DNA of 64,000 nucleotides, taken from the IMG/VR virus record IMGVR_UViG_3300032116_000145, positions 1 through 64,000 of that record; one strand, written 5' to 3'. The position numbers and the translations under genes were made by a program. A model generated the notes under the pieces. The model searched no databases. It had not been told where the DNA came from and was given only the letters and a program-made list of their open reading frames with translations. Positions within the stretch are counted from its first letter, which is position 1. Each line of letters starts with the position of its first letter. Source of the DNA: a virus. Below, piece after piece: positions 1 through 64,000 of the stretch.

Positions 1-2
1 AG

Positions 3-245
3 AACTTTCAGTTCATGAATGCTCCTGTAGGATACGTTAACTTAACTCCAGAATACTTCCAAGTTACTATTTTGGCTTACACTGCTGCATCACCTTCAAT
101 ACCAACAGCTATATACCGTGGTTTAGGTGTCTTGGCTGGTGGAGGTGTTTTGACATTTACTATGTTGAATCCTGCAGGAACAGTAAACTTCGTTATTGGA
201 GATAGTATGGAAATTATCATAGGTGGATTCACCTATAAAGTATAA
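3..245 (+). CDS. C-terminal part of a virion structural protein (5' end outside window)
   Basis: The reading frame is open to the left edge, so the ATG at 15 is probably internal and this is the tail of a longer protein. The visible ~80 residues are rich in Val, Ile, Gly and Thr with short alternating hydrophobic stretches, as in a beta-rich capsid or decoration protein, and end in GGFTYKV. It sits just before the neck/ring genes, where crAss-like phages carry capsid genes. It could therefore be the end of the major capsid protein or of an adjacent head protein; the sequence alone does not decide. It is followed by two hairpins and a new promoter, so it closes a transcription unit. Confidence 0.6.
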   Translation, partial: NFQFMNAPVGYVNLTPEYFQVTILAYTAASPSIPTAIYRGLGVLAGGGVLTFTMLNPAGTVNFVIGDSMEIIIGGFTYKV

Positions 246-254
246 TAAAGACAT

Positions 255-285
255 TGGCAGGATTTTTTGGTTGGTTTTCCTGTCA
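255..285 (+). terminator. stem-loop downstream of the capsid-region gene
   Basis: TGGCAGGA (255-262) pairs with TCCTGTCA (278-285), giving 8 bp with one G-T pair and a T/G-rich 15-nt loop. It is the first of two tandem hairpins after the stop at 243-245. No T-run follows, so it may act as an RNA-stability or processing element rather than a true terminator. Confidence 0.45.
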
Positions 286-290
286 TCTTG

Positions 291-327
291 CTAGTAGGAG
301 CCTGCGAAAGTGGGCTCTTCTAGTTTT
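291..327 (+). terminator. rho-independent terminator with GAAA tetraloop
   Basis: GAGCCTGC (298-305) pairs with GTGGGCTC (310-317), including two G-T pairs, and is capped by a GAAA tetraloop (306-309). CTAG (291-294) can pair with CTAG (320-323) to lengthen the stem. TTTT follows at 324-327. It separates the capsid-region unit from the neck genes and is followed at once by a promoter. Confidence 0.65.
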
Positions 328-338
328 AAAATAAACTC

Positions 339-369
339 TTGACTTAAAGTTAAAATTAAATTATATTTG
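339..369 (+). promoter_or_regulatory. Bacteroidetes-type promoter for the neck/muzzle genes
   Basis: TTG (in CTTGAC, 339-341) and TATATTTG (362-369) are separated by 20 nt. This fits the Bacteroidetes primary sigma factor consensus (-33 TTTG/TTG, -7 TAnnTTTG). The spacer is A/T-rich. Transcription would start near 375, about 30 nt before the ATG at 406. Matching spacing at 34620 and 45566 makes this one of the strongest promoters in the window. Confidence 0.75.
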
Positions 370-405
370 TAATAGGTCTTAAATTAACCCAAACTATATT
401 CTAAC

Positions 406-1047
406 ATGTACACCAATTCGGAATTAATTGCTAGAGTCAAAAGTGCTAACAAGTTTGTTAGTGACGATGACATGATTAGTGACCGTTACATATACGGGTT
501 ACTTAAGACCAAAGCTGCTACTCTTTTACGCAGAGAAATTAATCTAAGAAGACTTTTAACTTCTGACAATGTATATCAAGCTTATGAGTGTGTACATTTG
601 ATTGAAGCTAAAGGTGCAGAATGTGATTTGAATTGCCCTATCCGTAGAACTAAGCATAAGTTGCCAAACATCGATGAGGGCCTGTATTCTTATTTTATTC
701 AAGGGGTGTTTAACACTTCTAACTCTGAGGAACTTTTTCCTACTACTATTAGAGATTTTATTAATCACACTCGTTTACGTTTTAAAACCCCTAAAAAGTA
801 TTACACAATACGTAACGGATATCTTTATGTTTTAGATCCTGATGTAGAGTGTGTGAACATGTACGCTTACTTTACAGAATCTATTGAGGACCTAGACGGA
901 ACTCAGTGTATTAGTATGTATGATAAACAATTTAAGTTTCCTGGCTACTTGACAGATACTTTAATTGAAATGTGTAATCAGTCGCTTATTAACTTCCACA
1001 AGTTACCATACGAGACTGAGGACAACAACAGAGATGAACCCAACTAA
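406..1047 (+). CDS. crAss-like neck (ring-type) protein
   Basis: A 213-residue protein with no signal peptide or membrane segment. The N-terminal half looks helical (repeated Arg/Leu/Lys around residues 25-60) and the rest is mixed. Cysteines occur at several positions, including a pair around Asp-Leu-Asn in the ECDLNCP motif. Its place, directly upstream of two further small structural genes and a giant muzzle-like gene, matches the ring (neck) cluster of crAss-like phages, where a family of this length and style is conserved. Which numbered ring protein it equals cannot be told here. The gene ends 2 nt before the next start, so translation is probably coupled. Role by context: part of the stacked rings joining portal to muzzle. 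Confidence 0.6.
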   Translation: MYTNSELIARVKSANKFVSDDDMISDRYIYGLLKTKAATLLRREINLRRLLTSDNVYQAYECVHLIEAKGAECDLNCPIRRTKHKLPNIDEGLYSYFIQGVFNTSNSEELFPTTIRDFINHTRLRFKTPKKYYTIRNGYLYVLDPDVECVNMYAYFTESIEDLDGTQCISMYDKQFKFPGYLTDTLIEMCNQSLINFHKLPYETEDNNRDEPN

Positions 1048-1049
1048 TT

Positions 1050-1544
1050 ATGTCGAAAGACTTTGTAAAAGCAAATAAAACCCCTTACGTCAGGCAGAAA
1101 GAAAGAGATACAACTTCGGATACGAACTTCCTCTCTTACAAAGCCTACACAATGTTCTTAAAAGAAACCAAAAGAAAAGACATCACCTACAAACAATTCT
1201 GTGCTATTCCTAAACAAATACACATCAAGTTAGTAGATCGTCTTTTAAGAGGTAGATATAGTATTAGATTCCCGAACTTAGGTTCTATTAAGATTGTAAA
1301 AACTGAAAATGCAATTCCAGAAGCTAAACGTACAATTATTAACTGGAAACTCTATAAAGAAACCGGAGTTAAAGTGCCTTATAGAAATTCACACACCAAC
1401 GGTGCTGTCTATAAATTTCACTTGTATCCATACTATAAGAGGATAGTTCAGTTTGGGTTCTATGACTTAAGAATGTCTAACGTACATAAGGCAAACCTAG
1501 CTAAGGCTATTAGAGAAGATAAAATAAATATAAGTTCCTTTTAA
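1050..1544 (+). CDS. IHF-like/ring-type neck protein
   Basis: A 164-residue basic protein. Residues ~40-90 (TYKQFCAIPKQIHIKLVDRL, then RGRYSIRFPNLGSIKI) look like an IHF/HU-type helical part followed by a beta arm. That matches a family conserved at this place in crAss-like phages and first described as IHF-related; structural work placed proteins from this cluster in the neck. The second half is Tyr/Lys-rich (YPYYKRIVQFGFYD). It lies 2 nt after the previous gene and 1 nt before the next, so the three are co-translated. Family assignment is from memory of the pattern; a DNA-binding role is not shown. Confidence 0.55.
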   Translation: MSKDFVKANKTPYVRQKERDTTSDTNFLSYKAYTMFLKETKRKDITYKQFCAIPKQIHIKLVDRLLRGRYSIRFPNLGSIKIVKTENAIPEAKRTIINWKLYKETGVKVPYRNSHTNGAVYKFHLYPYYKRIVQFGFYDLRMSNVHKANLAKAIREDKINISSF

Positions 1545-1545
1545 A

Positions 1546-2382
1546 ATGAAATACGCTAACACACCCTTTATTTCTTCTGAACCACTCATTGCTGAAGTAA
1601 AGCAAGAGTTAAAGACTTACTTTGAAGCAGGTGCTGTTAGTGAGGTACTTATCCCTACCTTCATAGACCAAGCTTTAAGAAAACTTAAAGTAATGGTACT
1701 AGAACCTGAAGAGTTGGTTCTTAATTTTACAAACTACAAATCCGAGTTACCTTGTGACTTCGCTTTACTTGATTACGCTATTCATTATGATTCCGAAACT
1801 TTTTGGGGTCAAGGAGTAAACTCAGTAAAGGGCACTTGGTATAAATCTATACAATGTACTAATGGTTGCACAGACTGTGGCCTAAAGGAAGAAATCTACG
1901 AGACAGTATCTGTACCTACTCCTGGATTTAAAATTACTATGAAACACCCTACTTGGATTAGAGTTTACCATGGTTCTAAAACTATGTGTACTGAAGGGTG
2001 CGAGAACTTGAATGTATCTTCTGAAAATATTATCCAAATTCATCCTAACAAAACCGTTACCTCTACGTTTGAAAGCGGTTGTGTGTATGTTAGATATTAC
2101 TCACGTCCAATGGACGATGATAACCTACCTATGGTGCCTGAAATTCTTGAGGTTGAAGAGTATATTAAATCTTATCTTAAGTTTAAGTTTTTTGAACAAC
2201 TTTGGCATTCAGTAGTTGACGAAAGTCAACGTCAGGTAGAAGCTAAGTTTCAGTACTATAGACAAGATCAATTAGCCAAACTTCAGGCTGCATTTAGTTA
2301 CTTGTTAACCTACACAAAACAGCAAATGGCTGACAACGTAGCAAAGACAAGAACTCGTTTTAACAGGTTCCATATCTCTTAA
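1546..2382 (+). CDS. tail-tubular/adaptor-like ring protein
   Basis: A 278-residue protein ending in a long helix (from VEEYIKSYLKFKFFEQLW to the C-terminus, residues ~200-278) with regularly spaced Gln/Leu/Tyr. The N-terminal part carries the pattern of small podovirus adaptors: LIPTFIDQALRKLKVMV, then a beta segment with LPCDFALLDYAIHY. T7 gp11/P22 gp4-like adaptors have this helix-bundle-plus-barrel layout. A Cys cluster (CTNGCTDCG, ~residue 104) is a local oddity. It is 5 nt upstream of the muzzle gene. In crAss-like phages the ring that docks on the portal is encoded next to the muzzle gene, so that is the best guess. Confidence 0.55.
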   Translation: MKYANTPFISSEPLIAEVKQELKTYFEAGAVSEVLIPTFIDQALRKLKVMVLEPEELVLNFTNYKSELPCDFALLDYAIHYDSETFWGQGVNSVKGTWYKSIQCTNGCTDCGLKEEIYETVSVPTPGFKITMKHPTWIRVYHGSKTMCTEGCENLNVSSENIIQIHPNKTVTSTFESGCVYVRYYSRPMDDDNLPMVPEILEVEEYIKSYLKFKFFEQLWHSVVDESQRQVEAKFQYYRQDQLAKLQAAFSYLLTYTKQQMADNVAKTRTRFNRFHIS

Positions 2383-2387
2383 GTTTA

Positions 2388-5300
2388 ATGGATAACAAAA
2401 TAAATCAAAATACAGCAGGTTTAAATCTTGATTCGGTTAATTACCAGATCAAGGAAAACATGATTACATTTGCTCTAAATGCAAATGTGCAGTCTCATGA
2501 TGGTAACTCTACCACATATACTAATGAGCCTTCTAATCAAATATGTTTTGATTTTACAACTCAGTATCCAGGATACAAGATTGTTGGAACATTAAACATT
2601 ACAGAACAATCTAAGTTAATTGTTTTCTTAGCCCACCCTGATGGTAGGTCGCTTATTGGAGAGATCACTAATTTAGGAAAAGACTGTACTAGTCTGGTAG
2701 AAAGTGAAACAGATTGTGGTTGTATATCAGGTACTGTATTAGCTAGTACAGTAGTAAGTAGTTTAATTCCAATAGCTGGAACTGAAGAATGTCCTGTAGG
2801 ATATACCTTTAATAGTAAATCAGGTTTTTGTGAAAAAGTAATTAGTACTCCTATACAGGAAACTGTCATAAAAGAATCTGTTATTTCTTCATGCAAAAGT
2901 GCTGACCACGGAACTACACTTACTAGAGTATACAAAGATACTTGGGTTACTCAAACTCCTCCTACATATCACACTGTAGTAGAATCTAATTTAACTCAAT
3001 CTTTTTGGTATCCAGGGGGTGCTTTTTCTTACATTAAACAGATCGGTATTCAAGCAGATATTGATAATACTAATAATCCATGTGGAACTCAGGAGAGTCT
3101 TAATTTTTTAGGGTTTACTGAAACGATTTGTATTAATGACACTAAACAATACTACTTAGGATTAGCTGCAGATGATTCTTTAAGAGTGTCTATTGATGGG
3201 GATATAATTTTTGATTTTGACGCTTCAGATACTGCTAAAAGCTTTGCAACACTTACAGACTTATGGGCAAGATACCATCTATTTCCTGTTAATATAAGCA
3301 AAGGTAGTCACCTTTTAAAATTTGAATATAAAAATCAACCTACTGGTGATCCAGGAAATAGAGGGATGTTTGCCTATGAACTATATGACATCTCTTTAGC
3401 ACAGTTGACAGATCCAAACTTAACTAGAGTTATTTTACAAAATAGTCGAGTTTTAAGTAATGGTAAACCTATTACTTCTGAAATAAAAGCTCCAGGTCGT
3501 ATACTACAAATGAGTTATACTGGAACTGCTACTGGAACTTTTACAATCGTAAGTGCAACACAAAGTAGTACTTCTGGAACAGGGACTGATGCATTATTTA
3601 AAATAGTTGTTAATGCGGGAGTTATTACTTCTCTAATACTTGAAGACTCAGGTAAAGGTTACAAAACTGGAGATACTCTTACTATTTCTTCGGGAAGTGC
3701 TCTTAACGTAACCGTTACTGTAGTAGCTGCTTCAGTACAAGAAAATTTTATTGAACTTTCTCAAGCATGTCCTGTCGGTTATACTTTATATGTAAACGAA
3801 GATTGTGCAGCTTCTTGTCAGAAGATAGATCAAAAAAGTCCAATTATTCCAGCAACTTCTGTAAATTGTTGTACTTTTACTCCTTTAGTTTTAGACAACT
3901 GTTGTGATTGTACTGACTGCTATAGATACTCAGCACAATCTATAAACAATACTGCTTACTCTATTACCTATATAAACTGTAGTGGTGTAGAAGTAACAGA
4001 AACCTTTCCCTCAGGTATAGGCACATTTACTGCTAAAAGAAATAAGTACACTCTTCCTTCTGGAGTAGAAGTAATAGACAGTACTTTAGAGTCCCAAGGA
4101 ACATGCAGTCCTAAGACAGGAACTTGTTGTTTAAAGTTATCTCCAGATTATCCTGTTTACGCAGAGTACAGAGTAGATGATTGTGAAACTAAAGTCTATT
4201 TTATTGCAAAGAACATACAGCCTCGTTATTTCTCATTAGAGGAACCATTAGGCCGTGATCAATGTGGTGATGCCATTGACTGTCTTACGGACGCTTGTGA
4301 GCGCTTAAAACTGTTCCCTGATTTCTGTCAAGCAGATATCTACCCTACAGCAATTGACTCAGGTGGAAGACTTAAGGGAGGGGTATACTCTTTCTCTATT
4401 GCTTATGCAGATGAGAATGGAAAAGAACTTACTGACTACGTAGATTTTAGTAATCCTATTCCAATTTTTGAACGAGCTATTACTGAACAGACAGAGTACG
4501 AAACTTCTAAATCTATCAGAGTATCTATAGACCACAGTACTGCTGTCTTTGATTATTTTAATTTAGTAGTAGCTGAAAACATAAATGAAGTAACTACATA
4601 CCAACTGGTAGGTACTTATAGAGTAAATCAGTCTACCTATAGAGATTCTTTAGTTTATTCAGGAGATTACTCTTCTACATTCTCTTCTATTGTTCCTTTG
4701 ATTCGCAGTCCTCATTATGAGACTGCAGGAATTATTGAAAAACAGAATGACATTTTAATGTTGGCTGACTTAGTAGAAACTCCTAAGTACAACTTCCAAC
4801 TACTCGCTAATCAGATTAAACTTCGTTGGGAAACTGTTAAAATGCCAGTCGACAACAAGTTTGATTACTCTAATCCTGAAATCGCTTACTTCTTTAGAAC
4901 TTACCAAAGAGATGAAGTTTATCCTTTTGGTATTAAGTTTAAACTAAAGAACGGTAAGTATACAGACGTATTTCACATTCCAGGTAGAGAAGTATTTCAA
5001 AACTCAGACGAAAGAACTCCAATCTATCATAGTAGTAACCCTGATGCATTTGGTACACTAAATGATTGCATAGTTACAGATAAGGAAGAGAAGTGGAAAG
5101 TATATAACACAGCTACAACAGGCATTACCCCTCCCAATAACATTCCCTCTTTACAAGAAGCTCAATACTCTTGTAAGATTACAGTAGAAGCTTCTGGGGA
5201 ATTTGCTTACTGGGAATCTACAGAAACTTATCCGTGTTACGATGAAGTATGGGGAACTCTAGCAGGTCAACCTATTCGTCACCACAAGTTTCCTGAAAAT

Positions 5301-8300
5301 GCTAAGTCACATATCCATGCAGACGGAGATGACTTTATCTATCCTATTGGAGTACGTATTTGGGATGAGACTTTCTTTGAAGGTATCTTAGATAAAGAAA
5401 CAGTTTACGATCCACTAAATACCTACGGTAATCATCTTATACCTGTAAAAGAGTTAATCTGTGGCTATGAGTTAGTAAGAGGTAATCGTGTAAACAATAA
5501 ATCAGTAGTCGCTAAGGGCCTTATTTATGATGTAGGTTCTTTTGAGGATGTTAAGTCTGGTAAGAAATACTACTATCCTAACTATCCTTACAATGACTTA
5601 CGTTCTGATCGATACATTAAATCTACTCCTGATTGGTATGACTTAGCAGATAGAGGATTTGAAGCAGATTCTTTTGGTATGGGACTTCATGAAGGTTTTA
5701 ATACTATTGGGTCTCGTTATACATTCCACTCACCTGATGTACACTTCCAATACCCTAAGATTGGTACAGAACTAAAACTAGAAACAGTAGAGTACGGTAA
5801 AGTACAAGGTAAGTTTGTTCCTGTACTAGATCACCCTCAGTATAAGTTTTTAACTAAAGCTGACTATGCTTTAAGTGCTTTAGTATCTACTGCATTATCT
5901 CTTGCTTTTGAGTCTGAAGCGGGAACAGGTGTATCAGGTCCTTATGCTAACAGTAATGTAAAAGCAGATGCTATTTCTATTCTTACTAATAACCAAGTCT
6001 TAATTGACTTGCTTGAGAAGCTAATACCGAATACAAATTTTGCTTATCAGTTCAATTCTATAGGAGAGTACAAAAGATTTGTCCCTATTACAACTATAGG
6101 TAATAGAAGAAGATTTTTAGATATTGGTCTTTATGCTAACGACAAAATTGTAGAATTAAATGATGATCGTCCTTTGCATAACAGACTCAGGGAAACTTCT
6201 GTTTACCTAAAGACTAATGGTTCTTTTAGTACCGAGTTTCCAGGAATAATCGATAATACTCGTTATACTATCGAAGAAAACAATTTACAGGATGATCCAG
6301 AAAAAATAACTGAGTCAGATACAAGAGCCTATTATTCTTCCATCAAAAGAAATTTTCCTAATCAGTACGGACAAATAGAAAACATTACGTATGTGTCTAC
6401 TGGGTATTCTTGTTCTGTGTATACAGATATCTCTAATACTGCAAAGATTAGACGTAGATACTATCCTGCTTTTGGAGGAGATACTTACATTAACAAGTTT
6501 GCTCTTAAGAGGAAGCATTCATTCTTTACTCGTAACTTAGCTAACCTTCCTGCTAAAGTAGATAATGTTCCTTTTGATTACTGGCTTTACCCTAATCTAG
6601 GATTCCCTACTTACTACATAGGGGAGTCACCAGAAGAAATAACTTCAGGTGCAGGTACAAGTGCAATAACAGGCGTACTAGGGGCACTAGCAACTGCGTT
6701 AGGTCTTTCACTAGCTGGTGCAGGTACTGGTGTAGCTCTTAATTCTGTTATATCTGGTTTATTAGCGACCATCTATAGTTTGTTTGTTAAGAAGAATAAC
6801 TTGGATGGTTCCTCTGTAATAAGTGCTACTATTCCTAATCCTATTCCTGGACAACCTGATATTGATATTGATTTTCCTTCTTCTTTCTTTTATCAAAAAG
6901 GATTCTTCTATACAGCGTCTTATGGTATTCCCGTCTTTTATGTGGAGTCTGATATTAACGTAGACTTACGTCATGGAAGAAACGACTTAGAAGAAAACTT
7001 CTATCCTAATGTAGGAGATGGTATTCCTGATGAGTGGCTACACGAAGTTAATGTACCTATTAAGTTTGATAACTTCTACCACTACAATGCAACTTATTCT
7101 GCACAGAACTTAAGTCCTAATCTTCCCTACAGATTAAAGTATCCTTCACTAGAGTGTTTGTCTATTCATTCAAACAGAGTTATCTACTCAGATCCTGCAA
7201 ACTCTTCTAACTATCTTTCTGATGCTTGGCGTATTTTCCGTCCAGGAAACTTCTATGATTTTCCTAAGCAAGGTGGTCGCTTAATTGACCTAAATGCAGG
7301 AGAGAACGAAAGAGTATATGCTAGATTCGAGAATACAACTAAAGTATACAACTCTCGTATTACTCTTAGTACTACTTCCCCTTATCAATTAGAGATTGGT
7401 AATGCAGAGATGTTCAAACAAAAGCCTGTAGATCTCTCTAAGACAGATCTAGGTTATATAGGAACTCAACACAAAGCTTATGTTAAGTGTGAGTACGGAA
7501 CATTCTGGGTAGACGCTAAGCGTGGTCACATCTATCAAATCACAGGAGACGGCTTTAACGAGATTAAGACAGAAAATAACTTTAACTGGTTTAAGCAAAA
7601 TCTTCCTTTCCAAATCCTTAAAGACATTCCAAATGCAGATATAGACAACCCACCAATTGGCTTAGGTATTGTTATGGGATGGGATGAAAGATACGAGAGA
7701 GTATTTATTACTAAACTTGATTATAGAGTTAAGCCTGAATACAGAGAAGGAAGTCCCTCAGTTGTTAGGTACATTACAGATACTTCTGATAGTAACTTTA
7801 GAAAGTATGTATTAGAGAGTGGAAGTACCCAAGTAGAAATTACTTTTGGAGATCCTGCATTTTTTGAGAATAAGTCTTGGACAGTAGCATACTCTCCTAA
7901 ACTTAAGAATTTTATTTCTTTCTATTCTTACTTGCCTAACTTCTTTGTTGCTCAACTAGGACACTTTCAAACTATTAAAAACAGTTCAACTGGAGCAAGT
8001 ACTTGGAATCATAATCTTTCTATCTTTACTTATCAGACTTATTACGGAACTCTTTATCCTTATATCCTAGAGTATAATGTAAACTCATTCCCACAAGTAT
8101 CTACTATTAACTCTGTTACTTTGATGCAGGATATTCAAGAATACTATTCTGATTACGAATACTATTCTTTGTCTACTGCAAATAAAAAGAACTTAGCAAA
8201 CTTTACTAAGGCAATTATTTACAACAAAGAACAGTCATCTGGTATTATTAAGTTGATTCCTGAAGAGTTCGGTAACACAAGACAGAAGATAACCTATCCT

Positions 8301-8603
8301 AGAATGACTGCAACAGGCATAGAAGCGCTTATCTCTCGCAGGGAACAGTTGTATACCTTTAACGGATTTTGGAACGTTGCAGCGCAAGGAAATGGCCAAC
8401 CACTTTGGACAACTCAGTGGAGTGACTTATCTTCTCAATACCCAATAGATAAAATACCAAACACCAAGAGTGTAAGACCTGTGTCTGTATCTTATCAAAA
8501 GTCAAAGATTAAATCAGACTTTGCTAAAGTAAGATTGATCCAAGATCAGTACTCTAGATTTAAGTTTATTAATACTATTCAAATAACTCAAACCAACCCA
8601 TAA
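2388..8603 (+). CDS. giant muzzle-like tail-tip protein (2071 aa)
   Basis: The first ~105 residues and the region from ~650 onward have the Tyr/Asn/Pro-rich repeating beta style of P22 gp10/T7 gp12-type tail nozzle propellers, and the position after the ring genes fits the crAss-like muzzle. Residues ~108-650 hold an insertion with many cysteines (CGC near 109, two CPVGYT motifs, CCDCTDC near 505). Within it, residues ~255-340 resemble a PA14-like sugar-binding domain (YYLGLAADDSLRVSIDGD). Residues ~1420-1465 form a Gly/Ala/Leu-rich hydrophobic stretch that could enter a membrane. At 2071 residues it is long for the role, apparently because of these insertions. The muzzle would close the tail and hold cargo until ejection. 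Confidence 0.65.
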   Translation: MDNKINQNTAGLNLDSVNYQIKENMITFALNANVQSHDGNSTTYTNEPSNQICFDFTTQYPGYKIVGTLNITEQSKLIVFLAHPDGRSLIGEITNLGKDCTSLVESETDCGCISGTVLASTVVSSLIPIAGTEECPVGYTFNSKSGFCEKVISTPIQETVIKESVISSCKSADHGTTLTRVYKDTWVTQTPPTYHTVVESNLTQSFWYPGGAFSYIKQIGIQADIDNTNNPCGTQESLNFLGFTETICINDTKQYYLGLAADDSLRVSIDGDIIFDFDASDTAKSFATLTDLWARYHLFPVNISKGSHLLKFEYKNQPTGDPGNRGMFAYELYDISLAQLTDPNLTRVILQNSRVLSNGKPITSEIKAPGRILQMSYTGTATGTFTIVSATQSSTSGTGTDALFKIVVNAGVITSLILEDSGKGYKTGDTLTISSGSALNVTVTVVAASVQENFIELSQACPVGYTLYVNEDCAASCQKIDQKSPIIPATSVNCCTFTPLVLDNCCDCTDCYRYSAQSINNTAYSITYINCSGVEVTETFPSGIGTFTAKRNKYTLPSGVEVIDSTLESQGTCSPKTGTCCLKLSPDYPVYAEYRVDDCETKVYFIAKNIQPRYFSLEEPLGRDQCGDAIDCLTDACERLKLFPDFCQADIYPTAIDSGGRLKGGVYSFSIAYADENGKELTDYVDFSNPIPIFERAITEQTEYETSKSIRVSIDHSTAVFDYFNLVVAENINEVTTYQLVGTYRVNQSTYRDSLVYSGDYSSTFSSIVPLIRSPHYETAGIIEKQNDILMLADLVETPKYNFQLLANQIKLRWETVKMPVDNKFDYSNPEIAYFFRTYQRDEVYPFGIKFKLKNGKYTDVFHIPGREVFQNSDERTPIYHSSNPDAFGTLNDCIVTDKEEKWKVYNTATTGITPPNNIPSLQEAQYSCKITVEASGEFAYWESTETYPCYDEVWGTLAGQPIRHHKFPENAKSHIHADGDDFIYPIGVRIWDETFFEGILDKETVYDPLNTYGNHLIPVKELICGYELVRGNRVNNKSVVAKGLIYDVGSFEDVKSGKKYYYPNYPYNDLRSDRYIKSTPDWYDLADRGFEADSFGMGLHEGFNTIGSRYTFHSPDVHFQYPKIGTELKLETVEYGKVQGKFVPVLDHPQYKFLTKADYALSALVSTALSLAFESEAGTGVSGPYANSNVKADAISILTNNQVLIDLLEKLIPNTNFAYQFNSIGEYKRFVPITTIGNRRRFLDIGLYANDKIVELNDDRPLHNRLRETSVYLKTNGSFSTEFPGIIDNTRYTIEENNLQDDPEKITESDTRAYYSSIKRNFPNQYGQIENITYVSTGYSCSVYTDISNTAKIRRRYYPAFGGDTYINKFALKRKHSFFTRNLANLPAKVDNVPFDYWLYPNLGFPTYYIGESPEEITSGAGTSAITGVLGALATALGLSLAGAGTGVALNSVISGLLATIYSLFVKKNNLDGSSVISATIPNPIPGQPDIDIDFPSSFFYQKGFFYTASYGIPVFYVESDINVDLRHGRNDLEENFYPNVGDGIPDEWLHEVNVPIKFDNFYHYNATYSAQNLSPNLPYRLKYPSLECLSIHSNRVIYSDPANSSNYLSDAWRIFRPGNFYDFPKQGGRLIDLNAGENERVYARFENTTKVYNSRITLSTTSPYQLEIGNAEMFKQKPVDLSKTDLGYIGTQHKAYVKCEYGTFWVDAKRGHIYQITGDGFNEIKTENNFNWFKQNLPFQILKDIPNADIDNPPIGLGIVMGWDERYERVFITKLDYRVKPEYREGSPSVVRYITDTSDSNFRKYVLESGSTQVEITFGDPAFFENKSWTVAYSPKLKNFISFYSYLPNFFVAQLGHFQTIKNSSTGASTWNHNLSIFTYQTYYGTLYPYILEYNVNSFPQVSTINSVTLMQDIQEYYSDYEYYSLSTANKKNLANFTKAIIYNKEQSSGIIKLIPEEFGNTRQKITYPRMTATGIEALISRREQLYTFNGFWNVAAQGNGQPLWTTQWSDLSSQYPIDKIPNTKSVRPVSVSYQKSKIKSDFAKVRLIQDQYSRFKFINTIQITQTNP

Positions 8604-8607
8604 TACC

Positions 8608-8988
8608 ATGAAAGAAAAAGAACTTTTTACCACAGTGAAACCTGAGATAGTAATTGGACAACTATTCCAATCTAGGGACATTATTCACATTGCACACTTA
8701 CAGACAACTTCTTTTAGTGAGCACAAGGCATTAAACGAATACTACGAAGGTATTCTAGGCTTAACCGATGACATTGTAGAATCTTACTTTGGAACAATAG
8801 GAAAGAGACTTAACTTTAAGATTCCTGGATCTGAGTATATGAATGCAAAGACCCATTTGATCTACATGAAAGATTACATGATGAAACATCGTGGAGTATT
8901 TGGAATGGAGAATACTCACCTACAGAACTCTGTAGATGAAGTAATTACTTTAATTACTAGTACTTTGTATAAACTCACTTTAACTTAA
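8608..8988 (+). CDS. small helical protein, Dps/ferritin-like bundle (DUF5856-like)
   Basis: 126 residues, predicted all-helical. The segment HIAHLQTTSFSEHKALNEYY (residues ~31-50) resembles a family common in crAss-like phages (pattern xHLxHxxTxSxxxHxALxxxY, recalled as DUF5856), whose His/Glu-bearing four-helix layout recalls Dps/ferritin proteins. Metal binding is plausible from the His and Glu residues but not shown. It starts 4 nt after the muzzle stop, so it belongs to the same operon. No virion role is proven; it may be a non-structural passenger among structural genes. Confidence 0.5.
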   Translation: MKEKELFTTVKPEIVIGQLFQSRDIIHIAHLQTTSFSEHKALNEYYEGILGLTDDIVESYFGTIGKRLNFKIPGSEYMNAKTHLIYMKDYMMKHRGVFGMENTHLQNSVDEVITLITSTLYKLTLT

Positions 8989-9002
8989 AATAAATAAACT
9001 AT

Positions 9003-9431
9003 ATGAATCGCTTAAAAAAAGCTTACTCTTCTTGCATGGAGTGCGGAGGTAAGAAAATGAAATCAGGAGGCAATTGGATTAAGAAAGCTGTTTCTAAAAA
9101 TCCAGGATCTTTTACAGCACAAGCTAAAAAAGCTGGAATGTCTGTACCTGCTTTTCGTGATAAAGTATTAGCTAACAAGTCTGATTATTCTTCTACTACA
9201 GTAAAAAGAGCAAACTTGGCTAAGACTCTTTCTAAGATGCGTAAAGGAGAGGATGGGATGTTAAATATGTCTGGTGTTAAGACTATAAAAAATCTTGCTA
9301 TAAAGAGTAATAAAGGACAGACTAAGGAAATGCCTAAAATGTCTACCATTAGAACAAAAGATAGTTATGGTAAGAGTGGTATGTTAGTTAAGAGCAAGTC
9401 AAAGTCTTTGATGTCTTATCGTAAGAAGTAA
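9003..9431 (+). CDS. small basic virion-type protein
   Basis: 142 residues, strongly basic, with about 30 Lys. An N-terminal CMECGGKKM motif might bind metal. Residues ~25-80 (WIKKAVSKNPGSFTAQAKKA, then a helix ending NLAKTLSKM) resemble a short helical DNA-binding-like domain found repeatedly in phage virion proteins. The preceding A-rich leader (aaaataaataaactat) is typical here. Its stop shares one base with the next start (TAATG), implying coupled translation. DNA condensation or cargo packing would fit the charge; this is inference. Confidence 0.55.
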   Translation: MNRLKKAYSSCMECGGKKMKSGGNWIKKAVSKNPGSFTAQAKKAGMSVPAFRDKVLANKSDYSSTTVKRANLAKTLSKMRKGEDGMLNMSGVKTIKNLAIKSNKGQTKEMPKMSTIRTKDSYGKSGMLVKSKSKSLMSYRKK

Positions 9432-10129
9432 TGTTTGTTCCAGGAGTAAATGGTTCTGTAATTCCTAGTGTACCCTCAGGTTCAAGACTTAAGGGTGCAT
9501 ATAAGAGTTCTAAGAATTCCAAAAAACGTAAAATGCCTGATGGTGGGAGCACTGGATTTGGTATGGCTTTAGAAGCAGCTACCTATGTTCCTGGTCCTGT
9601 AGGTACCTATGCTTCAGGTGCTAGTGCATTAGCCAATCTTTATCAAGGAGATTACGCAGGAGCAGGATTAGATGCTTTAAATATGGCAACATTTGGCACA
9701 GCTAAAGGATTGATGGGGGTAGCTAGAGCTGCAAATGCTATTAGACCTTATAGCAACTTAGCTTTAAATGCAGCACAAGCAAGCAGAACAGTCAATAAAG
9801 TGGCTAAAAAAGTTGCACCTGTTACTAGGGCTGCAGGTACTGTTAATGAATTTACATCTTCTCCTTACAATGCTACTATGAGAGTTCCTCAGAGAGATAA
9901 TGCTCAGGTACAATTTAGACCTAATCCTAACTTACGTAGAATGGAAGAGGGAGGAGAAGTAGAGGATGATGATAAAGAAATGGTAGATGGAGTAGCAAGT
10001 ATCCTAAGAGGAGTTAAGAGTAAAACCAATAGGTTGCAGTTAGCAAATAAACTGGCTAAACAGTTTAACAGAGAAAAAGTAAATTATGATTTAAAATCAT
10101 TCTTAAAGAAATCAAATGTAAAGAAATGA
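9431..10129 (+). CDS. small virion-type protein with amphipathic Gly/Ala core
   Basis: 232 residues. A Lys-rich N-terminus (to ~residue 38) is followed by a Gly/Ala-rich stretch (residues ~40-105) with glycines at helix-packing spacing (GTYASGASALA, GDYAGAGLDALN). This suggests a membrane-interacting or oligomerising helix pair rather than a clear transmembrane helix. The C-terminal ~60 residues have a conserved-looking helix (MVDGVASILRGVKSK) and a basic end. It overlaps the previous gene by 1 nt and the next by 4 nt (ATGA). A cargo or ejection-protein role is possible but unproven. Confidence 0.5.
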   Translation: MFVPGVNGSVIPSVPSGSRLKGAYKSSKNSKKRKMPDGGSTGFGMALEAATYVPGPVGTYASGASALANLYQGDYAGAGLDALNMATFGTAKGLMGVARAANAIRPYSNLALNAAQASRTVNKVAKKVAPVTRAAGTVNEFTSSPYNATMRVPQRDNAQVQFRPNPNLRRMEEGGEVEDDDKEMVDGVASILRGVKSKTNRLQLANKLAKQFNREKVNYDLKSFLKKSNVKK

Positions 10130-10698
10130 AAAAAATGATAAAACGTAAGGATGGATCTTACTCACAACAGGGACTTTGGGACAATATCCGTAAGAATAAG
10201 GGTTCTGGAAAGAAGCCTACTCCAGAGATGCTTAAGCAAGAACGTAAGATTAAAAGTAAAATGGCTGAAGGTGGTAAGATGCCTACTAGTGTTGCTAAGG
10301 CAAGATTTGTAGCAGCTAATAAGGGAAATGTATCTGAGGCTAGACAAGATGCTTCTAAGTACGGATACAAGTTTATGGCTGGTGGTAGACTTAAGAAAGC
10401 TTACATAGCTAAAGGTGGAACCATTGCTAAAACAACTAAAGGACCAGGAGCTAACTATCGTCCTACTAAACAAGGTGCTGGGATGACTCAGAAAGGAGTT
10501 ATGGCTTACCGTAGAGCTAATCCAGGTTCCAAACTAAGTACTGCTGTTACAGGTAAGGTAAAGCCAGGTAGCAAAGCAGCTAATCGTAGAAAGTCCTACT
10601 GTGCTCGTTCATTAGGTCAGTTGCGTAGGTCTTCACAGGCTACACAGAATGATCCTAATAGCAGAATTAGACAAGCACGTAGGCGTTGGAAGTGCTAA
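10126..10698 (+). CDS. basic protein with KVKPGSKAANRRKSYCAR-type domain
   Basis: 190 residues, very basic. The C-terminal ~75 residues (GAGMTQKGVMAYRRANPGSK, then VKPGSKAANRRKSYCAR, ending RRRWKC) match a small domain recalled from many large-virus and phage virion proteins, with conserved Cys and a terminal RKWxC-like end. Function is unknown; charge and conserved Cys suggest binding to nucleic acid or capsid interior. Residues ~45-75 add a helical basic segment. Its ATG overlaps the preceding TGA, the only non-TAA stop I found on the plus strand. Confidence 0.55.
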   Translation: MKKMIKRKDGSYSQQGLWDNIRKNKGSGKKPTPEMLKQERKIKSKMAEGGKMPTSVAKARFVAANKGNVSEARQDASKYGYKFMAGGRLKKAYIAKGGTIAKTTKGPGANYRPTKQGAGMTQKGVMAYRRANPGSKLSTAVTGKVKPGSKAANRRKSYCARSLGQLRRSSQATQNDPNSRIRQARRRWKC

Positions 10699-10732
10699 AA
10701 ATTAAAAACTAAACAAAACTAAAACTAAATAA

Positions 10733-10885
10733 ATGGCAACTAAAGCATCTAAATCAAGCACATCTTCATCTTCTAAGTTCAAAGTTAGACCAAAGATCAG
10801 AAGAAAGGGAGTGGTATCAAAGACTAAAGCTTCAAAGTTAAAGTCTAGTAAACATTACTTAAAGAAAAGTAGAGGTCAGGGGTAA
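10733..10885 (+). CDS. 50-residue Lys/Ser-rich basic peptide
   Basis: ATG at 10733 opens a 50-residue frame ending at TAA 10883-10885. The product has about 15 Lys and 5 Arg, a Ser/Thr-rich start (MATKASKSSTSSSSKFKV) and no acidic residues, like a protamine-type or virion DNA-binding peptide. The leader (aaaactaaaactaaata) is the same A/T-rich type used by neighbouring late genes. The stop codon lies inside the left arm of the terminator that follows. No family is recognised. Confidence 0.65.
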   Translation: MATKASKSSTSSSSKFKVRPKIRRKGVVSKTKASKLKSSKHYLKKSRGQG

Positions 10886-10908
10886 GCAATTACCCCTTGC
10901 TTTTTTTT
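10879..10908 (+). terminator. rho-independent terminator with GCAA tetraloop, overlaps a stop codon
   Basis: GGGGTAA (10879-10885) pairs perfectly with TTACCCC (10890-10896) around a GCAA tetraloop (a GNRA loop). An 8-T run follows at 10901-10908. The TAA in the left arm is the stop codon of the 50-residue gene. This ends the neck/muzzle/basic-protein operon. Confidence 0.85.
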
Positions 10909-10926
10909 ATTAATCTCGTATATTTG
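10897..10926 (+). promoter_or_regulatory. Bacteroidetes-type promoter for the cargo operon
   Basis: TTG (10897-10899) and TATATTTG (10919-10926) are 19 nt apart, the preferred spacing. The -33 element overlaps the end of the terminator, so terminator and promoter are fused back to back. Transcription would begin near 10932, leaving a ~58-nt leader before the ATG at 10990. Confidence 0.65.
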
Positions 10927-10989
10927 TATAACTAGCTTATTCTCAAGCAGTTGTTAACTTTCTATGTTAATAACATAAATAATTAAAAC

Positions 10990-13629
10990 ATGTTAAGAAA
11001 CAATCTTTATAAAAGATTTGGTACAAAAAAATTCCAAGATGCAGGAACTGTAACAAAGACTGAAGAAACAGGCTTGTCTATTCCTACTATAGAAGATATT
11101 AAAAAAGGTTTTAATATAAATAACCCTTTTGTTTTAGATAGTTATACTACTGAAGAGCAACCTAAAGGAACTGTTAGTACTGGTACTAGTTCTTTTGCTC
11201 CAGGCACTTTCAGTGATTTAGTTAAGAGTCCTATGTTTACTACAGGATTTTCCCCCCTAAATCCCTACGATGTAAATCCTCAGACTCCTGAAGCAGAACA
11301 AGGTCCAATGACTAAAGAACAAAGTGATTACTTTGTATTAGATCAAACAACTCCTGCGACTACTACCCCTAAGGAAAACAATACACCTGCTATGATATCA
11401 TTAGGTCTATTAGGATTTGATGCTTTACTGGGTAAAAATGAGGACTTAAAGAATCAACAAAGATTAAACGAATCAATACAACAACGAAACTCTAAGCCTG
11501 AGTACTCCTACAACTTTATGTATGGTCCTACTACAAGTGGAGGCACAGAATCTCAACCTACAATAAAAGCAGAAATGGGTGCAAAAATAAACAAGCGTTA
11601 TGCTAGTGAAGGCATGAACGATGTAGAGATCGAAGGTGGGGAATATATCCAACTTCCTAATCTAGATACTGAAATGGCTTCGGGCCCTTCTCACAGTAAC
11701 GGAGGTATACCTACAAATCTACCTGACCAAACTCGTGTCTACTCTAACAATTTAAAACCAGAAGGTTCTAAGAAAACTTTTGCTCAACTTGCTAAAAATT
11801 ACGACACTACTTCATATAAGAAAACTTTAGAGAATACTTTTGCTAAACAAGTAGATAAGGATACTGCAAATATTATGATGCAGAGAAACCAAAAAATCTT
11901 GGATCAATTGTTTGCCGACCAACAGGTTATGAATGGTAACTCTAACGGAGAAGTAGAAGCTAAGAATGGTGCTAATATTAATAACGCAGGATTTAATGCT
12001 CTTCCAGGTTATGTGCAAGCTAAAATTAAGGCTAACATGGCTAATGGTGGGACTGACAATCCACTAGACGAGTTACCTAGAATACAAGCTATTGATCCAT
12101 TAAACTTAGCGGCTATGAGTACTCTTAATTCAATTGATCCTGCACAGGAGTCATTTATGCCTACTGCTATGCCTGGGGGTCAAGTGCCTCCTGCTAATAA
12201 AATAGATTATTTTCAAAAAGCATACTCTGATATACTTTCTCAGAAGTTAAGTCCTAGAGGAACTATGGTAGACCCTAGCGGTGATCTTCCTTCTGTAAAA
12301 GCTATTGATCCTTTAAATCTAGCTGCTCAAACTACTTTAAATCAATTAAATTCTCAGTACAATATAAATCAAGAAGGAACTCTTACTACCAATAGTACCT
12401 CTCCTGCAATGACTGCAGCAGCTAAGACTTCTAATATTGCAGCTCGTAGTAAAAACGCAATGTTTGATCCTACTAAGCCTGGAATGCCTGCACACACTGG
12501 GCCTGAGAAACAATTCTTAACAGGTATTGATCCTAGTATAGATCCTAGTCTACAAATGGTCCCAGGAGTTCAACCTAGTCTAGGTACAGGTGTATACGGA
12601 GAGGCTTCTAACATTGAGACCTTTAATAAGAATTATGGTTGGTATTTGGATGATTTAAAAGCAAGTGGAGAGACTTTTGATCCTAAAAATGAGGGTAGTG
12701 TTCGTAGAGCACAAGTTGCTTTTACAGAAGAGGCTTATAATAGATTTAGAAAAGAAGGACTATCAGAACAAGAAGCAAGAACCAAAGCAGATGAAGTAGG
12801 ATTTACTGCAGTAAAAGGTTTACAGAACTCTGTAGATGATATGTTAGGATTGTACACAGCAACACGTGTACTTCCTGAAAGCAAAAAGACTCCTACCTCT
12901 ACTCCTGAAAATAAACCTTACATGGATTTATTTGACGGAGAAACTCCTCAACCTGAGAAAGCAAAGTCTACTACTACACAGACTAATACTTCAGGAAGAA
13001 CTTTTACAGGTGTAGGATCTCCTGCTAAAGGAAAGTATATTCCAGGAGAGTTTCCTTTGTATCAGGCTATCCCTGAAGCAATGGGACTTGCACAATCACA
13101 ACAAATTTATCCTTATGCTATTCCTGAGATAGATGCTCCTTATGTTCGTCCTCAGACTTTAAACATTCAAAGCCAATTACAGGATATAGATAGTATGGCT
13201 ACTGCAGCACAGAGAGCAGGAGGAGATCCTCTTACTACTTACATTGCAGGATTGGATGCTAAACAAAAGGCTTTCCAAGCTAAACAGAATTACGATGCAG
13301 AAGGAAGGTCTAGAGCAGATATGGCTAATGCACAGATGAGTATGTCTGCTGATCAGACTAATGCACAGTACTTTGATCGTGTATACAACAATCTAGTAGG
13401 ACAAGCAAGAGATGCACAATCTGCAGAAAAACAAGCAGCTATTGCAAGTCTTACAAATAAAAAGGCTAAATTTACACAGGACGAAACCAAAAAGTCTGCT
13501 TACATAAACGCTCTTATGGAAAACTACGATGTAGACTCTAAAGGAAACTTTACATTAAAGCCAGGTAAGAATCCTGTTATAAATTCTAATCCAGCTAAAA
13601 ATGCCAAAAAGGGCATGTATAAAAAATAA
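10990..13629 (+). CDS. large virion-associated protein (879 aa)
   Basis: No enzyme motif seen. Residues ~205-260 carry a pattern met in Bacteroidetes-phage structural proteins: VEIEGGEYIQLP, then GPSHSNGGIP and LPDQTRVYSN, probably a small beta domain. Two near-identical segments, around residues 360-380 and 431-450, share AIDPLNLAA, so part of the middle is an internal duplication. The middle is Pro/Thr/Asn-rich and probably flexible; the last ~120 residues are Ala/Gln-rich helix. It opens the unit that encodes the giant cargo proteins, 5 nt before the next gene, so a packaged or scaffold-like structural role is likely. Confidence 0.5.
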   Translation: MLRNNLYKRFGTKKFQDAGTVTKTEETGLSIPTIEDIKKGFNINNPFVLDSYTTEEQPKGTVSTGTSSFAPGTFSDLVKSPMFTTGFSPLNPYDVNPQTPEAEQGPMTKEQSDYFVLDQTTPATTTPKENNTPAMISLGLLGFDALLGKNEDLKNQQRLNESIQQRNSKPEYSYNFMYGPTTSGGTESQPTIKAEMGAKINKRYASEGMNDVEIEGGEYIQLPNLDTEMASGPSHSNGGIPTNLPDQTRVYSNNLKPEGSKKTFAQLAKNYDTTSYKKTLENTFAKQVDKDTANIMMQRNQKILDQLFADQQVMNGNSNGEVEAKNGANINNAGFNALPGYVQAKIKANMANGGTDNPLDELPRIQAIDPLNLAAMSTLNSIDPAQESFMPTAMPGGQVPPANKIDYFQKAYSDILSQKLSPRGTMVDPSGDLPSVKAIDPLNLAAQTTLNQLNSQYNINQEGTLTTNSTSPAMTAAAKTSNIAARSKNAMFDPTKPGMPAHTGPEKQFLTGIDPSIDPSLQMVPGVQPSLGTGVYGEASNIETFNKNYGWYLDDLKASGETFDPKNEGSVRRAQVAFTEEAYNRFRKEGLSEQEARTKADEVGFTAVKGLQNSVDDMLGLYTATRVLPESKKTPTSTPENKPYMDLFDGETPQPEKAKSTTTQTNTSGRTFTGVGSPAKGKYIPGEFPLYQAIPEAMGLAQSQQIYPYAIPEIDAPYVRPQTLNIQSQLQDIDSMATAAQRAGGDPLTTYIAGLDAKQKAFQAKQNYDAEGRSRADMANAQMSMSADQTNAQYFDRVYNNLVGQARDAQSAEKQAAIASLTNKKAKFTQDETKKSAYINALMENYDVDSKGNFTLKPGKNPVINSNPAKNAKKGMYKK

Positions 13630-13634
13630 AACCT

Positions 13635-15341
13635 ATGCCAATTTCAGCACAACATACCAAGTTTGTCTATCCAGATTATGTATCTGCATTACCAGCAGAT
13701 GATCTGATTAATCTTGCTGTTAAGAAACAGGAGATGTACACTGAAGGACTTGCTAAAGTACAACAGAGTGTAGACGCTTACGGACAATTAAGAAACAATA
13801 TCAAGACTGATGTAGAACGTGAGTACTTTGATAAAACCATGGATAACCTAGTAAAGACTATTAATGATAGTGCAGGACTAGACTTTTCTATGAAAGGAAA
13901 CGTACAAGCAGTACTGAACATTGGTAAACCCTTAGAGAAAGATGAGTATATTACTACGGCTATTTCTAATGGTAAAGAAATTACCCGTAGACAAGAAACT
14001 TTATCTAAACTTAAGTCTGACGAGAGAAGTGCTGCTAATGATGCAGATTACTTTGAAGATGTTCAAGATTATATGAAGAGTGGTAAACTCGGATATAAAC
14101 TCGGAGCAAAAGAGTACACTCCTTACATTGACATCTCTAAAGAGATCAATGATAGGATGAAGAGTGCTAAAGAGAACGGAACTGTAGATATTATTATGGA
14201 TGGTAAATACATCCGTACAGAATCTACTAAAGGTCTTTCTGAGAATGAAGTTGCTTCTAAGATTTCAGCTATGCTGGGTGCAAAAGAAAAAAATCAACTG
14301 CGTATTGATGCTATGTACGATCTTAAGCAAAAAGGTATTCCACAAGCACATGCAGAAGTTGTAGGTTATTATTCTAATCTTAAAGCTTCTAGTGAAGCTA
14401 CTCTTCTAGAAGGACAACGTCAACTACAGGAAGCACAAGCTGCCTACGCTAAAGCTCCTACAGAAAGTGCTAGACAGGCTTTAGAAGCTGCTAGAGCTCC
14501 ACTAGAGCAAGCAAGAATCCAAGCAGAGGTTGCTAACAAAAGTTTACAGAAAGTATCTGACATTAATAACTTTAATCCTAATCAATATGTAGGATTGTTT
14601 ACTTCTAGTTTTATTGCTAATCAAGCTAATGCTTATGCTTATAAACAGGTAGAACAGAAGATTGAAGCAGATCCCTATGGAGTACAAGCAGTAACTGCTG
14701 CAAACGCACGTAACCTTGCTCAATTAAACAGTTCTCTTCGTAGACAAGAGAATGCTGAGAAGATAAACCTAGCTGCAACTAAATTACCTGCAGATGCTCG
14801 TGTTATCTCTGCTCAAGATAGATTTAACATTGATTTTCCAACTGCTCCTGCGTTAGATCAAATGTCAGAAAGATATCAGAGAGTAGGTATTACTGTTGGA
14901 GGAAAAACCAATGCAAGTAATGTTGGGAAGGAAATCCAACAAGCTAAGAACCTTATGGAGAAGGCAAATATTAATACTCCAGAAGGAAGAAAGGCTTTGC
15001 AAGATGGTATTAATAGATTGAAAACATCTTATAACTTGACTGGTAAAAAGGATGAGTACTTAGATGGGATAGTTAGAAAAGCTGATGCTATCCTAAAAGC
15101 CTACAACAACTATCAAGATAAAATTAATGCTAAAGATAGTAAGTTTAAAGAAGGCGAGTTCCCTGAAGTAGATTTTGGTTCAGGAACAATGCCAGCTGAC
15201 GAGTACTTTAGACAACCATTCTTTGAGTTGATGGAAAGTCCAAGAACTTTGATTTATTCTAGATCTGGCAGAACTACAAGTATGAATGACTTCTTGTCTA
15301 CTGTAGATTTAAGTCAGACTCAAACAACTGTTGAAGATTAA
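13635..15341 (+). CDS. helical virion cargo-type protein (568 aa)
   Basis: Predicted almost wholly alpha-helical. There is a long Ala/Gln/Glu coiled-coil-like segment around residues 245-310 (GQRQLQEAQAAYAKA and following) and further helices to residue ~500. The N-terminus (PISAQHTKFVYPDYVSALPA) is a short extended lead-in. No membrane segment or enzyme motif. It sits 5 nt after the previous gene and 14 nt before the 1841-residue giant. Helical proteins at this place in crAss-like phages include tail cargo filling the neck and tail, so the same role is inferred. Confidence 0.5.
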   Translation: MPISAQHTKFVYPDYVSALPADDLINLAVKKQEMYTEGLAKVQQSVDAYGQLRNNIKTDVEREYFDKTMDNLVKTINDSAGLDFSMKGNVQAVLNIGKPLEKDEYITTAISNGKEITRRQETLSKLKSDERSAANDADYFEDVQDYMKSGKLGYKLGAKEYTPYIDISKEINDRMKSAKENGTVDIIMDGKYIRTESTKGLSENEVASKISAMLGAKEKNQLRIDAMYDLKQKGIPQAHAEVVGYYSNLKASSEATLLEGQRQLQEAQAAYAKAPTESARQALEAARAPLEQARIQAEVANKSLQKVSDINNFNPNQYVGLFTSSFIANQANAYAYKQVEQKIEADPYGVQAVTAANARNLAQLNSSLRRQENAEKINLAATKLPADARVISAQDRFNIDFPTAPALDQMSERYQRVGITVGGKTNASNVGKEIQQAKNLMEKANINTPEGRKALQDGINRLKTSYNLTGKKDEYLDGIVRKADAILKAYNNYQDKINAKDSKFKEGEFPEVDFGSGTMPADEYFRQPFFELMESPRTLIYSRSGRTTSMNDFLSTVDLSQTQTTVED

Positions 15342-15355
15342 AAACCAGACTAAGG

Positions 15356-18300
15356 ATGCCTAAAGAACCTTTATACAATTTACCTCCTAAGAGTGGTATC
15401 CTAACTTCTCGTACAGTAGAGTTAGGAAATACTGCAGCATCAAGGTCATTAGCTTATAATGAAATTAGTGCTCAGAATACTAGTGCAATACTAGCACAGG
15501 AAGCACAGCAGAAAGAAGTTGCTAGATTAAAGGCAGCTAACGATGCAAAGATTGATGGAGCATTAGAAGTAGCTGCTAAGATAAACTTAGAGAATGCAGG
15601 TGCTCTTAGGCCTGGAACTTTTTTTCCTCCTCCATCTACTAAAGGTACTATGGGTCCTCAGTTAACTGCTGAGTATCAGATGGTCAATCAAGAAAAGAAT
15701 AGATCTAAGCAAATTCTTACTCAGAGTTTTGCTGAGAAAGATCCTATTTCTGAAGACCTAGATAAAAAGATAAACAAACTAGAAAGTGATCTTAACAAAG
15801 CAAAGGATACAGTTAGAATACAAACCTTTGGTGGATCTTCAGCTGCTCCTTTGGGAGTTAGTCTTAGTGGTATCTCTGATATAAAAGTAGGAGATACAGC
15901 TGAACAAAAAGTATTAAGAAATCAATTAAACGAACTTGTAAAGAGTCAAGCAACTATTAATCAGTTTAAGACCGATATCCAATTAGCAAAAGCTACTGAG
16001 GATTATTTAATTAATCTTAAAGGAAAGGGGCAGAAGCTAGACAACACTACTATAAAAGGACTCATAGATATATCTAAGGATATAACTGCTAAGCAAAGAT
16101 CAGCTACTAGGGGAGACGAGTTGTATGACCCTAATGCCTACGAGACTTACACCAAACAATTAAAAGGTAACAACGACTTCTTTGATTGGAGACATACAGA
16201 GTTTAGTATCGGTAATGCAATCAATGCAGTAAGCAAGAAACTACAAGAAGATCCTACTAAAAGAGACGAACTTCTTCCTGTACTGAGAGAACTACAAAGT
16301 TCTTACAAGCAACATGAAAATGTTAACAAAGATGCTTACGACCACTATTATGGAACTTCTAAAAGATACTACAAAGAAGGTAAACCTTCTTCTACTTATC
16401 TGAAGACTCAAGTAGGTATGGCAGCTACAGAAGGATTCTATAATTTTATTTCTCCTTTTGTTTCTGCTTCACAGGATTTATTGGGATTTCAGAAAGCTGC
16501 ATTTGAAACTAGACAAGCTAAAGATAAATATTTCTCAGGTGACTTATTGCAAGCAGACTTAGACGGAGATAACCGTATTACAGAAAGAGATACAGACATA
16601 CACGGTCAACATCAGTATATAGGACAGAACGTTACCTATACTAAAAAAGATGGTAGTATGGGCTTTATAGGATCTTCTGTACTAGGGGCTTCTGTTAGAA
16701 CACTAGCTGAAATGGTTCCTACTTTAATAGCTACTAGAGGATTGATGGCAGCAGGTGCAGGCGCAAGACTTGCTACTTTTGCTCCTGTATCTATTTCTTC
16801 TGGAGTAAGATCTTTTGAAGAAAATAAAAAATGGTACAAAGATAAAAAAGACGTAGCTATTGTAAGTGCTGTACAAGGTATTATTGAAGGTGCTACAGAA
16901 TCTATTGTTCCTGATATTAGTTATTTTCTAGGAAACAAATCACTAGGTACTAAAGCATTAGGTGCTACTGAAAAAAAATACTTTGTTGCTCAGACTTTAA
17001 GTCCAGAGTTTAACAGTCTTTCTGCTAGTGCTAAGAACTTCTTATTAGGTTCTTACTACACAGGTAGATCTTTGGCTAAGCAAACTTTACAGGAGGGAGC
17101 TGAGGAAGAAGTATCTATGTTTGCTAATTATCTGTTTGATAAAGTTTATAAAACTAAAGACGAACAGTTTGGTGAAAAGCCAGAAGAGTTGAATGACTCA
17201 AGTGTTCTGGGCATGGGTAAGTCTATGGTTAAGACATTTGTAGAATCTGCAGCTGCTGGTTTGCTTATGTCTGGAGCTTCTATTGGGTCTTCACGTGCAG
17301 AGGATAGGAACTATATGCGATTTAATGTTGCAAACAATCCTGAACTCTTTAAACAAGAATTAACTAAGCAGTTACAAAACAACGAGATTACTCGTGATCA
17401 GTATAACAGAGGTATCCTAGAGACTGGTCGCTTAACTCAGTTGAAGGAACAAGCTAACCGTACTATGATGAATCTAGTAGACGGTAACACCCTACTAGAA
17501 GACAAAGATCAGCAATACGATTACTTTTCTAGACTATTGACTAGAGACGATCTATTGCAGAAAGTAGATTATAACTCTTTGTCTGAAGAAGACAAGGTTG
17601 CTTATGCTAAACAAGTAGAGACTGTAGAGAAAGAAATTGACTCTTACGAAAACTTGGCTAAGCAATATGCTGAGATGCCTCCAGAAAAAAAAGAGGGAGT
17701 ATTGGCTAAAATGGTACAGAGACAGTTAGACAATGTAAAGTCTACAAACAGTCCTAGTGTACTAGCACAAAATTTAGAAGCTATTGACGATACTATACAA
17801 GTAGGAGAGAGAACAGGTAAAGGTTCTCCTATTATGGTTTCAGGCAGACAACAAGTAAGAGAAGCTGTAATTGCTCGTATGGAACAATTACAAACCGTTG
17901 AGGAGAATGGTAATACTGCATTTGAGAACCAACTACTAGATACTCCAGTGGAGTCTATGGGTGAGTCTATGCAGGTTAGCAATACTGTGCGTTTAGAGAA
18001 ACTTTTGTTGGAGAATGATAGGATGGTTAGTCCTGCAGTAAAACAAGAGCTTAGAAGTCGTATAGCGAGTGCTTCTCGTGTTGCACAAGAAAGGCTTAAC
18101 GAACTCCCTAAGAAAGAACAAAGAAAAGTAATTGCAAGAGAGTTAGCACGTGTAGAACTATTACATCCAGGTACTGCGTTCAGTGACGAAAGACTCAAGA
18201 CATTGTTTGGTATGGAGTTTACTCCAGAGGAGAAAGCTGAAGTAATTAGAGAAACTGCAGTAACTTTATCTAGAGAAAAAGAAAAAATCAAAGACGAAGA

Positions 18301-20881
18301 AGTACTACAGCCTGCAGAGAAGGATATTGTAATGGATGCTTTGATTAAGTCGTTTGAGTCTCAACCACTAGAAGTACAGGTAGAGAACCAGGAAGGTAAT
18401 CTAGAAAGAGTAAGAAATGAAGAAAGAGTAAATAGAGAGAAGAGGGCAATCTTTGCTATTCCTAGATCTAAATCTAAAGACCAAGCTAAGGGTAGAATTA
18501 AATCTATTTTTAAGGCGATGGGTTATAGTTCTGAAGATATTAACAAGGCCCTAGAAGATATTAATAAAGTCTTTGATAATGAGGAAGTTACAGAACCTGG
18601 AGATATCTATAGTTCCTACCTAAGATTCCTAGACCCTAACTTGCTTAAAGGTTTACCCGATAAAGCAGTTACCGAGGAAGTTATAGTAGAAGACGCTGTT
18701 GTAGCCCCAGAGACTCCTGAAACACCTACTGAAACACCTACAGAAGTAGTTGCTGAAGTAATTCCTAGTACTACCGAAGAAGATGAGTTGTTTGGGACTA
18801 ACGAGGAAATAGATGCTGCAAGAGAGAAGAAATTAGGAATACCTGAAGTTGACCCTGCAGATCAAGTAGTAGTTGAGACTCCTATTGTTGTAGAGGATGA
18901 GTTTGATGGCTTAGAGGTTGTTCCTGTAAGTACTATTACTTCTCTTGAGTTAGTACACACTACTCCTACGGTATTTACTAGTAGTAATTCTGGAGTACAA
19001 GGTTCTATCATGAGGACTATAAGCAACTCTGTAGAGTCTTATAGTATTAAGTTGATGGATATGTTTTCTTTTATTAGAGAGACTTTAGGCGAGTCAGCTA
19101 TGTCTAGCCTAGAGAACATCTATAATAATGTAACAGAGGCGCTTAAAATACAGGATAAAGAGGCTATCGCTAAACTCAAAGAAGAGTACTTGTCTGTATT
19201 TAGTGGAAGTACGTTTGCTCCCGAACAATTAGAATACATTTGGAACGAACAATACATCAAAGGAAAGCCTGATGCTTCTGTTCCTTTTCAAGAAGCGGCT
19301 TACGTTACTAATCCTCAGTTTGCACTAGCATATAAAGACGAGGAAGTAACTGTTGCTGCAGTAAATAAGAGTACAGGAGAGTTGTTCGTTTACAAAGCAA
19401 AAGTAACAGGTAACGTAAATGACTCTAACCAGATTGAAGTTAAGACTGCTAAGGGTGCTTTAGTTTACGTTAAGAAGAGCAGCATTCAAGCTGGTAAGGT
19501 TATACCTATTAACGTAAGAGTTAACTTTAATCAGACTAACTCTGTAATGATGACAGCAGTAGATAGAACTAGCGGAGAGATTGCTAAGTTTAACTCTAAC
19601 GGAGAAAGAGATTCTCAAGGAGACACTCAGTTGAATGTATTTGCTCCTAAAGAAAATGCTACAATAAAAGAAGTAAAAAAGAATCTTGCTTCAGGTCAAC
19701 CTATCTCACATACTCTTCCTATTCATACAGGTGCTAGAATCAATACTGCTGCTGCTTATAGAAAAGGAAAGAACTCTGTTTATCTAACTGCATCAGTTGC
19801 AGGAATTGATACTAGTATCCAAATATCAAAACCTGAAATAGAAACTCCAAGTCAGCCTGCAGTTTCTGATACTGACATAAGTTTAATATCTACTCCTGTT
19901 TCTACAATAGTCGGAGAACTTGCTAAACTAAAAACATTAAATGAAAAGTTAAATTGGCTAAGAGAAAATAACTTATTGGCTCCTATTAACATTAATGGCA
20001 AAGAGTACAATGTAGTTGACTACTCTGATAGAGTGATGGTCTTAATGAAAATTGGTAAGTTTAACATACCATTCTACATAAGCACAGGACTGGCAGGAAA
20101 GAAAACTGTAAAAGCGGGTAAGTGGTATGTTGTGTTTGGTATTGGATTGGAGAGAGGTTGGATAAATAAAGGAAGTGAAGAAGAGATAAATAACAACTAC
20201 GGAATTCCAATATTTGAAAAAATTGTTAAAATACTAAACGAAGGACTAGGAACTATTCAAAGTAGAGAAGATAATGGTGATGGTAAGTTAAAAGATGGTA
20301 TAGGATTCTTGGGTGATTCTAAAGAAGAACTAGGAGCTTTTAACGCTAACATGCATTTGCCAACAAATCCTGCAGGTACAAACACTGATGGTAAACAATA
20401 TTACACTCACGTAAACAGTACAATTGATTTGATAAAAAGTGAAGTAAGTGAGTTACTTTGGGATATACAGTTAGGAACAAATTTTACTACTATCCCTACT
20501 CCTCCTCAACCTAGAGACGCTAAAGCTGATATAGAAAGAAGAAGAGAAGAAGAGTTGAGGCAAGAAGAGAATGTAGAACTTCTATACCCCTTAATACTTG
20601 AAGAAAATCCAACAAGAGAAGAGAAAGAACTTATTGCCAAAAACAAACAAGATAAAAAAGATAGGCAAGAAAGAAGGGATAAGATTAACTTTAGATACGA
20701 TCTAGAACTAGCTACTTTAGAACGAGCAATAGAACCAGAGGTAACTACTAATCTAAATGCAGATGAACAAGCGATTCTTTCCTTCGATGTTAGTGCACTA
20801 GAGAACCTTGAGAGTGCTGCTGAGTCCTTAGATCAGAATACAGGACAGGAGATTGATAATGCAGGAAGCTGCAAACTTTAA
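15356..20881 (+). CDS. giant virion/cargo protein (1841 aa)
   Basis: First of three giants in a row. The N-terminal ~400 residues are helical and charged. Residues ~435-485 form a Gly/Ala/Leu-rich hydrophobic segment (GFIGSSVLGASVRTLAEM onward) and another lies near 620-645 (AAAGLLMSGASIG), suggesting membrane contact during ejection. Residues ~650-1110 are Glu/Gln-rich helices. Residues ~1112-1190 are a Pro/Thr/Glu linker (repeated ETPTE). The C-terminal ~550 residues contain mixed alpha/beta domains without a recognisable catalytic motif. The linker suggests two functional halves. Co-encoding with the RNA polymerase points to a packaged ejection protein. Confidence 0.55.
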   Translation: MPKEPLYNLPPKSGILTSRTVELGNTAASRSLAYNEISAQNTSAILAQEAQQKEVARLKAANDAKIDGALEVAAKINLENAGALRPGTFFPPPSTKGTMGPQLTAEYQMVNQEKNRSKQILTQSFAEKDPISEDLDKKINKLESDLNKAKDTVRIQTFGGSSAAPLGVSLSGISDIKVGDTAEQKVLRNQLNELVKSQATINQFKTDIQLAKATEDYLINLKGKGQKLDNTTIKGLIDISKDITAKQRSATRGDELYDPNAYETYTKQLKGNNDFFDWRHTEFSIGNAINAVSKKLQEDPTKRDELLPVLRELQSSYKQHENVNKDAYDHYYGTSKRYYKEGKPSSTYLKTQVGMAATEGFYNFISPFVSASQDLLGFQKAAFETRQAKDKYFSGDLLQADLDGDNRITERDTDIHGQHQYIGQNVTYTKKDGSMGFIGSSVLGASVRTLAEMVPTLIATRGLMAAGAGARLATFAPVSISSGVRSFEENKKWYKDKKDVAIVSAVQGIIEGATESIVPDISYFLGNKSLGTKALGATEKKYFVAQTLSPEFNSLSASAKNFLLGSYYTGRSLAKQTLQEGAEEEVSMFANYLFDKVYKTKDEQFGEKPEELNDSSVLGMGKSMVKTFVESAAAGLLMSGASIGSSRAEDRNYMRFNVANNPELFKQELTKQLQNNEITRDQYNRGILETGRLTQLKEQANRTMMNLVDGNTLLEDKDQQYDYFSRLLTRDDLLQKVDYNSLSEEDKVAYAKQVETVEKEIDSYENLAKQYAEMPPEKKEGVLAKMVQRQLDNVKSTNSPSVLAQNLEAIDDTIQVGERTGKGSPIMVSGRQQVREAVIARMEQLQTVEENGNTAFENQLLDTPVESMGESMQVSNTVRLEKLLLENDRMVSPAVKQELRSRIASASRVAQERLNELPKKEQRKVIARELARVELLHPGTAFSDERLKTLFGMEFTPEEKAEVIRETAVTLSREKEKIKDEEVLQPAEKDIVMDALIKSFESQPLEVQVENQEGNLERVRNEERVNREKRAIFAIPRSKSKDQAKGRIKSIFKAMGYSSEDINKALEDINKVFDNEEVTEPGDIYSSYLRFLDPNLLKGLPDKAVTEEVIVEDAVVAPETPETPTETPTEVVAEVIPSTTEEDELFGTNEEIDAAREKKLGIPEVDPADQVVVETPIVVEDEFDGLEVVPVSTITSLELVHTTPTVFTSSNSGVQGSIMRTISNSVESYSIKLMDMFSFIRETLGESAMSSLENIYNNVTEALKIQDKEAIAKLKEEYLSVFSGSTFAPEQLEYIWNEQYIKGKPDASVPFQEAAYVTNPQFALAYKDEEVTVAAVNKSTGELFVYKAKVTGNVNDSNQIEVKTAKGALVYVKKSSIQAGKVIPINVRVNFNQTNSVMMTAVDRTSGEIAKFNSNGERDSQGDTQLNVFAPKENATIKEVKKNLASGQPISHTLPIHTGARINTAAAYRKGKNSVYLTASVAGIDTSIQISKPEIETPSQPAVSDTDISLISTPVSTIVGELAKLKTLNEKLNWLRENNLLAPININGKEYNVVDYSDRVMVLMKIGKFNIPFYISTGLAGKKTVKAGKWYVVFGIGLERGWINKGSEEEINNNYGIPIFEKIVKILNEGLGTIQSREDNGDGKLKDGIGFLGDSKEELGAFNANMHLPTNPAGTNTDGKQYYTHVNSTIDLIKSEVSELLWDIQLGTNFTTIPTPPQPRDAKADIERRREEELRQEENVELLYPLILEENPTREEKELIAKNKQDKKDRQERRDKINFRYDLELATLERAIEPEVTTNLNADEQAILSFDVSALENLESAAESLDQNTGQEIDNAGSCKL

Positions 20882-20911
20882 TTAAAAAAGAGTAAAAGTA
20901 CTAAACTAAAG

Positions 20912-20919
20912 TATATTTG
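20912..20919 (+). promoter_or_regulatory. TATATTTG -7 box 5 nt before the RNA polymerase ATG
   Basis: A perfect TAnnTTTG box lies 5 nt upstream of the ATG at 20925. No TTG is present at the usual distance upstream, so the -33 element is weak or absent. With the usual start 4-7 nt after the box, the mRNA would begin at or next to the start codon (leaderless). Confidence 0.45.
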
Positions 20920-20924
20920 TAAAG

Positions 20925-23900
20925 ATGGCAAAAATAATCTGCCCTACTAGGGAAAATAAAGACTTTTCAAACTTAAGCAATGCTCTTGGTAGTGATGCCT
21001 TAGCTAGATACGTATGGTATAAGAATGGCAACCTTCCTTTAAACTTAACTGAAGATGTTGAAGGTAATATTGTTTCTAGTGATATCTACGACAGAATCTT
21101 AAACGAAGTTGCAGATGGTAATGAAAGTCTTGCTTTAGGGATTACTGCTATCATGTACTACCCTAGCTTTCAAGAGAAGTACGCAGAAGAAGACCCTGCG
21201 TTTACTGTAGACTACATTAAGCAAGAAGCACAAGATAAAGCAGACAAAGCAACTAAGAGACAGGCACAACTTCTTGAAGAAAAAATTATTCCAGGTACTA
21301 AGACTCTTTACATTCAGTCTCCTGAAGGTGATGTTATCTACACCCAAGAAGAAGGAAAAGAAATTTTCGACAGTTTAGAATATCTTGCTTCTACTAAAAA
21401 GAGTTGGAAAGCAGTAGTTAATGCTTTAGCAGAAAGACTTACTGATATTCAAGCTAAGATTAAGAACAGTGCTGTAGATCCTGAGTCTAATGTTACTCCA
21501 CAAGAACTTGCTATTGGTAAGAATCTAGTTAATCTTCTTAAGAATTGGTCTCAAGTAAAAGCCTGGTATCTTAGTCAGGATACAAATTTTGGCTTAGAGT
21601 TACTTGAAGACGAAGTAAATCCAGAGACAGGAGGAAACATTTATAACAAGAATGCACATGACCGTAGTCAGATGGACTTAGCATCTGCTGAGGTTATTAA
21701 ATTAGTTCAGTCTCTTCCTAAGTACAATAAACTTACTACACAGAATCGTAAGGACGTAAAGGCAGGAAAGAAAAGCATTACTGATTTTCAAGTTATAAGT
21801 AACCTTACGGGTTTCCCTATTGTAGGAAACTTCTCTACTAACTGGAATGTACTTACCTCTAGTTTGTCTGGAATTACTAAGTATGACAAGATTCTTGAAG
21901 AGTTGGCAGTTGTTGCTCAAGAGTATCCTCAGTTTAGGAACTTGGTTAATATGCTTCCCAAAGAAGATGTACAAGATGTTGACTTAAACACAGCAAACTT
22001 TGTAGCTTCATTTGTACAAACAGTATCTCTCCCTGAGATTGCTGCTTACCAATTATCTATTGGAAAGAAGAATGACGGTAAAGAGACTAAGATTGTTACC
22101 AAGACTTTTCAATTAGGCACTAGAACAGTTGACAATCTTATCAAGTATTTTGATGAAGATTACTTTAGGTCTAATCCTAAGTACGGAATGCTTAACGATG
22201 AAGGAAAGACTGTACTTAATATCCCTAAAATACTAGAAGACTTTGCTAATATCAAAGACATTGGAAGATTCTTTGTAGAGAGGGGTGATATAAACTCTGC
22301 TGAAGGAAGACAGTTACTACAGAATATTCATAAGTTTTATATTGCACTTGGTATTATTCCTACTAATGCTCTTTATCAAAAAGATAAGAAAGCTCTTTAT
22401 GACTTTCTAAACAGTACCACTTATAGTGTAAGAGAGCTTTATGATAAGTTAGAAGCAAGTAAAGATAACAAAACAGTTACTCAGCCTCTTCAGTTCTTGT
22501 CTCGTCCCCAAGGGAGCGGGAAAGCATTAGGCCCTAAGTTTGACATCATCAACTCTATCGTGGGATACTACGGTAAGTTTGAGAGAGAGTTTGCTTCTGG
22601 TTCTTATTTCAACCCCGAAGACAAACTACAATACAATCGTGTACAATACTTCTACCTAACCCAAGTAACTAATGCACTTAACAACGTAGCAAGTTACAAC
22701 GAATTGATTGCTATGCCAGAGTTTGCTCATCTAGATGTAAGATTGAATCCTAACATATTAGGTTCTGTGTGGCTAGAGAGAATGTTTGGTTTAAGCATTA
22801 AGGGTAAGACACCTGCTCAATTGAAAAAAGATTTAGATGCAGGAAAACAATTTCCTAGACTTAAAACTAAATTTAGTAAAGAACCGTTTAAGATAAACAT
22901 TGTAAATTATTCAGGAGTAAGTATTGATGCTAATGTTAAAGAAGGTATAACTACTACAGAACTTACTTCAGAAGATAAAGTTGTACAAGACTTTTTATCT
23001 TTCTTTGGTTCTGGTATAGTTGAAAATATTCGTTTTGGTGACAAAGGAACTTCGTATGCTACAGTTACCTCAGGTAAAGTAGAAGAAAGAATTTACATTC
23101 CTCTTAACTCTGACGTACTTGGTATGATGGAGAAACCTACTTCTGTTATTGAACAATCTTTGGTAGATCAGTTTAATGCTTACCTTACTTCAGAAGTCTT
23201 TCGTGTACTTGCCGTAAACAAAGAAACTAAGAAAAATACTTACACTAAGAACGGTAGACAGTTATTCTTATTTAAAGATATTATTCCTAAAGAGGACTAC
23301 GATGCTTTAACTAGTGAGGATAGTAATGTAGTAAAAGAAGCTTACGCAAGAGTGTCTAGTAATCTTCCAACTTACTTAGGTCAATACTTTACTAAGCAGA
23401 CCCAAGAGTATAAGAAGCGTTTAATGGATTCTGTACTTGGAGACAACACTGCTATCAAGACGACCATTACCGAAGAACAAAGAGAAGAACAATTGGTAAA
23501 CTCTTTGTCTGCTTTGGGGTTTGTAGATCCTGCTTTATTTAAAAAGAACCAACTTACTAAGCAAAACTTAGACTACGTTATTGCAAACTACCTTAAGAAC
23601 GACTTTATCCATAAGGCAGAGTTCATGAAGGTGTTTGTAGGAGATATTTCTAACTTCCAAGTTAAAGGTGACTTCCGTGAGGTATTCAAACGTATTCCCC
23701 TTACTTCTTCTCCTGGCTTTATCTTTCAGGATAATCCAGTAGTGATGTCTCACCTAAACAATAGTAGTGCAACTAACGGATTACATAAAGCGCTTACAGG
23801 AGCTGCTCAGAAGTTTCGTAAGACTGTAAGAACTGTTATCTTTAATGATGTTAATACATTCAGTAAAGAAGATTGGCCTACCTATAGAAATGCTTTAGGT

Positions 23901-26900
23901 CTTCCTGACACCATGGAGTATCAAGAGTACGTAAACTCTCCTAAGGAAGCAGATGCACAAGGTTTAGTTAGTTTAGACTTTTATCGTAACTATCTTATTG
24001 GATTAGGACAGTGGTCTCAACAGCAAGAGAACGCTTACTTGAATGAGATCGAGATCTTTAAGATTCTTAATAAGACAGAGAAAACAGAAGAAGACTATGC
24101 CAAGATGCAAGAACTAAAGGCTAGCATGGACTACGTAGGTTTTCCTCCCTTGAAGTTAGGACACTATGGCCCTATTGTAGAGGATGTTAAACTTACTGCC
24201 TTACATAAGTATTCTTTGGCTCCTATGATTCCTTCTATGATTGCTGGTACTCAGCTAGAGGAATTGAATAAGCAAATGATTGCTAAGCAGATTGACTATG
24301 CAACATTTAACTCAGGATCTAAGGCTTCAAATTACGGAGACGCTTTGGACTTTTATGTACCAGATGCAGACAATGCAGGCACACTTAAAGTGAATCCTGA
24401 CATCAAGGGAAACAACGTTACTACTTTACACTTAACTAATCTTAAACAACAACAGTACATTGCTCCTAAGTTTAAGAATGAAGCTACTCTAGCTACTCAG
24501 ATGGTTAAGCTTATCTTTGGTGATTTTTTTGCTCAAGGGAATTTAGCTGATCTAAATGCTAGTACTGCTAAAAACATCTCTGATCTTTATAAAGACTACA
24601 CAGATGTATTAGGAAATATTATAGGAGCAGAAGAAGCAAACTTGTTTAACAAACTAGGTATTACTAAAGATGCTCAAGGTAACTTTGTAAACTTTGATAA
24701 CAAAAAGTTCTATAACTTTCTTAAGGGAGAGTTGGATAAAAGAGATACTAGTGCTTCACTTAAGCGTTATATTCAATTGGATGAAGCTGGTAACATCAAG
24801 TATCCACTTGACGCTACTAAAAACAGAGCAGAAATAGAAAACATCTTACTGTCTATTATTAATAACAAGATCATCTCTCAGAAGATTCACGGAGAGTCTT
24901 ATGTTCAGATGGCATCTACTGCTCAGGGTAACACAAGATTTACTAAACCTACTGAAGAACAGATTAAGAAGTACGGTATTAACGGACTAAGATTTTATCG
25001 TAAAGGTCCAGATGGTACAGAACCTGCAGATGTTAAAATTGCTTTCAATCCTAAAAAACATGCAGGTTTACTTAATCTTACATTCAGAGGCAAGAAGATT
25101 GGAACTATAGAAAACCTTAACAAGATTCTTAAATCTAGTAACCAAGAAGCTATTGATTGGGTTAACCAACATAGTAAGAAATTAAGTTTAGTAGGTGTAC
25201 GTATTCCCGTACAAGGTCTAAACTCTATGGAATACTTTAGAGTAAGAGAATTCTTACCTACTAGTGCAGGTCCTGTTATTGTTGTTCCTGCTCAGATTGT
25301 AGTTAAGTCTGGATCTGACTTTGACATTGATAAGTTGACAATGTTTGAACCCAAGTTAACTGCTAATGGAGATTTGGTTGATGACGGAGGATTTACTCTT
25401 AAAGACTATAACACTAATCTTCCTAGTCAAAAAGAGTCAATGAGAATGCTTAAGACTCTTACTGAGGTCAAACAAGCTTTGGTAGAAACCTTGGCAGCAA
25501 CTCCTGCTTACGTTAATAAGAAGCAACTAGAAAAAGAAATCCAAGAGTTGACTGAGTCTATCTCTACTACAGAGGAAGAGATTAGCAAGTTCTCTAATAA
25601 GAAGATGAGTTTGGAAGAACTTCAGGCTTTGATGTCAGAAGGATCTAATGACAAAGAAAACTTAATCAAACAGAAGATTGAAGAAGCAAAAGCTCTTGTT
25701 AGAACAGGTGATCTAGCAGCCTCACTTCCTGTGCTTAAGGCTCTTAAGTCAGAAATTAACGACTACGTAAGTACAGTTAACGGAGTACAAAACTTTAAGC
25801 AAGCTAATATCAACAAGTTGATAGATGTATTTAGTTCTGTTCTTTCTATGAAAGAGAACTATGATAAGCTTGTACTTCCTAACACAAACACAGTATTGAC
25901 AGAGATCTCAGACAAGCTACAAGCTAATCCTATCACTTCTACTGAGTTGTTTAGTCCTCTTACATCTAATCGTGTATACGGAGATAATATCGAGTCTAAG
26001 AAAGCCTTAGGTATTGATGCTAAGCTTAACACAATGCAGAAGGAGTTTCAGATTGCAGGATTAGTTTACACAAGTGAGTTTGCTAGTATGTATCCTTTCT
26101 CTGCAAACCGTGTAGAAAAAGGTATCAGCTTAGGTGAGAAGACTCTTACTGATGGTACTTCTATTTCTAGGGTAATCAGTGAAGCGATTAACGGGCACGT
26201 AGATATTGCAAAAGAAGATTGGATTATCTTGTTAGGATTAGATAAAGCTAAGACTCCATTGTTTCACTCTATGATTCTTGCAGGTACTCCTGTAAAAACT
26301 GCCTTAGACTTTTTAAATAAGCCAGTAGTTAAGCACGTACTTAAGGAGTCTACCAGAGGGCCCTTGTTTAAACAACTAGGAGTAACAAGAGGAAGACCAG
26401 TTAAGATGACTTTTAAAGAAGTTTTAATGGACACTTTAAAAAGTCTGAACATTTCTCAAGAGTCACTAAGCCTTGTTAACGATTCGATTGTTACTGATAA
26501 GAGTGGAATTATAAAGGTAAAACCTACTATAGAAGCGCTTAGTTTGTCTTTAAAGAATAACGACTTTGCAAATGAATCAGATGCTGCTCAAATACAAGAC
26601 ATTGTAGATTTATTTGTAGTTAAGGAAATGCAGGGTGCTATACAACAGTTGACTGGTTTGGTAGATTACAACACTAGAAGATTTCAAAACTCTTACCAAG
26701 TTAAAGCAGATAAAATTAGTGCAGCAAAAATTAGAGAGAGTTTTAATGCAGAGGGATTAGATAAACTGACTAATAAGTCTGCTCTTTCTAAGTTCAACCA
26801 AGCTAATACTATTGAGTCTTTGATGCCCCAGGTGTTTGATGTATCAAATCACCCTAGTGTGTTAGACGCTATTACAATCTATTCTAATAAGGCTGGACTG

Positions 26901-28019
26901 TTTACTGAAGAAGACTTGGTTAAAGCCTCTAGAAAGATTAAGGATAACTACCTTGTTACAATGGTACAGTTGTTTGGGGTAGATGGTACAGGAACTAAAC
27001 TTCAAGATAAGTTTTTCTCTAATGCAGGTCTTTTGAATAAAAATAACCCAGAGAATTTATCTAAGAGGATTGCGGACATCACTGAGAAGTACAGCGACTT
27101 ATCTAAGAATCAGATTTTGGCTAATCTTTACACAGCAGAGACAACTTCAAATAATATTATCTTTAGACTTAGAAACGCTAACCTAGATAGTTACCTAGTA
27201 GGTGAGTATGAGAAAGCATTTATTGAAGGTCTTAATGATGTTCGTGAAGATGTACGTAGTGTATTCGAGAATCTAGGATTAGGTACTTTTCTTGAATTTG
27301 GTTTTGCTAAGAACTCTTATGGTCTTTCTCAAGTAATTCCTTACGAGACTTATGTAACTCATACAACTCAAGCAGTTGCTAAACTTAAAGAAGGACTCAA
27401 CAATCCTACGTTTGCAGAATCTATGTCTAGGTATGTAGGCTTGATGACTTACTTTAACGATAGTAGAAATGTCCCTACTTTAGTTCTTAACTCGAGATTA
27501 GCTAAGGATAAACATCAAGCCGATTTCTTGATTACTTTAGGTAAATTAGAAGCTGAAGTAGAAGAAAGTTTGAGAAATATAGCTAACTTTAAAGGCAAGA
27601 CTTATAATAACTTTGACAACATTAAAGCAAAAGGTAAGTTTAGATCTTTGCCTATTCAGTTGGTAGATATTATCCCTACTAAGAAAACTACTCCTGTTGC
27701 TATGAGAAACTTAGAAGGTACTATTCTTATTAACGAGAAAGAATTTATTAAGAAGTTTAATGATAAGGCTTGGACTAAACCTGCTAAACAACTAGACGAT
27801 AGCTTTGCTACCCCTTTAGCTGCAGATGAATTCCAATCACTAGAAGAGTTCTTGACCTTTGCTTTGATACATGAAGCTAAACATAACACTATCAAACAAG
27901 AAGAAGGTGAAACTAAGGGACAATACGAAGACAGAATTAATCAAGCTGCTCTACAAGACCTACGCTACAACTACGGTAAGGGAGAATCAAGCAGTGTAAT
28001 AGATCCATTTAAATGTTAA
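20925..28019 (+). CDS. crAss-like virion RNA polymerase (2364 aa)
   Basis: DFDID at residues 1465-1469, preceded by VVKSGS and followed by KLTMFEP, matches the catalytic Mg-binding aspartate loop of the single-chain crAss-like virion RNA polymerase. That enzyme is related to double-psi-barrel polymerases such as QDE-1 and was characterised in Cellulophaga phage phi14:2. The preceding ~60 residues (GVRIPVQGLNSMEYFRVREF, LPTSAGPVIVVPAQI) look like its barrel strands. Length fits a ~2200-residue enzyme. A charged helix insertion follows at ~1510-1600. Near the C-terminus (2316-2320) is HEAKH, an HExxH zinc-protease-type motif. In phi14:2 the enzyme is packaged and transcribes early genes after entry; the same role is inferred here. 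Confidence 0.85.
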   Translation: MAKIICPTRENKDFSNLSNALGSDALARYVWYKNGNLPLNLTEDVEGNIVSSDIYDRILNEVADGNESLALGITAIMYYPSFQEKYAEEDPAFTVDYIKQEAQDKADKATKRQAQLLEEKIIPGTKTLYIQSPEGDVIYTQEEGKEIFDSLEYLASTKKSWKAVVNALAERLTDIQAKIKNSAVDPESNVTPQELAIGKNLVNLLKNWSQVKAWYLSQDTNFGLELLEDEVNPETGGNIYNKNAHDRSQMDLASAEVIKLVQSLPKYNKLTTQNRKDVKAGKKSITDFQVISNLTGFPIVGNFSTNWNVLTSSLSGITKYDKILEELAVVAQEYPQFRNLVNMLPKEDVQDVDLNTANFVASFVQTVSLPEIAAYQLSIGKKNDGKETKIVTKTFQLGTRTVDNLIKYFDEDYFRSNPKYGMLNDEGKTVLNIPKILEDFANIKDIGRFFVERGDINSAEGRQLLQNIHKFYIALGIIPTNALYQKDKKALYDFLNSTTYSVRELYDKLEASKDNKTVTQPLQFLSRPQGSGKALGPKFDIINSIVGYYGKFEREFASGSYFNPEDKLQYNRVQYFYLTQVTNALNNVASYNELIAMPEFAHLDVRLNPNILGSVWLERMFGLSIKGKTPAQLKKDLDAGKQFPRLKTKFSKEPFKINIVNYSGVSIDANVKEGITTTELTSEDKVVQDFLSFFGSGIVENIRFGDKGTSYATVTSGKVEERIYIPLNSDVLGMMEKPTSVIEQSLVDQFNAYLTSEVFRVLAVNKETKKNTYTKNGRQLFLFKDIIPKEDYDALTSEDSNVVKEAYARVSSNLPTYLGQYFTKQTQEYKKRLMDSVLGDNTAIKTTITEEQREEQLVNSLSALGFVDPALFKKNQLTKQNLDYVIANYLKNDFIHKAEFMKVFVGDISNFQVKGDFREVFKRIPLTSSPGFIFQDNPVVMSHLNNSSATNGLHKALTGAAQKFRKTVRTVIFNDVNTFSKEDWPTYRNALGLPDTMEYQEYVNSPKEADAQGLVSLDFYRNYLIGLGQWSQQQENAYLNEIEIFKILNKTEKTEEDYAKMQELKASMDYVGFPPLKLGHYGPIVEDVKLTALHKYSLAPMIPSMIAGTQLEELNKQMIAKQIDYATFNSGSKASNYGDALDFYVPDADNAGTLKVNPDIKGNNVTTLHLTNLKQQQYIAPKFKNEATLATQMVKLIFGDFFAQGNLADLNASTAKNISDLYKDYTDVLGNIIGAEEANLFNKLGITKDAQGNFVNFDNKKFYNFLKGELDKRDTSASLKRYIQLDEAGNIKYPLDATKNRAEIENILLSIINNKIISQKIHGESYVQMASTAQGNTRFTKPTEEQIKKYGINGLRFYRKGPDGTEPADVKIAFNPKKHAGLLNLTFRGKKIGTIENLNKILKSSNQEAIDWVNQHSKKLSLVGVRIPVQGLNSMEYFRVREFLPTSAGPVIVVPAQIVVKSGSDFDIDKLTMFEPKLTANGDLVDDGGFTLKDYNTNLPSQKESMRMLKTLTEVKQALVETLAATPAYVNKKQLEKEIQELTESISTTEEEISKFSNKKMSLEELQALMSEGSNDKENLIKQKIEEAKALVRTGDLAASLPVLKALKSEINDYVSTVNGVQNFKQANINKLIDVFSSVLSMKENYDKLVLPNTNTVLTEISDKLQANPITSTELFSPLTSNRVYGDNIESKKALGIDAKLNTMQKEFQIAGLVYTSEFASMYPFSANRVEKGISLGEKTLTDGTSISRVISEAINGHVDIAKEDWIILLGLDKAKTPLFHSMILAGTPVKTALDFLNKPVVKHVLKESTRGPLFKQLGVTRGRPVKMTFKEVLMDTLKSLNISQESLSLVNDSIVTDKSGIIKVKPTIEALSLSLKNNDFANESDAAQIQDIVDLFVVKEMQGAIQQLTGLVDYNTRRFQNSYQVKADKISAAKIRESFNAEGLDKLTNKSALSKFNQANTIESLMPQVFDVSNHPSVLDAITIYSNKAGLFTEEDLVKASRKIKDNYLVTMVQLFGVDGTGTKLQDKFFSNAGLLNKNNPENLSKRIADITEKYSDLSKNQILANLYTAETTSNNIIFRLRNANLDSYLVGEYEKAFIEGLNDVREDVRSVFENLGLGTFLEFGFAKNSYGLSQVIPYETYVTHTTQAVAKLKEGLNNPTFAESMSRYVGLMTYFNDSRNVPTLVLNSRLAKDKHQADFLITLGKLEAEVEESLRNIANFKGKTYNNFDNIKAKGKFRSLPIQLVDIIPTKKTTPVAMRNLEGTILINEKEFIKKFNDKAWTKPAKQLDDSFATPLAADEFQSLEEFLTFALIHEAKHNTIKQEEGETKGQYEDRINQAALQDLRYNYGKGESSSVIDPFKC

Positions 28020-28023
28020 AAAT

Positions 28024-28539
28024 ATGGCAAGTTGCGACTTAAAAACAACAAACAGAGAATACATGATTGCAAAGGGAGCCATAGTACAAGGTTCCCTTAA
28101 AATACCGAATGAACGTTTATTCGATCTTCAGAACGCAGAGATTAGAGACTCTGCCAATCAACGTTATAATCTAACCAACGAGGAACTTCCTTTCACTAAA
28201 ACAGAGAGAAGAATTACTAGAAGTGATTATCTTAATAGAGGATCTGATTTCTTTATAGAGTGGGGCTTTAATGATAAGTTCTTTGACAAGATTACTCCTA
28301 TAGTAGAAATGTATGAATCTTTTGATGAAGATATTTACGAAGAAGTATCTACTATTCCTACTTACACCCAGACTCAACTTTCTTTTGAAGAAAGTATAGA
28401 CGATAACAACATAATAAAGGAAAGTCCTATTAGGGTATCTTTCCCTTACGAAGCCGAAGACTATCTTGCAGATGTTAAGGCAGAAACTAAAGCCAACTTA
28501 ACTAGACTTCAATTTAAAGAAGAGGCTTGCAATATTTAA
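28024..28539 (+). CDS. hypothetical protein between RNA polymerase and third giant
   Basis: 171 residues, acidic in its second half, starting 4 nt after the polymerase stop. No membrane segment or catalytic motif. The first ~60 residues look alpha/beta (GAIVQGSLKIPNERLFDLQN) and the rest is Glu/Asp/Tyr-rich. I do not recognise the family. Its position inside the cargo block suggests a small virion or assembly partner of the polymerase. Confidence 0.5.
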   Translation: MASCDLKTTNREYMIAKGAIVQGSLKIPNERLFDLQNAEIRDSANQRYNLTNEELPFTKTERRITRSDYLNRGSDFFIEWGFNDKFFDKITPIVEMYESFDEDIYEEVSTIPTYTQTQLSFEESIDDNNIIKESPIRVSFPYEAEDYLADVKAETKANLTRLQFKEEACNI

Positions 28540-28540
28540 T

Positions 28541-28548
28541 TATATTTG
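28541..28548 (+). promoter_or_regulatory. TATATTTG -7 box upstream of the 2009-residue giant
   Basis: A perfect TAnnTTTG box just after the stop of the 171-residue gene and 22 nt before the ATG at 28571. No TTG at 19-20 nt upstream is evident, so the call rests on the -7 element and on its recurrence before other units. Confidence 0.4.
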
Positions 28549-28570
28549 TATAATAACTTAAGATAAAATA

Positions 28571-31500
28571 ATGTCCTGTAAAGCAACTATAAAATCTCCT
28601 ATTACTGGTAAGACAGTTATGTCTACTACTTACTATCAATTGACAAACGTATTTGATAAAGAAAAAGCAGTAGATATCTATAATAGCATGTATACTCCTG
28701 GATTCCAAGATCTTCTTGGATTTGATTGGACTACCAACAAAGAGTATAGAGAAGAACTTAACCTAAATGGAGAACCTAAGATTGAGTACCTTAACGAGAT
28801 TCTTGGATTGGAACTATCTGATTATCAAATAGATGCAATTAACTCTGAAGAAGATGCTTTGACTCAGTTAGATCCTATGCAGGAATTTCCTACATACGAA
28901 GAGGCTGTATCAGTTGCAGCAAACTTTAACTTAAATCCAAGGTATAAAAATATCTCAGCAGAAGTAGTTCGTACAGATAAAGGCTTCAGAGTCTCTGTAG
29001 GTTTATTTAAGTCTACTGGTCCTGAAACTAAAGAAACTTTAAGTAGACTTAATTTTGGAGAAGTTATTTCTCAATTCTTTCCAAGTAGTAACTCTACTTG
29101 GGATGATGTGGTGTCTGGATTGCTTACCAGTGATAGACTTTCAGATACCCAGAAGACTATTCTTACTAAACTAAAAGAACTTCAAGAGATTAACCCTAGT
29201 GTAAGACTAGTAATATTTGACGACACTGATTCTATGGATGCAGGTCAAGTTGCATTCTATGATAATAACTCACGTACTATCTACATAGGTAAGACAGTTA
29301 GTGAGAGTATGGATGATTCTAAGCTCATTACAGACCTTATCCATGAGTCTATGCACGCTTACACCATTAAAGCTTTGAATGAGCCTGTGACAGATCAGGA
29401 GAAAGCATTTAAGGCAGAAATGGAAAAGGTCTATAACTCTTACTTGAAGAAGTTTCCTAACCTAGTTGTTAACTATGGTTTTTTTAACGTAGAGGAGTTT
29501 GTAAGTGAAGTAGTATCTAATCCTCATTTTAGGGCAGCATTAGTTTCACAGCAAGAATCTCTTAAGGAAGATAAAAATTTCTTAAGGAATATGATAGAGA
29601 AGATTACAAACTTCTTAAAAGGTTTGTATACGGATCTACCTAATATTGAACAAATTGATTCTACAATCAATAACTACTTAGATCATTTGATTGAGACTAG
29701 GGATATGCCTATTACTCAGGGAGAATATGATCTAAGGTTTAAGAATGAAAAGTATAACCCTAATGGCCTTACTGATTTAGAAAGATTTCCAGAACTGCAG
29801 AAGTTTGTAAACTTTATCAATAAGAATACTTCTAGTAAGATGTGGGGACAGATTACACAGTCGCTTAAGGAGATTGACTCTACTCTTAGAAGTACAGGAA
29901 GATTGCAGGAACGTTTTAGTGACATTAACTCTACTAATGCTAAAGACATTCTAGCTAATACAATTGCCTACTTGAATACAGCGCTTAGTACTCTTACTAC
30001 CGTACAGAATCAACTTAACTTGTATAAGAAGAATGCTTCGGAGTTTGAAGACTTTGCTATTATTAAAACTTTTAACTACGCTAAGAACTTAAGTGGAGTA
30101 ATCAAAGAACAGATCAATGAGTTTGAAAAAGAATTCAATGCTATCTTTAGTTTAGAGGATATAGCAGACATGCAAGAGAGGGCTACTACACAAGAAGCTC
30201 TTGAGATGGCTATTCCTGATTATGCACAGGTAGTTCAGGAACTTATGCAAACTATCGAAGAGACTCGTAAGTTAGTAGACTCTATTGATAGTAATTATAA
30301 TAATGCAGTAGTAGCTCCTATTGCTAGGGAGTTAGCTGCTTCTTTTGGTGAAGAGGCTACAGTAGAGGGTAAGAAGAGAGTAAAAGAACAACTTAGTGCG
30401 TTGATTGCAGCAAAATCCAAGGCAGATGCTAATGGTAAAACTGCTTTATCTAAAGTACTTGCTAAAGAAATCGAAGACCTAAGACAGTTAGAGAGATTTA
30501 TTCCTACTGCAAAAAACATTGAAGAACTTCTTAAGAACGATAAAAAGTACGGAAGAGAGACTAGCTTCTTGGGTATGTGGATTAACAACGCAGTACAAGG
30601 AAAGAATCCTACTGTACAGATTGTTAAACAGTTTATTGACAAAGCTACTGCTGAAGCACAAGTAAACTCAGGTAAGTTTAGTAAGCGTGCTCAAGATATC
30701 TTTGACAGACTCCGTAACCTTAGAGGTAAGCTGGCTACTGAGGGTATGACTTACCAAACTCTTTACAAAGGATTTACTAGAGTTGTTGAAGTTCTACATA
30801 AGCAACCAGATGATTCGCTTAAGAAAGTAAAGCAAGCAGTACTAAATACTAAATTAAAAGAAGAGGAGTTCCAAAATGATCTTAAACTTCTTTTAGAGAG
30901 AGAAGAGCAGGCTATTAAGTCAGGTGATCAATCTGCCATAGATAATACTAAGGCTGCTACTAATAAATTCCTAGAAGACTATGCTCTACGTCCTTACACA
31001 GACGAATACTATAAGATTCAAGAGTTACTTACTGAAGAAGCAAAAGAAGCTAGAGAAGCAATCTTGTCTGAGATTAACTTTTTGTCAGAAGATCTTAATC
31101 CAGATGAGATTACTAAGGATGAGATCAAAAGATTGTTGACTGAGTTTAATCGCTTAGGCTCTTTGTACTACTCTAATGGAGATGAGAAACCTGTAGGAAG
31201 CAAAGACAGAAGAGTAGCAGAGTCGATCATTGCTTGGAAGAAGGAAAGAAATAATCAAGATGTACTTACTTATGATAACGTTACTAAGCGTAAGCAGTGG
31301 CAGATTCAAAAGAATGAGATAGACGAAGAGTACAATAAAATCCTTAAGAGAAAGAATGCCTCAGACATCTCCTTGTCAATGGCAGGATTCGCAGAACAGC
31401 AAGACGAGAATCTTGCAGAACAGAACGAAAAAATTACTAAGGAGTTCGAAGAGGCAAAGAAAGTAAGGGATAAGTGGTACGAAGAAAATACTAGAACAGA

Positions 31501-34500
31501 GATCTCCCCAGAGTTCTACAGAGAACAACAGGCTATAACAGACTCTATTAATGCTATTCTTAGTAGATATCCTTCTTTGGATGCAGAGGATCTTACTGAT
31601 GCTTACAAGAGACTAAACAATGCTATCTTAGGTTTTAGAGACGGTGATGGAACTATCCAAGGTAATGACGTAGTTAATGCAGGCAACTTGTTTCAGACAG
31701 TTAAGGACATAGAAGCAGAGATAGAAGACATTAAGAAGTATGCAGAAGCAAGAGAGTTGAGTGCTGATGATAAATCAGAATTAGGCAGACTGTATAAAAT
31801 GCTTAATGCTTTGCAGGGTAGAAAAGAAACCCAATACTATAGAGACAAAGTAGCAGAAGTCCAAGCAACGATCAGAACAGAAGTAGTTCAAGACCAAGAG
31901 TTCATGGATTCCTTGGAGGAGAAAGCTAAAACAAGAAGAGAGACTTACATTGCAGCACAGTTGATGAGTACATTTACAACTGTAGAAGAGATAAAACAAA
32001 CAATCCTAGAAGAAGAAATAGACGATAGGTTTAGAGCTAGTCAGTGGTATAAAGACAATCACATTGTTACCGAAGAGGTAAAAATGGTAAATGGTGATAC
32101 AGTAACTACAACTAAAGAAAGACCTTCTTATATCTGGACTCAGATTCTTCCTAAAGATCCTCGTCATATTATAGAAGAAGCTCCTTCTTTTCAGTGGTCT
32201 ATTCCTGTAATTGATGAAAAGTTCAAGAACAAGGATTATAGATTTACTTCTGAGCCTAGGCCAAGAGAGACTTCTGATGGTAAATACTCTAACCAAGAGT
32301 ACTATAACCTCTCTAGTCAGGAAAGAGCTATCCTAGATGAGATTATTTCTTTACATGAGGATGTACAGAAAGAGTTGCCTAAGAGTCAACGTATTGGATA
32401 CTCTATAGTAAACGAGAATAAGACAGCATTTGAAACTCTGTCTAACGTACTTAGAAGACCCCTTGATACTTTCTCAGGTATTTATGAGTTGTTTAAGTTA
32501 GCTTTTGTACCTAACATAGGTTCTAGTCAATACGAACAACTAAACGACTCTGAGGTAGAAACTATCTCTGGAAGAAAAGTACAATTGATTCGTAGTCGTT
32601 ATAAGAGTCCATTGAATACAGATCAGGTATCTTATAATATCTTGGGTAACATTGCTAAGTTTGGAGTTTACTCTTCACACTTTGCAGCTATGCAAAAGAT
32701 TATGCCTACTGTTTTCAGTACTAGGGATGCATTAGAAAGAAACAAAACTGCTGAAAGCACTTTGTCTACAGTAGACTTTGAGATTTCTAAAAACTTTTAT
32801 GGAGAAGAGATTAACTCAATAGGCAACAAAGAGTTTGTTAAACTTCTTACTCGTCCTGCAAATAAGTTTTTATCTATAGGTCAACGTAAAGCTTTGCAGT
32901 TTAATGCAATTGCATCTATTAAGAACTTTGCAGTCAACTTGTGGAATGCAGGAATAAACGCAAACTTAGCAGGAGTAAGTAGACAAGAATTCATTCAGGG
33001 TATGTGGAGAGGACTTAAACAATCAGATAAGATGTTTGAAGTATATAGAGGTGGAGGAAGTGTTTCTTACTACACAGACTTACTTATGCACTTTAACGCT
33101 ATGCCACAGGCTCAACCTGGAGCTAAGGCAGATACTATTCATCAGACTATGTTAAATAGATTTGTGTCTAGTGAGACTGCAGGTTTTGTTATTCGTGGCT
33201 ATTTGGAGAGTATTTCTACTATTGCTGTATTTGAGTCTATTATGAATCAATACAATGTCCAGATAGAAGAAGGTGGAAAAACTAGAACTATTAAGTTAGC
33301 AGAAGCATATGAACAAGTAGACGGTAAACTACAACTTAAAGCTGGAGTAAAAGTAGAGAACATATCTCGCTTAGAACAACAGATCAGAGATAGAATTTTT
33401 AATTACTTTACTTCAACACAAGGTAACTACCATAAGAGAGGATCAGCTCAGTACGAAAGATACATCCTTGCAAGAATGGTAATGAGTATGAAGCGTTGGC
33501 TAGCTACTACGTTTAATAATAAGTATGGATCAAGAAGACTTCAGTTAAACACAGGTAACATAGAAAAAGGATTTAACAGAGAAGTAGGTTCTTACTTAAG
33601 ACTACTTGCTTTGGGTGGTAGTTCTATGGCTAATGAAACTGTTACAGATCAACAAAAGTCTAGAATGCGTACTGCAGCTACCAACTTAGTAGGTATGCTT
33701 GCTATACAACAAGCCTTGATTACTACTATGGGAATTATAGCTAAGTCACTAGACCCCGATGATGAGGAGACTACTAGTCCGTTCTTAGCTTTTATTGCTA
33801 ACTTACTTCAAGGTATGCACGACGAGTTGACTACCTTCAGTCCTATAGGGGCAGCAAACTGGGCTTACAAGTCATTCTATCAAACTCCTCAGAAACAACC
33901 AGGAGAGAGTAACACAATATCAAGAGCTAAACAGTTAGGTTGGAGTGTTATCGGTGGTACAACTAAAGCTTCTTATGATGCATTGAGTCCTTTGTTTGAC
34001 GGAGATACTTGGTCAGATCCTTTTGGTTCTTTCTCATATAAGTACGCTAATGGTCTTCCTAACTCATTTAGTACTCCTAAAGCACTATATGGTAAGCCTA
34101 ATCTACTTGCAGCTTTTATGGTTTACACAGGAGCAGAATCAGGTATGAGTCAATTCCTACAGCCAGAGAAGAAGCTTTACACTGTATTGAAATACAACCC
34201 AAGGTTAGACGTAACAGAAGAAAGAAGAATCAAGTTAGATCCTTTGGGAAGCTACAATCAATTAAGTGAGAGAGTGTCTGAGATTAAAAAAGAATTAAAG
34301 TCAGTAGATCCTTCAAAGAGAATCACAGATCAAGAAGAGAGAGTAGAGAGATTTAAAGAGATTGCTTCCTTGGAGAATAAGATGGAGATTATAGGAATGC
34401 AGTATCCATACGTAGCAGCCTACTATAGGAATAGAAAGTTTGGTTCTTCACTGGGGAGCAGAGAGGCAGCGAGACTTAACAAAGAAATAGAAAGGTATCA

Positions 34501-34600
34501 AATCCAAAATAATCCTCAGGAGTACCTAAGAGACAAAATAGAATCTAAGGTAGAAGGGTTAAAGAATAGGATAGAGTCAGAGAGATTAAGGAGAAAGTAA
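28571..34600 (+). CDS. giant virion protein with HExxH metallopeptidase-like domain (2009 aa)
   Basis: Residues 258-262 are HESMH (in LITDLIHESMHAYTI), a zincin HExxH motif. About 50 residues later comes NVEEFVSEVVSNP, whose Glu could be the third zinc ligand. Residues ~390-1180 are long charged helices. Residues ~1290-1400 are Tyr/Pro-rich with mixed structure. From ~1430 there is a helical region with hydrophobic patches (MLAIQQALITTMGIIAK, ~1710). The C-terminus is again Arg/Glu/Lys helix. No polymerase motif seen. As the third giant after the RNA polymerase it is probably packaged; the peptidase could process virion proteins or cut a path through the envelope. Its stop codon lies in a hairpin loop. 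Confidence 0.6.
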   Translation: MSCKATIKSPITGKTVMSTTYYQLTNVFDKEKAVDIYNSMYTPGFQDLLGFDWTTNKEYREELNLNGEPKIEYLNEILGLELSDYQIDAINSEEDALTQLDPMQEFPTYEEAVSVAANFNLNPRYKNISAEVVRTDKGFRVSVGLFKSTGPETKETLSRLNFGEVISQFFPSSNSTWDDVVSGLLTSDRLSDTQKTILTKLKELQEINPSVRLVIFDDTDSMDAGQVAFYDNNSRTIYIGKTVSESMDDSKLITDLIHESMHAYTIKALNEPVTDQEKAFKAEMEKVYNSYLKKFPNLVVNYGFFNVEEFVSEVVSNPHFRAALVSQQESLKEDKNFLRNMIEKITNFLKGLYTDLPNIEQIDSTINNYLDHLIETRDMPITQGEYDLRFKNEKYNPNGLTDLERFPELQKFVNFINKNTSSKMWGQITQSLKEIDSTLRSTGRLQERFSDINSTNAKDILANTIAYLNTALSTLTTVQNQLNLYKKNASEFEDFAIIKTFNYAKNLSGVIKEQINEFEKEFNAIFSLEDIADMQERATTQEALEMAIPDYAQVVQELMQTIEETRKLVDSIDSNYNNAVVAPIARELAASFGEEATVEGKKRVKEQLSALIAAKSKADANGKTALSKVLAKEIEDLRQLERFIPTAKNIEELLKNDKKYGRETSFLGMWINNAVQGKNPTVQIVKQFIDKATAEAQVNSGKFSKRAQDIFDRLRNLRGKLATEGMTYQTLYKGFTRVVEVLHKQPDDSLKKVKQAVLNTKLKEEEFQNDLKLLLEREEQAIKSGDQSAIDNTKAATNKFLEDYALRPYTDEYYKIQELLTEEAKEAREAILSEINFLSEDLNPDEITKDEIKRLLTEFNRLGSLYYSNGDEKPVGSKDRRVAESIIAWKKERNNQDVLTYDNVTKRKQWQIQKNEIDEEYNKILKRKNASDISLSMAGFAEQQDENLAEQNEKITKEFEEAKKVRDKWYEENTRTEISPEFYREQQAITDSINAILSRYPSLDAEDLTDAYKRLNNAILGFRDGDGTIQGNDVVNAGNLFQTVKDIEAEIEDIKKYAEARELSADDKSELGRLYKMLNALQGRKETQYYRDKVAEVQATIRTEVVQDQEFMDSLEEKAKTRRETYIAAQLMSTFTTVEEIKQTILEEEIDDRFRASQWYKDNHIVTEEVKMVNGDTVTTTKERPSYIWTQILPKDPRHIIEEAPSFQWSIPVIDEKFKNKDYRFTSEPRPRETSDGKYSNQEYYNLSSQERAILDEIISLHEDVQKELPKSQRIGYSIVNENKTAFETLSNVLRRPLDTFSGIYELFKLAFVPNIGSSQYEQLNDSEVETISGRKVQLIRSRYKSPLNTDQVSYNILGNIAKFGVYSSHFAAMQKIMPTVFSTRDALERNKTAESTLSTVDFEISKNFYGEEINSIGNKEFVKLLTRPANKFLSIGQRKALQFNAIASIKNFAVNLWNAGINANLAGVSRQEFIQGMWRGLKQSDKMFEVYRGGGSVSYYTDLLMHFNAMPQAQPGAKADTIHQTMLNRFVSSETAGFVIRGYLESISTIAVFESIMNQYNVQIEEGGKTRTIKLAEAYEQVDGKLQLKAGVKVENISRLEQQIRDRIFNYFTSTQGNYHKRGSAQYERYILARMVMSMKRWLATTFNNKYGSRRLQLNTGNIEKGFNREVGSYLRLLALGGSSMANETVTDQQKSRMRTAATNLVGMLAIQQALITTMGIIAKSLDPDDEETTSPFLAFIANLLQGMHDELTTFSPIGAANWAYKSFYQTPQKQPGESNTISRAKQLGWSVIGGTTKASYDALSPLFDGDTWSDPFGSFSYKYANGLPNSFSTPKALYGKPNLLAAFMVYTGAESGMSQFLQPEKKLYTVLKYNPRLDVTEERRIKLDPLGSYNQLSERVSEIKKELKSVDPSKRITDQEERVERFKEIASLENKMEIIGMQYPYVAAYYRNRKFGSSLGSREAARLNKEIERYQIQNNPQEYLRDKIESKVEGLKNRIESERLRRK

Positions 34601-34613
34601 CTCCTTAGTCTCT
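34581..34613 (+). terminator. 13-bp hairpin with the stop codon in its loop
   Basis: AGAGATTAAGGAG (34581-34593) pairs with CTCCTTAGTCTCT (34601-34613) with one G-T pair. The 7-nt loop AAAGTAA contains the TAA stop of the 2009-residue gene. A T-run appears only later (34628-34633), so termination may be imperfect; it may also be a 3'-end stability element. It is directly followed by a promoter. Confidence 0.65.
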
Positions 34614-34619
34614 TATCTC

Positions 34620-34649
34620 TTGACTTATTTTTTTAATAGTTTACTTTTG
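34620..34649 (+). promoter_or_regulatory. Bacteroidetes-type promoter for the tail-fibre operon
   Basis: TTG (34620-34622, in CTTGAC) and TACTTTTG (34642-34649, TAnnTTTG) are 19 nt apart with a T-rich spacer. This is the same architecture as at 339 and 45566. Predicted transcription start is near 34655. Confidence 0.75.
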
Positions 34650-34654
34650 TACTA

Positions 34655-34684
34655 CGGGCCTAAAAAGCCGAGTACTTAAGTACT
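34655..34684 (+). promoter_or_regulatory. tandem hairpins at the predicted 5' end of the fibre mRNA
   Basis: CGGGC (34655-34659) can pair with GCCG (34667-34670) with one bulged G and a CTAAAAA loop. It is followed at once by the perfect 14-bp palindrome AGTACTTAAGTACT (34671-34684). GTACT at 34649-34653 could alternatively pair with AGTAC at 34671-34675. Placed at the predicted transcript start, these may protect the 5' end, or the palindrome could be an operator. Confidence 0.45.
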
Positions 34685-34719
34685 GTAACGATAATTAAAC
34701 TAAATTAAACTATATAATT

Positions 34720-35040
34720 ATGGAAAATAATGATTTGCTTAAAGAGCAAGCTAAACGTCTAAGACAAATCGCTTCTAACACAGAGGAGCCTGCTGACGTA
34801 TCTAGAACCCTTACCCTAACAGGTTCGCTTACAGATTTGCCAGCAGAGTGTTGCAAATTCGTAACACTTATGAATACCACAGGATCAAACTTAAGTTTTA
34901 CAGTAAATAATGCTACTTCAGGTGTATCTGGAGCAACTATCTTGTTGCCTACTAGTGCAGGAATTAGCATAGATACTTCTAATACTTCCAATGTAAAAGT
35001 AGCTGGTACAGGTACTCTTTATTACATTGTATCTCAATAA
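34720..35040 (+). CDS. small fibre-adaptor-like protein
   Basis: 106 residues: a helical N-terminus (ENNDLLKEQAKRLRQIASNT) followed by Thr/Ser/Gly-rich beta sequence (SGATILLPTSAGISIDTS) ending in a Tyr-rich strand (GTLYYIVSQ). This looks like a short coiled-coil stalk plus a small beta barrel, a style seen in phage fibre adaptors or head decorations. It is the first gene of the fibre operon, 31 nt after the predicted hairpins. No specific family is recognised. Confidence 0.5.
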   Translation: MENNDLLKEQAKRLRQIASNTEEPADVSRTLTLTGSLTDLPAECCKFVTLMNTTGSNLSFTVNNATSGVSGATILLPTSAGISIDTSNTSNVKVAGTGTLYYIVSQ

Positions 35041-35096
35041 GAGATAAGCGAAGTATTTAGTCCAAAAACTTAAACTTAAATCTAAAATAAGATCCA

Positions 35097-36947
35097 ATGG
35101 CTCGCTTAGGGAAATTTTTCTATATTAACGGAACAGACAATCTATCTAATGCTCACTTTCTAAGAGTAAGAGCAGATGGAGGAATTACAGAATCTCTAGG
35201 ATGCATAGATACTGCAGGTACTTTACTTGAGTCTGCATCTTATTTTATGAGACCAAGTGGATACAAAGAGGACACAGTATACTCGCTTATCCCTAACAAC
35301 TCTAATGGATCTCTTAGCTTTACTAGAGCAAGTGATGCTTGGAGAACAGACATAGAAGGGTTGATTCAACGAGTTCCGTGGAATTTGTTATCATATTCGG
35401 AGCAGTTTACCAATTCTGCTTGGTCGAAGTCAAGCGCAACAATTACCGCAGACACTACGATTTCACCAAATGGTACTTTAACGGCTGATACAATTGCTTT
35501 TAGTACGGCTGGGTTTGTTGTGCAATCCTTTACGCATAATGGCTTAATGACGTTTTCGTTATATGCTAAATATATTGCAACACGTTGGGTGTGTGTAGAG
35601 AATTTTAATTCAGTCGACAAGGCTGCGTGGTTTGATTTACAAAATGGCGTGGTTGGTTCAACCATAAATGGAGCAACAAGCACTATCACAAATGTAGGAG
35701 ATGGGTGGTATCGTTGCACAGTCACAATGACTGCGGTTAATAGTTCTGCCAGTCAATACGCTTTTTTTACAGTTAGTGCGGATTCAAGTTTTACAAGAAG
35801 CGGAAGCGCATATTTTTGGGGCGCACAATTAGTCGAAGGCAGTTCAGCCCAAACCTATTTTCCCACAACCGATAGGTTGAATGTACCCCGTCTATCCTAT
35901 ATGTACGGCAGTTGTCCTGCGTTGTTGTTAGAGCCACAGAGGACGAATTTGGCGTTTCCAAGCGAAGATTTTTCAACTACTTGGTTAACAAATAACACAA
36001 CCGTAACTACAAATCAAACAACCGCACCCGATGGCAATACGACTGCCGATAGAATATCAATTACAAGTAATGGAGGATTTATTCGTAGGTTTAGTTTGAC
36101 CGTATTAAATTCAACGACATACACTATTTCTGCGTTTGTAAAAAATGATACTATTACTTCGGGTAACACTTTTAGATTTTATTTTAACAATAATTTAGGT
36201 TCAACAAACGCAGCGGAAGCAAGGGCGGTAATTGATATAAATGCGGGAACTGCTACGGCACAATCAACGGGTTCTGGTGTTAGTAACGTAAGTGCATCAA
36301 TAACGAGTTTAACAAATAGTTGGTATCGTGTGCAGGTTACATTCACTCTTGGGGCAACCTCAGGGAATAATAGTGCTGAAATTGGATTTGATGCACCAAC
36401 TGCAACTCGCACATTTTTTGCGTGGGGCGCACAACTCGAACTTGGCGCATACCCCACAACCTACATCCCAACAACCACCGCATCAGCCACCCGTATTGCG
36501 GATTCGTTCAGCCGCAATAACATATACACCAATGGTTTGATAACAAGCAGTGGGGGTACTTGGTTTGTGGAGTTGAGGAATAACATTGCGTATACGAGGG
36601 ACAATTCTAATATTAATATTAATCTTGATGATTCAAGTGGATTCAGTAATGGATTTGCGTTGCGCAATTCCTTGGGTACTGGAAGATTGGCAATACAAAA
36701 AACTATTTCTTCCTCTTCAACATTATTGTACACAACCACAACGGACACTGTAAAAATTGCCATCAAATGGAACGGCAGTACTGCAGATGTATTTGTTAAC
36801 GGAACAAAGCAAGTTAGTGCGACCGCATTTAGCACAACGCAGTTACAAAATTTACTAACAAGTATGCAAGTCCCCGTATTCATCCAACAAATGGCACTCT
36901 TTAACTACCCATTAAGCGATAGTGATTGTCAGTTACTAACCACATAA
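35097..36947 (+). CDS. receptor-binding fibre paralogue 1 (carbohydrate-binding-like modules)
   Basis: 616 residues. The N-terminal ~90 residues are a phage-specific attachment part. Then come two tandem ~185-residue jelly-roll modules of the phage-fibre CBM4_9-like type (start NLLSYSEQF, ~96; end LLLEPQRTNL, ~278; repeat ending WGAQLELGAYPTTYIPTT). The C-terminal ~150 residues are a concanavalin/LamG-like domain (KIAIKWNGSTADVFVNG). DNA composition shifts at ~35361: before it Arg is mostly AGA; after it CGT, GCG, ACC and CCC codons become common. The modules thus look recently acquired. A 27-nt block is identical to the gene at 39131. Likely role: binding surface polysaccharide. Confidence 0.65.
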   Translation: MARLGKFFYINGTDNLSNAHFLRVRADGGITESLGCIDTAGTLLESASYFMRPSGYKEDTVYSLIPNNSNGSLSFTRASDAWRTDIEGLIQRVPWNLLSYSEQFTNSAWSKSSATITADTTISPNGTLTADTIAFSTAGFVVQSFTHNGLMTFSLYAKYIATRWVCVENFNSVDKAAWFDLQNGVVGSTINGATSTITNVGDGWYRCTVTMTAVNSSASQYAFFTVSADSSFTRSGSAYFWGAQLVEGSSAQTYFPTTDRLNVPRLSYMYGSCPALLLEPQRTNLAFPSEDFSTTWLTNNTTVTTNQTTAPDGNTTADRISITSNGGFIRRFSLTVLNSTTYTISAFVKNDTITSGNTFRFYFNNNLGSTNAAEARAVIDINAGTATAQSTGSGVSNVSASITSLTNSWYRVQVTFTLGATSGNNSAEIGFDAPTATRTFFAWGAQLELGAYPTTYIPTTTASATRIADSFSRNNIYTNGLITSSGGTWFVELRNNIAYTRDNSNININLDDSSGFSNGFALRNSLGTGRLAIQKTISSSSTLLYTTTTDTVKIAIKWNGSTADVFVNGTKQVSATAFSTTQLQNLLTSMQVPVFIQQMALFNYPLSDSDCQLLTT

Positions 36948-36999
36948 ACATTAAATAAACTTAAATAAAATTAAATAACTTTTAAATAAAAATACGACT

Positions 37000-39111
37000 A
37001 TGTCATACGGTAAAATATTTCCCTTAGGTGCTAGTGGAGGAATTGTAAACACTGGTGTTCTACAACTTCAAGGAGGAGTACCCTTAGATTCTATCCTAAG
37101 AATCATTACAGACCAAGTAAACACTGCTACTCCATTAAGGGTGTCTACTACATCAGTTACTAACTATGGAGGAGGAGCTGTACTTACTAATACTGCTTTT
37201 GGTACAGACTCTTTGCTAAGCAATACTTCTGGGGCTAGTAATGTCGCTTATGGTTATAGATCACTAAGAGCTAATACAAGCGGAACACAAAACGTGGCTG
37301 TTGGGGTTGATGCGTTGTTGAGTAATACAACTGCGAGTAATAACGTGGCTGTAGGGTATCAGGCAGCAAATAGCAATATTATAGGAACAGGCATCACAGC
37401 GATAGGGTATCAAGCACTTACCGCAAGTACAGGAGATAGAAACACAGCGATAGGTTTTCAGGCGTTAGTAGGTAATACTACAGGCGTTGGTAACACTTAC
37501 GTAGGATGGTCTTCTGGAACTGCTAATACTATAGGATCAAATAACGTAGCACTTGGTCAAAATTCTTTACGTCAGAATATTTCGGGCGGCTCAAATGTTA
37601 GTATCGGTTTTGCCTCTTTATTCAACAATACCGCCTCTAACAACACAGCCTTAGGTTTTGAAGCCGCTTTAACCAACACAAGTGGAACGGGTATTACTGC
37701 TATAGGTTATCAAGCGTTGAGGGTTTCAACGGGTAATAATAATACTGCTGTAGGTGATAGGGTTTTAACATCGAATACTACAGGTCAATTAAATACCGCC
37801 ATTGGACAAGTTTCTGCATTTACAAATACTACAGGGGGTTCAAATACAGCCATAGGTGCTTATGCAAACTATGCAAACTCTACAGGGGCATCAAATACTG
37901 CGGTAGGCGTTAATAGTTTAGTAAATAACGTAGCCTCCAACAACACAGCGGTAGGCTTTGATGCAGCACGTACAAACACCTCAGGCACAGACATTACGGC
38001 AATCGGTTATCAAGCGTTATATTCGAGTACGGGTAACTCAAATACCGCAGTTGGTCATACTGCACTTTACACAAATAATACAGGTAGTGAAAACGTTGCT
38101 TTGGGTAGACGTGCTTCTTTTTTCAATACTATAGGAAACTCAAACACCGCCATTGGTAACAACGCTTTGGATGCCAACACTACAGGTTCAAACAATACTG
38201 CTATAGGGCGTTTGGCTTTGACTACAAATTCAACAGGTGCTTCTAATACTGCCATAGGTCGTTCTGCATTAAATTTAAACACAGCATCCAACAACACAGC
38301 GGTAGGTGTTGATTCCGCTGCCGCCAACACCTCGGGTACAGGCATAACCGCAATCGGGTATCAGGCACTTACTGCGAGTACGGGTGTGAATAACACGGCG
38401 TTAGGGTTTCAGGCTGGTGCTGGTGTAACTACGGGTACGAATAATACTTTATTAGGTTATGTTGCAGGAAGTGCTATAACTACAGGCGTGTTAAATGTTA
38501 TGATTGGTTCTGGTATTACTACGGCTTCTGGTTCATCAAATAGCGTAGGTATTGGTTCGGACATTACAAATACAGGAGGTAGTAATACCGTTATTGGATA
38601 TATTGCAAGTACAGCAGGGTTTAGCAATTCAGTAATTTTAGGTCGTGCAGCAACTGCAACGGCAAATAATCAATTTGTAGTAGGTAGTGTTACCCATAAC
38701 GCAGGTGCAGTAGCAGCTGAGACTAATACTACTATTTCTTCTTGGGCTGTTAAAATTAACGGAACAGATAGAAAGCTTCTTTTGTTAGATACTGCACAGA
38801 ACGTAATAGATGTTAAGCAAACTATCTCAGCGTCTACTGCTAGTACTACTGTTAGTTGGCCTAATGGTAACTTAGCGGATATTACGCTTACAGCTAACAC
38901 TACCTTGACTTTAAGTACTCCAGTAATAGGAACTTACATTGTAAAGTTAACTCAAGGAGGAGGAGGCGGATTCTTAACTGCATGGCCTGCAAACGTAAAA
39001 TGGTCAGGAGGAGTTGCTCCAGTACTCACCACTACTGCAGGTAAGATAGATATCATTACTTTAGTATGGGATGGATCTTTCTACTACGCTTCTTACGCTC
39101 TTAATTTCTAA
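37000..39111 (+). CDS. fibre with YadA-head-like repeats (703 aa)
   Basis: After ~60 phage-style residues, residues ~60-565 consist of some 35 short repeats of the form SNNTAVGxxAL / GITAIGYQAL. This is the left-handed beta-roll style of YadA-type trimeric adhesin heads, so a trimeric beta-roll fibre is expected. The last ~130 residues are a different beta domain with a GGGGG loop (KLTQGGGGGFLTAWP). Codon use changes with the domains: ends are AGA/TTA-rich, the repeats carry many GCG, CGT and GGG. It lies between CBM-type fibre paralogues in one operon. Similar repeats occur in the minus-strand fibre at 48196. Confidence 0.65.
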   Translation: MSYGKIFPLGASGGIVNTGVLQLQGGVPLDSILRIITDQVNTATPLRVSTTSVTNYGGGAVLTNTAFGTDSLLSNTSGASNVAYGYRSLRANTSGTQNVAVGVDALLSNTTASNNVAVGYQAANSNIIGTGITAIGYQALTASTGDRNTAIGFQALVGNTTGVGNTYVGWSSGTANTIGSNNVALGQNSLRQNISGGSNVSIGFASLFNNTASNNTALGFEAALTNTSGTGITAIGYQALRVSTGNNNTAVGDRVLTSNTTGQLNTAIGQVSAFTNTTGGSNTAIGAYANYANSTGASNTAVGVNSLVNNVASNNTAVGFDAARTNTSGTDITAIGYQALYSSTGNSNTAVGHTALYTNNTGSENVALGRRASFFNTIGNSNTAIGNNALDANTTGSNNTAIGRLALTTNSTGASNTAIGRSALNLNTASNNTAVGVDSAAANTSGTGITAIGYQALTASTGVNNTALGFQAGAGVTTGTNNTLLGYVAGSAITTGVLNVMIGSGITTASGSSNSVGIGSDITNTGGSNTVIGYIASTAGFSNSVILGRAATATANNQFVVGSVTHNAGAVAAETNTTISSWAVKINGTDRKLLLLDTAQNVIDVKQTISASTASTTVSWPNGNLADITLTANTTLTLSTPVIGTYIVKLTQGGGGGFLTAWPANVKWSGGVAPVLTTTAGKIDIITLVWDGSFYYASYALNF
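37180..38690 (+). repeat. degenerate coding repeats of the beta-roll fibre
   Basis: Nucleotide-level degenerate repeats of roughly 42-48 nt encode NTAxGxxAL units. Longer super-repeats recur (the SNNTAVGFDAARTNTSGTD-type block near 37310, 37630, 37930 and 38290), each followed by ITAIGYQAL. Such repeats can expand or contract by slippage or recombination and so change fibre length. Confidence 0.6.
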
Positions 39112-39130
39112 TTTTTAATCGAATCAATTT

Positions 39131-41080
39131 ATGTTTAACGGACCAGTATTTAATAACGAAGTAGTACAAGCAAACTCTAGAGCAGTTAATAATGCAGGGT
39201 TTTCAGAGTCACTAGATGAAGCAAACTCCCTATATTCTCGCTTAACAGGTGCTTCTTTTGAATTAGTTCCTTCTTCTTACAAAGGAGGAGTTGTATACTC
39301 AGGTGTACCTAATACTGGTAACGGAGACATAACTTGGACAAGAGGATCAGATGCTTGGCGTACTAACTCTAACGGATTGATTCAACGAGTTCCGTGGAAT
39401 TTGGTTGGTTATTCGGAAGATTTTTCTAATTTATATTGGAGTAAAACAAATGTAACCGTAACTGCTGATAACACTACTGCTCCCAATGGGACAAATACAG
39501 CAGATTTAATATCATTTACAACATCTACAGGATATATAATAAAAACTTTGCCAATAGCCGCATCAACACAATATACCTTTAGTGTTTATCTTAAAAACAA
39601 TACATTTGCAAGTGGGGAAACACTTTTCTTAAGAGTGTCTGACGGTGTGATTGCTCCTGCAATAGCACGAATAAACTTGGTTGCTAAGACTGCTACATAC
39701 TTTACAAATCCATTGGCTTGGACAAATATAAGTGGTCAAATTGAGCAATTACCAAATGATTGGATTCGTGTTTCTGTAACTGCTACATCATTAGGTGGTG
39801 GTAACGGGTGGATTGAGTTAGCTGGAGATGGATTTGCAAAAAGTTGTTTTGCTTGGGGCATTCAGTTAGTTACTGGTAGTTCAGCACTCCCATACTTTCC
39901 TACAACTGATCGTCTTAATGTACCAAGACTGTCATATATGTATGGAAGTGCACCTGCTTTACTTTTAGAACCACAGAGGACTAATTTAGACCCTAATTCT
40001 CAAACATTTACTGGTTGGACATTAACTAATAGTGGAGGTACAACAGTAACTACTGTAAGTGCATCAAATCCCTATGGATTTTCTACAGTTGCAAAAATAA
40101 TACCTGACGCAACACTTGGACAACATCGACCTTTTTTAAGTGTAAACTATTCGGGTGCGGGTAGATTTTGGGTAATTGCAAAATCTGCGGGATATGATTA
40201 TTTATCACTTGGTGAAGCGGGTGGTGTTTCGGGTGGTGCAATTATTTTCAACTTGTCGAATGGTACAATTTCGGGAACTGCCGTTGGTTACACGGGTGAA
40301 ATTTCTTCATTAGGAAATGGGTGGTACAAATGTTCCATTAATATGACCTTTACGGGAGCTTTGTCTCGTTTTATTGTTGTAAGAAATGCAAATTCAACCG
40401 CTGATTATACAGGCGATGGAACAAGTGGCGTTTTAATTGCTCACAAGCAATGCGAAGTTGGTGCTTATGATACGACTTCAATTATTAGTTCTGGGGCTAC
40501 AGTAACTCGCTTAGCAGACTCTTTCACTAGAGGTAATATTTATACTAACGGATTAATAACAGCAGCAGGAGGAACATGGTTTATTGAATTAAGGAATAAC
40601 ATCAGTTATACAAGGGACTCTATTGGTGCTTTGTGGATAGGTGATAACTCAACTGCAGCATCATTAGGAAATTCATTAAATATAAGAAGTTCAGGAACAG
40701 GAATTTTACCAATCAACAAATGTGTTGGAGGTACCTTAACTCAACTACATGTAACCACTACAAGCACAGTTAAGATTGCTATAAAATGGAATGGCACCAC
40801 GGCTGATGTATTTGTTAATGGAGTAAAAGTGACTAGTGCTACACCTTTTACTACTACAAATATGGAATTTTTGAATGGACAAGGTAGTGATGTACCTAAA
40901 TTTGTTCAACAGATGGTTTTATTCCCTACACCATTATCAGACGATCAGTGTGTTGCGCTTACCTCTGACTTTACAGAAGGAGAATCAGTAATAGGAAGCT
41001 ATGAAAGATATGTAAACAGTAACGGAGGAGCAGTAGAGAACTTAAATACAATAACCAACTTAATACAAAACTTAAAGTAA
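39131..41080 (+). CDS. receptor-binding fibre paralogue 2 (carbohydrate-binding-like modules)
   Basis: 649 residues: a ~90-residue attachment region, two tandem CBM-like jelly-roll modules (NLVGYSEDF ~92; LLLEPQRTNL ~280; second ending near 455) and a concanavalin-like C-terminal domain (KIAIKWNGTTADVFVNG, ~555). It ends in a ~45-residue helical tail (YERYVNSNGGAVENLNTITN) missing from paralogue 1. The second module (~40120-40490) has more GCG/GGG codons than its flanks, which suggests exchange of single modules. Last in line is a 9-nt gap to the next paralogue. Confidence 0.65.
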   Translation: MFNGPVFNNEVVQANSRAVNNAGFSESLDEANSLYSRLTGASFELVPSSYKGGVVYSGVPNTGNGDITWTRGSDAWRTNSNGLIQRVPWNLVGYSEDFSNLYWSKTNVTVTADNTTAPNGTNTADLISFTTSTGYIIKTLPIAASTQYTFSVYLKNNTFASGETLFLRVSDGVIAPAIARINLVAKTATYFTNPLAWTNISGQIEQLPNDWIRVSVTATSLGGGNGWIELAGDGFAKSCFAWGIQLVTGSSALPYFPTTDRLNVPRLSYMYGSAPALLLEPQRTNLDPNSQTFTGWTLTNSGGTTVTTVSASNPYGFSTVAKIIPDATLGQHRPFLSVNYSGAGRFWVIAKSAGYDYLSLGEAGGVSGGAIIFNLSNGTISGTAVGYTGEISSLGNGWYKCSINMTFTGALSRFIVVRNANSTADYTGDGTSGVLIAHKQCEVGAYDTTSIISSGATVTRLADSFTRGNIYTNGLITAAGGTWFIELRNNISYTRDSIGALWIGDNSTAASLGNSLNIRSSGTGILPINKCVGGTLTQLHVTTTSTVKIAIKWNGTTADVFVNGVKVTSATPFTTTNMEFLNGQGSDVPKFVQQMVLFPTPLSDDQCVALTSDFTEGESVIGSYERYVNSNGGAVENLNTITNLIQNLK

Positions 41081-41091
41081 ACTAAGCGAAC

Positions 41092-42918
41092 ATGAGCAAA
41101 TTTTCTGATTCAACATTCTACCTAGCTCCTTCAGGATATAGAGAGACTATATTATTTCCACAAAAACCCTTATCTTCTATAGGTCAACTCTCTGTTACAA
41201 GGGCATCTAGTGCTACTCGTACTAATCCAGCAGGACAAGTAGAGGAAGTTTGCTATAACTTGATTAGGTATAGTGAGGATTTTTCAAATAGTTTATGGGT
41301 AAAAATTGCAGCAAGTGTAACAACAGATTCAATCATCTCGCCTAATGGTACTTTAACTTCTGACAAATTAATTGCAACTGCTGTAAATACAGGTCACCTT
41401 ATATACCAAACATATTCAGCCCAAACTCAAACATATACTTTTAGTACATATGCTAAAAAGGGCGAATACGATTATATGATAATGAGGCTTGATAACGACA
41501 TTTCAACAGTAAGAGTTTGGTTTAATTTATCCAATGGGACTATTGGAACATCACAAGGAGGCTTTCCAACAATCACAAATATCGGAAACGGATGGTACAG
41601 GTGTACTATGACTTATTCATCCGCAAGTGTTCAAAATATATTTGCGGTATTGTATACTGCAAATGCAGACAATGTTCAAAATTTTTTAGGAGATGGCACA
41701 AGCGGAATTTTTGTTTGGGGAGCACAACTAGTACAAGGTAACTTACCTAAAGATTATCTTTACACAAGTGACCGCTTAAACTTTCCTAGAGTAGATTACT
41801 CTGATGGATCTGCTTCTTTCTTATTAGAGCCACAAAGAACTAATTTGTTATTGCAGTCAAATACATTTAACACAACTTGGGCAATGTTTGCAGGTCCTGC
41901 GGTGAATGCAAATTCTGCAATATCTCCTGATGGAACTAATAATGCTTGGACATTAAACTCAAGTGGTGGAGGTAATGACTTTTTGTTTCAAAACATTACA
42001 GTAAATATTGGAACTACATATACAACAACACTATATATAAAAAATATAAATTCAAATCAGAGTAGAATTTGGACATCCGATGGAGCAGGCCTTACGGTAG
42101 ACTTGTATTGGAATGGTTCAATTCTCACATCTATTCTAGGTACAAGCGGTACTTATAGTTTTACATCAGTTGGAAATGGTTGGTATAGAATTGTTGGTGT
42201 CTTTACCTCTACACAATCAACTTATATTTTTCGTATTTATTCAGACGCTTTAAACACATCTAAAAGCGTTTACATATATGGAGCACAAGTTGAAACTGGG
42301 GCTTATCCAACAACATATATCCCTACGACTACCACAACTGTTACTCGCTTAGCTGATACCTTTACAAGAAACAACATCTTTACTAATAACCTTATTAGTT
42401 CTAGTGGAGGTACGTGGTTTGTTGACTTGAAGGCAAACTTAAGTGTATTTAGAGATGCATTCAGTAATGGTTTGCAATTAGCCGACAACAATACATCGGG
42501 TGGAATTAGTGGTAACGGTTTTATTATGCGCAGAAATGATTTAAGTCAAGGTAGATTAAATATTCAAAAAGTAATTGCAGGAAATCCTACGGCACTGTTT
42601 CAGACTACAACCGATACTGTTAAGGCTGTCATTAAGTGGAACGGAACAACTGCGGATGTGTTTATTAACGGTATAAAACAGGTTTCAGCAACCTCATTTA
42701 CTACAACAAACATGGAATTTCTTCTGGGTTATGCAACTGATGTTCCTAAATACATCACACAAATGGCTTTATGGAATACTCCCTTATCTGATTCTCAATG
42801 TATAGAACTTACAGGAGTTGCTTACACTACACCTACTCAAGCCTATGGAAGTCTTAACCTAGTATCAGAGAGTCCTGATTGTCTTTACACATCTGTTAAT
42901 ACTATTAATAGAATTTAA
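41092..42918 (+). CDS. receptor-binding fibre paralogue 3 (carbohydrate-binding-like modules)
   Basis: 608 residues with the same plan: a short attachment segment (SDSTFYLAPSGYRETILFP), module 1 from NLIRYSEDF (~55) to LLEPQRTNLL (~245), module 2 ending WGAQ-type VETGAYPTTYIPTT (~400), then a concanavalin-like domain (KAVIKWNGTTADVFING) and a short tail. Its composition is AT-rich throughout, so it seems older or better adapted to the genome than paralogue 1. The shorter N-terminal region suggests it may attach to another fibre rather than directly to the particle. Confidence 0.65.
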   Translation: MSKFSDSTFYLAPSGYRETILFPQKPLSSIGQLSVTRASSATRTNPAGQVEEVCYNLIRYSEDFSNSLWVKIAASVTTDSIISPNGTLTSDKLIATAVNTGHLIYQTYSAQTQTYTFSTYAKKGEYDYMIMRLDNDISTVRVWFNLSNGTIGTSQGGFPTITNIGNGWYRCTMTYSSASVQNIFAVLYTANADNVQNFLGDGTSGIFVWGAQLVQGNLPKDYLYTSDRLNFPRVDYSDGSASFLLEPQRTNLLLQSNTFNTTWAMFAGPAVNANSAISPDGTNNAWTLNSSGGGNDFLFQNITVNIGTTYTTTLYIKNINSNQSRIWTSDGAGLTVDLYWNGSILTSILGTSGTYSFTSVGNGWYRIVGVFTSTQSTYIFRIYSDALNTSKSVYIYGAQVETGAYPTTYIPTTTTTVTRLADTFTRNNIFTNNLISSSGGTWFVDLKANLSVFRDAFSNGLQLADNNTSGGISGNGFIMRRNDLSQGRLNIQKVIAGNPTALFQTTTDTVKAVIKWNGTTADVFINGIKQVSATSFTTTNMEFLLGYATDVPKYITQMALWNTPLSDSQCIELTGVAYTTPTQAYGSLNLVSESPDCLYTSVNTINRI

Positions 42919-42943
42919 ATAAAATAAACTAAGCCAAAATACC

Positions 42944-44752
42944 ATGCCTATACCAAGTTATATATTACCATCAGCACCAGCATACACAGAAGATAGTGTA
43001 TATGCTTTAATACCTACTCCTAGTACTCCTATCTATACTCCTGATGCTATCTCCTTCACAAGAGGAAGCGATGCTACCAGAACAGCTTCTAATGGTCTTA
43101 TTCAGAAGTCTCCTGTAAATTTAATACAACAATCAGAAAGTTTTGACAATGGAGTTTGGACAAAGGTTGCATCAAGTGTTACTTTGAACGCAACAATTGC
43201 TCCTAATGGAACTTTAACCGCAGATAGTTTAATTGAAAATACTGCAACATCTGCACACGAGATGGTGCAAACATTTAATACTATAAGTGGAAATGTATAT
43301 ACTTATTCTATGTATGTAAAAGCAAATGGAAGAAACTTAATTAAGATTACATTAGCAAACCAATTTGGTGTAAACTCATTATCTTACTATGATCTAGTAA
43401 ATGGTACAACATACGGAGTAGGAGCTACAGCAACCGCATCAATTCAAAGTGTTGGCAATGGTTGGTATAGATGTGTGATTACATCAACTGCAACAAGCAC
43501 AGGAACTGCTATACCTTATTTGACATTAATAATAAGCAGTACAACATCAAATTACACAGGTGACGGAATAAGTGGACTTTTTATCTGGGGAGCTCAGTTG
43601 GTAGAAGGTTCTCAACCCTTAACATATTTCCCTACTACAGATCGCTTAAATGTTCCTAGAATAGATTTCTCTCAAGGAAGTTGTCCTGCACTATTACTAG
43701 AACCTCAGAGAACTAACTTAGCGTTGTACAGTGATCAGTTGAGCGATGCAAGTTGGGGCAAGATATTTTCAAGTGTAACGGCAAATAGCACAACATCTCC
43801 CGATGGCAATACAACGGCAGACACATTTACTGCGGACGGAAGTAATAACCAACATTATGTAGTAGGTTCTACGAGTGGAACTATTACAAGTGGTTCTTCA
43901 TACACATATACCATATACGCCAAAAAGAACACCAACAATTTTATCCAACTTTGGATATCAAATACATTTGGTGGGATGTTCGCAAACTTTGATTTGAATA
44001 ATGGAGTTGTAGGAACTTTGGGAACTGGTGGGACGGGTAGCAATCCAACATCCTCAATTACAAGCGTAGGAAATGGATGGTATCGTTGTTCAATGACTTT
44101 TGTGCCTACAACAACGGGCGTAGTAGGGTTATTGGTTGCAATGACATCAAGTGCAAGTGCGGTAAGAGCGGAGGCAAACACCCTTTCTACATCGGTATTT
44201 TTATGGGGATCTCAATTAGAACTTGGATCTTATGCTACTACCTATATACCTACCACTACTACAAGTGTTACAAGACTAGCTGATGCTTGTTTTAAGACAG
44301 GAATAAGTTCGTTGATTGGTCAAACAGAAGGAGTTGTTTATTTAGATATGTATTTTACACAACAAACAAGCGCAGGATTTAGAGGATTTTTCTCATTAGA
44401 AGGAAATATAACAAATCAATTTAGCGGTATTAATCCCCAAACCACAAACAACGGAAATGACATAAATTATGCGGGTACAAGTTACAATTTAACAACGGGA
44501 AGGCACAAAATTGCTTGTACTTATTCTCAAACCAATAACCAAAGAAAATTATTTGTTGATGGCGTTTTACGGTCTACAAGCACCCACACAAACTTTTTGG
44601 CAACTATTGACCGAATTGGTGTTGGGTGTCGAATAAATTCATTTTCAGGTTTTGATGGGGATAGACCTCTAAGTACAGGAAGTGGTATTATAGCCCTTGC
44701 ACTATACAATACTCTTTTAACAGATGCACAATGTGTGAGTATGACTACTTAA
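42944..44752 (+). CDS. receptor-binding fibre paralogue 4 with a different C-terminal LamG-like domain
   Basis: 602 residues. Two CBM-like modules as in the other paralogues (NLIQQSESF ~62; LLLEPQRTNLALYSDQ ~255; second ending LELGSYATTYIPTT ~440). The C-terminal ~150 residues are unlike those of the siblings (GVVYLDMYFTQQ, HKIACTYSQTNNQRKLFVDG), a different LamG/concanavalin-type fold. The DNA from ~43740 to ~44660 again has more GCG/GGG and CGT codons, so module 2 plus the new end may have entered together. Last fibre gene of the operon. Confidence 0.65.
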   Translation: MPIPSYILPSAPAYTEDSVYALIPTPSTPIYTPDAISFTRGSDATRTASNGLIQKSPVNLIQQSESFDNGVWTKVASSVTLNATIAPNGTLTADSLIENTATSAHEMVQTFNTISGNVYTYSMYVKANGRNLIKITLANQFGVNSLSYYDLVNGTTYGVGATATASIQSVGNGWYRCVITSTATSTGTAIPYLTLIISSTTSNYTGDGISGLFIWGAQLVEGSQPLTYFPTTDRLNVPRIDFSQGSCPALLLEPQRTNLALYSDQLSDASWGKIFSSVTANSTTSPDGNTTADTFTADGSNNQHYVVGSTSGTITSGSSYTYTIYAKKNTNNFIQLWISNTFGGMFANFDLNNGVVGTLGTGGTGSNPTSSITSVGNGWYRCSMTFVPTTTGVVGLLVAMTSSASAVRAEANTLSTSVFLWGSQLELGSYATTYIPTTTTSVTRLADACFKTGISSLIGQTEGVVYLDMYFTQQTSAGFRGFFSLEGNITNQFSGINPQTTNNGNDINYAGTSYNLTTGRHKIACTYSQTNNQRKLFVDGVLRSTSTHTNFLATIDRIGVGCRINSFSGFDGDRPLSTGSGIIALALYNTLLTDAQCVSMTT

Positions 44753-44773
44753 CAGACTTTACTTGAACTAACT

Positions 44774-44781
44774 TATATTTG
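44774..44781 (+). promoter_or_regulatory. TATATTTG -7 box before two small genes
   Basis: A perfect TAnnTTTG box 21 nt before the ATG at 44803, in the only sizeable gap after the fibre genes. A TTG is present 8 nt upstream but not at the standard 19-20 nt, so the -33 part is poor. Confidence 0.4.
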
Positions 44782-44802
44782 TAAAAAATAAAAATAAAAA
44801 CT

Positions 44803-45168
44803 ATGCAATACTTAAAGTACGAATTCCAAGACATTGCTTCTTGGTTAGAGAAAAAAGAAACTATTTGGTCTGAAGAGACTGGCTATGCTAACTGTCATGT
44901 AATTGAAGTAGGAAACATTACTCTTACTCCAGGTACTTATGATGAAGAAGGTAACGTAATCACTGAACCTGTAACTACAGGTAAGCATGCTATTGACATC
45001 GTATGGAATGAATCAGAAGATTCTTCTTTTGCTGCTTTTAAAGTTTGGCCTGCTCCCTGTGGAGTACATACTGTAAGCGGATTAGAGAATTTGTATGAAG
45101 CTGCTTACTATGAGCAATTCCCAGAACTTAAGCCAGTTATTGATTCCGCTACTGATCTTACCTTATAA
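44803..45168 (+). CDS. small hypothetical protein next to fibre genes
   Basis: 121 residues, acidic, mixed alpha/beta with a beta hairpin (GNITLTPGTYDEEGNVITEP) and conserved-looking aromatic residues (VWPAPCGVH). No membrane segment or catalytic motif. The A-rich leader (taaaaaataaaaataaaaact) and tight spacing to the next gene show it is expressed. Its place after the fibre genes hints at a fibre chaperone or small virion protein; not recognised. Confidence 0.5.
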   Translation: MQYLKYEFQDIASWLEKKETIWSEETGYANCHVIEVGNITLTPGTYDEEGNVITEPVTTGKHAIDIVWNESEDSSFAAFKVWPAPCGVHTVSGLENLYEAAYYEQFPELKPVIDSATDLTL

Positions 45169-45179
45169 TAACTAATAAC

Positions 45180-45500
45180 ATGAATAATATGAATTGGAAA
45201 ATTAAAAACATGATGGCTAAGCCTCACGAAGGTTTAGAGAACGTAGTAACTAGTGTACTATTCGAAGTGAGTAAGACCTCAGGAGAATTTACCTCTGAGT
45301 ATAGTTCTTCTTGTATTCTTACATTGGGCGATTCTTTTACTCCTTTTGCTGATTTGACAGAAGATCAAGTTATTAGCTGGGTAAAAGCTGGCTTAGGCGA
45401 AGATATGATTAAGTCTATTGAGAACTCTTTAGATGGTCAATTGGAGTCTTTGAATAATCCTCCAGTAAGTCCAGAGATCGTAGAGCTTCCTTGGTCTTAA
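45180..45500 (+). CDS. small hypothetical acidic protein
   Basis: 106 residues, start 11 nt after the previous gene. Beta-rich first half (ENVVTSVLFEVSKTSGEFTS) and a helical, acidic end (VISWVKAGLGEDMIKSIENS). This style, including a 'TPFADLTEDQVISWVKAGLG'-type helix, is common in small proteins beside phage tail genes, sometimes as fibre-tip or baseplate accessories. Function unknown. It precedes the inverted repeat and lysis promoter. Confidence 0.5.
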   Translation: MNNMNWKIKNMMAKPHEGLENVVTSVLFEVSKTSGEFTSEYSSSCILTLGDSFTPFADLTEDQVISWVKAGLGEDMIKSIENSLDGQLESLNNPPVSPEIVELPWS

Positions 45501-45526
45501 TTTCTTAAACTTTAATCTATTTATAT

Positions 45527-45615
45527 TCAGGTAGTTAGGAAGCGTCTAGTAAAAAGCTAAGTTTCTTGACTAATTTTTTAATAAAGTTATCTTTGTATAA
45601 GTCCTAACTACCTGA
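45527..45615. repeat. 14-bp perfect inverted repeat flanking the lysis promoter
   Basis: TCAGGTAGTTAGGA (45527-45540) is repeated in perfect inverse as TCCTAACTACCTGA (45602-45615), with 61 nt between. The spacer contains the whole TTG/TATCTTTG promoter. The right arm begins at the predicted transcription start. This could be a pair of operator half-sites, an invertible-promoter boundary, or a long stem in read-through RNA. Confidence 0.8.
45566..45595 (+). promoter_or_regulatory. Bacteroidetes-type promoter for the lysis module
   Basis: TTG (45566-45568, in CTTGAC) and TATCTTTG (45588-45595) are 19 nt apart with a T/A-rich spacer almost identical in style to that at 34620. Predicted start near 45601, 28 nt before the holin ATG. 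Confidence 0.75.
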
Positions 45616-45628
45616 CTATCTCCAACTA

Positions 45629-46039
45629 ATGAAGACTGCTACCATCTCTTTTGCTACTGTTTGTGCTTTTTTAGGAAGTTACTTTCTACACTTAACAGCT
45701 GATAACGCAGAACAATACTTAGGTATTGTAGCTTCAATTCTACTAGACGGTTTCTTCGGTGTTTGGGCAGGAACAAAGAAAGAAGGTTTCCAAACAAGAA
45801 AAGCAGTAAAAGTTTTAAGAACTTTGTTTTCTTGGGTAGTTATTCTAACAGTTATATTAATGATTGAGAAAGGCTTTCAAGGCACTTTCTGGCTTTCGGA
45901 GACGTTATGTGCTCCTTTTATTATCTTCCAATTGATTAGTGCGCTTAAGAATGCACACACAGTAGGAATCATTGACAATGGTGTTTTGTCTCAGATCTTA
46001 ACTAAGATAGACCAACACAAATTCGATCACACAAAATAA
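45629..46039 (+). CDS. holin
   Basis: 136 residues with four predicted membrane segments (~5-20, ~31-48, ~67-83, ~90-107) and a short basic loop after the second (GTKKEGFQTRKAVKV). The layout resembles the phage holin family 4 (toxin-secretion/lysis holin, PF05105-like). It heads the unit behind a strong promoter and is followed by spanin-like genes, which supports a lysis role: forming holes in the inner membrane at the end of infection. No endolysin is recognised next to it. Confidence 0.65.
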   Translation: MKTATISFATVCAFLGSYFLHLTADNAEQYLGIVASILLDGFFGVWAGTKKEGFQTRKAVKVLRTLFSWVVILTVILMIEKGFQGTFWLSETLCAPFIIFQLISALKNAHTVGIIDNGVLSQILTKIDQHKFDHTK

Positions 46040-46043
46040 TCCT

Positions 46044-46358
46044 GTGAAGACTTTTCAAACCTACCTAAACATTATTTTACTCGGAGTAATCGCTTATTTA
46101 CTTTTTAAAGATTACTCAGAAAAACAAGAGACCAATCAGGTCCTTAGCTTTATAGACTCTATAGATAAAGCAAACGATACTTACTTCGAAAAAATAGACT
46201 CTCTGGAACATATCAAACACGAAGAGTATAGAACTTACGAAAAAATCAACTTAAAGTATGATACCATTCAGATTGCTATTGACACTATGCCTGATATTGA
46301 CGGCACAAAATACCTACTCACAATCTCTAGACAGCTTACCGCTAAAGGAGTTGAATAA
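46044..46358 (+). CDS. i-spanin-like (Rz-type) protein, GTG start
   Basis: 104 residues from a GTG start 4 nt after the holin stop. One N-terminal membrane segment (residues ~7-20, LNIILLGVIAYLLF) is followed by a soluble Glu/Lys/Asp-rich helix, the topology of Rz-type inner-membrane spanins. The next gene starts inside it in another frame, as Rz1 does within Rz. Sequence families of spanins are too varied for a firm match, so the call rests on topology and context. Confidence 0.5.
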   Translation: MKTFQTYLNIILLGVIAYLLFKDYSEKQETNQVLSFIDSIDKANDTYFEKIDSLEHIKHEEYRTYEKINLKYDTIQIAIDTMPDIDGTKYLLTISRQLTAKGVE

Positions 46359-46617
46359 CGAGTTCCTTAAAGGAATTCAAGCACGTGAAAGAGTAGTAAG
46401 TCTTAAAAAAATAATTAAGACAGATAGTACACAGTTAGTTTACTATAAGGATTCTTTGATTCCTAACTATCAAAAAGCATTAGATACAGCTAAAATAGAG
46501 ATAGTTCGCCTAGATACTAAGGTAAGATCTCAAGCAGAAACCATAAAAACATTGAAGAATGTTTTGAAAGGTGGATTAATTGCTATAGCTTTGTTAACCA
46601 TAGGGTTAATACTTTAA
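46258..46617 (+). CDS. spanin-like second component, overlapping in a different frame
   Basis: 119 residues; the first 101 nt overlap the previous gene in another frame. It has an N-terminal signal-like segment (FRLLLTLCLILTA, then TYSQS, a Bacteroidetes-like cleavage site), a coiled-coil-like middle and a C-terminal membrane segment (GGLIAIALLTIGLIL). The single Cys at residue 11 is not in a good lipobox (preceded by T-L). Two membrane anchors at opposite ends recall a unimolecular spanin, though without the lipoprotein signal. It may join the envelope membranes during lysis. Confidence 0.45.
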   Translation: MIPFRLLLTLCLILTAQNTYSQSLDSLPLKELNNEFLKGIQARERVVSLKKIIKTDSTQLVYYKDSLIPNYQKALDTAKIEIVRLDTKVRSQAETIKTLKNVLKGGLIAIALLTIGLIL

Positions 46618-46628
46618 CCTAAAAACCT

Positions 46629-47951
46629 ATGATGCCAATCTCTAAACAGATTATTCAATACTATATGAATAATCCAGACACAGACGAATCAGCCTTAGAA
46701 GTTGCTATTCGTTTTGATTACTACCCAGAAGATCCTAATAACCTAAGAGCTAAAAGAGTTCGTGATCTTAAGCGAACTGCTATGTCTAAAGTAGTACAAC
46801 AAAAACCTTTAAACTATTCTCCTGGACAAGCTACTGCTATTGTAGGAACTTACGATGAAAACTTAGAAAAAGGTACTTTAGAAGTATCTAAACTAGTTTC
46901 TGAGCAACCTAGATCTGCTGAAGAGATAATTAAGATTCATAAAGTAGACACTACTAAGTGGAAATTAGTTCAATACTGGAGTAAAGAAAAAAGCTCAGGT
47001 TGGTTAGTGTCAGCTTTGTTTGCTCACATTAAACCTGAAGATACTTTTAGTGACGACATAGAAGGCATTCTAAGAGAAGTTTTCCTAGAATCTGGTATCG
47101 ATGTATACCCAACACCTAAAAAGTCTCCTGTAAGCGTTAAAAGAGGCTTATTTGTATACATGAGTGACAAACACGTAGGTGCCCTTACACATCCTACTGC
47201 TCTTTACGGAAACGAGTATAACGAAAACGTCTTCGAAGAGAGGATGAACAAGACATTAGAGGAGATTGAGAGACAAGTAAAGACTTATGGAAGACTAGAA
47301 GATCTTTTTATTTGTGATTTAGGAGATTCTTTGGATGGTTGGAATGGCTACACTACTAGAGGAGGACATCAGTTACCTCAAAACATGAACAATAAGGAAG
47401 CTTTTATGACTTACCTTTATGCCCATAAAAGGTTTTTTGATACTTTAGTAGAGAGAAATCTAGCTAATAACATTCATGCAGTAATGCAAGTAAATGACAA
47501 CCATGCTGGAGATTATGGGTACGTAACTAATCAAGCGCTTACTCTTTACCTTAACACAGCTTATCCATTCATTAAAGTAACAATAATGGAGAAGTTCTTA
47601 GAACATTTTGACTATGGCAAACATACATTTATTTTTACTCACGGAAAAGACTCTGAGGATCTTAAGCATGGTCTTCCCCTTTTCTTAACTGAGAAAGCAG
47701 AAAATTTCCTTAACAAATACATTAATCACCACAGTTTAGGAGAGAATAAAAACATATCTATAATAAAAGGAGACTTACATACAGAGAGTATGCAACAAGC
47801 CTATAAGTTTAGATATAGGAATGTATTGTCAATGTATGGCTCTTCTAAGTGGATTATGAACAACTTTGGTCCAGGATATCCAGGAGTTTCCTTTGATTTA
47901 GTAGAAAAAGATACGGATTTGATTTATTCGTTTTATATTCGCTTTAAATAA
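46629..47951 (+). CDS. calcineurin-like metallophosphoesterase with helix-turn-helix N-terminus
   Basis: 440 residues. Metal-binding motifs appear in family order: SDKHVG (D180, H182), LGDSLDG (D233), NDNHAG (N291, H292), THGKD (H338) and GDLHTES (D382, H384). Residues ~1-55 look like a helix-turn-helix (SALEVAIRFDYYP, KRVRDLKRTAMSK). Such phage proteins are annotated as DNA-repair-exonuclease-like or phosphoesterases; the substrate is unknown. It lies 11 nt after the lysis genes, an unusual place for a nucleic-acid enzyme, so action on host DNA or RNA late in infection is possible. Confidence 0.75.
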   Translation: MMPISKQIIQYYMNNPDTDESALEVAIRFDYYPEDPNNLRAKRVRDLKRTAMSKVVQQKPLNYSPGQATAIVGTYDENLEKGTLEVSKLVSEQPRSAEEIIKIHKVDTTKWKLVQYWSKEKSSGWLVSALFAHIKPEDTFSDDIEGILREVFLESGIDVYPTPKKSPVSVKRGLFVYMSDKHVGALTHPTALYGNEYNENVFEERMNKTLEEIERQVKTYGRLEDLFICDLGDSLDGWNGYTTRGGHQLPQNMNNKEAFMTYLYAHKRFFDTLVERNLANNIHAVMQVNDNHAGDYGYVTNQALTLYLNTAYPFIKVTIMEKFLEHFDYGKHTFIFTHGKDSEDLKHGLPLFLTEKAENFLNKYINHHSLGENKNISIIKGDLHTESMQQAYKFRYRNVLSMYGSSKWIMNNFGPGYPGVSFDLVEKDTDLIYSFYIRFK

Positions 47952-47958
47952 AAATACT

Positions 47959-48189
47959 ATGATTACCCTAGCAGATATAGATAAATTAATAAACCAATTC
48001 TACTTGGAGTCAGAGAAGGACGGAAGAGCAGTAAGACCTAATGCAATTCTATTAACAGAAAAGCAGTTTGGAGCCTTACTAGAAGAGATGGGAGTAGAAG
48101 AAGAAGATGACGTAACAATAGAAAGCATACTAGGCTTAGATGTCATCCTAGCAGAAGGCTTAGAGTACCCAAGAGTAATAAGACTTTAA
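47959..48189 (+). CDS. small acidic hypothetical protein
   Basis: 76 residues starting 7 nt after the phosphoesterase. A helix (ITLADIDKLINQFYLESE), a strand with NAILLTEKQFGAL and an acidic middle (GVEEEDDVTIES) are followed by DVILAEG. No family is recognised. It is the last plus-strand gene; its stop lies in a 10-bp tandem repeat shared with the convergent minus-strand gene. Confidence 0.5.
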   Translation: MITLADIDKLINQFYLESEKDGRAVRPNAILLTEKQFGALLEEMGVEEEDDVTIESILGLDVILAEGLEYPRVIRL

Positions 48190-48205
48190 AGTACGTTAAA
48201 GTACG
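48186..48205. repeat. two tandem 10-bp repeats at the convergent gene junction
   Basis: TTAAAGTACG occurs twice in tandem (48186-48195, 48196-48205). The TAA in copy 1 (48187-48189) stops the plus-strand gene, while TTA in copy 2 (48196-48198) is the TAA stop of the minus-strand fibre. No clear bidirectional terminator is visible here. Confidence 0.7.
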
Positions 48206-51200
48206 TTTACAATAATACCATTCTGAATATCAAAATTAATAGGAGGTAAAGGACTAGGTTGTTGTATTGTAACCATTCCTGTATATCCTGCAACACTGCC
48301 TAATACTCCAGCAGTAGAAACTACAGGACCATCTGTAGTCAAAGCAGTAGAGCTAATAGCTCCTTGTACCCTAGCTGTACCATTAACGTCTAATTTAAAT
48401 CCTGCATTAGTAGTTGTTCCCACACCTAAGTTACCTGCTGGAATAGAGGTAAAGGTTATGGAGGAGTTTCCAATTACTGTGGTATTTGAACCAAGTCCTA
48501 AAGCAACGTTTCCAATAACAATTGAATTACTATCGTTATTGGCAAACATTCTTGCTCTGTTACCTATAGCAATATTTTCAAATCCAACTGTAAATTGAGT
48601 AGTACCATTGTTTAGGTTTCTACCTGCTTGGTTTCCAATAAAAGTATTTCGATAACCAGTAGTTACGAATCGTCCAACTCCATCTCCCCCAAAAAAAGTA
48701 TTCTCATAACCAATAGTTAAACCATATCCTGCTAAATCACCTACTAAAGTATTGTTATTACCTGTAGTTAAACTTGCACCAGCAACACCTACTATAACAT
48801 TTGCTTGTCCTGTAGTGATATTTTGACCAGCCTGTGCTCCAATTAAAACAGTCCTAATTGCTGCACCACTAGAAGCAATAATAGCATTACCTGCATTTCG
48901 TCCTAAAGCTGTAAGGTTTTGGTCAATAACCATACCTTGAACTCCAGACACGGTAAAGTAGCGAGCAGTAGTATTTACTTTATAGTATTGAAGAGCCAAT
49001 CCAGTCAAAGAAGCATCTGTTGCAGAATCGGTATAAGTAGTCGTAATATTGTCATTAATAGTTACCAAAAACCTATGAGCATCAATAGTTTGATTTAACA
49101 ATGTTCTGTAGATCTTACGGGCAGTTACACGAGGATCGCTAGATACAGGAATTCCAGTTAAGTTAACAGTTGTGTTTCCTGTAGTTGTAGTTACAGTTAA
49201 GTTAGCTCCTGCACTAGTCTCACCTATAGCAGTTACATAAGTAACAAAGTAATAGTATGTACCAACTCCTAAATTAGTTCCTGCTGATAAAGTAAACCCT
49301 CCGATAACAGGAGGTGCAGCCAAAGGATTAATATCAAAAGAACCTTGAACCCGAACAGAACTTGTAGAAAGGGCTGTTCCCTGTACGTCTATTTTATAGT
49401 TAGGAGAAGAAGTTCCGATACCTATATTACCATTAGAAGCTGCGTATAATGCTGTAGTAGATGTTCCAGAAGCTCCGTTTACTAAAAGTACAATAACTCC
49501 ACCTGCCTTAATATAAGTTTGTCCTCCCCATCCTGTATCTATGTGACCAAACTGAAGATCATTAGCAGCACTAATAAGAGCTGTTCTTCTGAAGGTTCCC
49601 CCAGAATCTTTCCACCTTATCGGCCTATCGTTATCTAGTAATAGATCTCCAGAAGATACATAAGAATCGCCTATAAAGCGTGTTGTTCCATTTACATTTA
49701 ATCTATAACCCGAATCTGTAGTAGTGCCAATAAGTACATTACCTTTTAGTGCTGTTCTTACAATAGAGTCATTTCCTAATACAACAGTATTTGAACCTAA
49801 ACCTGTTACTTGGTTTCCAAAAACCATTTCATTAGTTACTCCCGTAGTAGCACTGACATTTGCTCTAAAACCAATGTAAATACCGTTATTTACAGAAGTT
49901 ACTTGTGTACTATTATCTGCTATATATCGTCCAGCATTAAAACCAATTACAACATTATTGCTTCCGTTTGTGACAGCATAGTAAGCAGTTGTTCCCATTA
50001 CGGTATTAGCGTCTCCTGTAGTATTGAAGTATCCTGTAAGATATCCAACAAATATATTTGACGCACCAGTAGTTGTACTTCCTCCAGTATAAGAACCTAA
50101 GAAAGAATTATATCCTCCACTTGTAACAAATCTTCCTGCACCAATACCAAAATATGTAGCGTTAATATCCGCTATCATAAATCTAGTACCGTCTATAGTT
50201 AAAAAATTAGCAGTTGTATTTGCTCTATAATAAACTCCTCTATAGTTAGTGGTTAAGGTACTATCGGCAGCAGTATCAACATAACTAGTTGCCGTGTTAT
50301 CTGTTATAGTAGCTAGTAGATACTCATTAAATGCAGATCCAACTTTTGTTCTATATAATTTTCTACCAATAACTCTAGGATCAGATGAAGTGGGAATTGT
50401 AAGAGTAACAGTATTATTTCCTGCTGTTGTTGTTATTGAAACAGGACCAAAACCGTGAGTTTCTCCTAAGGCAGTATAAAACGAAAGATAATATCCATGT
50501 AAACCCGTATCCACAGAACCTCCAGCACTTATGACTCCCGATAAACTTGTAGGATCTGGTACTGGGTAAACGTCATAACCAATATGTGAACGAACTGCGT
50601 GCGCATTAGTAGTTCCTGCTACCTCTAATCTATATGTCGGAGCACTTGCTACTCCCAAACCAATAGAATTATTAGTAGTGTTTCCTGCTGTGGTTACTTG
50701 TGCTAGGGTAGGAACTGAGACCAAAGGAGTGCCTCCGAAGATGGTAGATATGCTTTTGTTCTTCCAAAGAGTACTTGAAGTTTCATAAACCACAAGATCA
50801 TTATTAGCTGGAGAATTTAAAAGAACTCCATGTAACTCATCAAACTCATAACCGTTTTGAATATGAAGAACTATACGACCTGCGGTAGGGTGAGAACGAG
50901 CAATATATCCAATAAATACTGCGTGATTGGGTTCGGCAGGAACTGTACTTGTCATTCCTCCAGCCGTAGTAGCAGACAACCAAACAGCAGCTCCATCAGC
51001 AAAAGCAGAAGTGTTTAAATCATGGAGGGTTCCGTTTGTTGCAACATAACCATCAGAATTATTATTAATGTTTGCTACAACTATACCTATGGTCTTAGAA
51101 GAAGTGGCCTCAGTATGTGCTTGAGATAAAACTGCATTAGGTCTGTTACCCGTAGCACCACTTAAATAAACTATCTGTCCCTTAGTTAAAGTAGCACCAG

Positions 51201-51543
51201 TAGAGTTTCTTACGATGATTTCGGTTCTTTCTGCACTATCTACTACTCCGTCATTGTCAACGTCATAAGTAGCCCTAAGCATATCTCCTCCACCTCCTAC
51301 ACTAATTGTTTTCCAGGTTCCATCGTCTGCTAAATAAAGATTACCTGCACCTGTAGCCCCTGTTCCTAGTCTATCAGGGTCAATAGTACCTATTGTTATG
51401 TACTTTGCATCAAATAGACGATAAGCAAGTGGTCCTGCCCCTAATGGAGGAGATGCAAAAAAGTATCCTGCAGGTATCTGAGGGTAAGGAAATGTGCTTG
51501 TATAAGCGGATAATTCTGCTAGAGTTAAGGGATTGTTTGGCAT
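48196..51543 (-). CDS. lone minus-strand tail fibre with YadA-like repeats (1115 aa)
   Basis: The N-terminal ~240 residues include a segment common to phage fibres (ERTEIIVRNSTGATLTKGQI, then HDLNTSAFADGAAVWLSA). Two blocks of ~100 residues resemble each other (SVDTGLHGYYLSFYTALGET near 345 and GTNLGVGTYYYFVTYVTAIG near 760, each with VTLTIPTSSDPRV-like strands). Two YadA-like roll regions follow (ENTFFGG, NTFIGNQAGR and similar). No clear chaperone domain at the end. It is read opposite to all other fibres and convergent with the lysis unit, with its own TATATTTG promoter. Confidence 0.65.
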   Translation of the reverse strand: MPNNPLTLAELSAYTSTFPYPQIPAGYFFASPPLGAGPLAYRLFDAKYITIGTIDPDRLGTGATGAGNLYLADDGTWKTISVGGGGDMLRATYDVDNDGVVDSAERTEIIVRNSTGATLTKGQIVYLSGATGNRPNAVLSQAHTEATSSKTIGIVVANINNNSDGYVATNGTLHDLNTSAFADGAAVWLSATTAGGMTSTVPAEPNHAVFIGYIARSHPTAGRIVLHIQNGYEFDELHGVLLNSPANNDLVVYETSSTLWKNKSISTIFGGTPLVSVPTLAQVTTAGNTTNNSIGLGVASAPTYRLEVAGTTNAHAVRSHIGYDVYPVPDPTSLSGVISAGGSVDTGLHGYYLSFYTALGETHGFGPVSITTTAGNNTVTLTIPTSSDPRVIGRKLYRTKVGSAFNEYLLATITDNTATSYVDTAADSTLTTNYRGVYYRANTTANFLTIDGTRFMIADINATYFGIGAGRFVTSGGYNSFLGSYTGGSTTTGASNIFVGYLTGYFNTTGDANTVMGTTAYYAVTNGSNNVVIGFNAGRYIADNSTQVTSVNNGIYIGFRANVSATTGVTNEMVFGNQVTGLGSNTVVLGNDSIVRTALKGNVLIGTTTDSGYRLNVNGTTRFIGDSYVSSGDLLLDNDRPIRWKDSGGTFRRTALISAANDLQFGHIDTGWGGQTYIKAGGVIVLLVNGASGTSTTALYAASNGNIGIGTSSPNYKIDVQGTALSTSSVRVQGSFDINPLAAPPVIGGFTLSAGTNLGVGTYYYFVTYVTAIGETSAGANLTVTTTTGNTTVNLTGIPVSSDPRVTARKIYRTLLNQTIDAHRFLVTINDNITTTYTDSATDASLTGLALQYYKVNTTARYFTVSGVQGMVIDQNLTALGRNAGNAIIASSGAAIRTVLIGAQAGQNITTGQANVIVGVAGASLTTGNNNTLVGDLAGYGLTIGYENTFFGGDGVGRFVTTGYRNTFIGNQAGRNLNNGTTQFTVGFENIAIGNRARMFANNDSNSIVIGNVALGLGSNTTVIGNSSITFTSIPAGNLGVGTTTNAGFKLDVNGTARVQGAISSTALTTDGPVVSTAGVLGSVAGYTGMVTIQQPSPLPPINFDIQNGIIVNVL

Positions 51544-51574
51544 AGTAATAGGTCTAGAATAAGACTAACTATTA

Positions 51575-51582
51575 CAAATATA
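51575..51582 (-). promoter_or_regulatory. TATATTTG -7 box for the minus-strand fibre
   Basis: Read on the minus strand this is TATATTTG, 31 nt before the fibre ATG (51543-51541) and just downstream of a terminator. The -33 element is unclear. Confidence 0.5.
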
Positions 51583-51589
51583 ATATAAT

Positions 51590-51626
51590 ACAAAAAATAA
51601 GAAAGGGGAACTTCTCAGCTCCCCTT
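51590..51626 (-). terminator. terminator of the minus-strand replication operon
   Basis: AAGGGGA and TCCCCTT (51603-51609 and 51620-51626) form a perfect 7-bp stem with a 10-nt loop. On the minus strand a T-rich tail (TCTTATTTTTTG) follows. It separates the co-chaperonin/nuclease operon from the fibre promoter. Confidence 0.75.
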
Positions 51627-51644
51627 CTTGGTTGGTTTGGAAAT

Positions 51645-51680
51645 AACTAAATAAACTAAAACTAAAAACTAAATAAACTA
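51645..51680. repeat. 14-bp direct repeat resembling late-gene leaders
   Basis: AACTAAATAAACTA occurs at 51645-51658 and 51667-51680, joined by AAACTAAA. On the plus strand it looks like the A-rich leaders used before late genes (compare 10702-10732) and is followed directly by an ATG at 51680, but it sits in the 3' region of a minus-strand operon. Confidence 0.6.
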
Positions 51681-51684
51681 TGAC

Positions 51685-52008
51685 TTACACTTCTTGTGGT
51701 CCACCTGTCAAGCTAAAGAAAGCAAGAATTTCTTCTTTTACTTTCAACTCAACTACGATAGGCTCACTAGTGATTTCAAATTTAGTGATTTTTACTGGAA
51801 CTTTTTGCTTAGTAGCAGGATCAATTTTGTACTGATAGTCTACAGGGTTAAGTTTGTCTGCTGCTCCTTCAAGAACAATAGCTAAACCATTCTCTGTAGG
51901 GTAAGTCATCAATACTTTGTTGGTGTCAAATGAATAACCTCTTTTAATGATGAGTTCCATTTCTTCACCACTCTCGATCTTTTCTCTTTCTGTGTAGTAG
52001 AATAACAT
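51685..52008 (-). CDS. small hypothetical protein, last gene of the replication operon
   Basis: 107 residues, beta-rich, with a Lys/Glu-rich C-terminal half (KITKFEITSEPIVVELKVKE). Internal Met17 (MELIIKRGYSF) is an alternative start; the upstream one is kept because it lies 15 nt after the previous stop. No membrane segment or known motif. Function unknown. Confidence 0.45.
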   Translation of the reverse strand: MLFYYTEREKIESGEEMELIIKRGYSFDTNKVLMTYPTENGLAIVLEGAADKLNPVDYQYKIDPATKQKVPVKITKFEITSEPIVVELKVKEEILAFFSLTGGPQEV

Positions 52009-52023
52009 ATCTCTAAATTTAAA

Positions 52024-52305
52024 TTACCAAACAATAGCAATGTCGCTGTCTCTCACCATAATCTTTTCTTCTCCTTCTACTTCTACTAGTTCAGCAGATT
52101 GGAGGTACATAAGATTAACATAAACGAAGTCTCCTTCTTTTACGCTGGTTACTTCTTCTCCTAGGGCGAATACTTCTAAACGCTTAAGGCTTGCCAATTC
52201 TTTCATATTCAATTCTTCTTCCATCTCTGGGGTCAACTGAATAAGTCTTTCTTCTCTTTTGGGACGATTGAGTAATACTCTGTGCCCTTTTACTGTGATG
52301 CTCAT
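52024..52305 (-). CDS. GroES-like co-chaperonin
   Basis: 93 residues, the length of Cpn10. The pattern fits GroES: N-terminal VKGHRVLLNRPKREE, then LEVFALGEEVTSVKEGDFVYVN (shown in part) and a C-terminal EEKIMVRDSDIAIVW, matching the family's GEEY-x-I-xxxDILAI ending. The segment at residues ~20-38 would be the mobile loop that touches GroEL. T4 gp31 is a precedent for a phage co-chaperonin used with host GroEL to fold virion proteins. No GroEL is seen, so the host chaperonin is presumably the partner. Confidence 0.65.
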   Translation of the reverse strand: MSITVKGHRVLLNRPKREERLIQLTPEMEEELNMKELASLKRLEVFALGEEVTSVKEGDFVYVNLMYLQSAELVEVEGEEKIMVRDSDIAIVW

Positions 52306-52313
52306 ATTTGTTT

Positions 52314-52345
52314 TTTTAATGTTTTAATGTTTTAATGTTTTAATG
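52314..52345. repeat. four tandem copies of TTTTAATG
   Basis: Exact 8-bp repeat, four copies (CATTAAAA on the coding strand), covering the end of the dCMP deaminase gene and the gap before the co-chaperonin gene. The deaminase stop (TAA, 52342-52340) lies in the last copy. Confidence 0.85.
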
Positions 52346-52789
52346 TTGTTCTACTTCTGTTGCTTTGAATACATCTAGACCTGCAGCAATCAGTAATTCT
52401 ACTCCTGATCTGTCTCTATAGTCTCTAATGTATACAAATGTAGTGATTCCACTTTGAATTATCAACTTAGCGCAATGCACACAGCATGCATGAGTACAGT
52501 ACATAGTTGCGTCTTCAGTACTGATAGGACTCTTGCATGCCTTAGTGATTGCATTAGATTCTGCGTGTAGTACGGAATCTAGAGTTACGTCATTTTCTTC
52601 ACAGATGTTGGGAAATCCTTTAATGGAACCATTATAACCAAAGGAGATGATGTTTCCGTCTTTTACTATTAGACTTCCTACCTGTAATCTTTTACAATAA
52701 GACTCCTCTGCGATGCGTGAAGTTAAATCTAAATAAAGTTTAGACTTCTTCTTCATGGTTACTTTATGTATGATTGGTATCTTGTGCAT
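52340..52789 (-). CDS. dCMP deaminase
   Basis: 149 residues with zinc cytidine/deoxycytidylate deaminase motifs: HAE (H75, E77 in SVLHAESNAI) and a Cys pair C103-V-H-C106 (in CTHACCVHCAK). Asn at GYNGS (52-53) fits the substrate pocket of dCMP deaminases. It converts dCMP to dUMP, feeding thymidylate synthesis. Met12 is an alternative start. It lies 1 nt after the upstream nuclease gene. Together with uracil-DNA glycosylase in the same region it suggests managed uracil levels rather than uracil-containing phage DNA. Confidence 0.8.
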   Translation of the reverse strand: MHKIPIIHKVTMKKKSKLYLDLTSRIAEESYCKRLQVGSLIVKDGNIISFGYNGSIKGFPNICEENDVTLDSVLHAESNAITKACKSPISTEDATMYCTHACCVHCAKLIIQSGITTFVYIRDYRDRSGVELLIAAGLDVFKATEVEQH

Positions 52790-52790
52790 A

Positions 52791-53243
52791 TTATTTTTTT
52801 ACTAAAAACTCTTCTGGGAGGATAAATTTACATTCTTCTCGTGGGACTTCATAGAAATCTTCTAACCCCTTTCTTCCATCTTTGCTGATGTACTTCTCTA
52901 CCTTATGCTCTTTCTTGAATATAACATCAGAGGGAGCCCATATAGCTCCACAATTTACATCACTGATAATAAAGTATATAAACCAATTATTTACAGCAAA
53001 CTTTCTTTTTCTAGAAAGAAAAGAAACTGTTCTATAAAAATTCTCAGGAGTAGTTATAGACTTATCTTTTTTCATTTCGGCCTCAAACAAATAGATCTTT
53101 CCATTCTTTTGTGCGACTATATCTATATCATAGTCTTCTTTTTCTTTAGAAAAAATCTCATAGCCCTTACTAACAATATAATCAGAAAGGAGTTGTATTC
53201 CCTTCTGGTTATATGTGTCGTAAGAGTTTTGTATGAAGGCCAA
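52791..53243 (-). CDS. small PD-(D/E)XK-type nuclease
   Basis: 150 residues. The catalytic pattern appears as YDIDIVAQ (D41), then after a beta turn FEAEMKK (E56-M-K58), with a preceding helix (GIQLLSDYIVSKGYEIF). This is the restriction-endonuclease-like core as found in resolvases and repair nucleases. It is in an operon with a larger PD-(D/E)XK enzyme. Role inferred: processing of branched or damaged DNA, or degradation of host DNA; no specificity can be read. Confidence 0.5.
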   Translation of the reverse strand: MAFIQNSYDTYNQKGIQLLSDYIVSKGYEIFSKEKEDYDIDIVAQKNGKIYLFEAEMKKDKSITTPENFYRTVSFLSRKRKFAVNNWFIYFIISDVNCGAIWAPSDVIFKKEHKVEKYISKDGRKGLEDFYEVPREECKFILPEEFLVKK

Positions 53244-53247
53244 GAGT

Positions 53248-53715
53248 TTAAGCTTTTAAACTTTCTTCAAATCTATAAATTTCTTTTGTAATATCCACCT
53301 CTACTCCGCCAAAGTTTATGTCTTTATGTAATAGTAGTTTATAATCCTCAGAGAATTCATCAAATCTACCTTGCTTAAATAACTCGATATCTCTGTAATA
53401 AACCTTGTTAGGTTTAAATACATACATTATTCTTTCATCTACCTCGTAGTAATCAAAGAAAGAATCAAAGCTAGTAATCTTTTCTTCAAAGGCTTTAAAG
53501 GCTGTACTTTCTACAGGTTCAAATAGAAAGAACAAGCAGTTAGAATGCTTAGCTCTAAATCCGTAATCGTCTAGATAAACATTGACTAAACCAAAATTAT
53601 ACAATAGTCTAGCAGCTTGAGCCCCTGAAGTAAATATCAGGGGACTCATAAACTTGGTTGTATTGTTAGTGTCTTCGTTCACTCCTATGTAATTAGATAA
53701 TTCTGATACCGTCAT
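53248..53715 (-). CDS. hypothetical protein in the replication operon
   Basis: 155 residues from the chosen ATG at 53715 (MTVSELSNYIG). An earlier ATG at 53778 would overlap the upstream nuclease by 86 nt, against 23 nt with the chosen start. The product is acidic, aromatic-rich, mixed alpha/beta, with GAQAARLLYNFGLVNVYLDD and two FxxFEE-type helices. No motif or family recognised; partner of the neighbouring nucleases is possible by context. Confidence 0.5.
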   Translation of the reverse strand: MTVSELSNYIGVNEDTNNTTKFMSPLIFTSGAQAARLLYNFGLVNVYLDDYGFRAKHSNCLFFLFEPVESTAFKAFEEKITSFDSFFDYYEVDERIMYVFKPNKVYYRDIELFKQGRFDEFSEDYKLLLHKDINFGGVEVDITKEIYRFEESLKA

Positions 53716-54661
53716 TTTCGTAATCTTCTTTAGTGTATGCCCACAAATCATTCTCAGAGTGCCATATAAGTCTCTCAATGGCTTGGTGGAAACCTTCGTA
53801 ACTCTTGCCTTGGAATACTCCTCCCATTTTACCTATAGCCATGGCTTCATTTGACAGCTCATAGATTAAGGGACTTCCTGGGAACTTTTGGCTTTCTACG
53901 ATAAATCTAAAGTTACTTAACTTTAAATTCTCTCCGTAGATACTGAGATCTGTTTGCTTCAAAGCTTCTGTGTAGAATGCTCCTTGAAAATCATAGCGAT
54001 ACTTCATAAGAGTGTCTGTCCAGAAATTTAAGGAAGTAGTAGTGGTCTTTAAGTCGATAGGATAGAGGATGTTGTTTACTACATCAACAACTACCAAATC
54101 TAAAAGTCCCTTACACTTCACTCCTAAGTACTCAAAACTGAGGGCTTGTTGTGTAAATACCTTGTACTGAGAGTTACCTTTTACAAACTTAGAAGTAAAA
54201 GAGTGGGATTTAAGTCCTTCTGCGATATTAATAATAAGAGCTTCTTGGGCAAAAGAGATTACTTTCTTGCCTTCTGCTGCAATCAAATCTTCGTAATAGG
54301 TCTTACCCTCTGCTGCGAATCTTTCTCTTACCTTAGGAAGAGTATCTCGCTTAAACTTTGCTGCTTCATACGCAATAGTCTCAGCCATACTATCATTTCG
54401 ATTAGTATAAAGATGCCACACAAAATCTCCCATCTGTCCTGTAGGTCTTTCTACACTACTAATGTGGAACTCTGATCTGAATACTTCTTCTCCTTGAGTT
54501 AAAATTAAGTCAACTCCATCACCTATTAGAGTTACTTCTGCGGGCTCATCTGTATCGGAGCTAGGGTCGTAATTATAATAAAGATTAGGGTGTTGTAGTA
54601 GCTTTTTAAGTCTGCTTTGACTCTGTGCTGTACTGTCTAAGTATCCTTGATCTAAAATCAT
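53693..54661 (-). CDS. PD-(D/E)XK exonuclease (RecB/Cas4-like)
   Basis: 322 residues. Core motifs: GDGVDLIL (~48-54), KGLLDLVVVD (D188), then DLK (D203-K205 in LYPIDLKTT) and the trailing helix YRYDFQGAFYTEAL with Gln-Tyr typical of RecB-type nucleases. A PD-(D/E)XK nuclease is one of the genes shared by many crAss-like phages. The start ATG overlaps the upstream small gene's TGA by 4 nt. It probably resects DNA ends for recombination-linked replication. Confidence 0.7.
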   Translation of the reverse strand: MILDQGYLDSTAQSQSRLKKLLQHPNLYYNYDPSSDTDEPAEVTLIGDGVDLILTQGEEVFRSEFHISSVERPTGQMGDFVWHLYTNRNDSMAETIAYEAAKFKRDTLPKVRERFAAEGKTYYEDLIAAEGKKVISFAQEALIINIAEGLKSHSFTSKFVKGNSQYKVFTQQALSFEYLGVKCKGLLDLVVVDVVNNILYPIDLKTTTTSLNFWTDTLMKYRYDFQGAFYTEALKQTDLSIYGENLKLSNFRFIVESQKFPGSPLIYELSNEAMAIGKMGGVFQGKSYEGFHQAIERLIWHSENDLWAYTKEDYENDGIRII

Positions 54662-54840
54662 TTGTCTATTTTATCTATTGTTAAAGTTAAATTAAAAAAC
54701 AAAAACCCTAAGTGAACGCTAAACTTCTGTCTAGAGTGTGTTCTACTAAGGGTTAGTGTAGGGATTATGTAGAAAAACCAATAAGGATAATCTCGTTGTC
54801 CTTGTTTTCTCTTAAAGAAATTACTGAATTTTACCTTCAT
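54658..54840 (-). CDS. small basic/aromatic protein (60 aa)
   Basis: The frame fills an otherwise empty stretch between two operon genes. It overlaps the upstream gene's end by 20 nt and its TGA overlaps the next ATG by 4 nt (ATGA), a spacing used repeatedly in this operon. The product is basic and rich in Phe/Tyr/Thr (KRKQGQRDYPYWFFYIIPTL). No family recognised. The overlap pattern is the main argument that it is real. Confidence 0.45.
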   Translation of the reverse strand: MKVKFSNFFKRKQGQRDYPYWFFYIIPTLTLSRTHSRQKFSVHLGFLFFNLTLTIDKIDK

Positions 54841-55192
54841 CTGTTAAATCGTTAAATTCAGGTTTCTCTCTGAGTATGTAGGCTAGGAACATAGCATTAC
54901 ATTGTATGTGTCCTATGTGAGAGATTTTCGATTCTATGTCTTGGGACTCCCCATTTAATAGACTGAACGTATGCCTAAGCATACTTTCTAAAACTTCACT
55001 AGCAGGCATACCTTGGCGCCAATTATTTGGAGAATACTTAATACAGCCATACTCCAGTACTTCTACCATAGGCTCTAAAGATTTAAAGTCTACGAGAGAC
55101 CATTTTCGCTTACCTGAGTTATACCTTAAGGCTTGTTCTTTCTTAGGAGATCCTTCGTTATAGTCTTCCATAGCAGGGAAATCGTCTGTCAT
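54821..55192 (-). CDS. dATP/dGTP diphosphohydrolase-like protein (DUF5664/MazZ-like)
   Basis: 123 residues matching the DUF5664 pattern (N-terminal dATP/dGTP diphosphohydrolase family): ALRYNSGKRKWSLVDF, then LEPMVEVLEYGCIKYSPNNW, then a helix with ESMLRHTFSLLNGE, and SHIGHIQCNAMFLAYIL. Glu, His and Asp residues on these helices fit an all-alpha NTP pyrophosphatase of the MazG type. MazZ supports 2-aminoadenine phages, but no PurZ-like enzyme is in the window, so a nucleotide-pool or signalling role is more cautious. Confidence 0.6.
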   Translation of the reverse strand: MTDDFPAMEDYNEGSPKKEQALRYNSGKRKWSLVDFKSLEPMVEVLEYGCIKYSPNNWRQGMPASEVLESMLRHTFSLLNGESQDIESKISHIGHIQCNAMFLAYILREKPEFNDLTDEGKIQ

Positions 55193-55194
55193 AA

Positions 55195-55461
55195 TTAACG
55201 CATTAAGGCTCCTGTAGTAGTTTGAGAAACAGGATTAGTAGGTTCTACGGTTAAGATAACTCTTCCAAACTTCATTGGAACAATCTCAGTAACCTTACAG
55301 ATTACCCCGTTGCAATTAACAAGAGTACCTAGTTGAATACTTTCTGCTGACTCACTGTCATTGTAAGTGACGATGTTATCACCGTAGTGATAATCTACAT
55401 GTGGTAAGCCTACTGCTTCCACTCTGTTTGTTTCTGTTCTTGGTTCTATAATGTATAACAT
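55195..55461 (-). CDS. small hypothetical beta-rich protein
   Basis: 88 residues, start 9 nt after the upstream gene and stop 2 nt before the next. Several Val/Ile strands (GTLVNCNGVICKVTEIVPMK) suggest a small barrel, perhaps an SH3- or KOW-like fold. No family recognised. Confidence 0.45.
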   Translation of the reverse strand: MLYIIEPRTETNRVEAVGLPHVDYHYGDNIVTYNDSESAESIQLGTLVNCNGVICKVTEIVPMKFGRVILTVEPTNPVSQTTTGALMR

Positions 55462-55470
55462 AATTTTATT

Positions 55471-55908
55471 TTAAGTTAGTTCTGGTACTTCCACTCCCAG
55501 TATTTCTCTTGCAAAGGTAATAACATCTTGGATAAACTTATGAACTTCTTCCTTCTTTCCCTTAGAAAGTGAGAGAGGAGTTTTGATGAATTGTCCCTGA
55601 AACATAGTCTCTTCGTAGAAGTACTTATCCTTAAGGAAAGTTACTACGTCTTCTTTGGTGTATACTTCCCCTGTAAGCGACTCAAATCCTCCTCGGATAA
55701 TAGGTACTAGGGTACTATAAAAATAAGCCAACTGAGGGTTTGTTTTCTTTGAGTCAATTCGTGTGATACAAATCTCTACATCTACTTTGGGGTCCTGTTT
55801 CATAAGTTCTCTAAAATAAGTCTGCATTAATTCTCTGTCTCCCTTAAGATGGACTGTGCCATCTATGTTGAGAGACAGAGATGCAGGTATGTAAACTCTA
55901 TTTATCAT
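55471..55908 (-). CDS. NinB-like recombination protein (tentative)
   Basis: 145 residues. Residues ~50-100 carry RIDSKKTNPQLAYFYSTLVP, then ESLTGEVYTKEDVVTFLKDK. This resembles the R/K-x-N-x-Q-x-x-Y-(x)n-P plus EExHExLKxKF layout of NinB-type and related phage recombination/ssDNA-binding proteins. The presence of a NinG-like gene in the same region makes this plausible. Its ATG overlaps the upstream TGA by 4 nt. The match is of pattern only. Confidence 0.4.
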   Translation of the reverse strand: MINRVYIPASLSLNIDGTVHLKGDRELMQTYFRELMKQDPKVDVEICITRIDSKKTNPQLAYFYSTLVPIIRGGFESLTGEVYTKEDVVTFLKDKYFYEETMFQGQFIKTPLSLSKGKKEEVHKFIQDVITFAREILGVEVPELT

Positions 55909-56168
55909 AACTTAGTGTTCGTTCTCTTTTCTATTTCTTCTAAAAGCAAAAATGCCAACTCTTCATCTTCATCTATCTGGCTACTTGCATTTCTTCTCTG
56001 CAAATATCCATCTAAAATCTTAACAAAGTAGGCATTTTTTGCTTTAGCTTCATTAATTGCTTTACGTAAATCGTCATTAACAAACTCACGAATGAATTGA
56101 TACTGTGTGTTAACTGCTCTAGCAAGAAGATAAGTTCTTCTTACTTCTTTTAATTGTTCGTCTGTCAT
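55905..56168 (-). CDS. small helical protein
   Basis: 87 residues, all helix by eye (TDEQLKEVRRTYLLARAVNT and an acidic C-terminal helix DEDEELAFLLLEEIEKR). It overlaps genes on both sides by 4 nt (ATGA at each end), including the homing endonuclease upstream. Function unknown. Confidence 0.5.
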   Translation of the reverse strand: MTDEQLKEVRRTYLLARAVNTQYQFIREFVNDDLRKAINEAKAKNAYFVKILDGYLQRRNASSQIDEDEELAFLLLEEIEKRTNTKL

Positions 56169-56911
56169 GCATTAAGCAGGTCTATAAATTTATAATATTT
56201 TCTATTGAGTCTGATACAATCATCACTGTCAAGGTATATTAGATCAAAGAATTTTTTAAAGTCTGCTTTTCTCTCTACCCAAACATCATAGTGATTTGTT
56301 CCTAATCTACTTCTTAACTTACTGTATATCCCGTTGCTACTCAGAAACTCTACAATTTGTTCTCCTAATTCTAGACTTCCCGTAGTTATCTTGCAACAGT
56401 GCTTTTTGTTGTGTACAGATCCATCTCCGTCAAATATTCCCCTCAATAGATGAGTGGTGATTGGGATGGTTAACTTTAGACTTAGAGATTTTTTAGGAGT
56501 TATACCGTAAGATACTAGTATGTCTACTATCTTTTTGTTGCTGAAGTACATTACATGTAAATTCTCTTGCTGAAGGTGGTAGTTGGCACTGCAGTAAGAG
56601 ATGAATTTATCTTTTATCTCTGAGTCTATAGTGGCTAGTGACAACCTATTACTTCTGTTTATGCAAGATATATTACCGTCAGCTATTATGTATCCTACCC
56701 AATATTCTGAATTTTTGTTTCCTACAGTAAATAGTTCGGGATTAATTGTAGACTTTCTACCTGATCCACGTGCTACTCCATATTTCTTAGCTACGATAGA
56801 CGGGTAGTCCTTGTATACATTTAATCTCTCACATATATCTTTAATCTCTAGGTTTTCTTTGTATAGAGCTAGGACTTTTAGTTCCAAATCACTATTGTAT
56901 CGTTTTTTCAT
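56165..56911 (-). CDS. LAGLIDADG homing endonuclease (free-standing)
   Basis: 248 residues with two LAGLIDADG-type helices: WVGYIIADGNI (71-81) and LLRGIFDGDGSV (155-166), each ending in the catalytic acidic residue, so a monomeric enzyme. An N-terminal helix-turn-helix (LKVLALYKENLEIKDICERL, 11-30) may add DNA binding. It is not inside an intron or intein that I can see. A TATATTTG box lies 4 nt before its ATG and its TGA overlaps the next start by 4 nt, so it is translationally fused to the host operon. Expected action: cutting phage lacking the element near the polymerase locus to spread itself. Confidence 0.75.
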   Translation of the reverse strand: MKKRYNSDLELKVLALYKENLEIKDICERLNVYKDYPSIVAKKYGVARGSGRKSTINPELFTVGNKNSEYWVGYIIADGNISCINRSNRLSLATIDSEIKDKFISYCSANYHLQQENLHVMYFSNKKIVDILVSYGITPKKSLSLKLTIPITTHLLRGIFDGDGSVHNKKHCCKITTGSLELGEQIVEFLSSNGIYSKLRSRLGTNHYDVWVERKADFKKFFDLIYLDSDDCIRLNRKYYKFIDLLNA

Positions 56912-56915
56912 GCTA

Positions 56916-56923
56916 CAAATATA
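56916..56923 (-). promoter_or_regulatory. TATATTTG -7 box 4 nt before the homing endonuclease start
   Basis: On the minus strand TATATTTG is followed by TAGC and then ATG. No TTG at the usual distance. The mRNA would be leaderless or start within a few nt of the ATG. The box could drive the endonuclease and all downstream genes to 51685. Confidence 0.45.
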
Positions 56924-56980
56924 GTGTTTTTTCTAGTTTATCCTACCATATTTATAACAAATCCTGTAACTTTATCATTT

Positions 56981-58954
56981 TTACTTCTTCCAATACCTTG
57001 CATGGGCAGGTTCTGCGCCTAATCTAACTCTTTTACAAAACTTAGCAGCAGATTTTTCCATAGCTTGCTGAATAGCATTTGAGCATTGTTCTACAATTGA
57101 CTCAGGACACTCTATTAGGTACTCGTCATGGATTATATTTACTATCTTAACTGTGTTAAACAGATTCTTGGGAATTAAATAGTCTTTCCAGAAGTAAATA
57201 CCTGCAAGTTTGCTTATCTCAGCGCTCTCTCCCTGTACTCGATAATTCAACGACATTCTCTCAATGTCTCCTTTCTTGCGGAAATACCTGGATACTTTGT
57301 CTTTCATTGTTCTTGCCGTAGGAGTATCACTGTTCTTAATCTGTTTGTACTTTTCCCAGAACTCTTTACTCTTTAGTTCTTGTTCTATCCCTTTAAACTC
57401 TTCAAAGTAGTCTACATAACACTTCTTACCAGTAACAGGCGACAATAACACATACCCTTTCTCAACCCCAAACTTCTTTGCTTCGGTGTAATACCTGTCT
57501 AAGTCTGGAAATGCCAAGAAATATTTCTTGTATATGTCTTCTCCTTCTTCTGGAGATAGGTTAAGTTGATCTGATATAGCTTTTGCTGAACCTCCATAGG
57601 CTAAAGCAAAACCAATAACTTTACTTTGCTGTCTTTTGTCTTTGTGCTTTGACTTAATCTCATCTAAAGATAATCCGTTTAATTCTTTAAACATCTTACT
57701 TGCGATAAAGCTGTGCATGTCAGAAAGACCCTTATCATAAAACTCTAACAAAGATGGGTCTAAACATTGGTTAGCTAAAACCACAGATTCTTGTGCTGTG
57801 TAATCGCAACTTATCAAGAGATTACCATCTTCAGCTACAAAGCAACTACGAGTCTCTTGGTCTGACGGAATGTTTTGAAAGTTAAAGTTCTTTACGTTAC
57901 CAGATTTACCCCCACTAGATAAGCGTCCTGTGTTCATCAACTGCTTAAACTGTGTGTGGATTCTTCCGCTTACTGGATTGATTTGTTCTATCCAGTTGTA
58001 ACCATAAGTTCCTATGTCTTTCTGTGCTTCTTTAAAAGAGAGGTAAGTATTAATAATTGGGTACTTAGAAGCAAACTTACCTAAGTGACTTGCTTCTATC
58101 GTTTGTTTCTTGACTCCTTTTTCTACTACAGTTGTATTTACTCCTATAGCTTCAAAGAATTCTACAACCTGTGAGGGTGAGTTCCAGTTTACATTAATTT
58201 TATTACCTGAAGAGAACATGTCTAGTTGATGGTCTATAAACTTAGTCATGTTGTTCTCTAAGATAAACTTATTAAGTGATTCTACTGCCTCATCAGCTTG
58301 TATTTGTACTTTTTCAATCTTCTTCGTCCATTGTTCTACGTCTAGTTTCATACCGCAGTATTCGATATACGCTAGAACTAGAACAAAGCGATTGTCCAGT
58401 TCCATAGACACATCAGTGCCTTCTGTTAACTGTCCAAAGTTTTGCTTACTTTTAATTTCGTGTAGGTATTTTACGTCATAGGCAGAATACTTAACAAACC
58501 CTTCGGTTAGTCTACCTGTAATATTTGCTCGTTCTTCCTTACTAAGTGTTACTCCGCAATGACGTTGTACACAAGCAGCTAAAGAACATCTATGACTTTC
58601 TATACCCAAACGAGCTGTTTTCTCGCCTAAGAACGTATCATATACCCTAGTGGGTACAATTCTCTGATGATACAAGAATCTTAAGTCAAACTTAAAGTTA
58701 TGACCTATTAGTTCTTTAGTTTCTAATAAATTCTTATACTCTTGGATGTCTATCGTAGACAAGTCAATAACATACTGAACTTCTTGGTCTCCTAACTGCA
58801 AGGTATAAAACTTGCAAGTATATGGATCAAATCCAGAAGTCTCAGTATCGACACCAATAGAATCAAACTTATTTAAGTAATCTAAAGAATCTTGTACAGA
58901 GCAGAGAGTTACATCAGGTAGGGAGATATCTTGTTTTGTTACTAGATAAATCAC
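56981..58954 (-). CDS. family A DNA polymerase with 3'-5' exonuclease
   Basis: 657 residues from a GTG start. Exonuclease motifs: DTE (D36, E38), NFKFD (N85-D90) and YSAYD (Y156-D160). Polymerase motifs: A, DYTAQE (D384); B, RQQSKVIGFALAYGG (K445, Y453, G454); C, HDE (609-611). Length and lack of a 5'-nuclease domain fit T7-like replicative phage polymerases. Residue Tyr453 at the O-helix position is noteworthy (Phe would discriminate against dideoxynucleotides). Crassvirales use either family A or B polymerases; this one is family A. It starts 6 nt after the NinG-like gene. Confidence 0.92.
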   Translation of the reverse strand: MIYLVTKQDISLPDVTLCSVQDSLDYLNKFDSIGVDTETSGFDPYTCKFYTLQLGDQEVQYVIDLSTIDIQEYKNLLETKELIGHNFKFDLRFLYHQRIVPTRVYDTFLGEKTARLGIESHRCSLAACVQRHCGVTLSKEERANITGRLTEGFVKYSAYDVKYLHEIKSKQNFGQLTEGTDVSMELDNRFVLVLAYIEYCGMKLDVEQWTKKIEKVQIQADEAVESLNKFILENNMTKFIDHQLDMFSSGNKINVNWNSPSQVVEFFEAIGVNTTVVEKGVKKQTIEASHLGKFASKYPIINTYLSFKEAQKDIGTYGYNWIEQINPVSGRIHTQFKQLMNTGRLSSGGKSGNVKNFNFQNIPSDQETRSCFVAEDGNLLISCDYTAQESVVLANQCLDPSLLEFYDKGLSDMHSFIASKMFKELNGLSLDEIKSKHKDKRQQSKVIGFALAYGGSAKAISDQLNLSPEEGEDIYKKYFLAFPDLDRYYTEAKKFGVEKGYVLLSPVTGKKCYVDYFEEFKGIEQELKSKEFWEKYKQIKNSDTPTARTMKDKVSRYFRKKGDIERMSLNYRVQGESAEISKLAGIYFWKDYLIPKNLFNTVKIVNIIHDEYLIECPESIVEQCSNAIQQAMEKSAAKFCKRVRLGAEPAHARYWKK

Positions 58955-58960
58955 TTTAAA

Positions 58961-59605
58961 TCATTTTAATAATGGTCCTACTATTTTGTTATAATCGTGT
59001 AATGCTTCACGGAGCTTCTGATACTTCTCAGTTTGAGTGTAGTTGCCTTGTTCAATATCTGTTAGGCAAGTTCTGTACACATCGTAAATGAGTTTTCTAT
59101 CGTGGTTGCTTAGCTTAAGAATCTTATTTGAAAGTTGCAGCATATCTTCCGTAGTGTCTTCTCCCCATATCTTGTTTAAAGATTTACCTAAGTTCCACAC
59201 GTGGTGAGGAGTATATAGGTTGCATTTTGGGCAGGCTGGTAAAAGATTAGTTAAGTGGTATCGTGTAGATACTTTGGTTCTTCCTACGAAGTGTGCACAC
59301 TGAAGTCCTTTAGGATCAAGTGTAATCTCACAAGCATGGCACTTATTAATGTGTGCCCCTCTTACTAGCCAGGAGGTTATTTGGTCTAACCTACTTTGAG
59401 TAATAGTTTCTTGTTTGATCTTCCTCTTGATCTCTTTGCGGACTTTTTGCTTAGCTTTTTTTTCTTTGACTACACAGGTAGCACACAACCTCTTTGTTTT
59501 GTTTGCTATTGCTTTAATCTTACCACACTCAGAGCAAGGTTTCTGCAACTCTTTCTCTTCTGGTAGTCCCTTTACGGGTATCTTTTTAGGTGTTCTCTTT
59601 AACAT
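58961..59605 (-). CDS. ninG: NinG/Rap-like recombination nuclease
   Basis: 214 residues. An N-terminal zinc site (C24, C27, C41, C44) and basic helix are followed by the NinG-type domain: CHACE (C89, C92), QCAHFVGR (C103, H105) and LTNLLPACPKCN (N120, C125, C128). This is the HNH-like core of lambda NinG/Rap, which acts on Holliday junctions and branched DNA. It is first in a unit with the DNA polymerase, behind a TATATTTG box only 6 nt from the ATG. Confidence 0.7.
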   Translation of the reverse strand: MLKRTPKKIPVKGLPEEKELQKPCSECGKIKAIANKTKRLCATCVVKEKKAKQKVRKEIKRKIKQETITQSRLDQITSWLVRGAHINKCHACEITLDPKGLQCAHFVGRTKVSTRYHLTNLLPACPKCNLYTPHHVWNLGKSLNKIWGEDTTEDMLQLSNKILKLSNHDRKLIYDVYRTCLTDIEQGNYTQTEKYQKLREALHDYNKIVGPLLK

Positions 59606-59611
59606 ACTTCA

Positions 59612-59619
59612 CAAATATA
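59612..59619 (-). promoter_or_regulatory. TATATTTG -7 box 6 nt before the NinG-like start
   Basis: Minus strand TATATTTG, then TGAAGT, then ATG. It lies just after a terminator, so a new unit does begin here. No clear -33 TTG. The expected transcription start falls at or next to the start codon. Confidence 0.55.
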
Positions 59620-59630
59620 GATAAGAACTA

Positions 59631-59659
59631 CTAAAAAGAAAAGGGGGCCAATGACCCCC
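59631..59659 (-). terminator. rho-independent terminator after the DUF932 gene
   Basis: On the minus strand GGGGG (59659-59655) pairs with CCCCC (59647-59643), and TTTTCTTTTT follows. It ends the primase/glycosylase operon. Confidence 0.8.
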
Positions 59660-59683
59660 AAATCCTTTGGCATGCAACAGGTA

Positions 59684-60532
59684 TTACAAAGATAACAATT
59701 CTTGGTAAATAGGAGTGTAGGTTTCAGAAATTAATTCTAAACCTTTGTTGTTGATGTTATAAGCAGTGCCATGAATCAGAGACTCACGCTTAGACTCTAT
59801 ACTCTTGTGTGACATCATATAGTTAGTAAAGCGAGTAGTTGCGTTAAACAAAGCGTAAGCAGTGTTACCGTGTGTCTCATACTCCATATTAATGGCTCTT
59901 TTAAAGTCACCTACTCTGTTCTTACCTCTTGAGTTAGCTACATCTCCTCCGATAATATTTAAGATAAAATCATCTGTAACAGTTTCAGGTACGTTAATCT
60001 TACTCAATTCAATCAACTTTTCAATAAACTGCTCTTCTTGGGTGAGAGAGTTTTGAAGTTGAGAGACGATAAGACTTAAGCGACCATGTGAATTCTTAGT
60101 ATGTCTTACACGCTGAGAGTCCCTTAGTGCCATATAAAAGGTATTAGCACATACAACAGTTACATTAGTGGCACCAAAGCCTATAGGAGAGCTTCCATCA
60201 TGGGAAGTCAAAGCAGTTAAGTATCTTTTATTAGAAGATCCTCCGATTTGTACATCTTGTAGGGGAAACTGATAGTAGACTTTTTGTCCATCTCCAAGCA
60301 TTCCACCTCTTTCACCTGATATATTTACTCTAGCAGCTGCTTCAAGTAACATATCTAGGATTTCTTCATTCTGTGTAGGAACATATTTAGCTCCTACAAT
60401 ACCTAAACATCTGTTAGAGTCTGTTCTAAATACTCCAAATGCTGGTGTTGTTTCTCCCTCAGGACCAAATAAGGCTTTCTTTTCTACCCTCCAATTAGTT
60501 CCTGATGAGTTTAATAAATCTAGTTTATTCAT
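59684..60532 (-). CDS. DUF932 family protein
   Basis: 282 residues in the style of DUF932 (phage/plasmid-like TIGR03299 family): an N-terminal WRVEKKALFG and GIVGAKYVPTQNEEILDML, then GGMLGDGQKVYYQFPL, LTSHDGSSPIGFGATNVTVV and CANTFYMALRD. The family occurs widely in phages and plasmids near replication and repair genes, but its biochemical role is unknown. The ATG overlaps the upstream TGA by 4 nt. Terminator follows. Confidence 0.7.
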   Translation of the reverse strand: MNKLDLLNSSGTNWRVEKKALFGPEGETTPAFGVFRTDSNRCLGIVGAKYVPTQNEEILDMLLEAAARVNISGERGGMLGDGQKVYYQFPLQDVQIGGSSNKRYLTALTSHDGSSPIGFGATNVTVVCANTFYMALRDSQRVRHTKNSHGRLSLIVSQLQNSLTQEEQFIEKLIELSKINVPETVTDDFILNIIGGDVANSRGKNRVGDFKRAINMEYETHGNTAYALFNATTRFTNYMMSHKSIESKRESLIHGTAYNINNKGLELISETYTPIYQELLSL

Positions 60533-60726
60533 ATTGTTGGTTTTTTAAATGTTTCGATAAATTTTGTTAGTTCTTCTAGTTCTTTGATTCTTCCTTGTAC
60601 TTCACAGTAAGCGTACTCACTGTCTTGTTCGAGTTTTTTGATTTCTATGGTTCTTTCTTTAAGGTGTTCTACTAGTTTACCTTTGAATTCGATATGACCT
60701 AAGGTCTCATAATCTTGCCAATTCAT
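60529..60726 (-). CDS. small coiled-coil protein
   Basis: 65 residues, nearly all charged helix (KLVEHLKERTIEIKKLEQDS and a heptad-like end). It overlaps the DUF932 start by 4 nt and may be its partner. No family recognised. Confidence 0.5.
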   Translation of the reverse strand: MNWQDYETLGHIEFKGKLVEHLKERTIEIKKLEQDSEYAYCEVQGRIKELEELTKFIETFKKPTI

Positions 60727-60741
60727 GTTTTTTATTTTAAT

Positions 60742-61443
60742 CTATTTTAAGTTATCTAACCACTCAATAGAGTCTCCATTGTTTGCAGTTAGTATTTGGT
60801 TAATTCTTGTAAAGTGATCGCAATCCCACTCTCCTCCTTTGTATAATGCGGAAGCAGGATGAGGTGCTGTTAATACGTGGTGAAAGTTGTCATCAACTAA
60901 GTGAGCAAACTTTAAAGCATCTTTACCCCAGAAACAAAAGATTAATCCCGTAGTACTACTGCTTAAAGTTTTAAGTACATCTTCGGTAAACTGTTTCCAA
61001 GGCTCCAAGTGAGAACCTGACTTACCTTCTTCGATAGTTAAAGCTGCATTTAGCATAAGAATTCCTTGCTTAGCCCATGATTCTATATTCATATCTATGG
61101 GGAAGGATAACTCGTCTGGATAAATGTCTTGCTTAATTTTACTGTACATAATCCTAAGGGAAGGAGGTACGTAGTCTCTGTTTCTAGGTGCAAAAGAAAG
61201 TCCACATGCTACTGGTTCACCCTTATACTTGTTTGGGTAAGGGTCCATCCCCAGCAGGACAACACGGACTTTCTGAAAGGGAGTTAAATTAAAAGCCCTG
61301 AAGACTTCATCTTTGTGAGGAAAGATTTCTTTAGTTGTTCTTTCTTTAGCGACGAAGCCTCCAAGGCTCTTAAAATACGGACTTTCTATTGTTTCTTTTA
61401 AATGCTGATACCAATCATCTGGTATATCAATTAGCTTTTTCAT
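60742..61443 (-). CDS. ung: uracil-DNA glycosylase
   Basis: 233 residues, normal length for family 1 UDG. Water-activating loop LLGMDPYPN (D67; family consensus GQDPYH, so Gln to Met and His to Pro), WAKQGILMLNAALTIEEG (Asn pocket, ~124-140), the GSHLEPWKQF helix and the His loop APHPASALYKGG (H195; consensus HPSPLS). It removes uracil from DNA. The altered loop residues may change activity. It ends with TAG, the only TAG stop found. It overlaps the DnaA-like gene by 17 nt. Confidence 0.85.
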   Translation of the reverse strand: MKKLIDIPDDWYQHLKETIESPYFKSLGGFVAKERTTKEIFPHKDEVFRAFNLTPFQKVRVVLLGMDPYPNKYKGEPVACGLSFAPRNRDYVPPSLRIMYSKIKQDIYPDELSFPIDMNIESWAKQGILMLNAALTIEEGKSGSHLEPWKQFTEDVLKTLSSSTTGLIFCFWGKDALKFAHLVDDNFHHVLTAPHPASALYKGGEWDCDHFTRINQILTANNGDSIEWLDNLK

Positions 61444-62074
61444 TATTAATGTAATCTAAAAATGCTCCATTAACTAGAGTTCTTGATTTCTTACCCCAAC
61501 CTCTTCTGTCTTCTACTAAAATAATGTTAGGATTTAGTGTTGTGTTAAGGAGTCCTGGGTATTCTTTTTCAATCTCGTTAAGGACTCTTACGTACTGAGC
61601 TTTATAAGAAGCTATAGTGTCATAAAAGTCTTTATGTTGTTTAATGGAATGGATGATACTTGAGTGATCTTTAGATAAGAGAAATCCTATCTTGCTTAAA
61701 GTGTAATAAAACTGAAGCCTGAAGACGGCTGCAAATTGAAATCTTGCATCTACTAATTCTCTTCCTCTACGTAAGCGTACAAAGTCTTCTATATCTACTT
61801 TATGTACTTTGCAGATAATAGACATAATAGACTGCTCTAACTCGTTAAACTTTTTAATGTTTATCTTGGTCTCTTGCGATCTTTGAAATGTAGCCAATCT
61901 TTTTGCTGCTGCTTCCTCTGAAGTTACAATAGTTACATTCTTTGTGTAATACTTAGAATATTTACTTTTGCTTCTTGTTCTGTTCCACACACCCTCCTGT
62001 ACTAAGGGTTCTACTTTTAAGTCCTTAAACGCTAGCGTTAAGGCTTCTTTTACAATATCATGAACTGATGGCAT
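61427..62074 (-). CDS. protein with DnaA domain IV-like DNA-binding region
   Basis: 215 residues. Residues ~83-150 follow the DnaA C-terminal (domain IV) signature: LRRGRELVDARFQFAAVFRL, then LSKIGFLLSKDHSSIIHSI, matching R-x-x-V-x-AR ... IG...xxDHSxVxH. There is no AAA+ ATPase domain; the N-terminal ~80 residues are basic and Ser/Lys-rich. It overlaps the primase end by 25 nt. Binding to DnaA-box-like sites at a phage origin, or competing with host DnaA, is the likely use. Confidence 0.65.
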   Translation of the reverse strand: MPSVHDIVKEALTLAFKDLKVEPLVQEGVWNRTRSKSKYSKYYTKNVTIVTSEEAAAKRLATFQRSQETKINIKKFNELEQSIMSIICKVHKVDIEDFVRLRRGRELVDARFQFAAVFRLQFYYTLSKIGFLLSKDHSSIIHSIKQHKDFYDTIASYKAQYVRVLNEIEKEYPGLLNTTLNPNIILVEDRRGWGKKSRTLVNGAFLDYINNEKAN

Positions 62075-63039
62075 ATTTCTATTAATTTTTCTTTTCCGTG
62101 CTCTTTATAAATGTCGCTTATGTCTTTGCCTAAGCTCGCATGATGATACAATACTGGTATATCGTACATCTCTGATATTTTCTTTGCTCCTTCTATTCCT
62201 GCTCTATCTGCGTCAAACCAAACATATATGGAATCAAACCTAGCCCTAAGTAGTTCGTAAGCATTTTCTGAAATAGGAGTTGTTTCACTTCTAACAGCTA
62301 CTGCATTAACCCCAATAGAGTGTAAGGTCATTACATCTTTGGTTCCCTTTGTTATGATTAAGATACTTCCCTTATGAGGTAATTGAGTGTAACCTTCTAG
62401 CATACCTCCAAAGAAGTTAGTTCTGAATTTTACTTTCTTCTCAGCGTAAGGACGATATAGTTTGAATTTATCTTTCTCTTTATACCGATAACAAGGATCA
62501 AAGTCATTGTTGATGTACCATATGTTTTCTGCTATCCAAGCCTTATCTACTTTTCTTACATCGTAGAATTTAAGAATCTTCTCTGTTACTCCAAACTGAG
62601 ACCAGTATTCTAAATCTTTCTGATTGAATTTAGTTAGTTTTACTTTTATGGATGCCGGTTTTACTTCTGCTGGTTTAACTGTTTTAAGACTGTCTATTTC
62701 TATTTTAAGTCCAAGCCTATCTTCTAGGCTAAAGTTCTTAAGCTGGAAATCTGACTCAATCTTATAAAGAATATCAGGATACTCATACCCTGTTCTCATT
62801 TGAGCTATGTCTATGCAGTTATAGTGGATTTTCTCAGTAGCGTAGTCAATAAAGTAAAGATTACCTCCTTGACTCCACTTAAAGAAACAGGTAGCATGCT
62901 TATCAGATCTGAAAGGATTCTTGTATTTGTTTCTTAAATCTATCTTTTCTCCGAAGTAAAAAGACATTAAAGTCTCTTGTCCTACAAGCTTGTACAAAGT
63001 CTGTACGTTAGGTCTGATTTCAATACTTGTTAAATCCAT
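62050..63039 (-). CDS. DnaG-like primase with TOPRIM domain
   Basis: 329 residues. The N-terminal ~80 residues look like a degraded zinc-finger module (NPFRSDKHATCFFKW, then FIDYATEKIHYNCIDIAQ). The TOPRIM fold is at ~225-300: IITKGTKDVM (K231, D235) and VWFDADRAG (D274, D276). The usual TOPRIM Glu is Lys here, a change I recall from other phage primases (ITKSxKD). There is no helicase domain. It lies just after a terminator-like hairpin, two genes before the glycosylase. Confidence 0.8.
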   Translation of the reverse strand: MDLTSIEIRPNVQTLYKLVGQETLMSFYFGEKIDLRNKYKNPFRSDKHATCFFKWSQGGNLYFIDYATEKIHYNCIDIAQMRTGYEYPDILYKIESDFQLKNFSLEDRLGLKIEIDSLKTVKPAEVKPASIKVKLTKFNQKDLEYWSQFGVTEKILKFYDVRKVDKAWIAENIWYINNDFDPCYRYKEKDKFKLYRPYAEKKVKFRTNFFGGMLEGYTQLPHKGSILIITKGTKDVMTLHSIGVNAVAVRSETTPISENAYELLRARFDSIYVWFDADRAGIEGAKKISEMYDIPVLYHHASLGKDISDIYKEHGKEKLIEICHQFMIL

Positions 63040-63050
63040 AACTAGGTTAG

Positions 63051-63081
63051 TTAATAAAAAAGGGGCTACAAATGTAACCCC
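63051..63081 (-). terminator. terminator between SSB and primase genes
   Basis: Minus strand GGGGTTACA (63081-63073) pairs with TGTAGCCCC (63070-63062) with one G-T pair and a 2-nt gap in the loop, and TTTTTTATT follows. It may be partial, since no promoter is obvious before the primase; this would favour high SSB over primase expression. Confidence 0.75.
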
Positions 63082-63116
63082 CTTTTCTAAAAATAGAATA
63101 GAATAATTTAAAAGAA

Positions 63117-63959
63117 TTAAAATAGGCTGTCTACGTCTTCGCTGATATTAGCTGTTGCTACATCGCTAGAATCCCAACTCATAGCAGGTTCGTTAGAGAA
63201 AGGACTCTCTACTTCATTGCTTTCAGGAGCATTGTTCTCAGTGTATTCTTTGAAGGTAAAGTTTCCGTAGAAACTCTTGAAGCCATACTCACCAGTGATT
63301 TGCTTAGCTACGTAGTCAGTAATTTTACCACCTACGTTAACAAATACTTTAGTGCATACATCTTGATACTTACCATCTTTAATTCCCAAGAGAACTTTAA
63401 CACCCATGTTGGCTTTGTTGAAGTGAGCAAAGAAGTCTACCAACTCATTACCCTTACCTTTTGCGATAGCATTCCAAGAGTCAAGTACAAATGGTTTCTC
63501 TTTAGGAGAGATGTTACCATAAGCCTTAAGCAAAGAATAAACTGTCTCTTCACCACCCTTAGCTTCACGAGCACTTCTCAAGTCCATTCTACGAGAAGGA
63601 TCTAAAGCAGATTGTGCATCACTTAAGTCAGCTAAGTTAAGAGCCCAAGAGGTTCTTGTATAATTGTCAATGAATTGTTTCTTACCTGCTTGTGAGGTAC
63701 GAGTATCATTGTTAACCCACAAAGAAAACTTACCACGCAAATCTGTTTTGAAGTCTGGATGGTTTACATACCAGAAGTCCAAACGCATTCCGTTATCTCC
63801 TTCGTAGTTAGGTTCTTTAACTTTATCTTCGTCAATTCCCAAGAGGGCAGCAAGTGCTTTACTAGTTGGGTTTACAGCAACGATTTGGATAGGTGCAAAT
63901 CCTGTGTACATTTTCTTGCCTGATGAAGGCTCTCTGGTTTCTAATTCGTCGAATTTCAT
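63117..63959 (-). CDS. single-stranded DNA-binding protein (T7 gp2.5-like)
   Basis: 280 residues. Beta-rich middle with aromatic residues (RLDFWYVNHPDFKTDLRGKF, SLWVNNDTR) fits an OB-fold. The last ~45 residues are acidic and disordered, ending in EDVDSLF, the acidic tail with terminal Phe typical of phage ssDNA-binding proteins that recruit polymerase. It is the first gene of the minus-strand set in the window, with a terminator directly after it. The assignment rests on tail and context; the OB-fold cannot be proven by eye. Confidence 0.7.
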   Translation of the reverse strand: MKFDELETREPSSGKKMYTGFAPIQIVAVNPTSKALAALLGIDEDKVKEPNYEGDNGMRLDFWYVNHPDFKTDLRGKFSLWVNNDTRTSQAGKKQFIDNYTRTSWALNLADLSDAQSALDPSRRMDLRSAREAKGGEETVYSLLKAYGNISPKEKPFVLDSWNAIAKGKGNELVDFFAHFNKANMGVKVLLGIKDGKYQDVCTKVFVNVGGKITDYVAKQITGEYGFKSFYGNFTFKEYTENNAPESNEVESPFSNEPAMSWDSSDVATANISEDVDSLF

Positions 63960-64000
63960 AATTTTTTGTCTTTAAGTTTTTTATTTGGTTTTTGTTGGTA

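Follow-up and report, generated by a model that had tools for sequence, protein, structure and literature searches.

Known promoter-containing hairpins and invertible promoters

The lysozyme gene e of phage T4 has a leader hairpin with internal late promoters, and soc, 49 and I-TevI are organized likewise (PMC3014915, PMC2988022). The logic of this read-through hairpin with an internal promoter has been proven for gene e (PMC3014915): the lysis-gene mRNA that arises by read-through folds into a stem hiding the start, and the mRNA of the enclosed promoter, which is devoid of the 5' strand of the stem, is translated. Inverted repeats around a promoter are also well described in another context, that of the invertible promoters of Bacteroides, where repeats down to 10 bp lie about 183 bp apart and transcription starts inside the proximal repeat (PMC8375218). 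Delayed and gradual release has been reported for crAss-like phages, and the timing of their lysis is poorly known (PMC8375218).

In the stretch of viral DNA analysed here (the window, 64 kb), an inverted repeat encloses the promoter of a holin gene. We consider it likely that this repeat encodes a regulatory RNA hairpin, which would block translation in the manner of T4 gene e and make the holin dependent on its own promoter. As in T4, the read-through mRNA of a lysis gene is predicted to fold into a stem that hides the start, and the mRNA from the enclosed promoter, without the 5' strand, to be translated. The likeness is one of mechanistic class and the arrangement seen here, which serves a holin, is apparently a separate invention. 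There are several differences. The gene is a holin and not an endolysin; the promoter is of the host sigma-A type, whereas T4 uses phage late promoters; the whole promoter lies in a 61–65-nt loop between contiguous stem arms; the likely hosts lack Shine-Dalgarno pairing; and the upstream genes are structural, which makes a late or middle read-through RNA more probable than an early one. The predicted inability of the promoter's transcripts to form the start-hiding structure is also shared with the hairpins of Aeh1 mobE, T4 segB and I-TevII/III, although these have late promoters and control homing endonucleases in T4-like phages (PMC2988022). A search of the open-access literature returned no description of this kind of hairpin from crAss-like phages.

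We thus have a concrete candidate control element for a crAss-like holin, together with a testable prediction. We are inclined to think that a crAss-like lineage evolved this promoter-in-hairpin block of the holin independently of T4, and that lysis is timed by one host-type promoter, in hosts without Shine-Dalgarno pairing. If so, the hiding of a lysis gene in a read-through hairpin with a promoter in its loop would have arisen more than once, and such a block would work where ribosomes ignore Shine-Dalgarno sequences, which means that structure alone must block.

Anatomy of the repeat and of the enclosed promoter

The left copy of the repeat, TCAGGTAGTTAGGA, occupies positions 45527–45540 and its exact reverse complement positions 45602–45615, with a spacing of 61 nt. 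If one mismatch is allowed, the repeat reaches 18 bp (17/18; 45523–45540 and 45602–45619). TTGAC (45566) and TATCTTTG (45588–45595) sit between the arms and make up a good Bacteroidetes sigma-A promoter; the consensus described for Bacteroidetes promoters is TANNTTTG (PMC6847099, PMC9723704). The features of the locus are listed in Table 1. A sequence-only reading of this DNA had described a perfect 14-bp repeat around the holin promoter, with the right arm at the predicted transcription start. Both descriptions hold: the predicted start, a position inferred from promoter spacing, falls 1–2 nt before the right arm. With the left arm ending at 45540 and the start predicted at 45600–45601, the promoter appears to be placed in such a way that its transcript would lack the 5' strand of the stem.

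Table 1. Coordinates of the holin hairpin and of its flanking genes, in window numbering.
Feature	Position	Strand	Basis or remark
Upstream gene (DUF7936), last before the hairpin	45180–45500	+	ORF and family match
Left arm, 5' strand of the hairpin	45523–45540	+	Untranslated gap, 22 nt past the stop of the upstream gene; pairs in 6/6 homologous sequences
Promoter TTGAC-N17-TATCTTTG, Bacteroidetes sigma-A type, in the hairpin loop	45566–45595	+	Motif and literature consensus
Predicted transcription start	45600–45601	+	4–5 nt past the -7 element, spacing from PMC6847099
Right arm, 3' strand of the hairpin	45602–45619	+	Ends 9 nt before the holin start codon
Holin gene, 136 aa	45629–46039	+	Phage_holin_4_1; PHROG lysis/holin

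Within the window, this is the sole exact inverted repeat of at least 14 bp with a loop of at most 150 nt. Markov-model sequences contained a mean of 0.07 such repeats, only 3 of the 60 simulated sequences having any, and none of 1500 random promoter-sized stretches lay inside a 14-bp Watson-Crick helix. The arm sequence occurs exactly twice across the whole 69.5-kb record. Contiguous helices were used in place of gapped RNAduplex energies, which were too noisy (site versus background 5%). The record contains 13 matches to TTG-N17-21-TAnnTTTG, and a helix stronger than -13 kcal/mol is found at the holin promoter only. The holin promoter is again alone in this respect in a 90-kb relative, and one additional, weaker match is present in a 79-kb relative. 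For crAss001 (first 50 kb) and immuto (49 kb), the same kind of scan gave no promoter inside a helix. Given this rarity in the window and in the simulations, as well as the restriction of the helix to one lineage among 83 holin upstream regions (see below), the inverted repeat is not a product of chance.

No Rfam family reached its gathering score within the window. A search of 84,980 genomes of bacteria and archaea did not recover the promoter, and no plasmid match was obtained either. An intrinsic terminator was considered and ruled out by the 61-nt loop and by the lack of a U run 3' of the right arm. A promoter closely resembling that of the holin, TTGACTTATTTTTTTAATAGTTTACTTTTG, is also observed at 34620–34649, before a small gene at 34720, with no hairpin there.

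Expected read-through transcription and predicted access to the holin start

The genes before the holin share its strand and are separated by short gaps. Since no terminator-like site was found between the upstream gene and the holin, read-through mRNA is expected. Such transcripts, coming from the tail and structural genes, would carry both arms and fold, and the left arm is expected in this kind of mRNA only. This arm is separated by some 20 nt or more from the upstream stop codon and should therefore escape melting by ribosomes that translate the upstream gene. In the folded read-through mRNA, the region where holin translation begins would be inaccessible, and little holin would be made. 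Transcripts begun at the enclosed promoter would start at the right arm, which is predicted to be present in both kinds of mRNA and to have no partner in this one; they would remain open and be translated. Holin synthesis, and hence lysis timing, would then be set by the holin's own promoter and not by transcription of the long structural operon. A host-type promoter in this position agrees with the proposal that crAss001 relies on the host polymerase for its middle and late genes (PMC8375218).

The two kinds of transcript differ in silico. In all six distinct sequences available, opening the region from -20 to +13 is computed to cost 9–19 kcal/mol when the RNA is a read-through transcript (8.5 with the lowest setting) and 2.2–7.5 kcal/mol when it is promoter-born, and the folding z-scores of the hairpins range from -2.5 to -5.8. 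In the window, the mean unpaired probability over -20 to -1 differs modestly (0.51 versus 0.56), whereas the difference in opening energy is clear. The predicted stem has 14–18 bp and ends 8–18 nt before the start codon, with outer helices coming closer. In the window and in the relative L002, the 18-bp stem ends at -10; a further helix, laying the region of the upstream stop codon over the start codon, would be possible there, and may be due to chance. The main stem of L039 and L041 ends 18 nt before the start codon, and the block would thus have to lean on a weaker outer helix. A start-hiding block is plausible, since initiation in Flavobacterium does not use Shine-Dalgarno sequences and is tuned by structure between -20 and +20 (PMC6847099).

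Conservation of the stem and its distribution among related holins

The layout recurs in five other distinct sequences obtained by scanning IMG/VR: L002, L038, L039, L041 and L086. The L001/L083 contig is identical to the window at this locus, which brings the total to seven contigs beyond the window's own record, eight in all. In the alignment of the six distinct sequences, 98.9% of the cells of the 15-bp core stem are paired, and the single break in core pairing is one mismatch, in the window itself. Two-sided changes are seen in two pairs (UA to CG and GC to AU), and one-sided changes via G-U in four. When the observed number of substitutions was placed at random, starting from L002, all 15 pairs were kept with a probability of 0.0007–0.05, depending on the transition bias. 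The stem thus appears to be kept through compensatory change, as judged from few sequences that form essentially two groups.

The arms are better conserved than the loop, and their changes are paired. A comparison of the window and L038 groups gives near-random identity for the rest of the loop (6–7/23 positions), against 27/30 for the promoter and 11/15 and 10–12/15 for the arms. A second helix, near the start codon, also co-varies: it reads AGAUUA/UAAUCU in L038, L039 and L041, where it stops some 4 nt short of the start codon, and AUGUUA/UAACAU in L086, where it covers the AU of the start codon.

A broader comparison involved 83 distinct upstream regions of related holins, 14 with a promoter and 69 without. 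A long helix (-21.8 to -28.5 kcal/mol) is present in six of them, each time with the promoter in its loop, and the best helix among the other 77 reaches -10.9 kcal/mol. No such stem is seen in the 69 promoterless regions, where the holin comes straight after another gene, as the model requires, read-through being there the sole source of holin. The eight other promoter-bearing regions have no hairpin, which is therefore not essential to this holin family. All six hairpins belong to one lineage, with the two-sided changes separating essentially two groups, so the link between hairpin and promoter counts as one evolutionary event. Hairpins with other arm sequences were not found across the wider holin family searched, and immuto, among the nearest named phages with this holin, has neither promoter nor hairpin at this place. 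Another type of holin promoter, TTGATTTAAATTTAAAATAAACTATTTTTGTAAACATA-YY-GTGAAAAC, is observed 40 nt before a GTG start (L035, L091, L094, L138, L143, L240). Its leader is only about 5 nt long, and the promoter is nearly invariant while the preceding sequence differs each time.

Alternative explanations

Three other functions may be considered for the repeat. The stem could be an RNase III processing site or a 3'-end stabilizer of the upstream structural mRNA, with a secondary effect on the holin. An intergenic stem of 14–18 bp in a polycistronic mRNA would indeed suit a double-strand-specific nuclease, and changes that keep pairing fit this function equally well. It nevertheless leaves unexplained both the placement of the promoter in the loop and the additional co-varying helix that reaches the start codon; moreover, the 69 promoterless relatives show no such stem, with the reservation that all the hairpins come from one lineage. 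We consider this explanation unlikely.

The arms could also serve as half-sites or operators through which a repressor or activator governs the holin promoter, by looping or by blocking the start site directly. Their position on both sides of the promoter, with the right arm abutting the predicted start, and their better conservation relative to the loop are in line with such a role. The arm changes, however, maintain pairing and not one binding sequence, and the G-U changes break the symmetry of the DNA. Between the two groups, the outer span of the 15-bp core passes from 93 to 99 bp, and this 6-bp difference, about half a helical turn, argues against phased looping. A third copy of the arm is absent from the genome record. 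Repressor half-sites, one of the options raised by the sequence-only reading, are thus quite unlikely.

The leading idea of that reading was an invertible lysis switch, in which a site-specific recombinase would flip the 61-nt segment between the arms and so switch the holin on or off at the level of transcription, in a fraction of the population. The analogy with Bacteroides was reasonable, since the repeats are short there too and the start lies in the proximal copy (PMC8375218). In the Mpi-type capsule promoters, inverted repeats likewise flank a TAnnTTTG promoter, with the start at or in the proximal repeat (PMC8375218), and the arms of the window are perfect for 14 bp. The present segment is nevertheless much shorter, and its arm sequence differs between close relatives and is unlike the Bacteroides repeat quoted in PMC8375218. 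No tyrosine (PF00589) or serine (PF00239) recombinase was detected in the record or in those of six relatives, positive controls being run; these records are fragmentary, and the host could supply the enzyme. The promoter has the same orientation in 8/8 contigs, assemblies showing the majority state only. The arms of L038, L039 and L041, read as DNA, are identical for 10 bp and then differ at 4/5 positions, all four of which form G-U pairs in RNA. A recombinase would not preserve such pairing and a repressor would have no need of it, whereas an RNA stem has a reason to keep it. G-U pairing and the lack of recombinase genes in the records thus favour an RNA element over an invertible DNA switch, and the arms seem to evolve as an RNA stem. 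This had been the third option of the sequence-only reading, and it is the part of its interpretation that the evidence favours, along with its correct placement of the right arm at the predicted start. Inversion is very unlikely, with some formal room for a rare, host-driven event, given that the records are fragments and the assemblies reflect the majority orientation.

A chance coincidence or functionless leftover is most improbable: a few simulated sequences of this size did contain 14-bp inverted repeats, but the present one is kept, with paired changes, in six distinct sequences, while identity in their flanks and loop has dropped to a near-random level.

Phage identity and neighbouring genes

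The crAss-like affiliation, already proposed in the sequence-only reading, is supported by the DNA polymerase, 35–38% identical to that of crAss001 and other crAss-like phages, and by a giant ORF. The latter (20925–28019) encodes a 2364-aa protein that matches the catalytic RNA polymerase subunit of Cellulophaga phage phi14:2 and of crAss-like relatives, as well as 29 Flavobacterium phage records. The best match of the DNA polymerase (56981–58954) in named phages is found in the cyanobacterial Leptolyngbya phage Lbo-JY46 (47%), and a LAGLIDADG endonuclease gene lies under this match.

Two overlapping small conserved genes are located 3' of the holin. The first (46044–46358) encodes an N-terminal membrane segment, and the second (46258–46617) a signal-like N-terminus and a C-terminal membrane segment; although devoid of any family match, they look like a putative spanin pair. 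Further upstream, the 35097–42918 region encodes tandem proteins of about 600 aa, three of which (35097, 39131 and 41092) match the tail family phrog_5939. A fourth protein, at 42944, is similar, which suggests that these are duplicated tail fibre genes.
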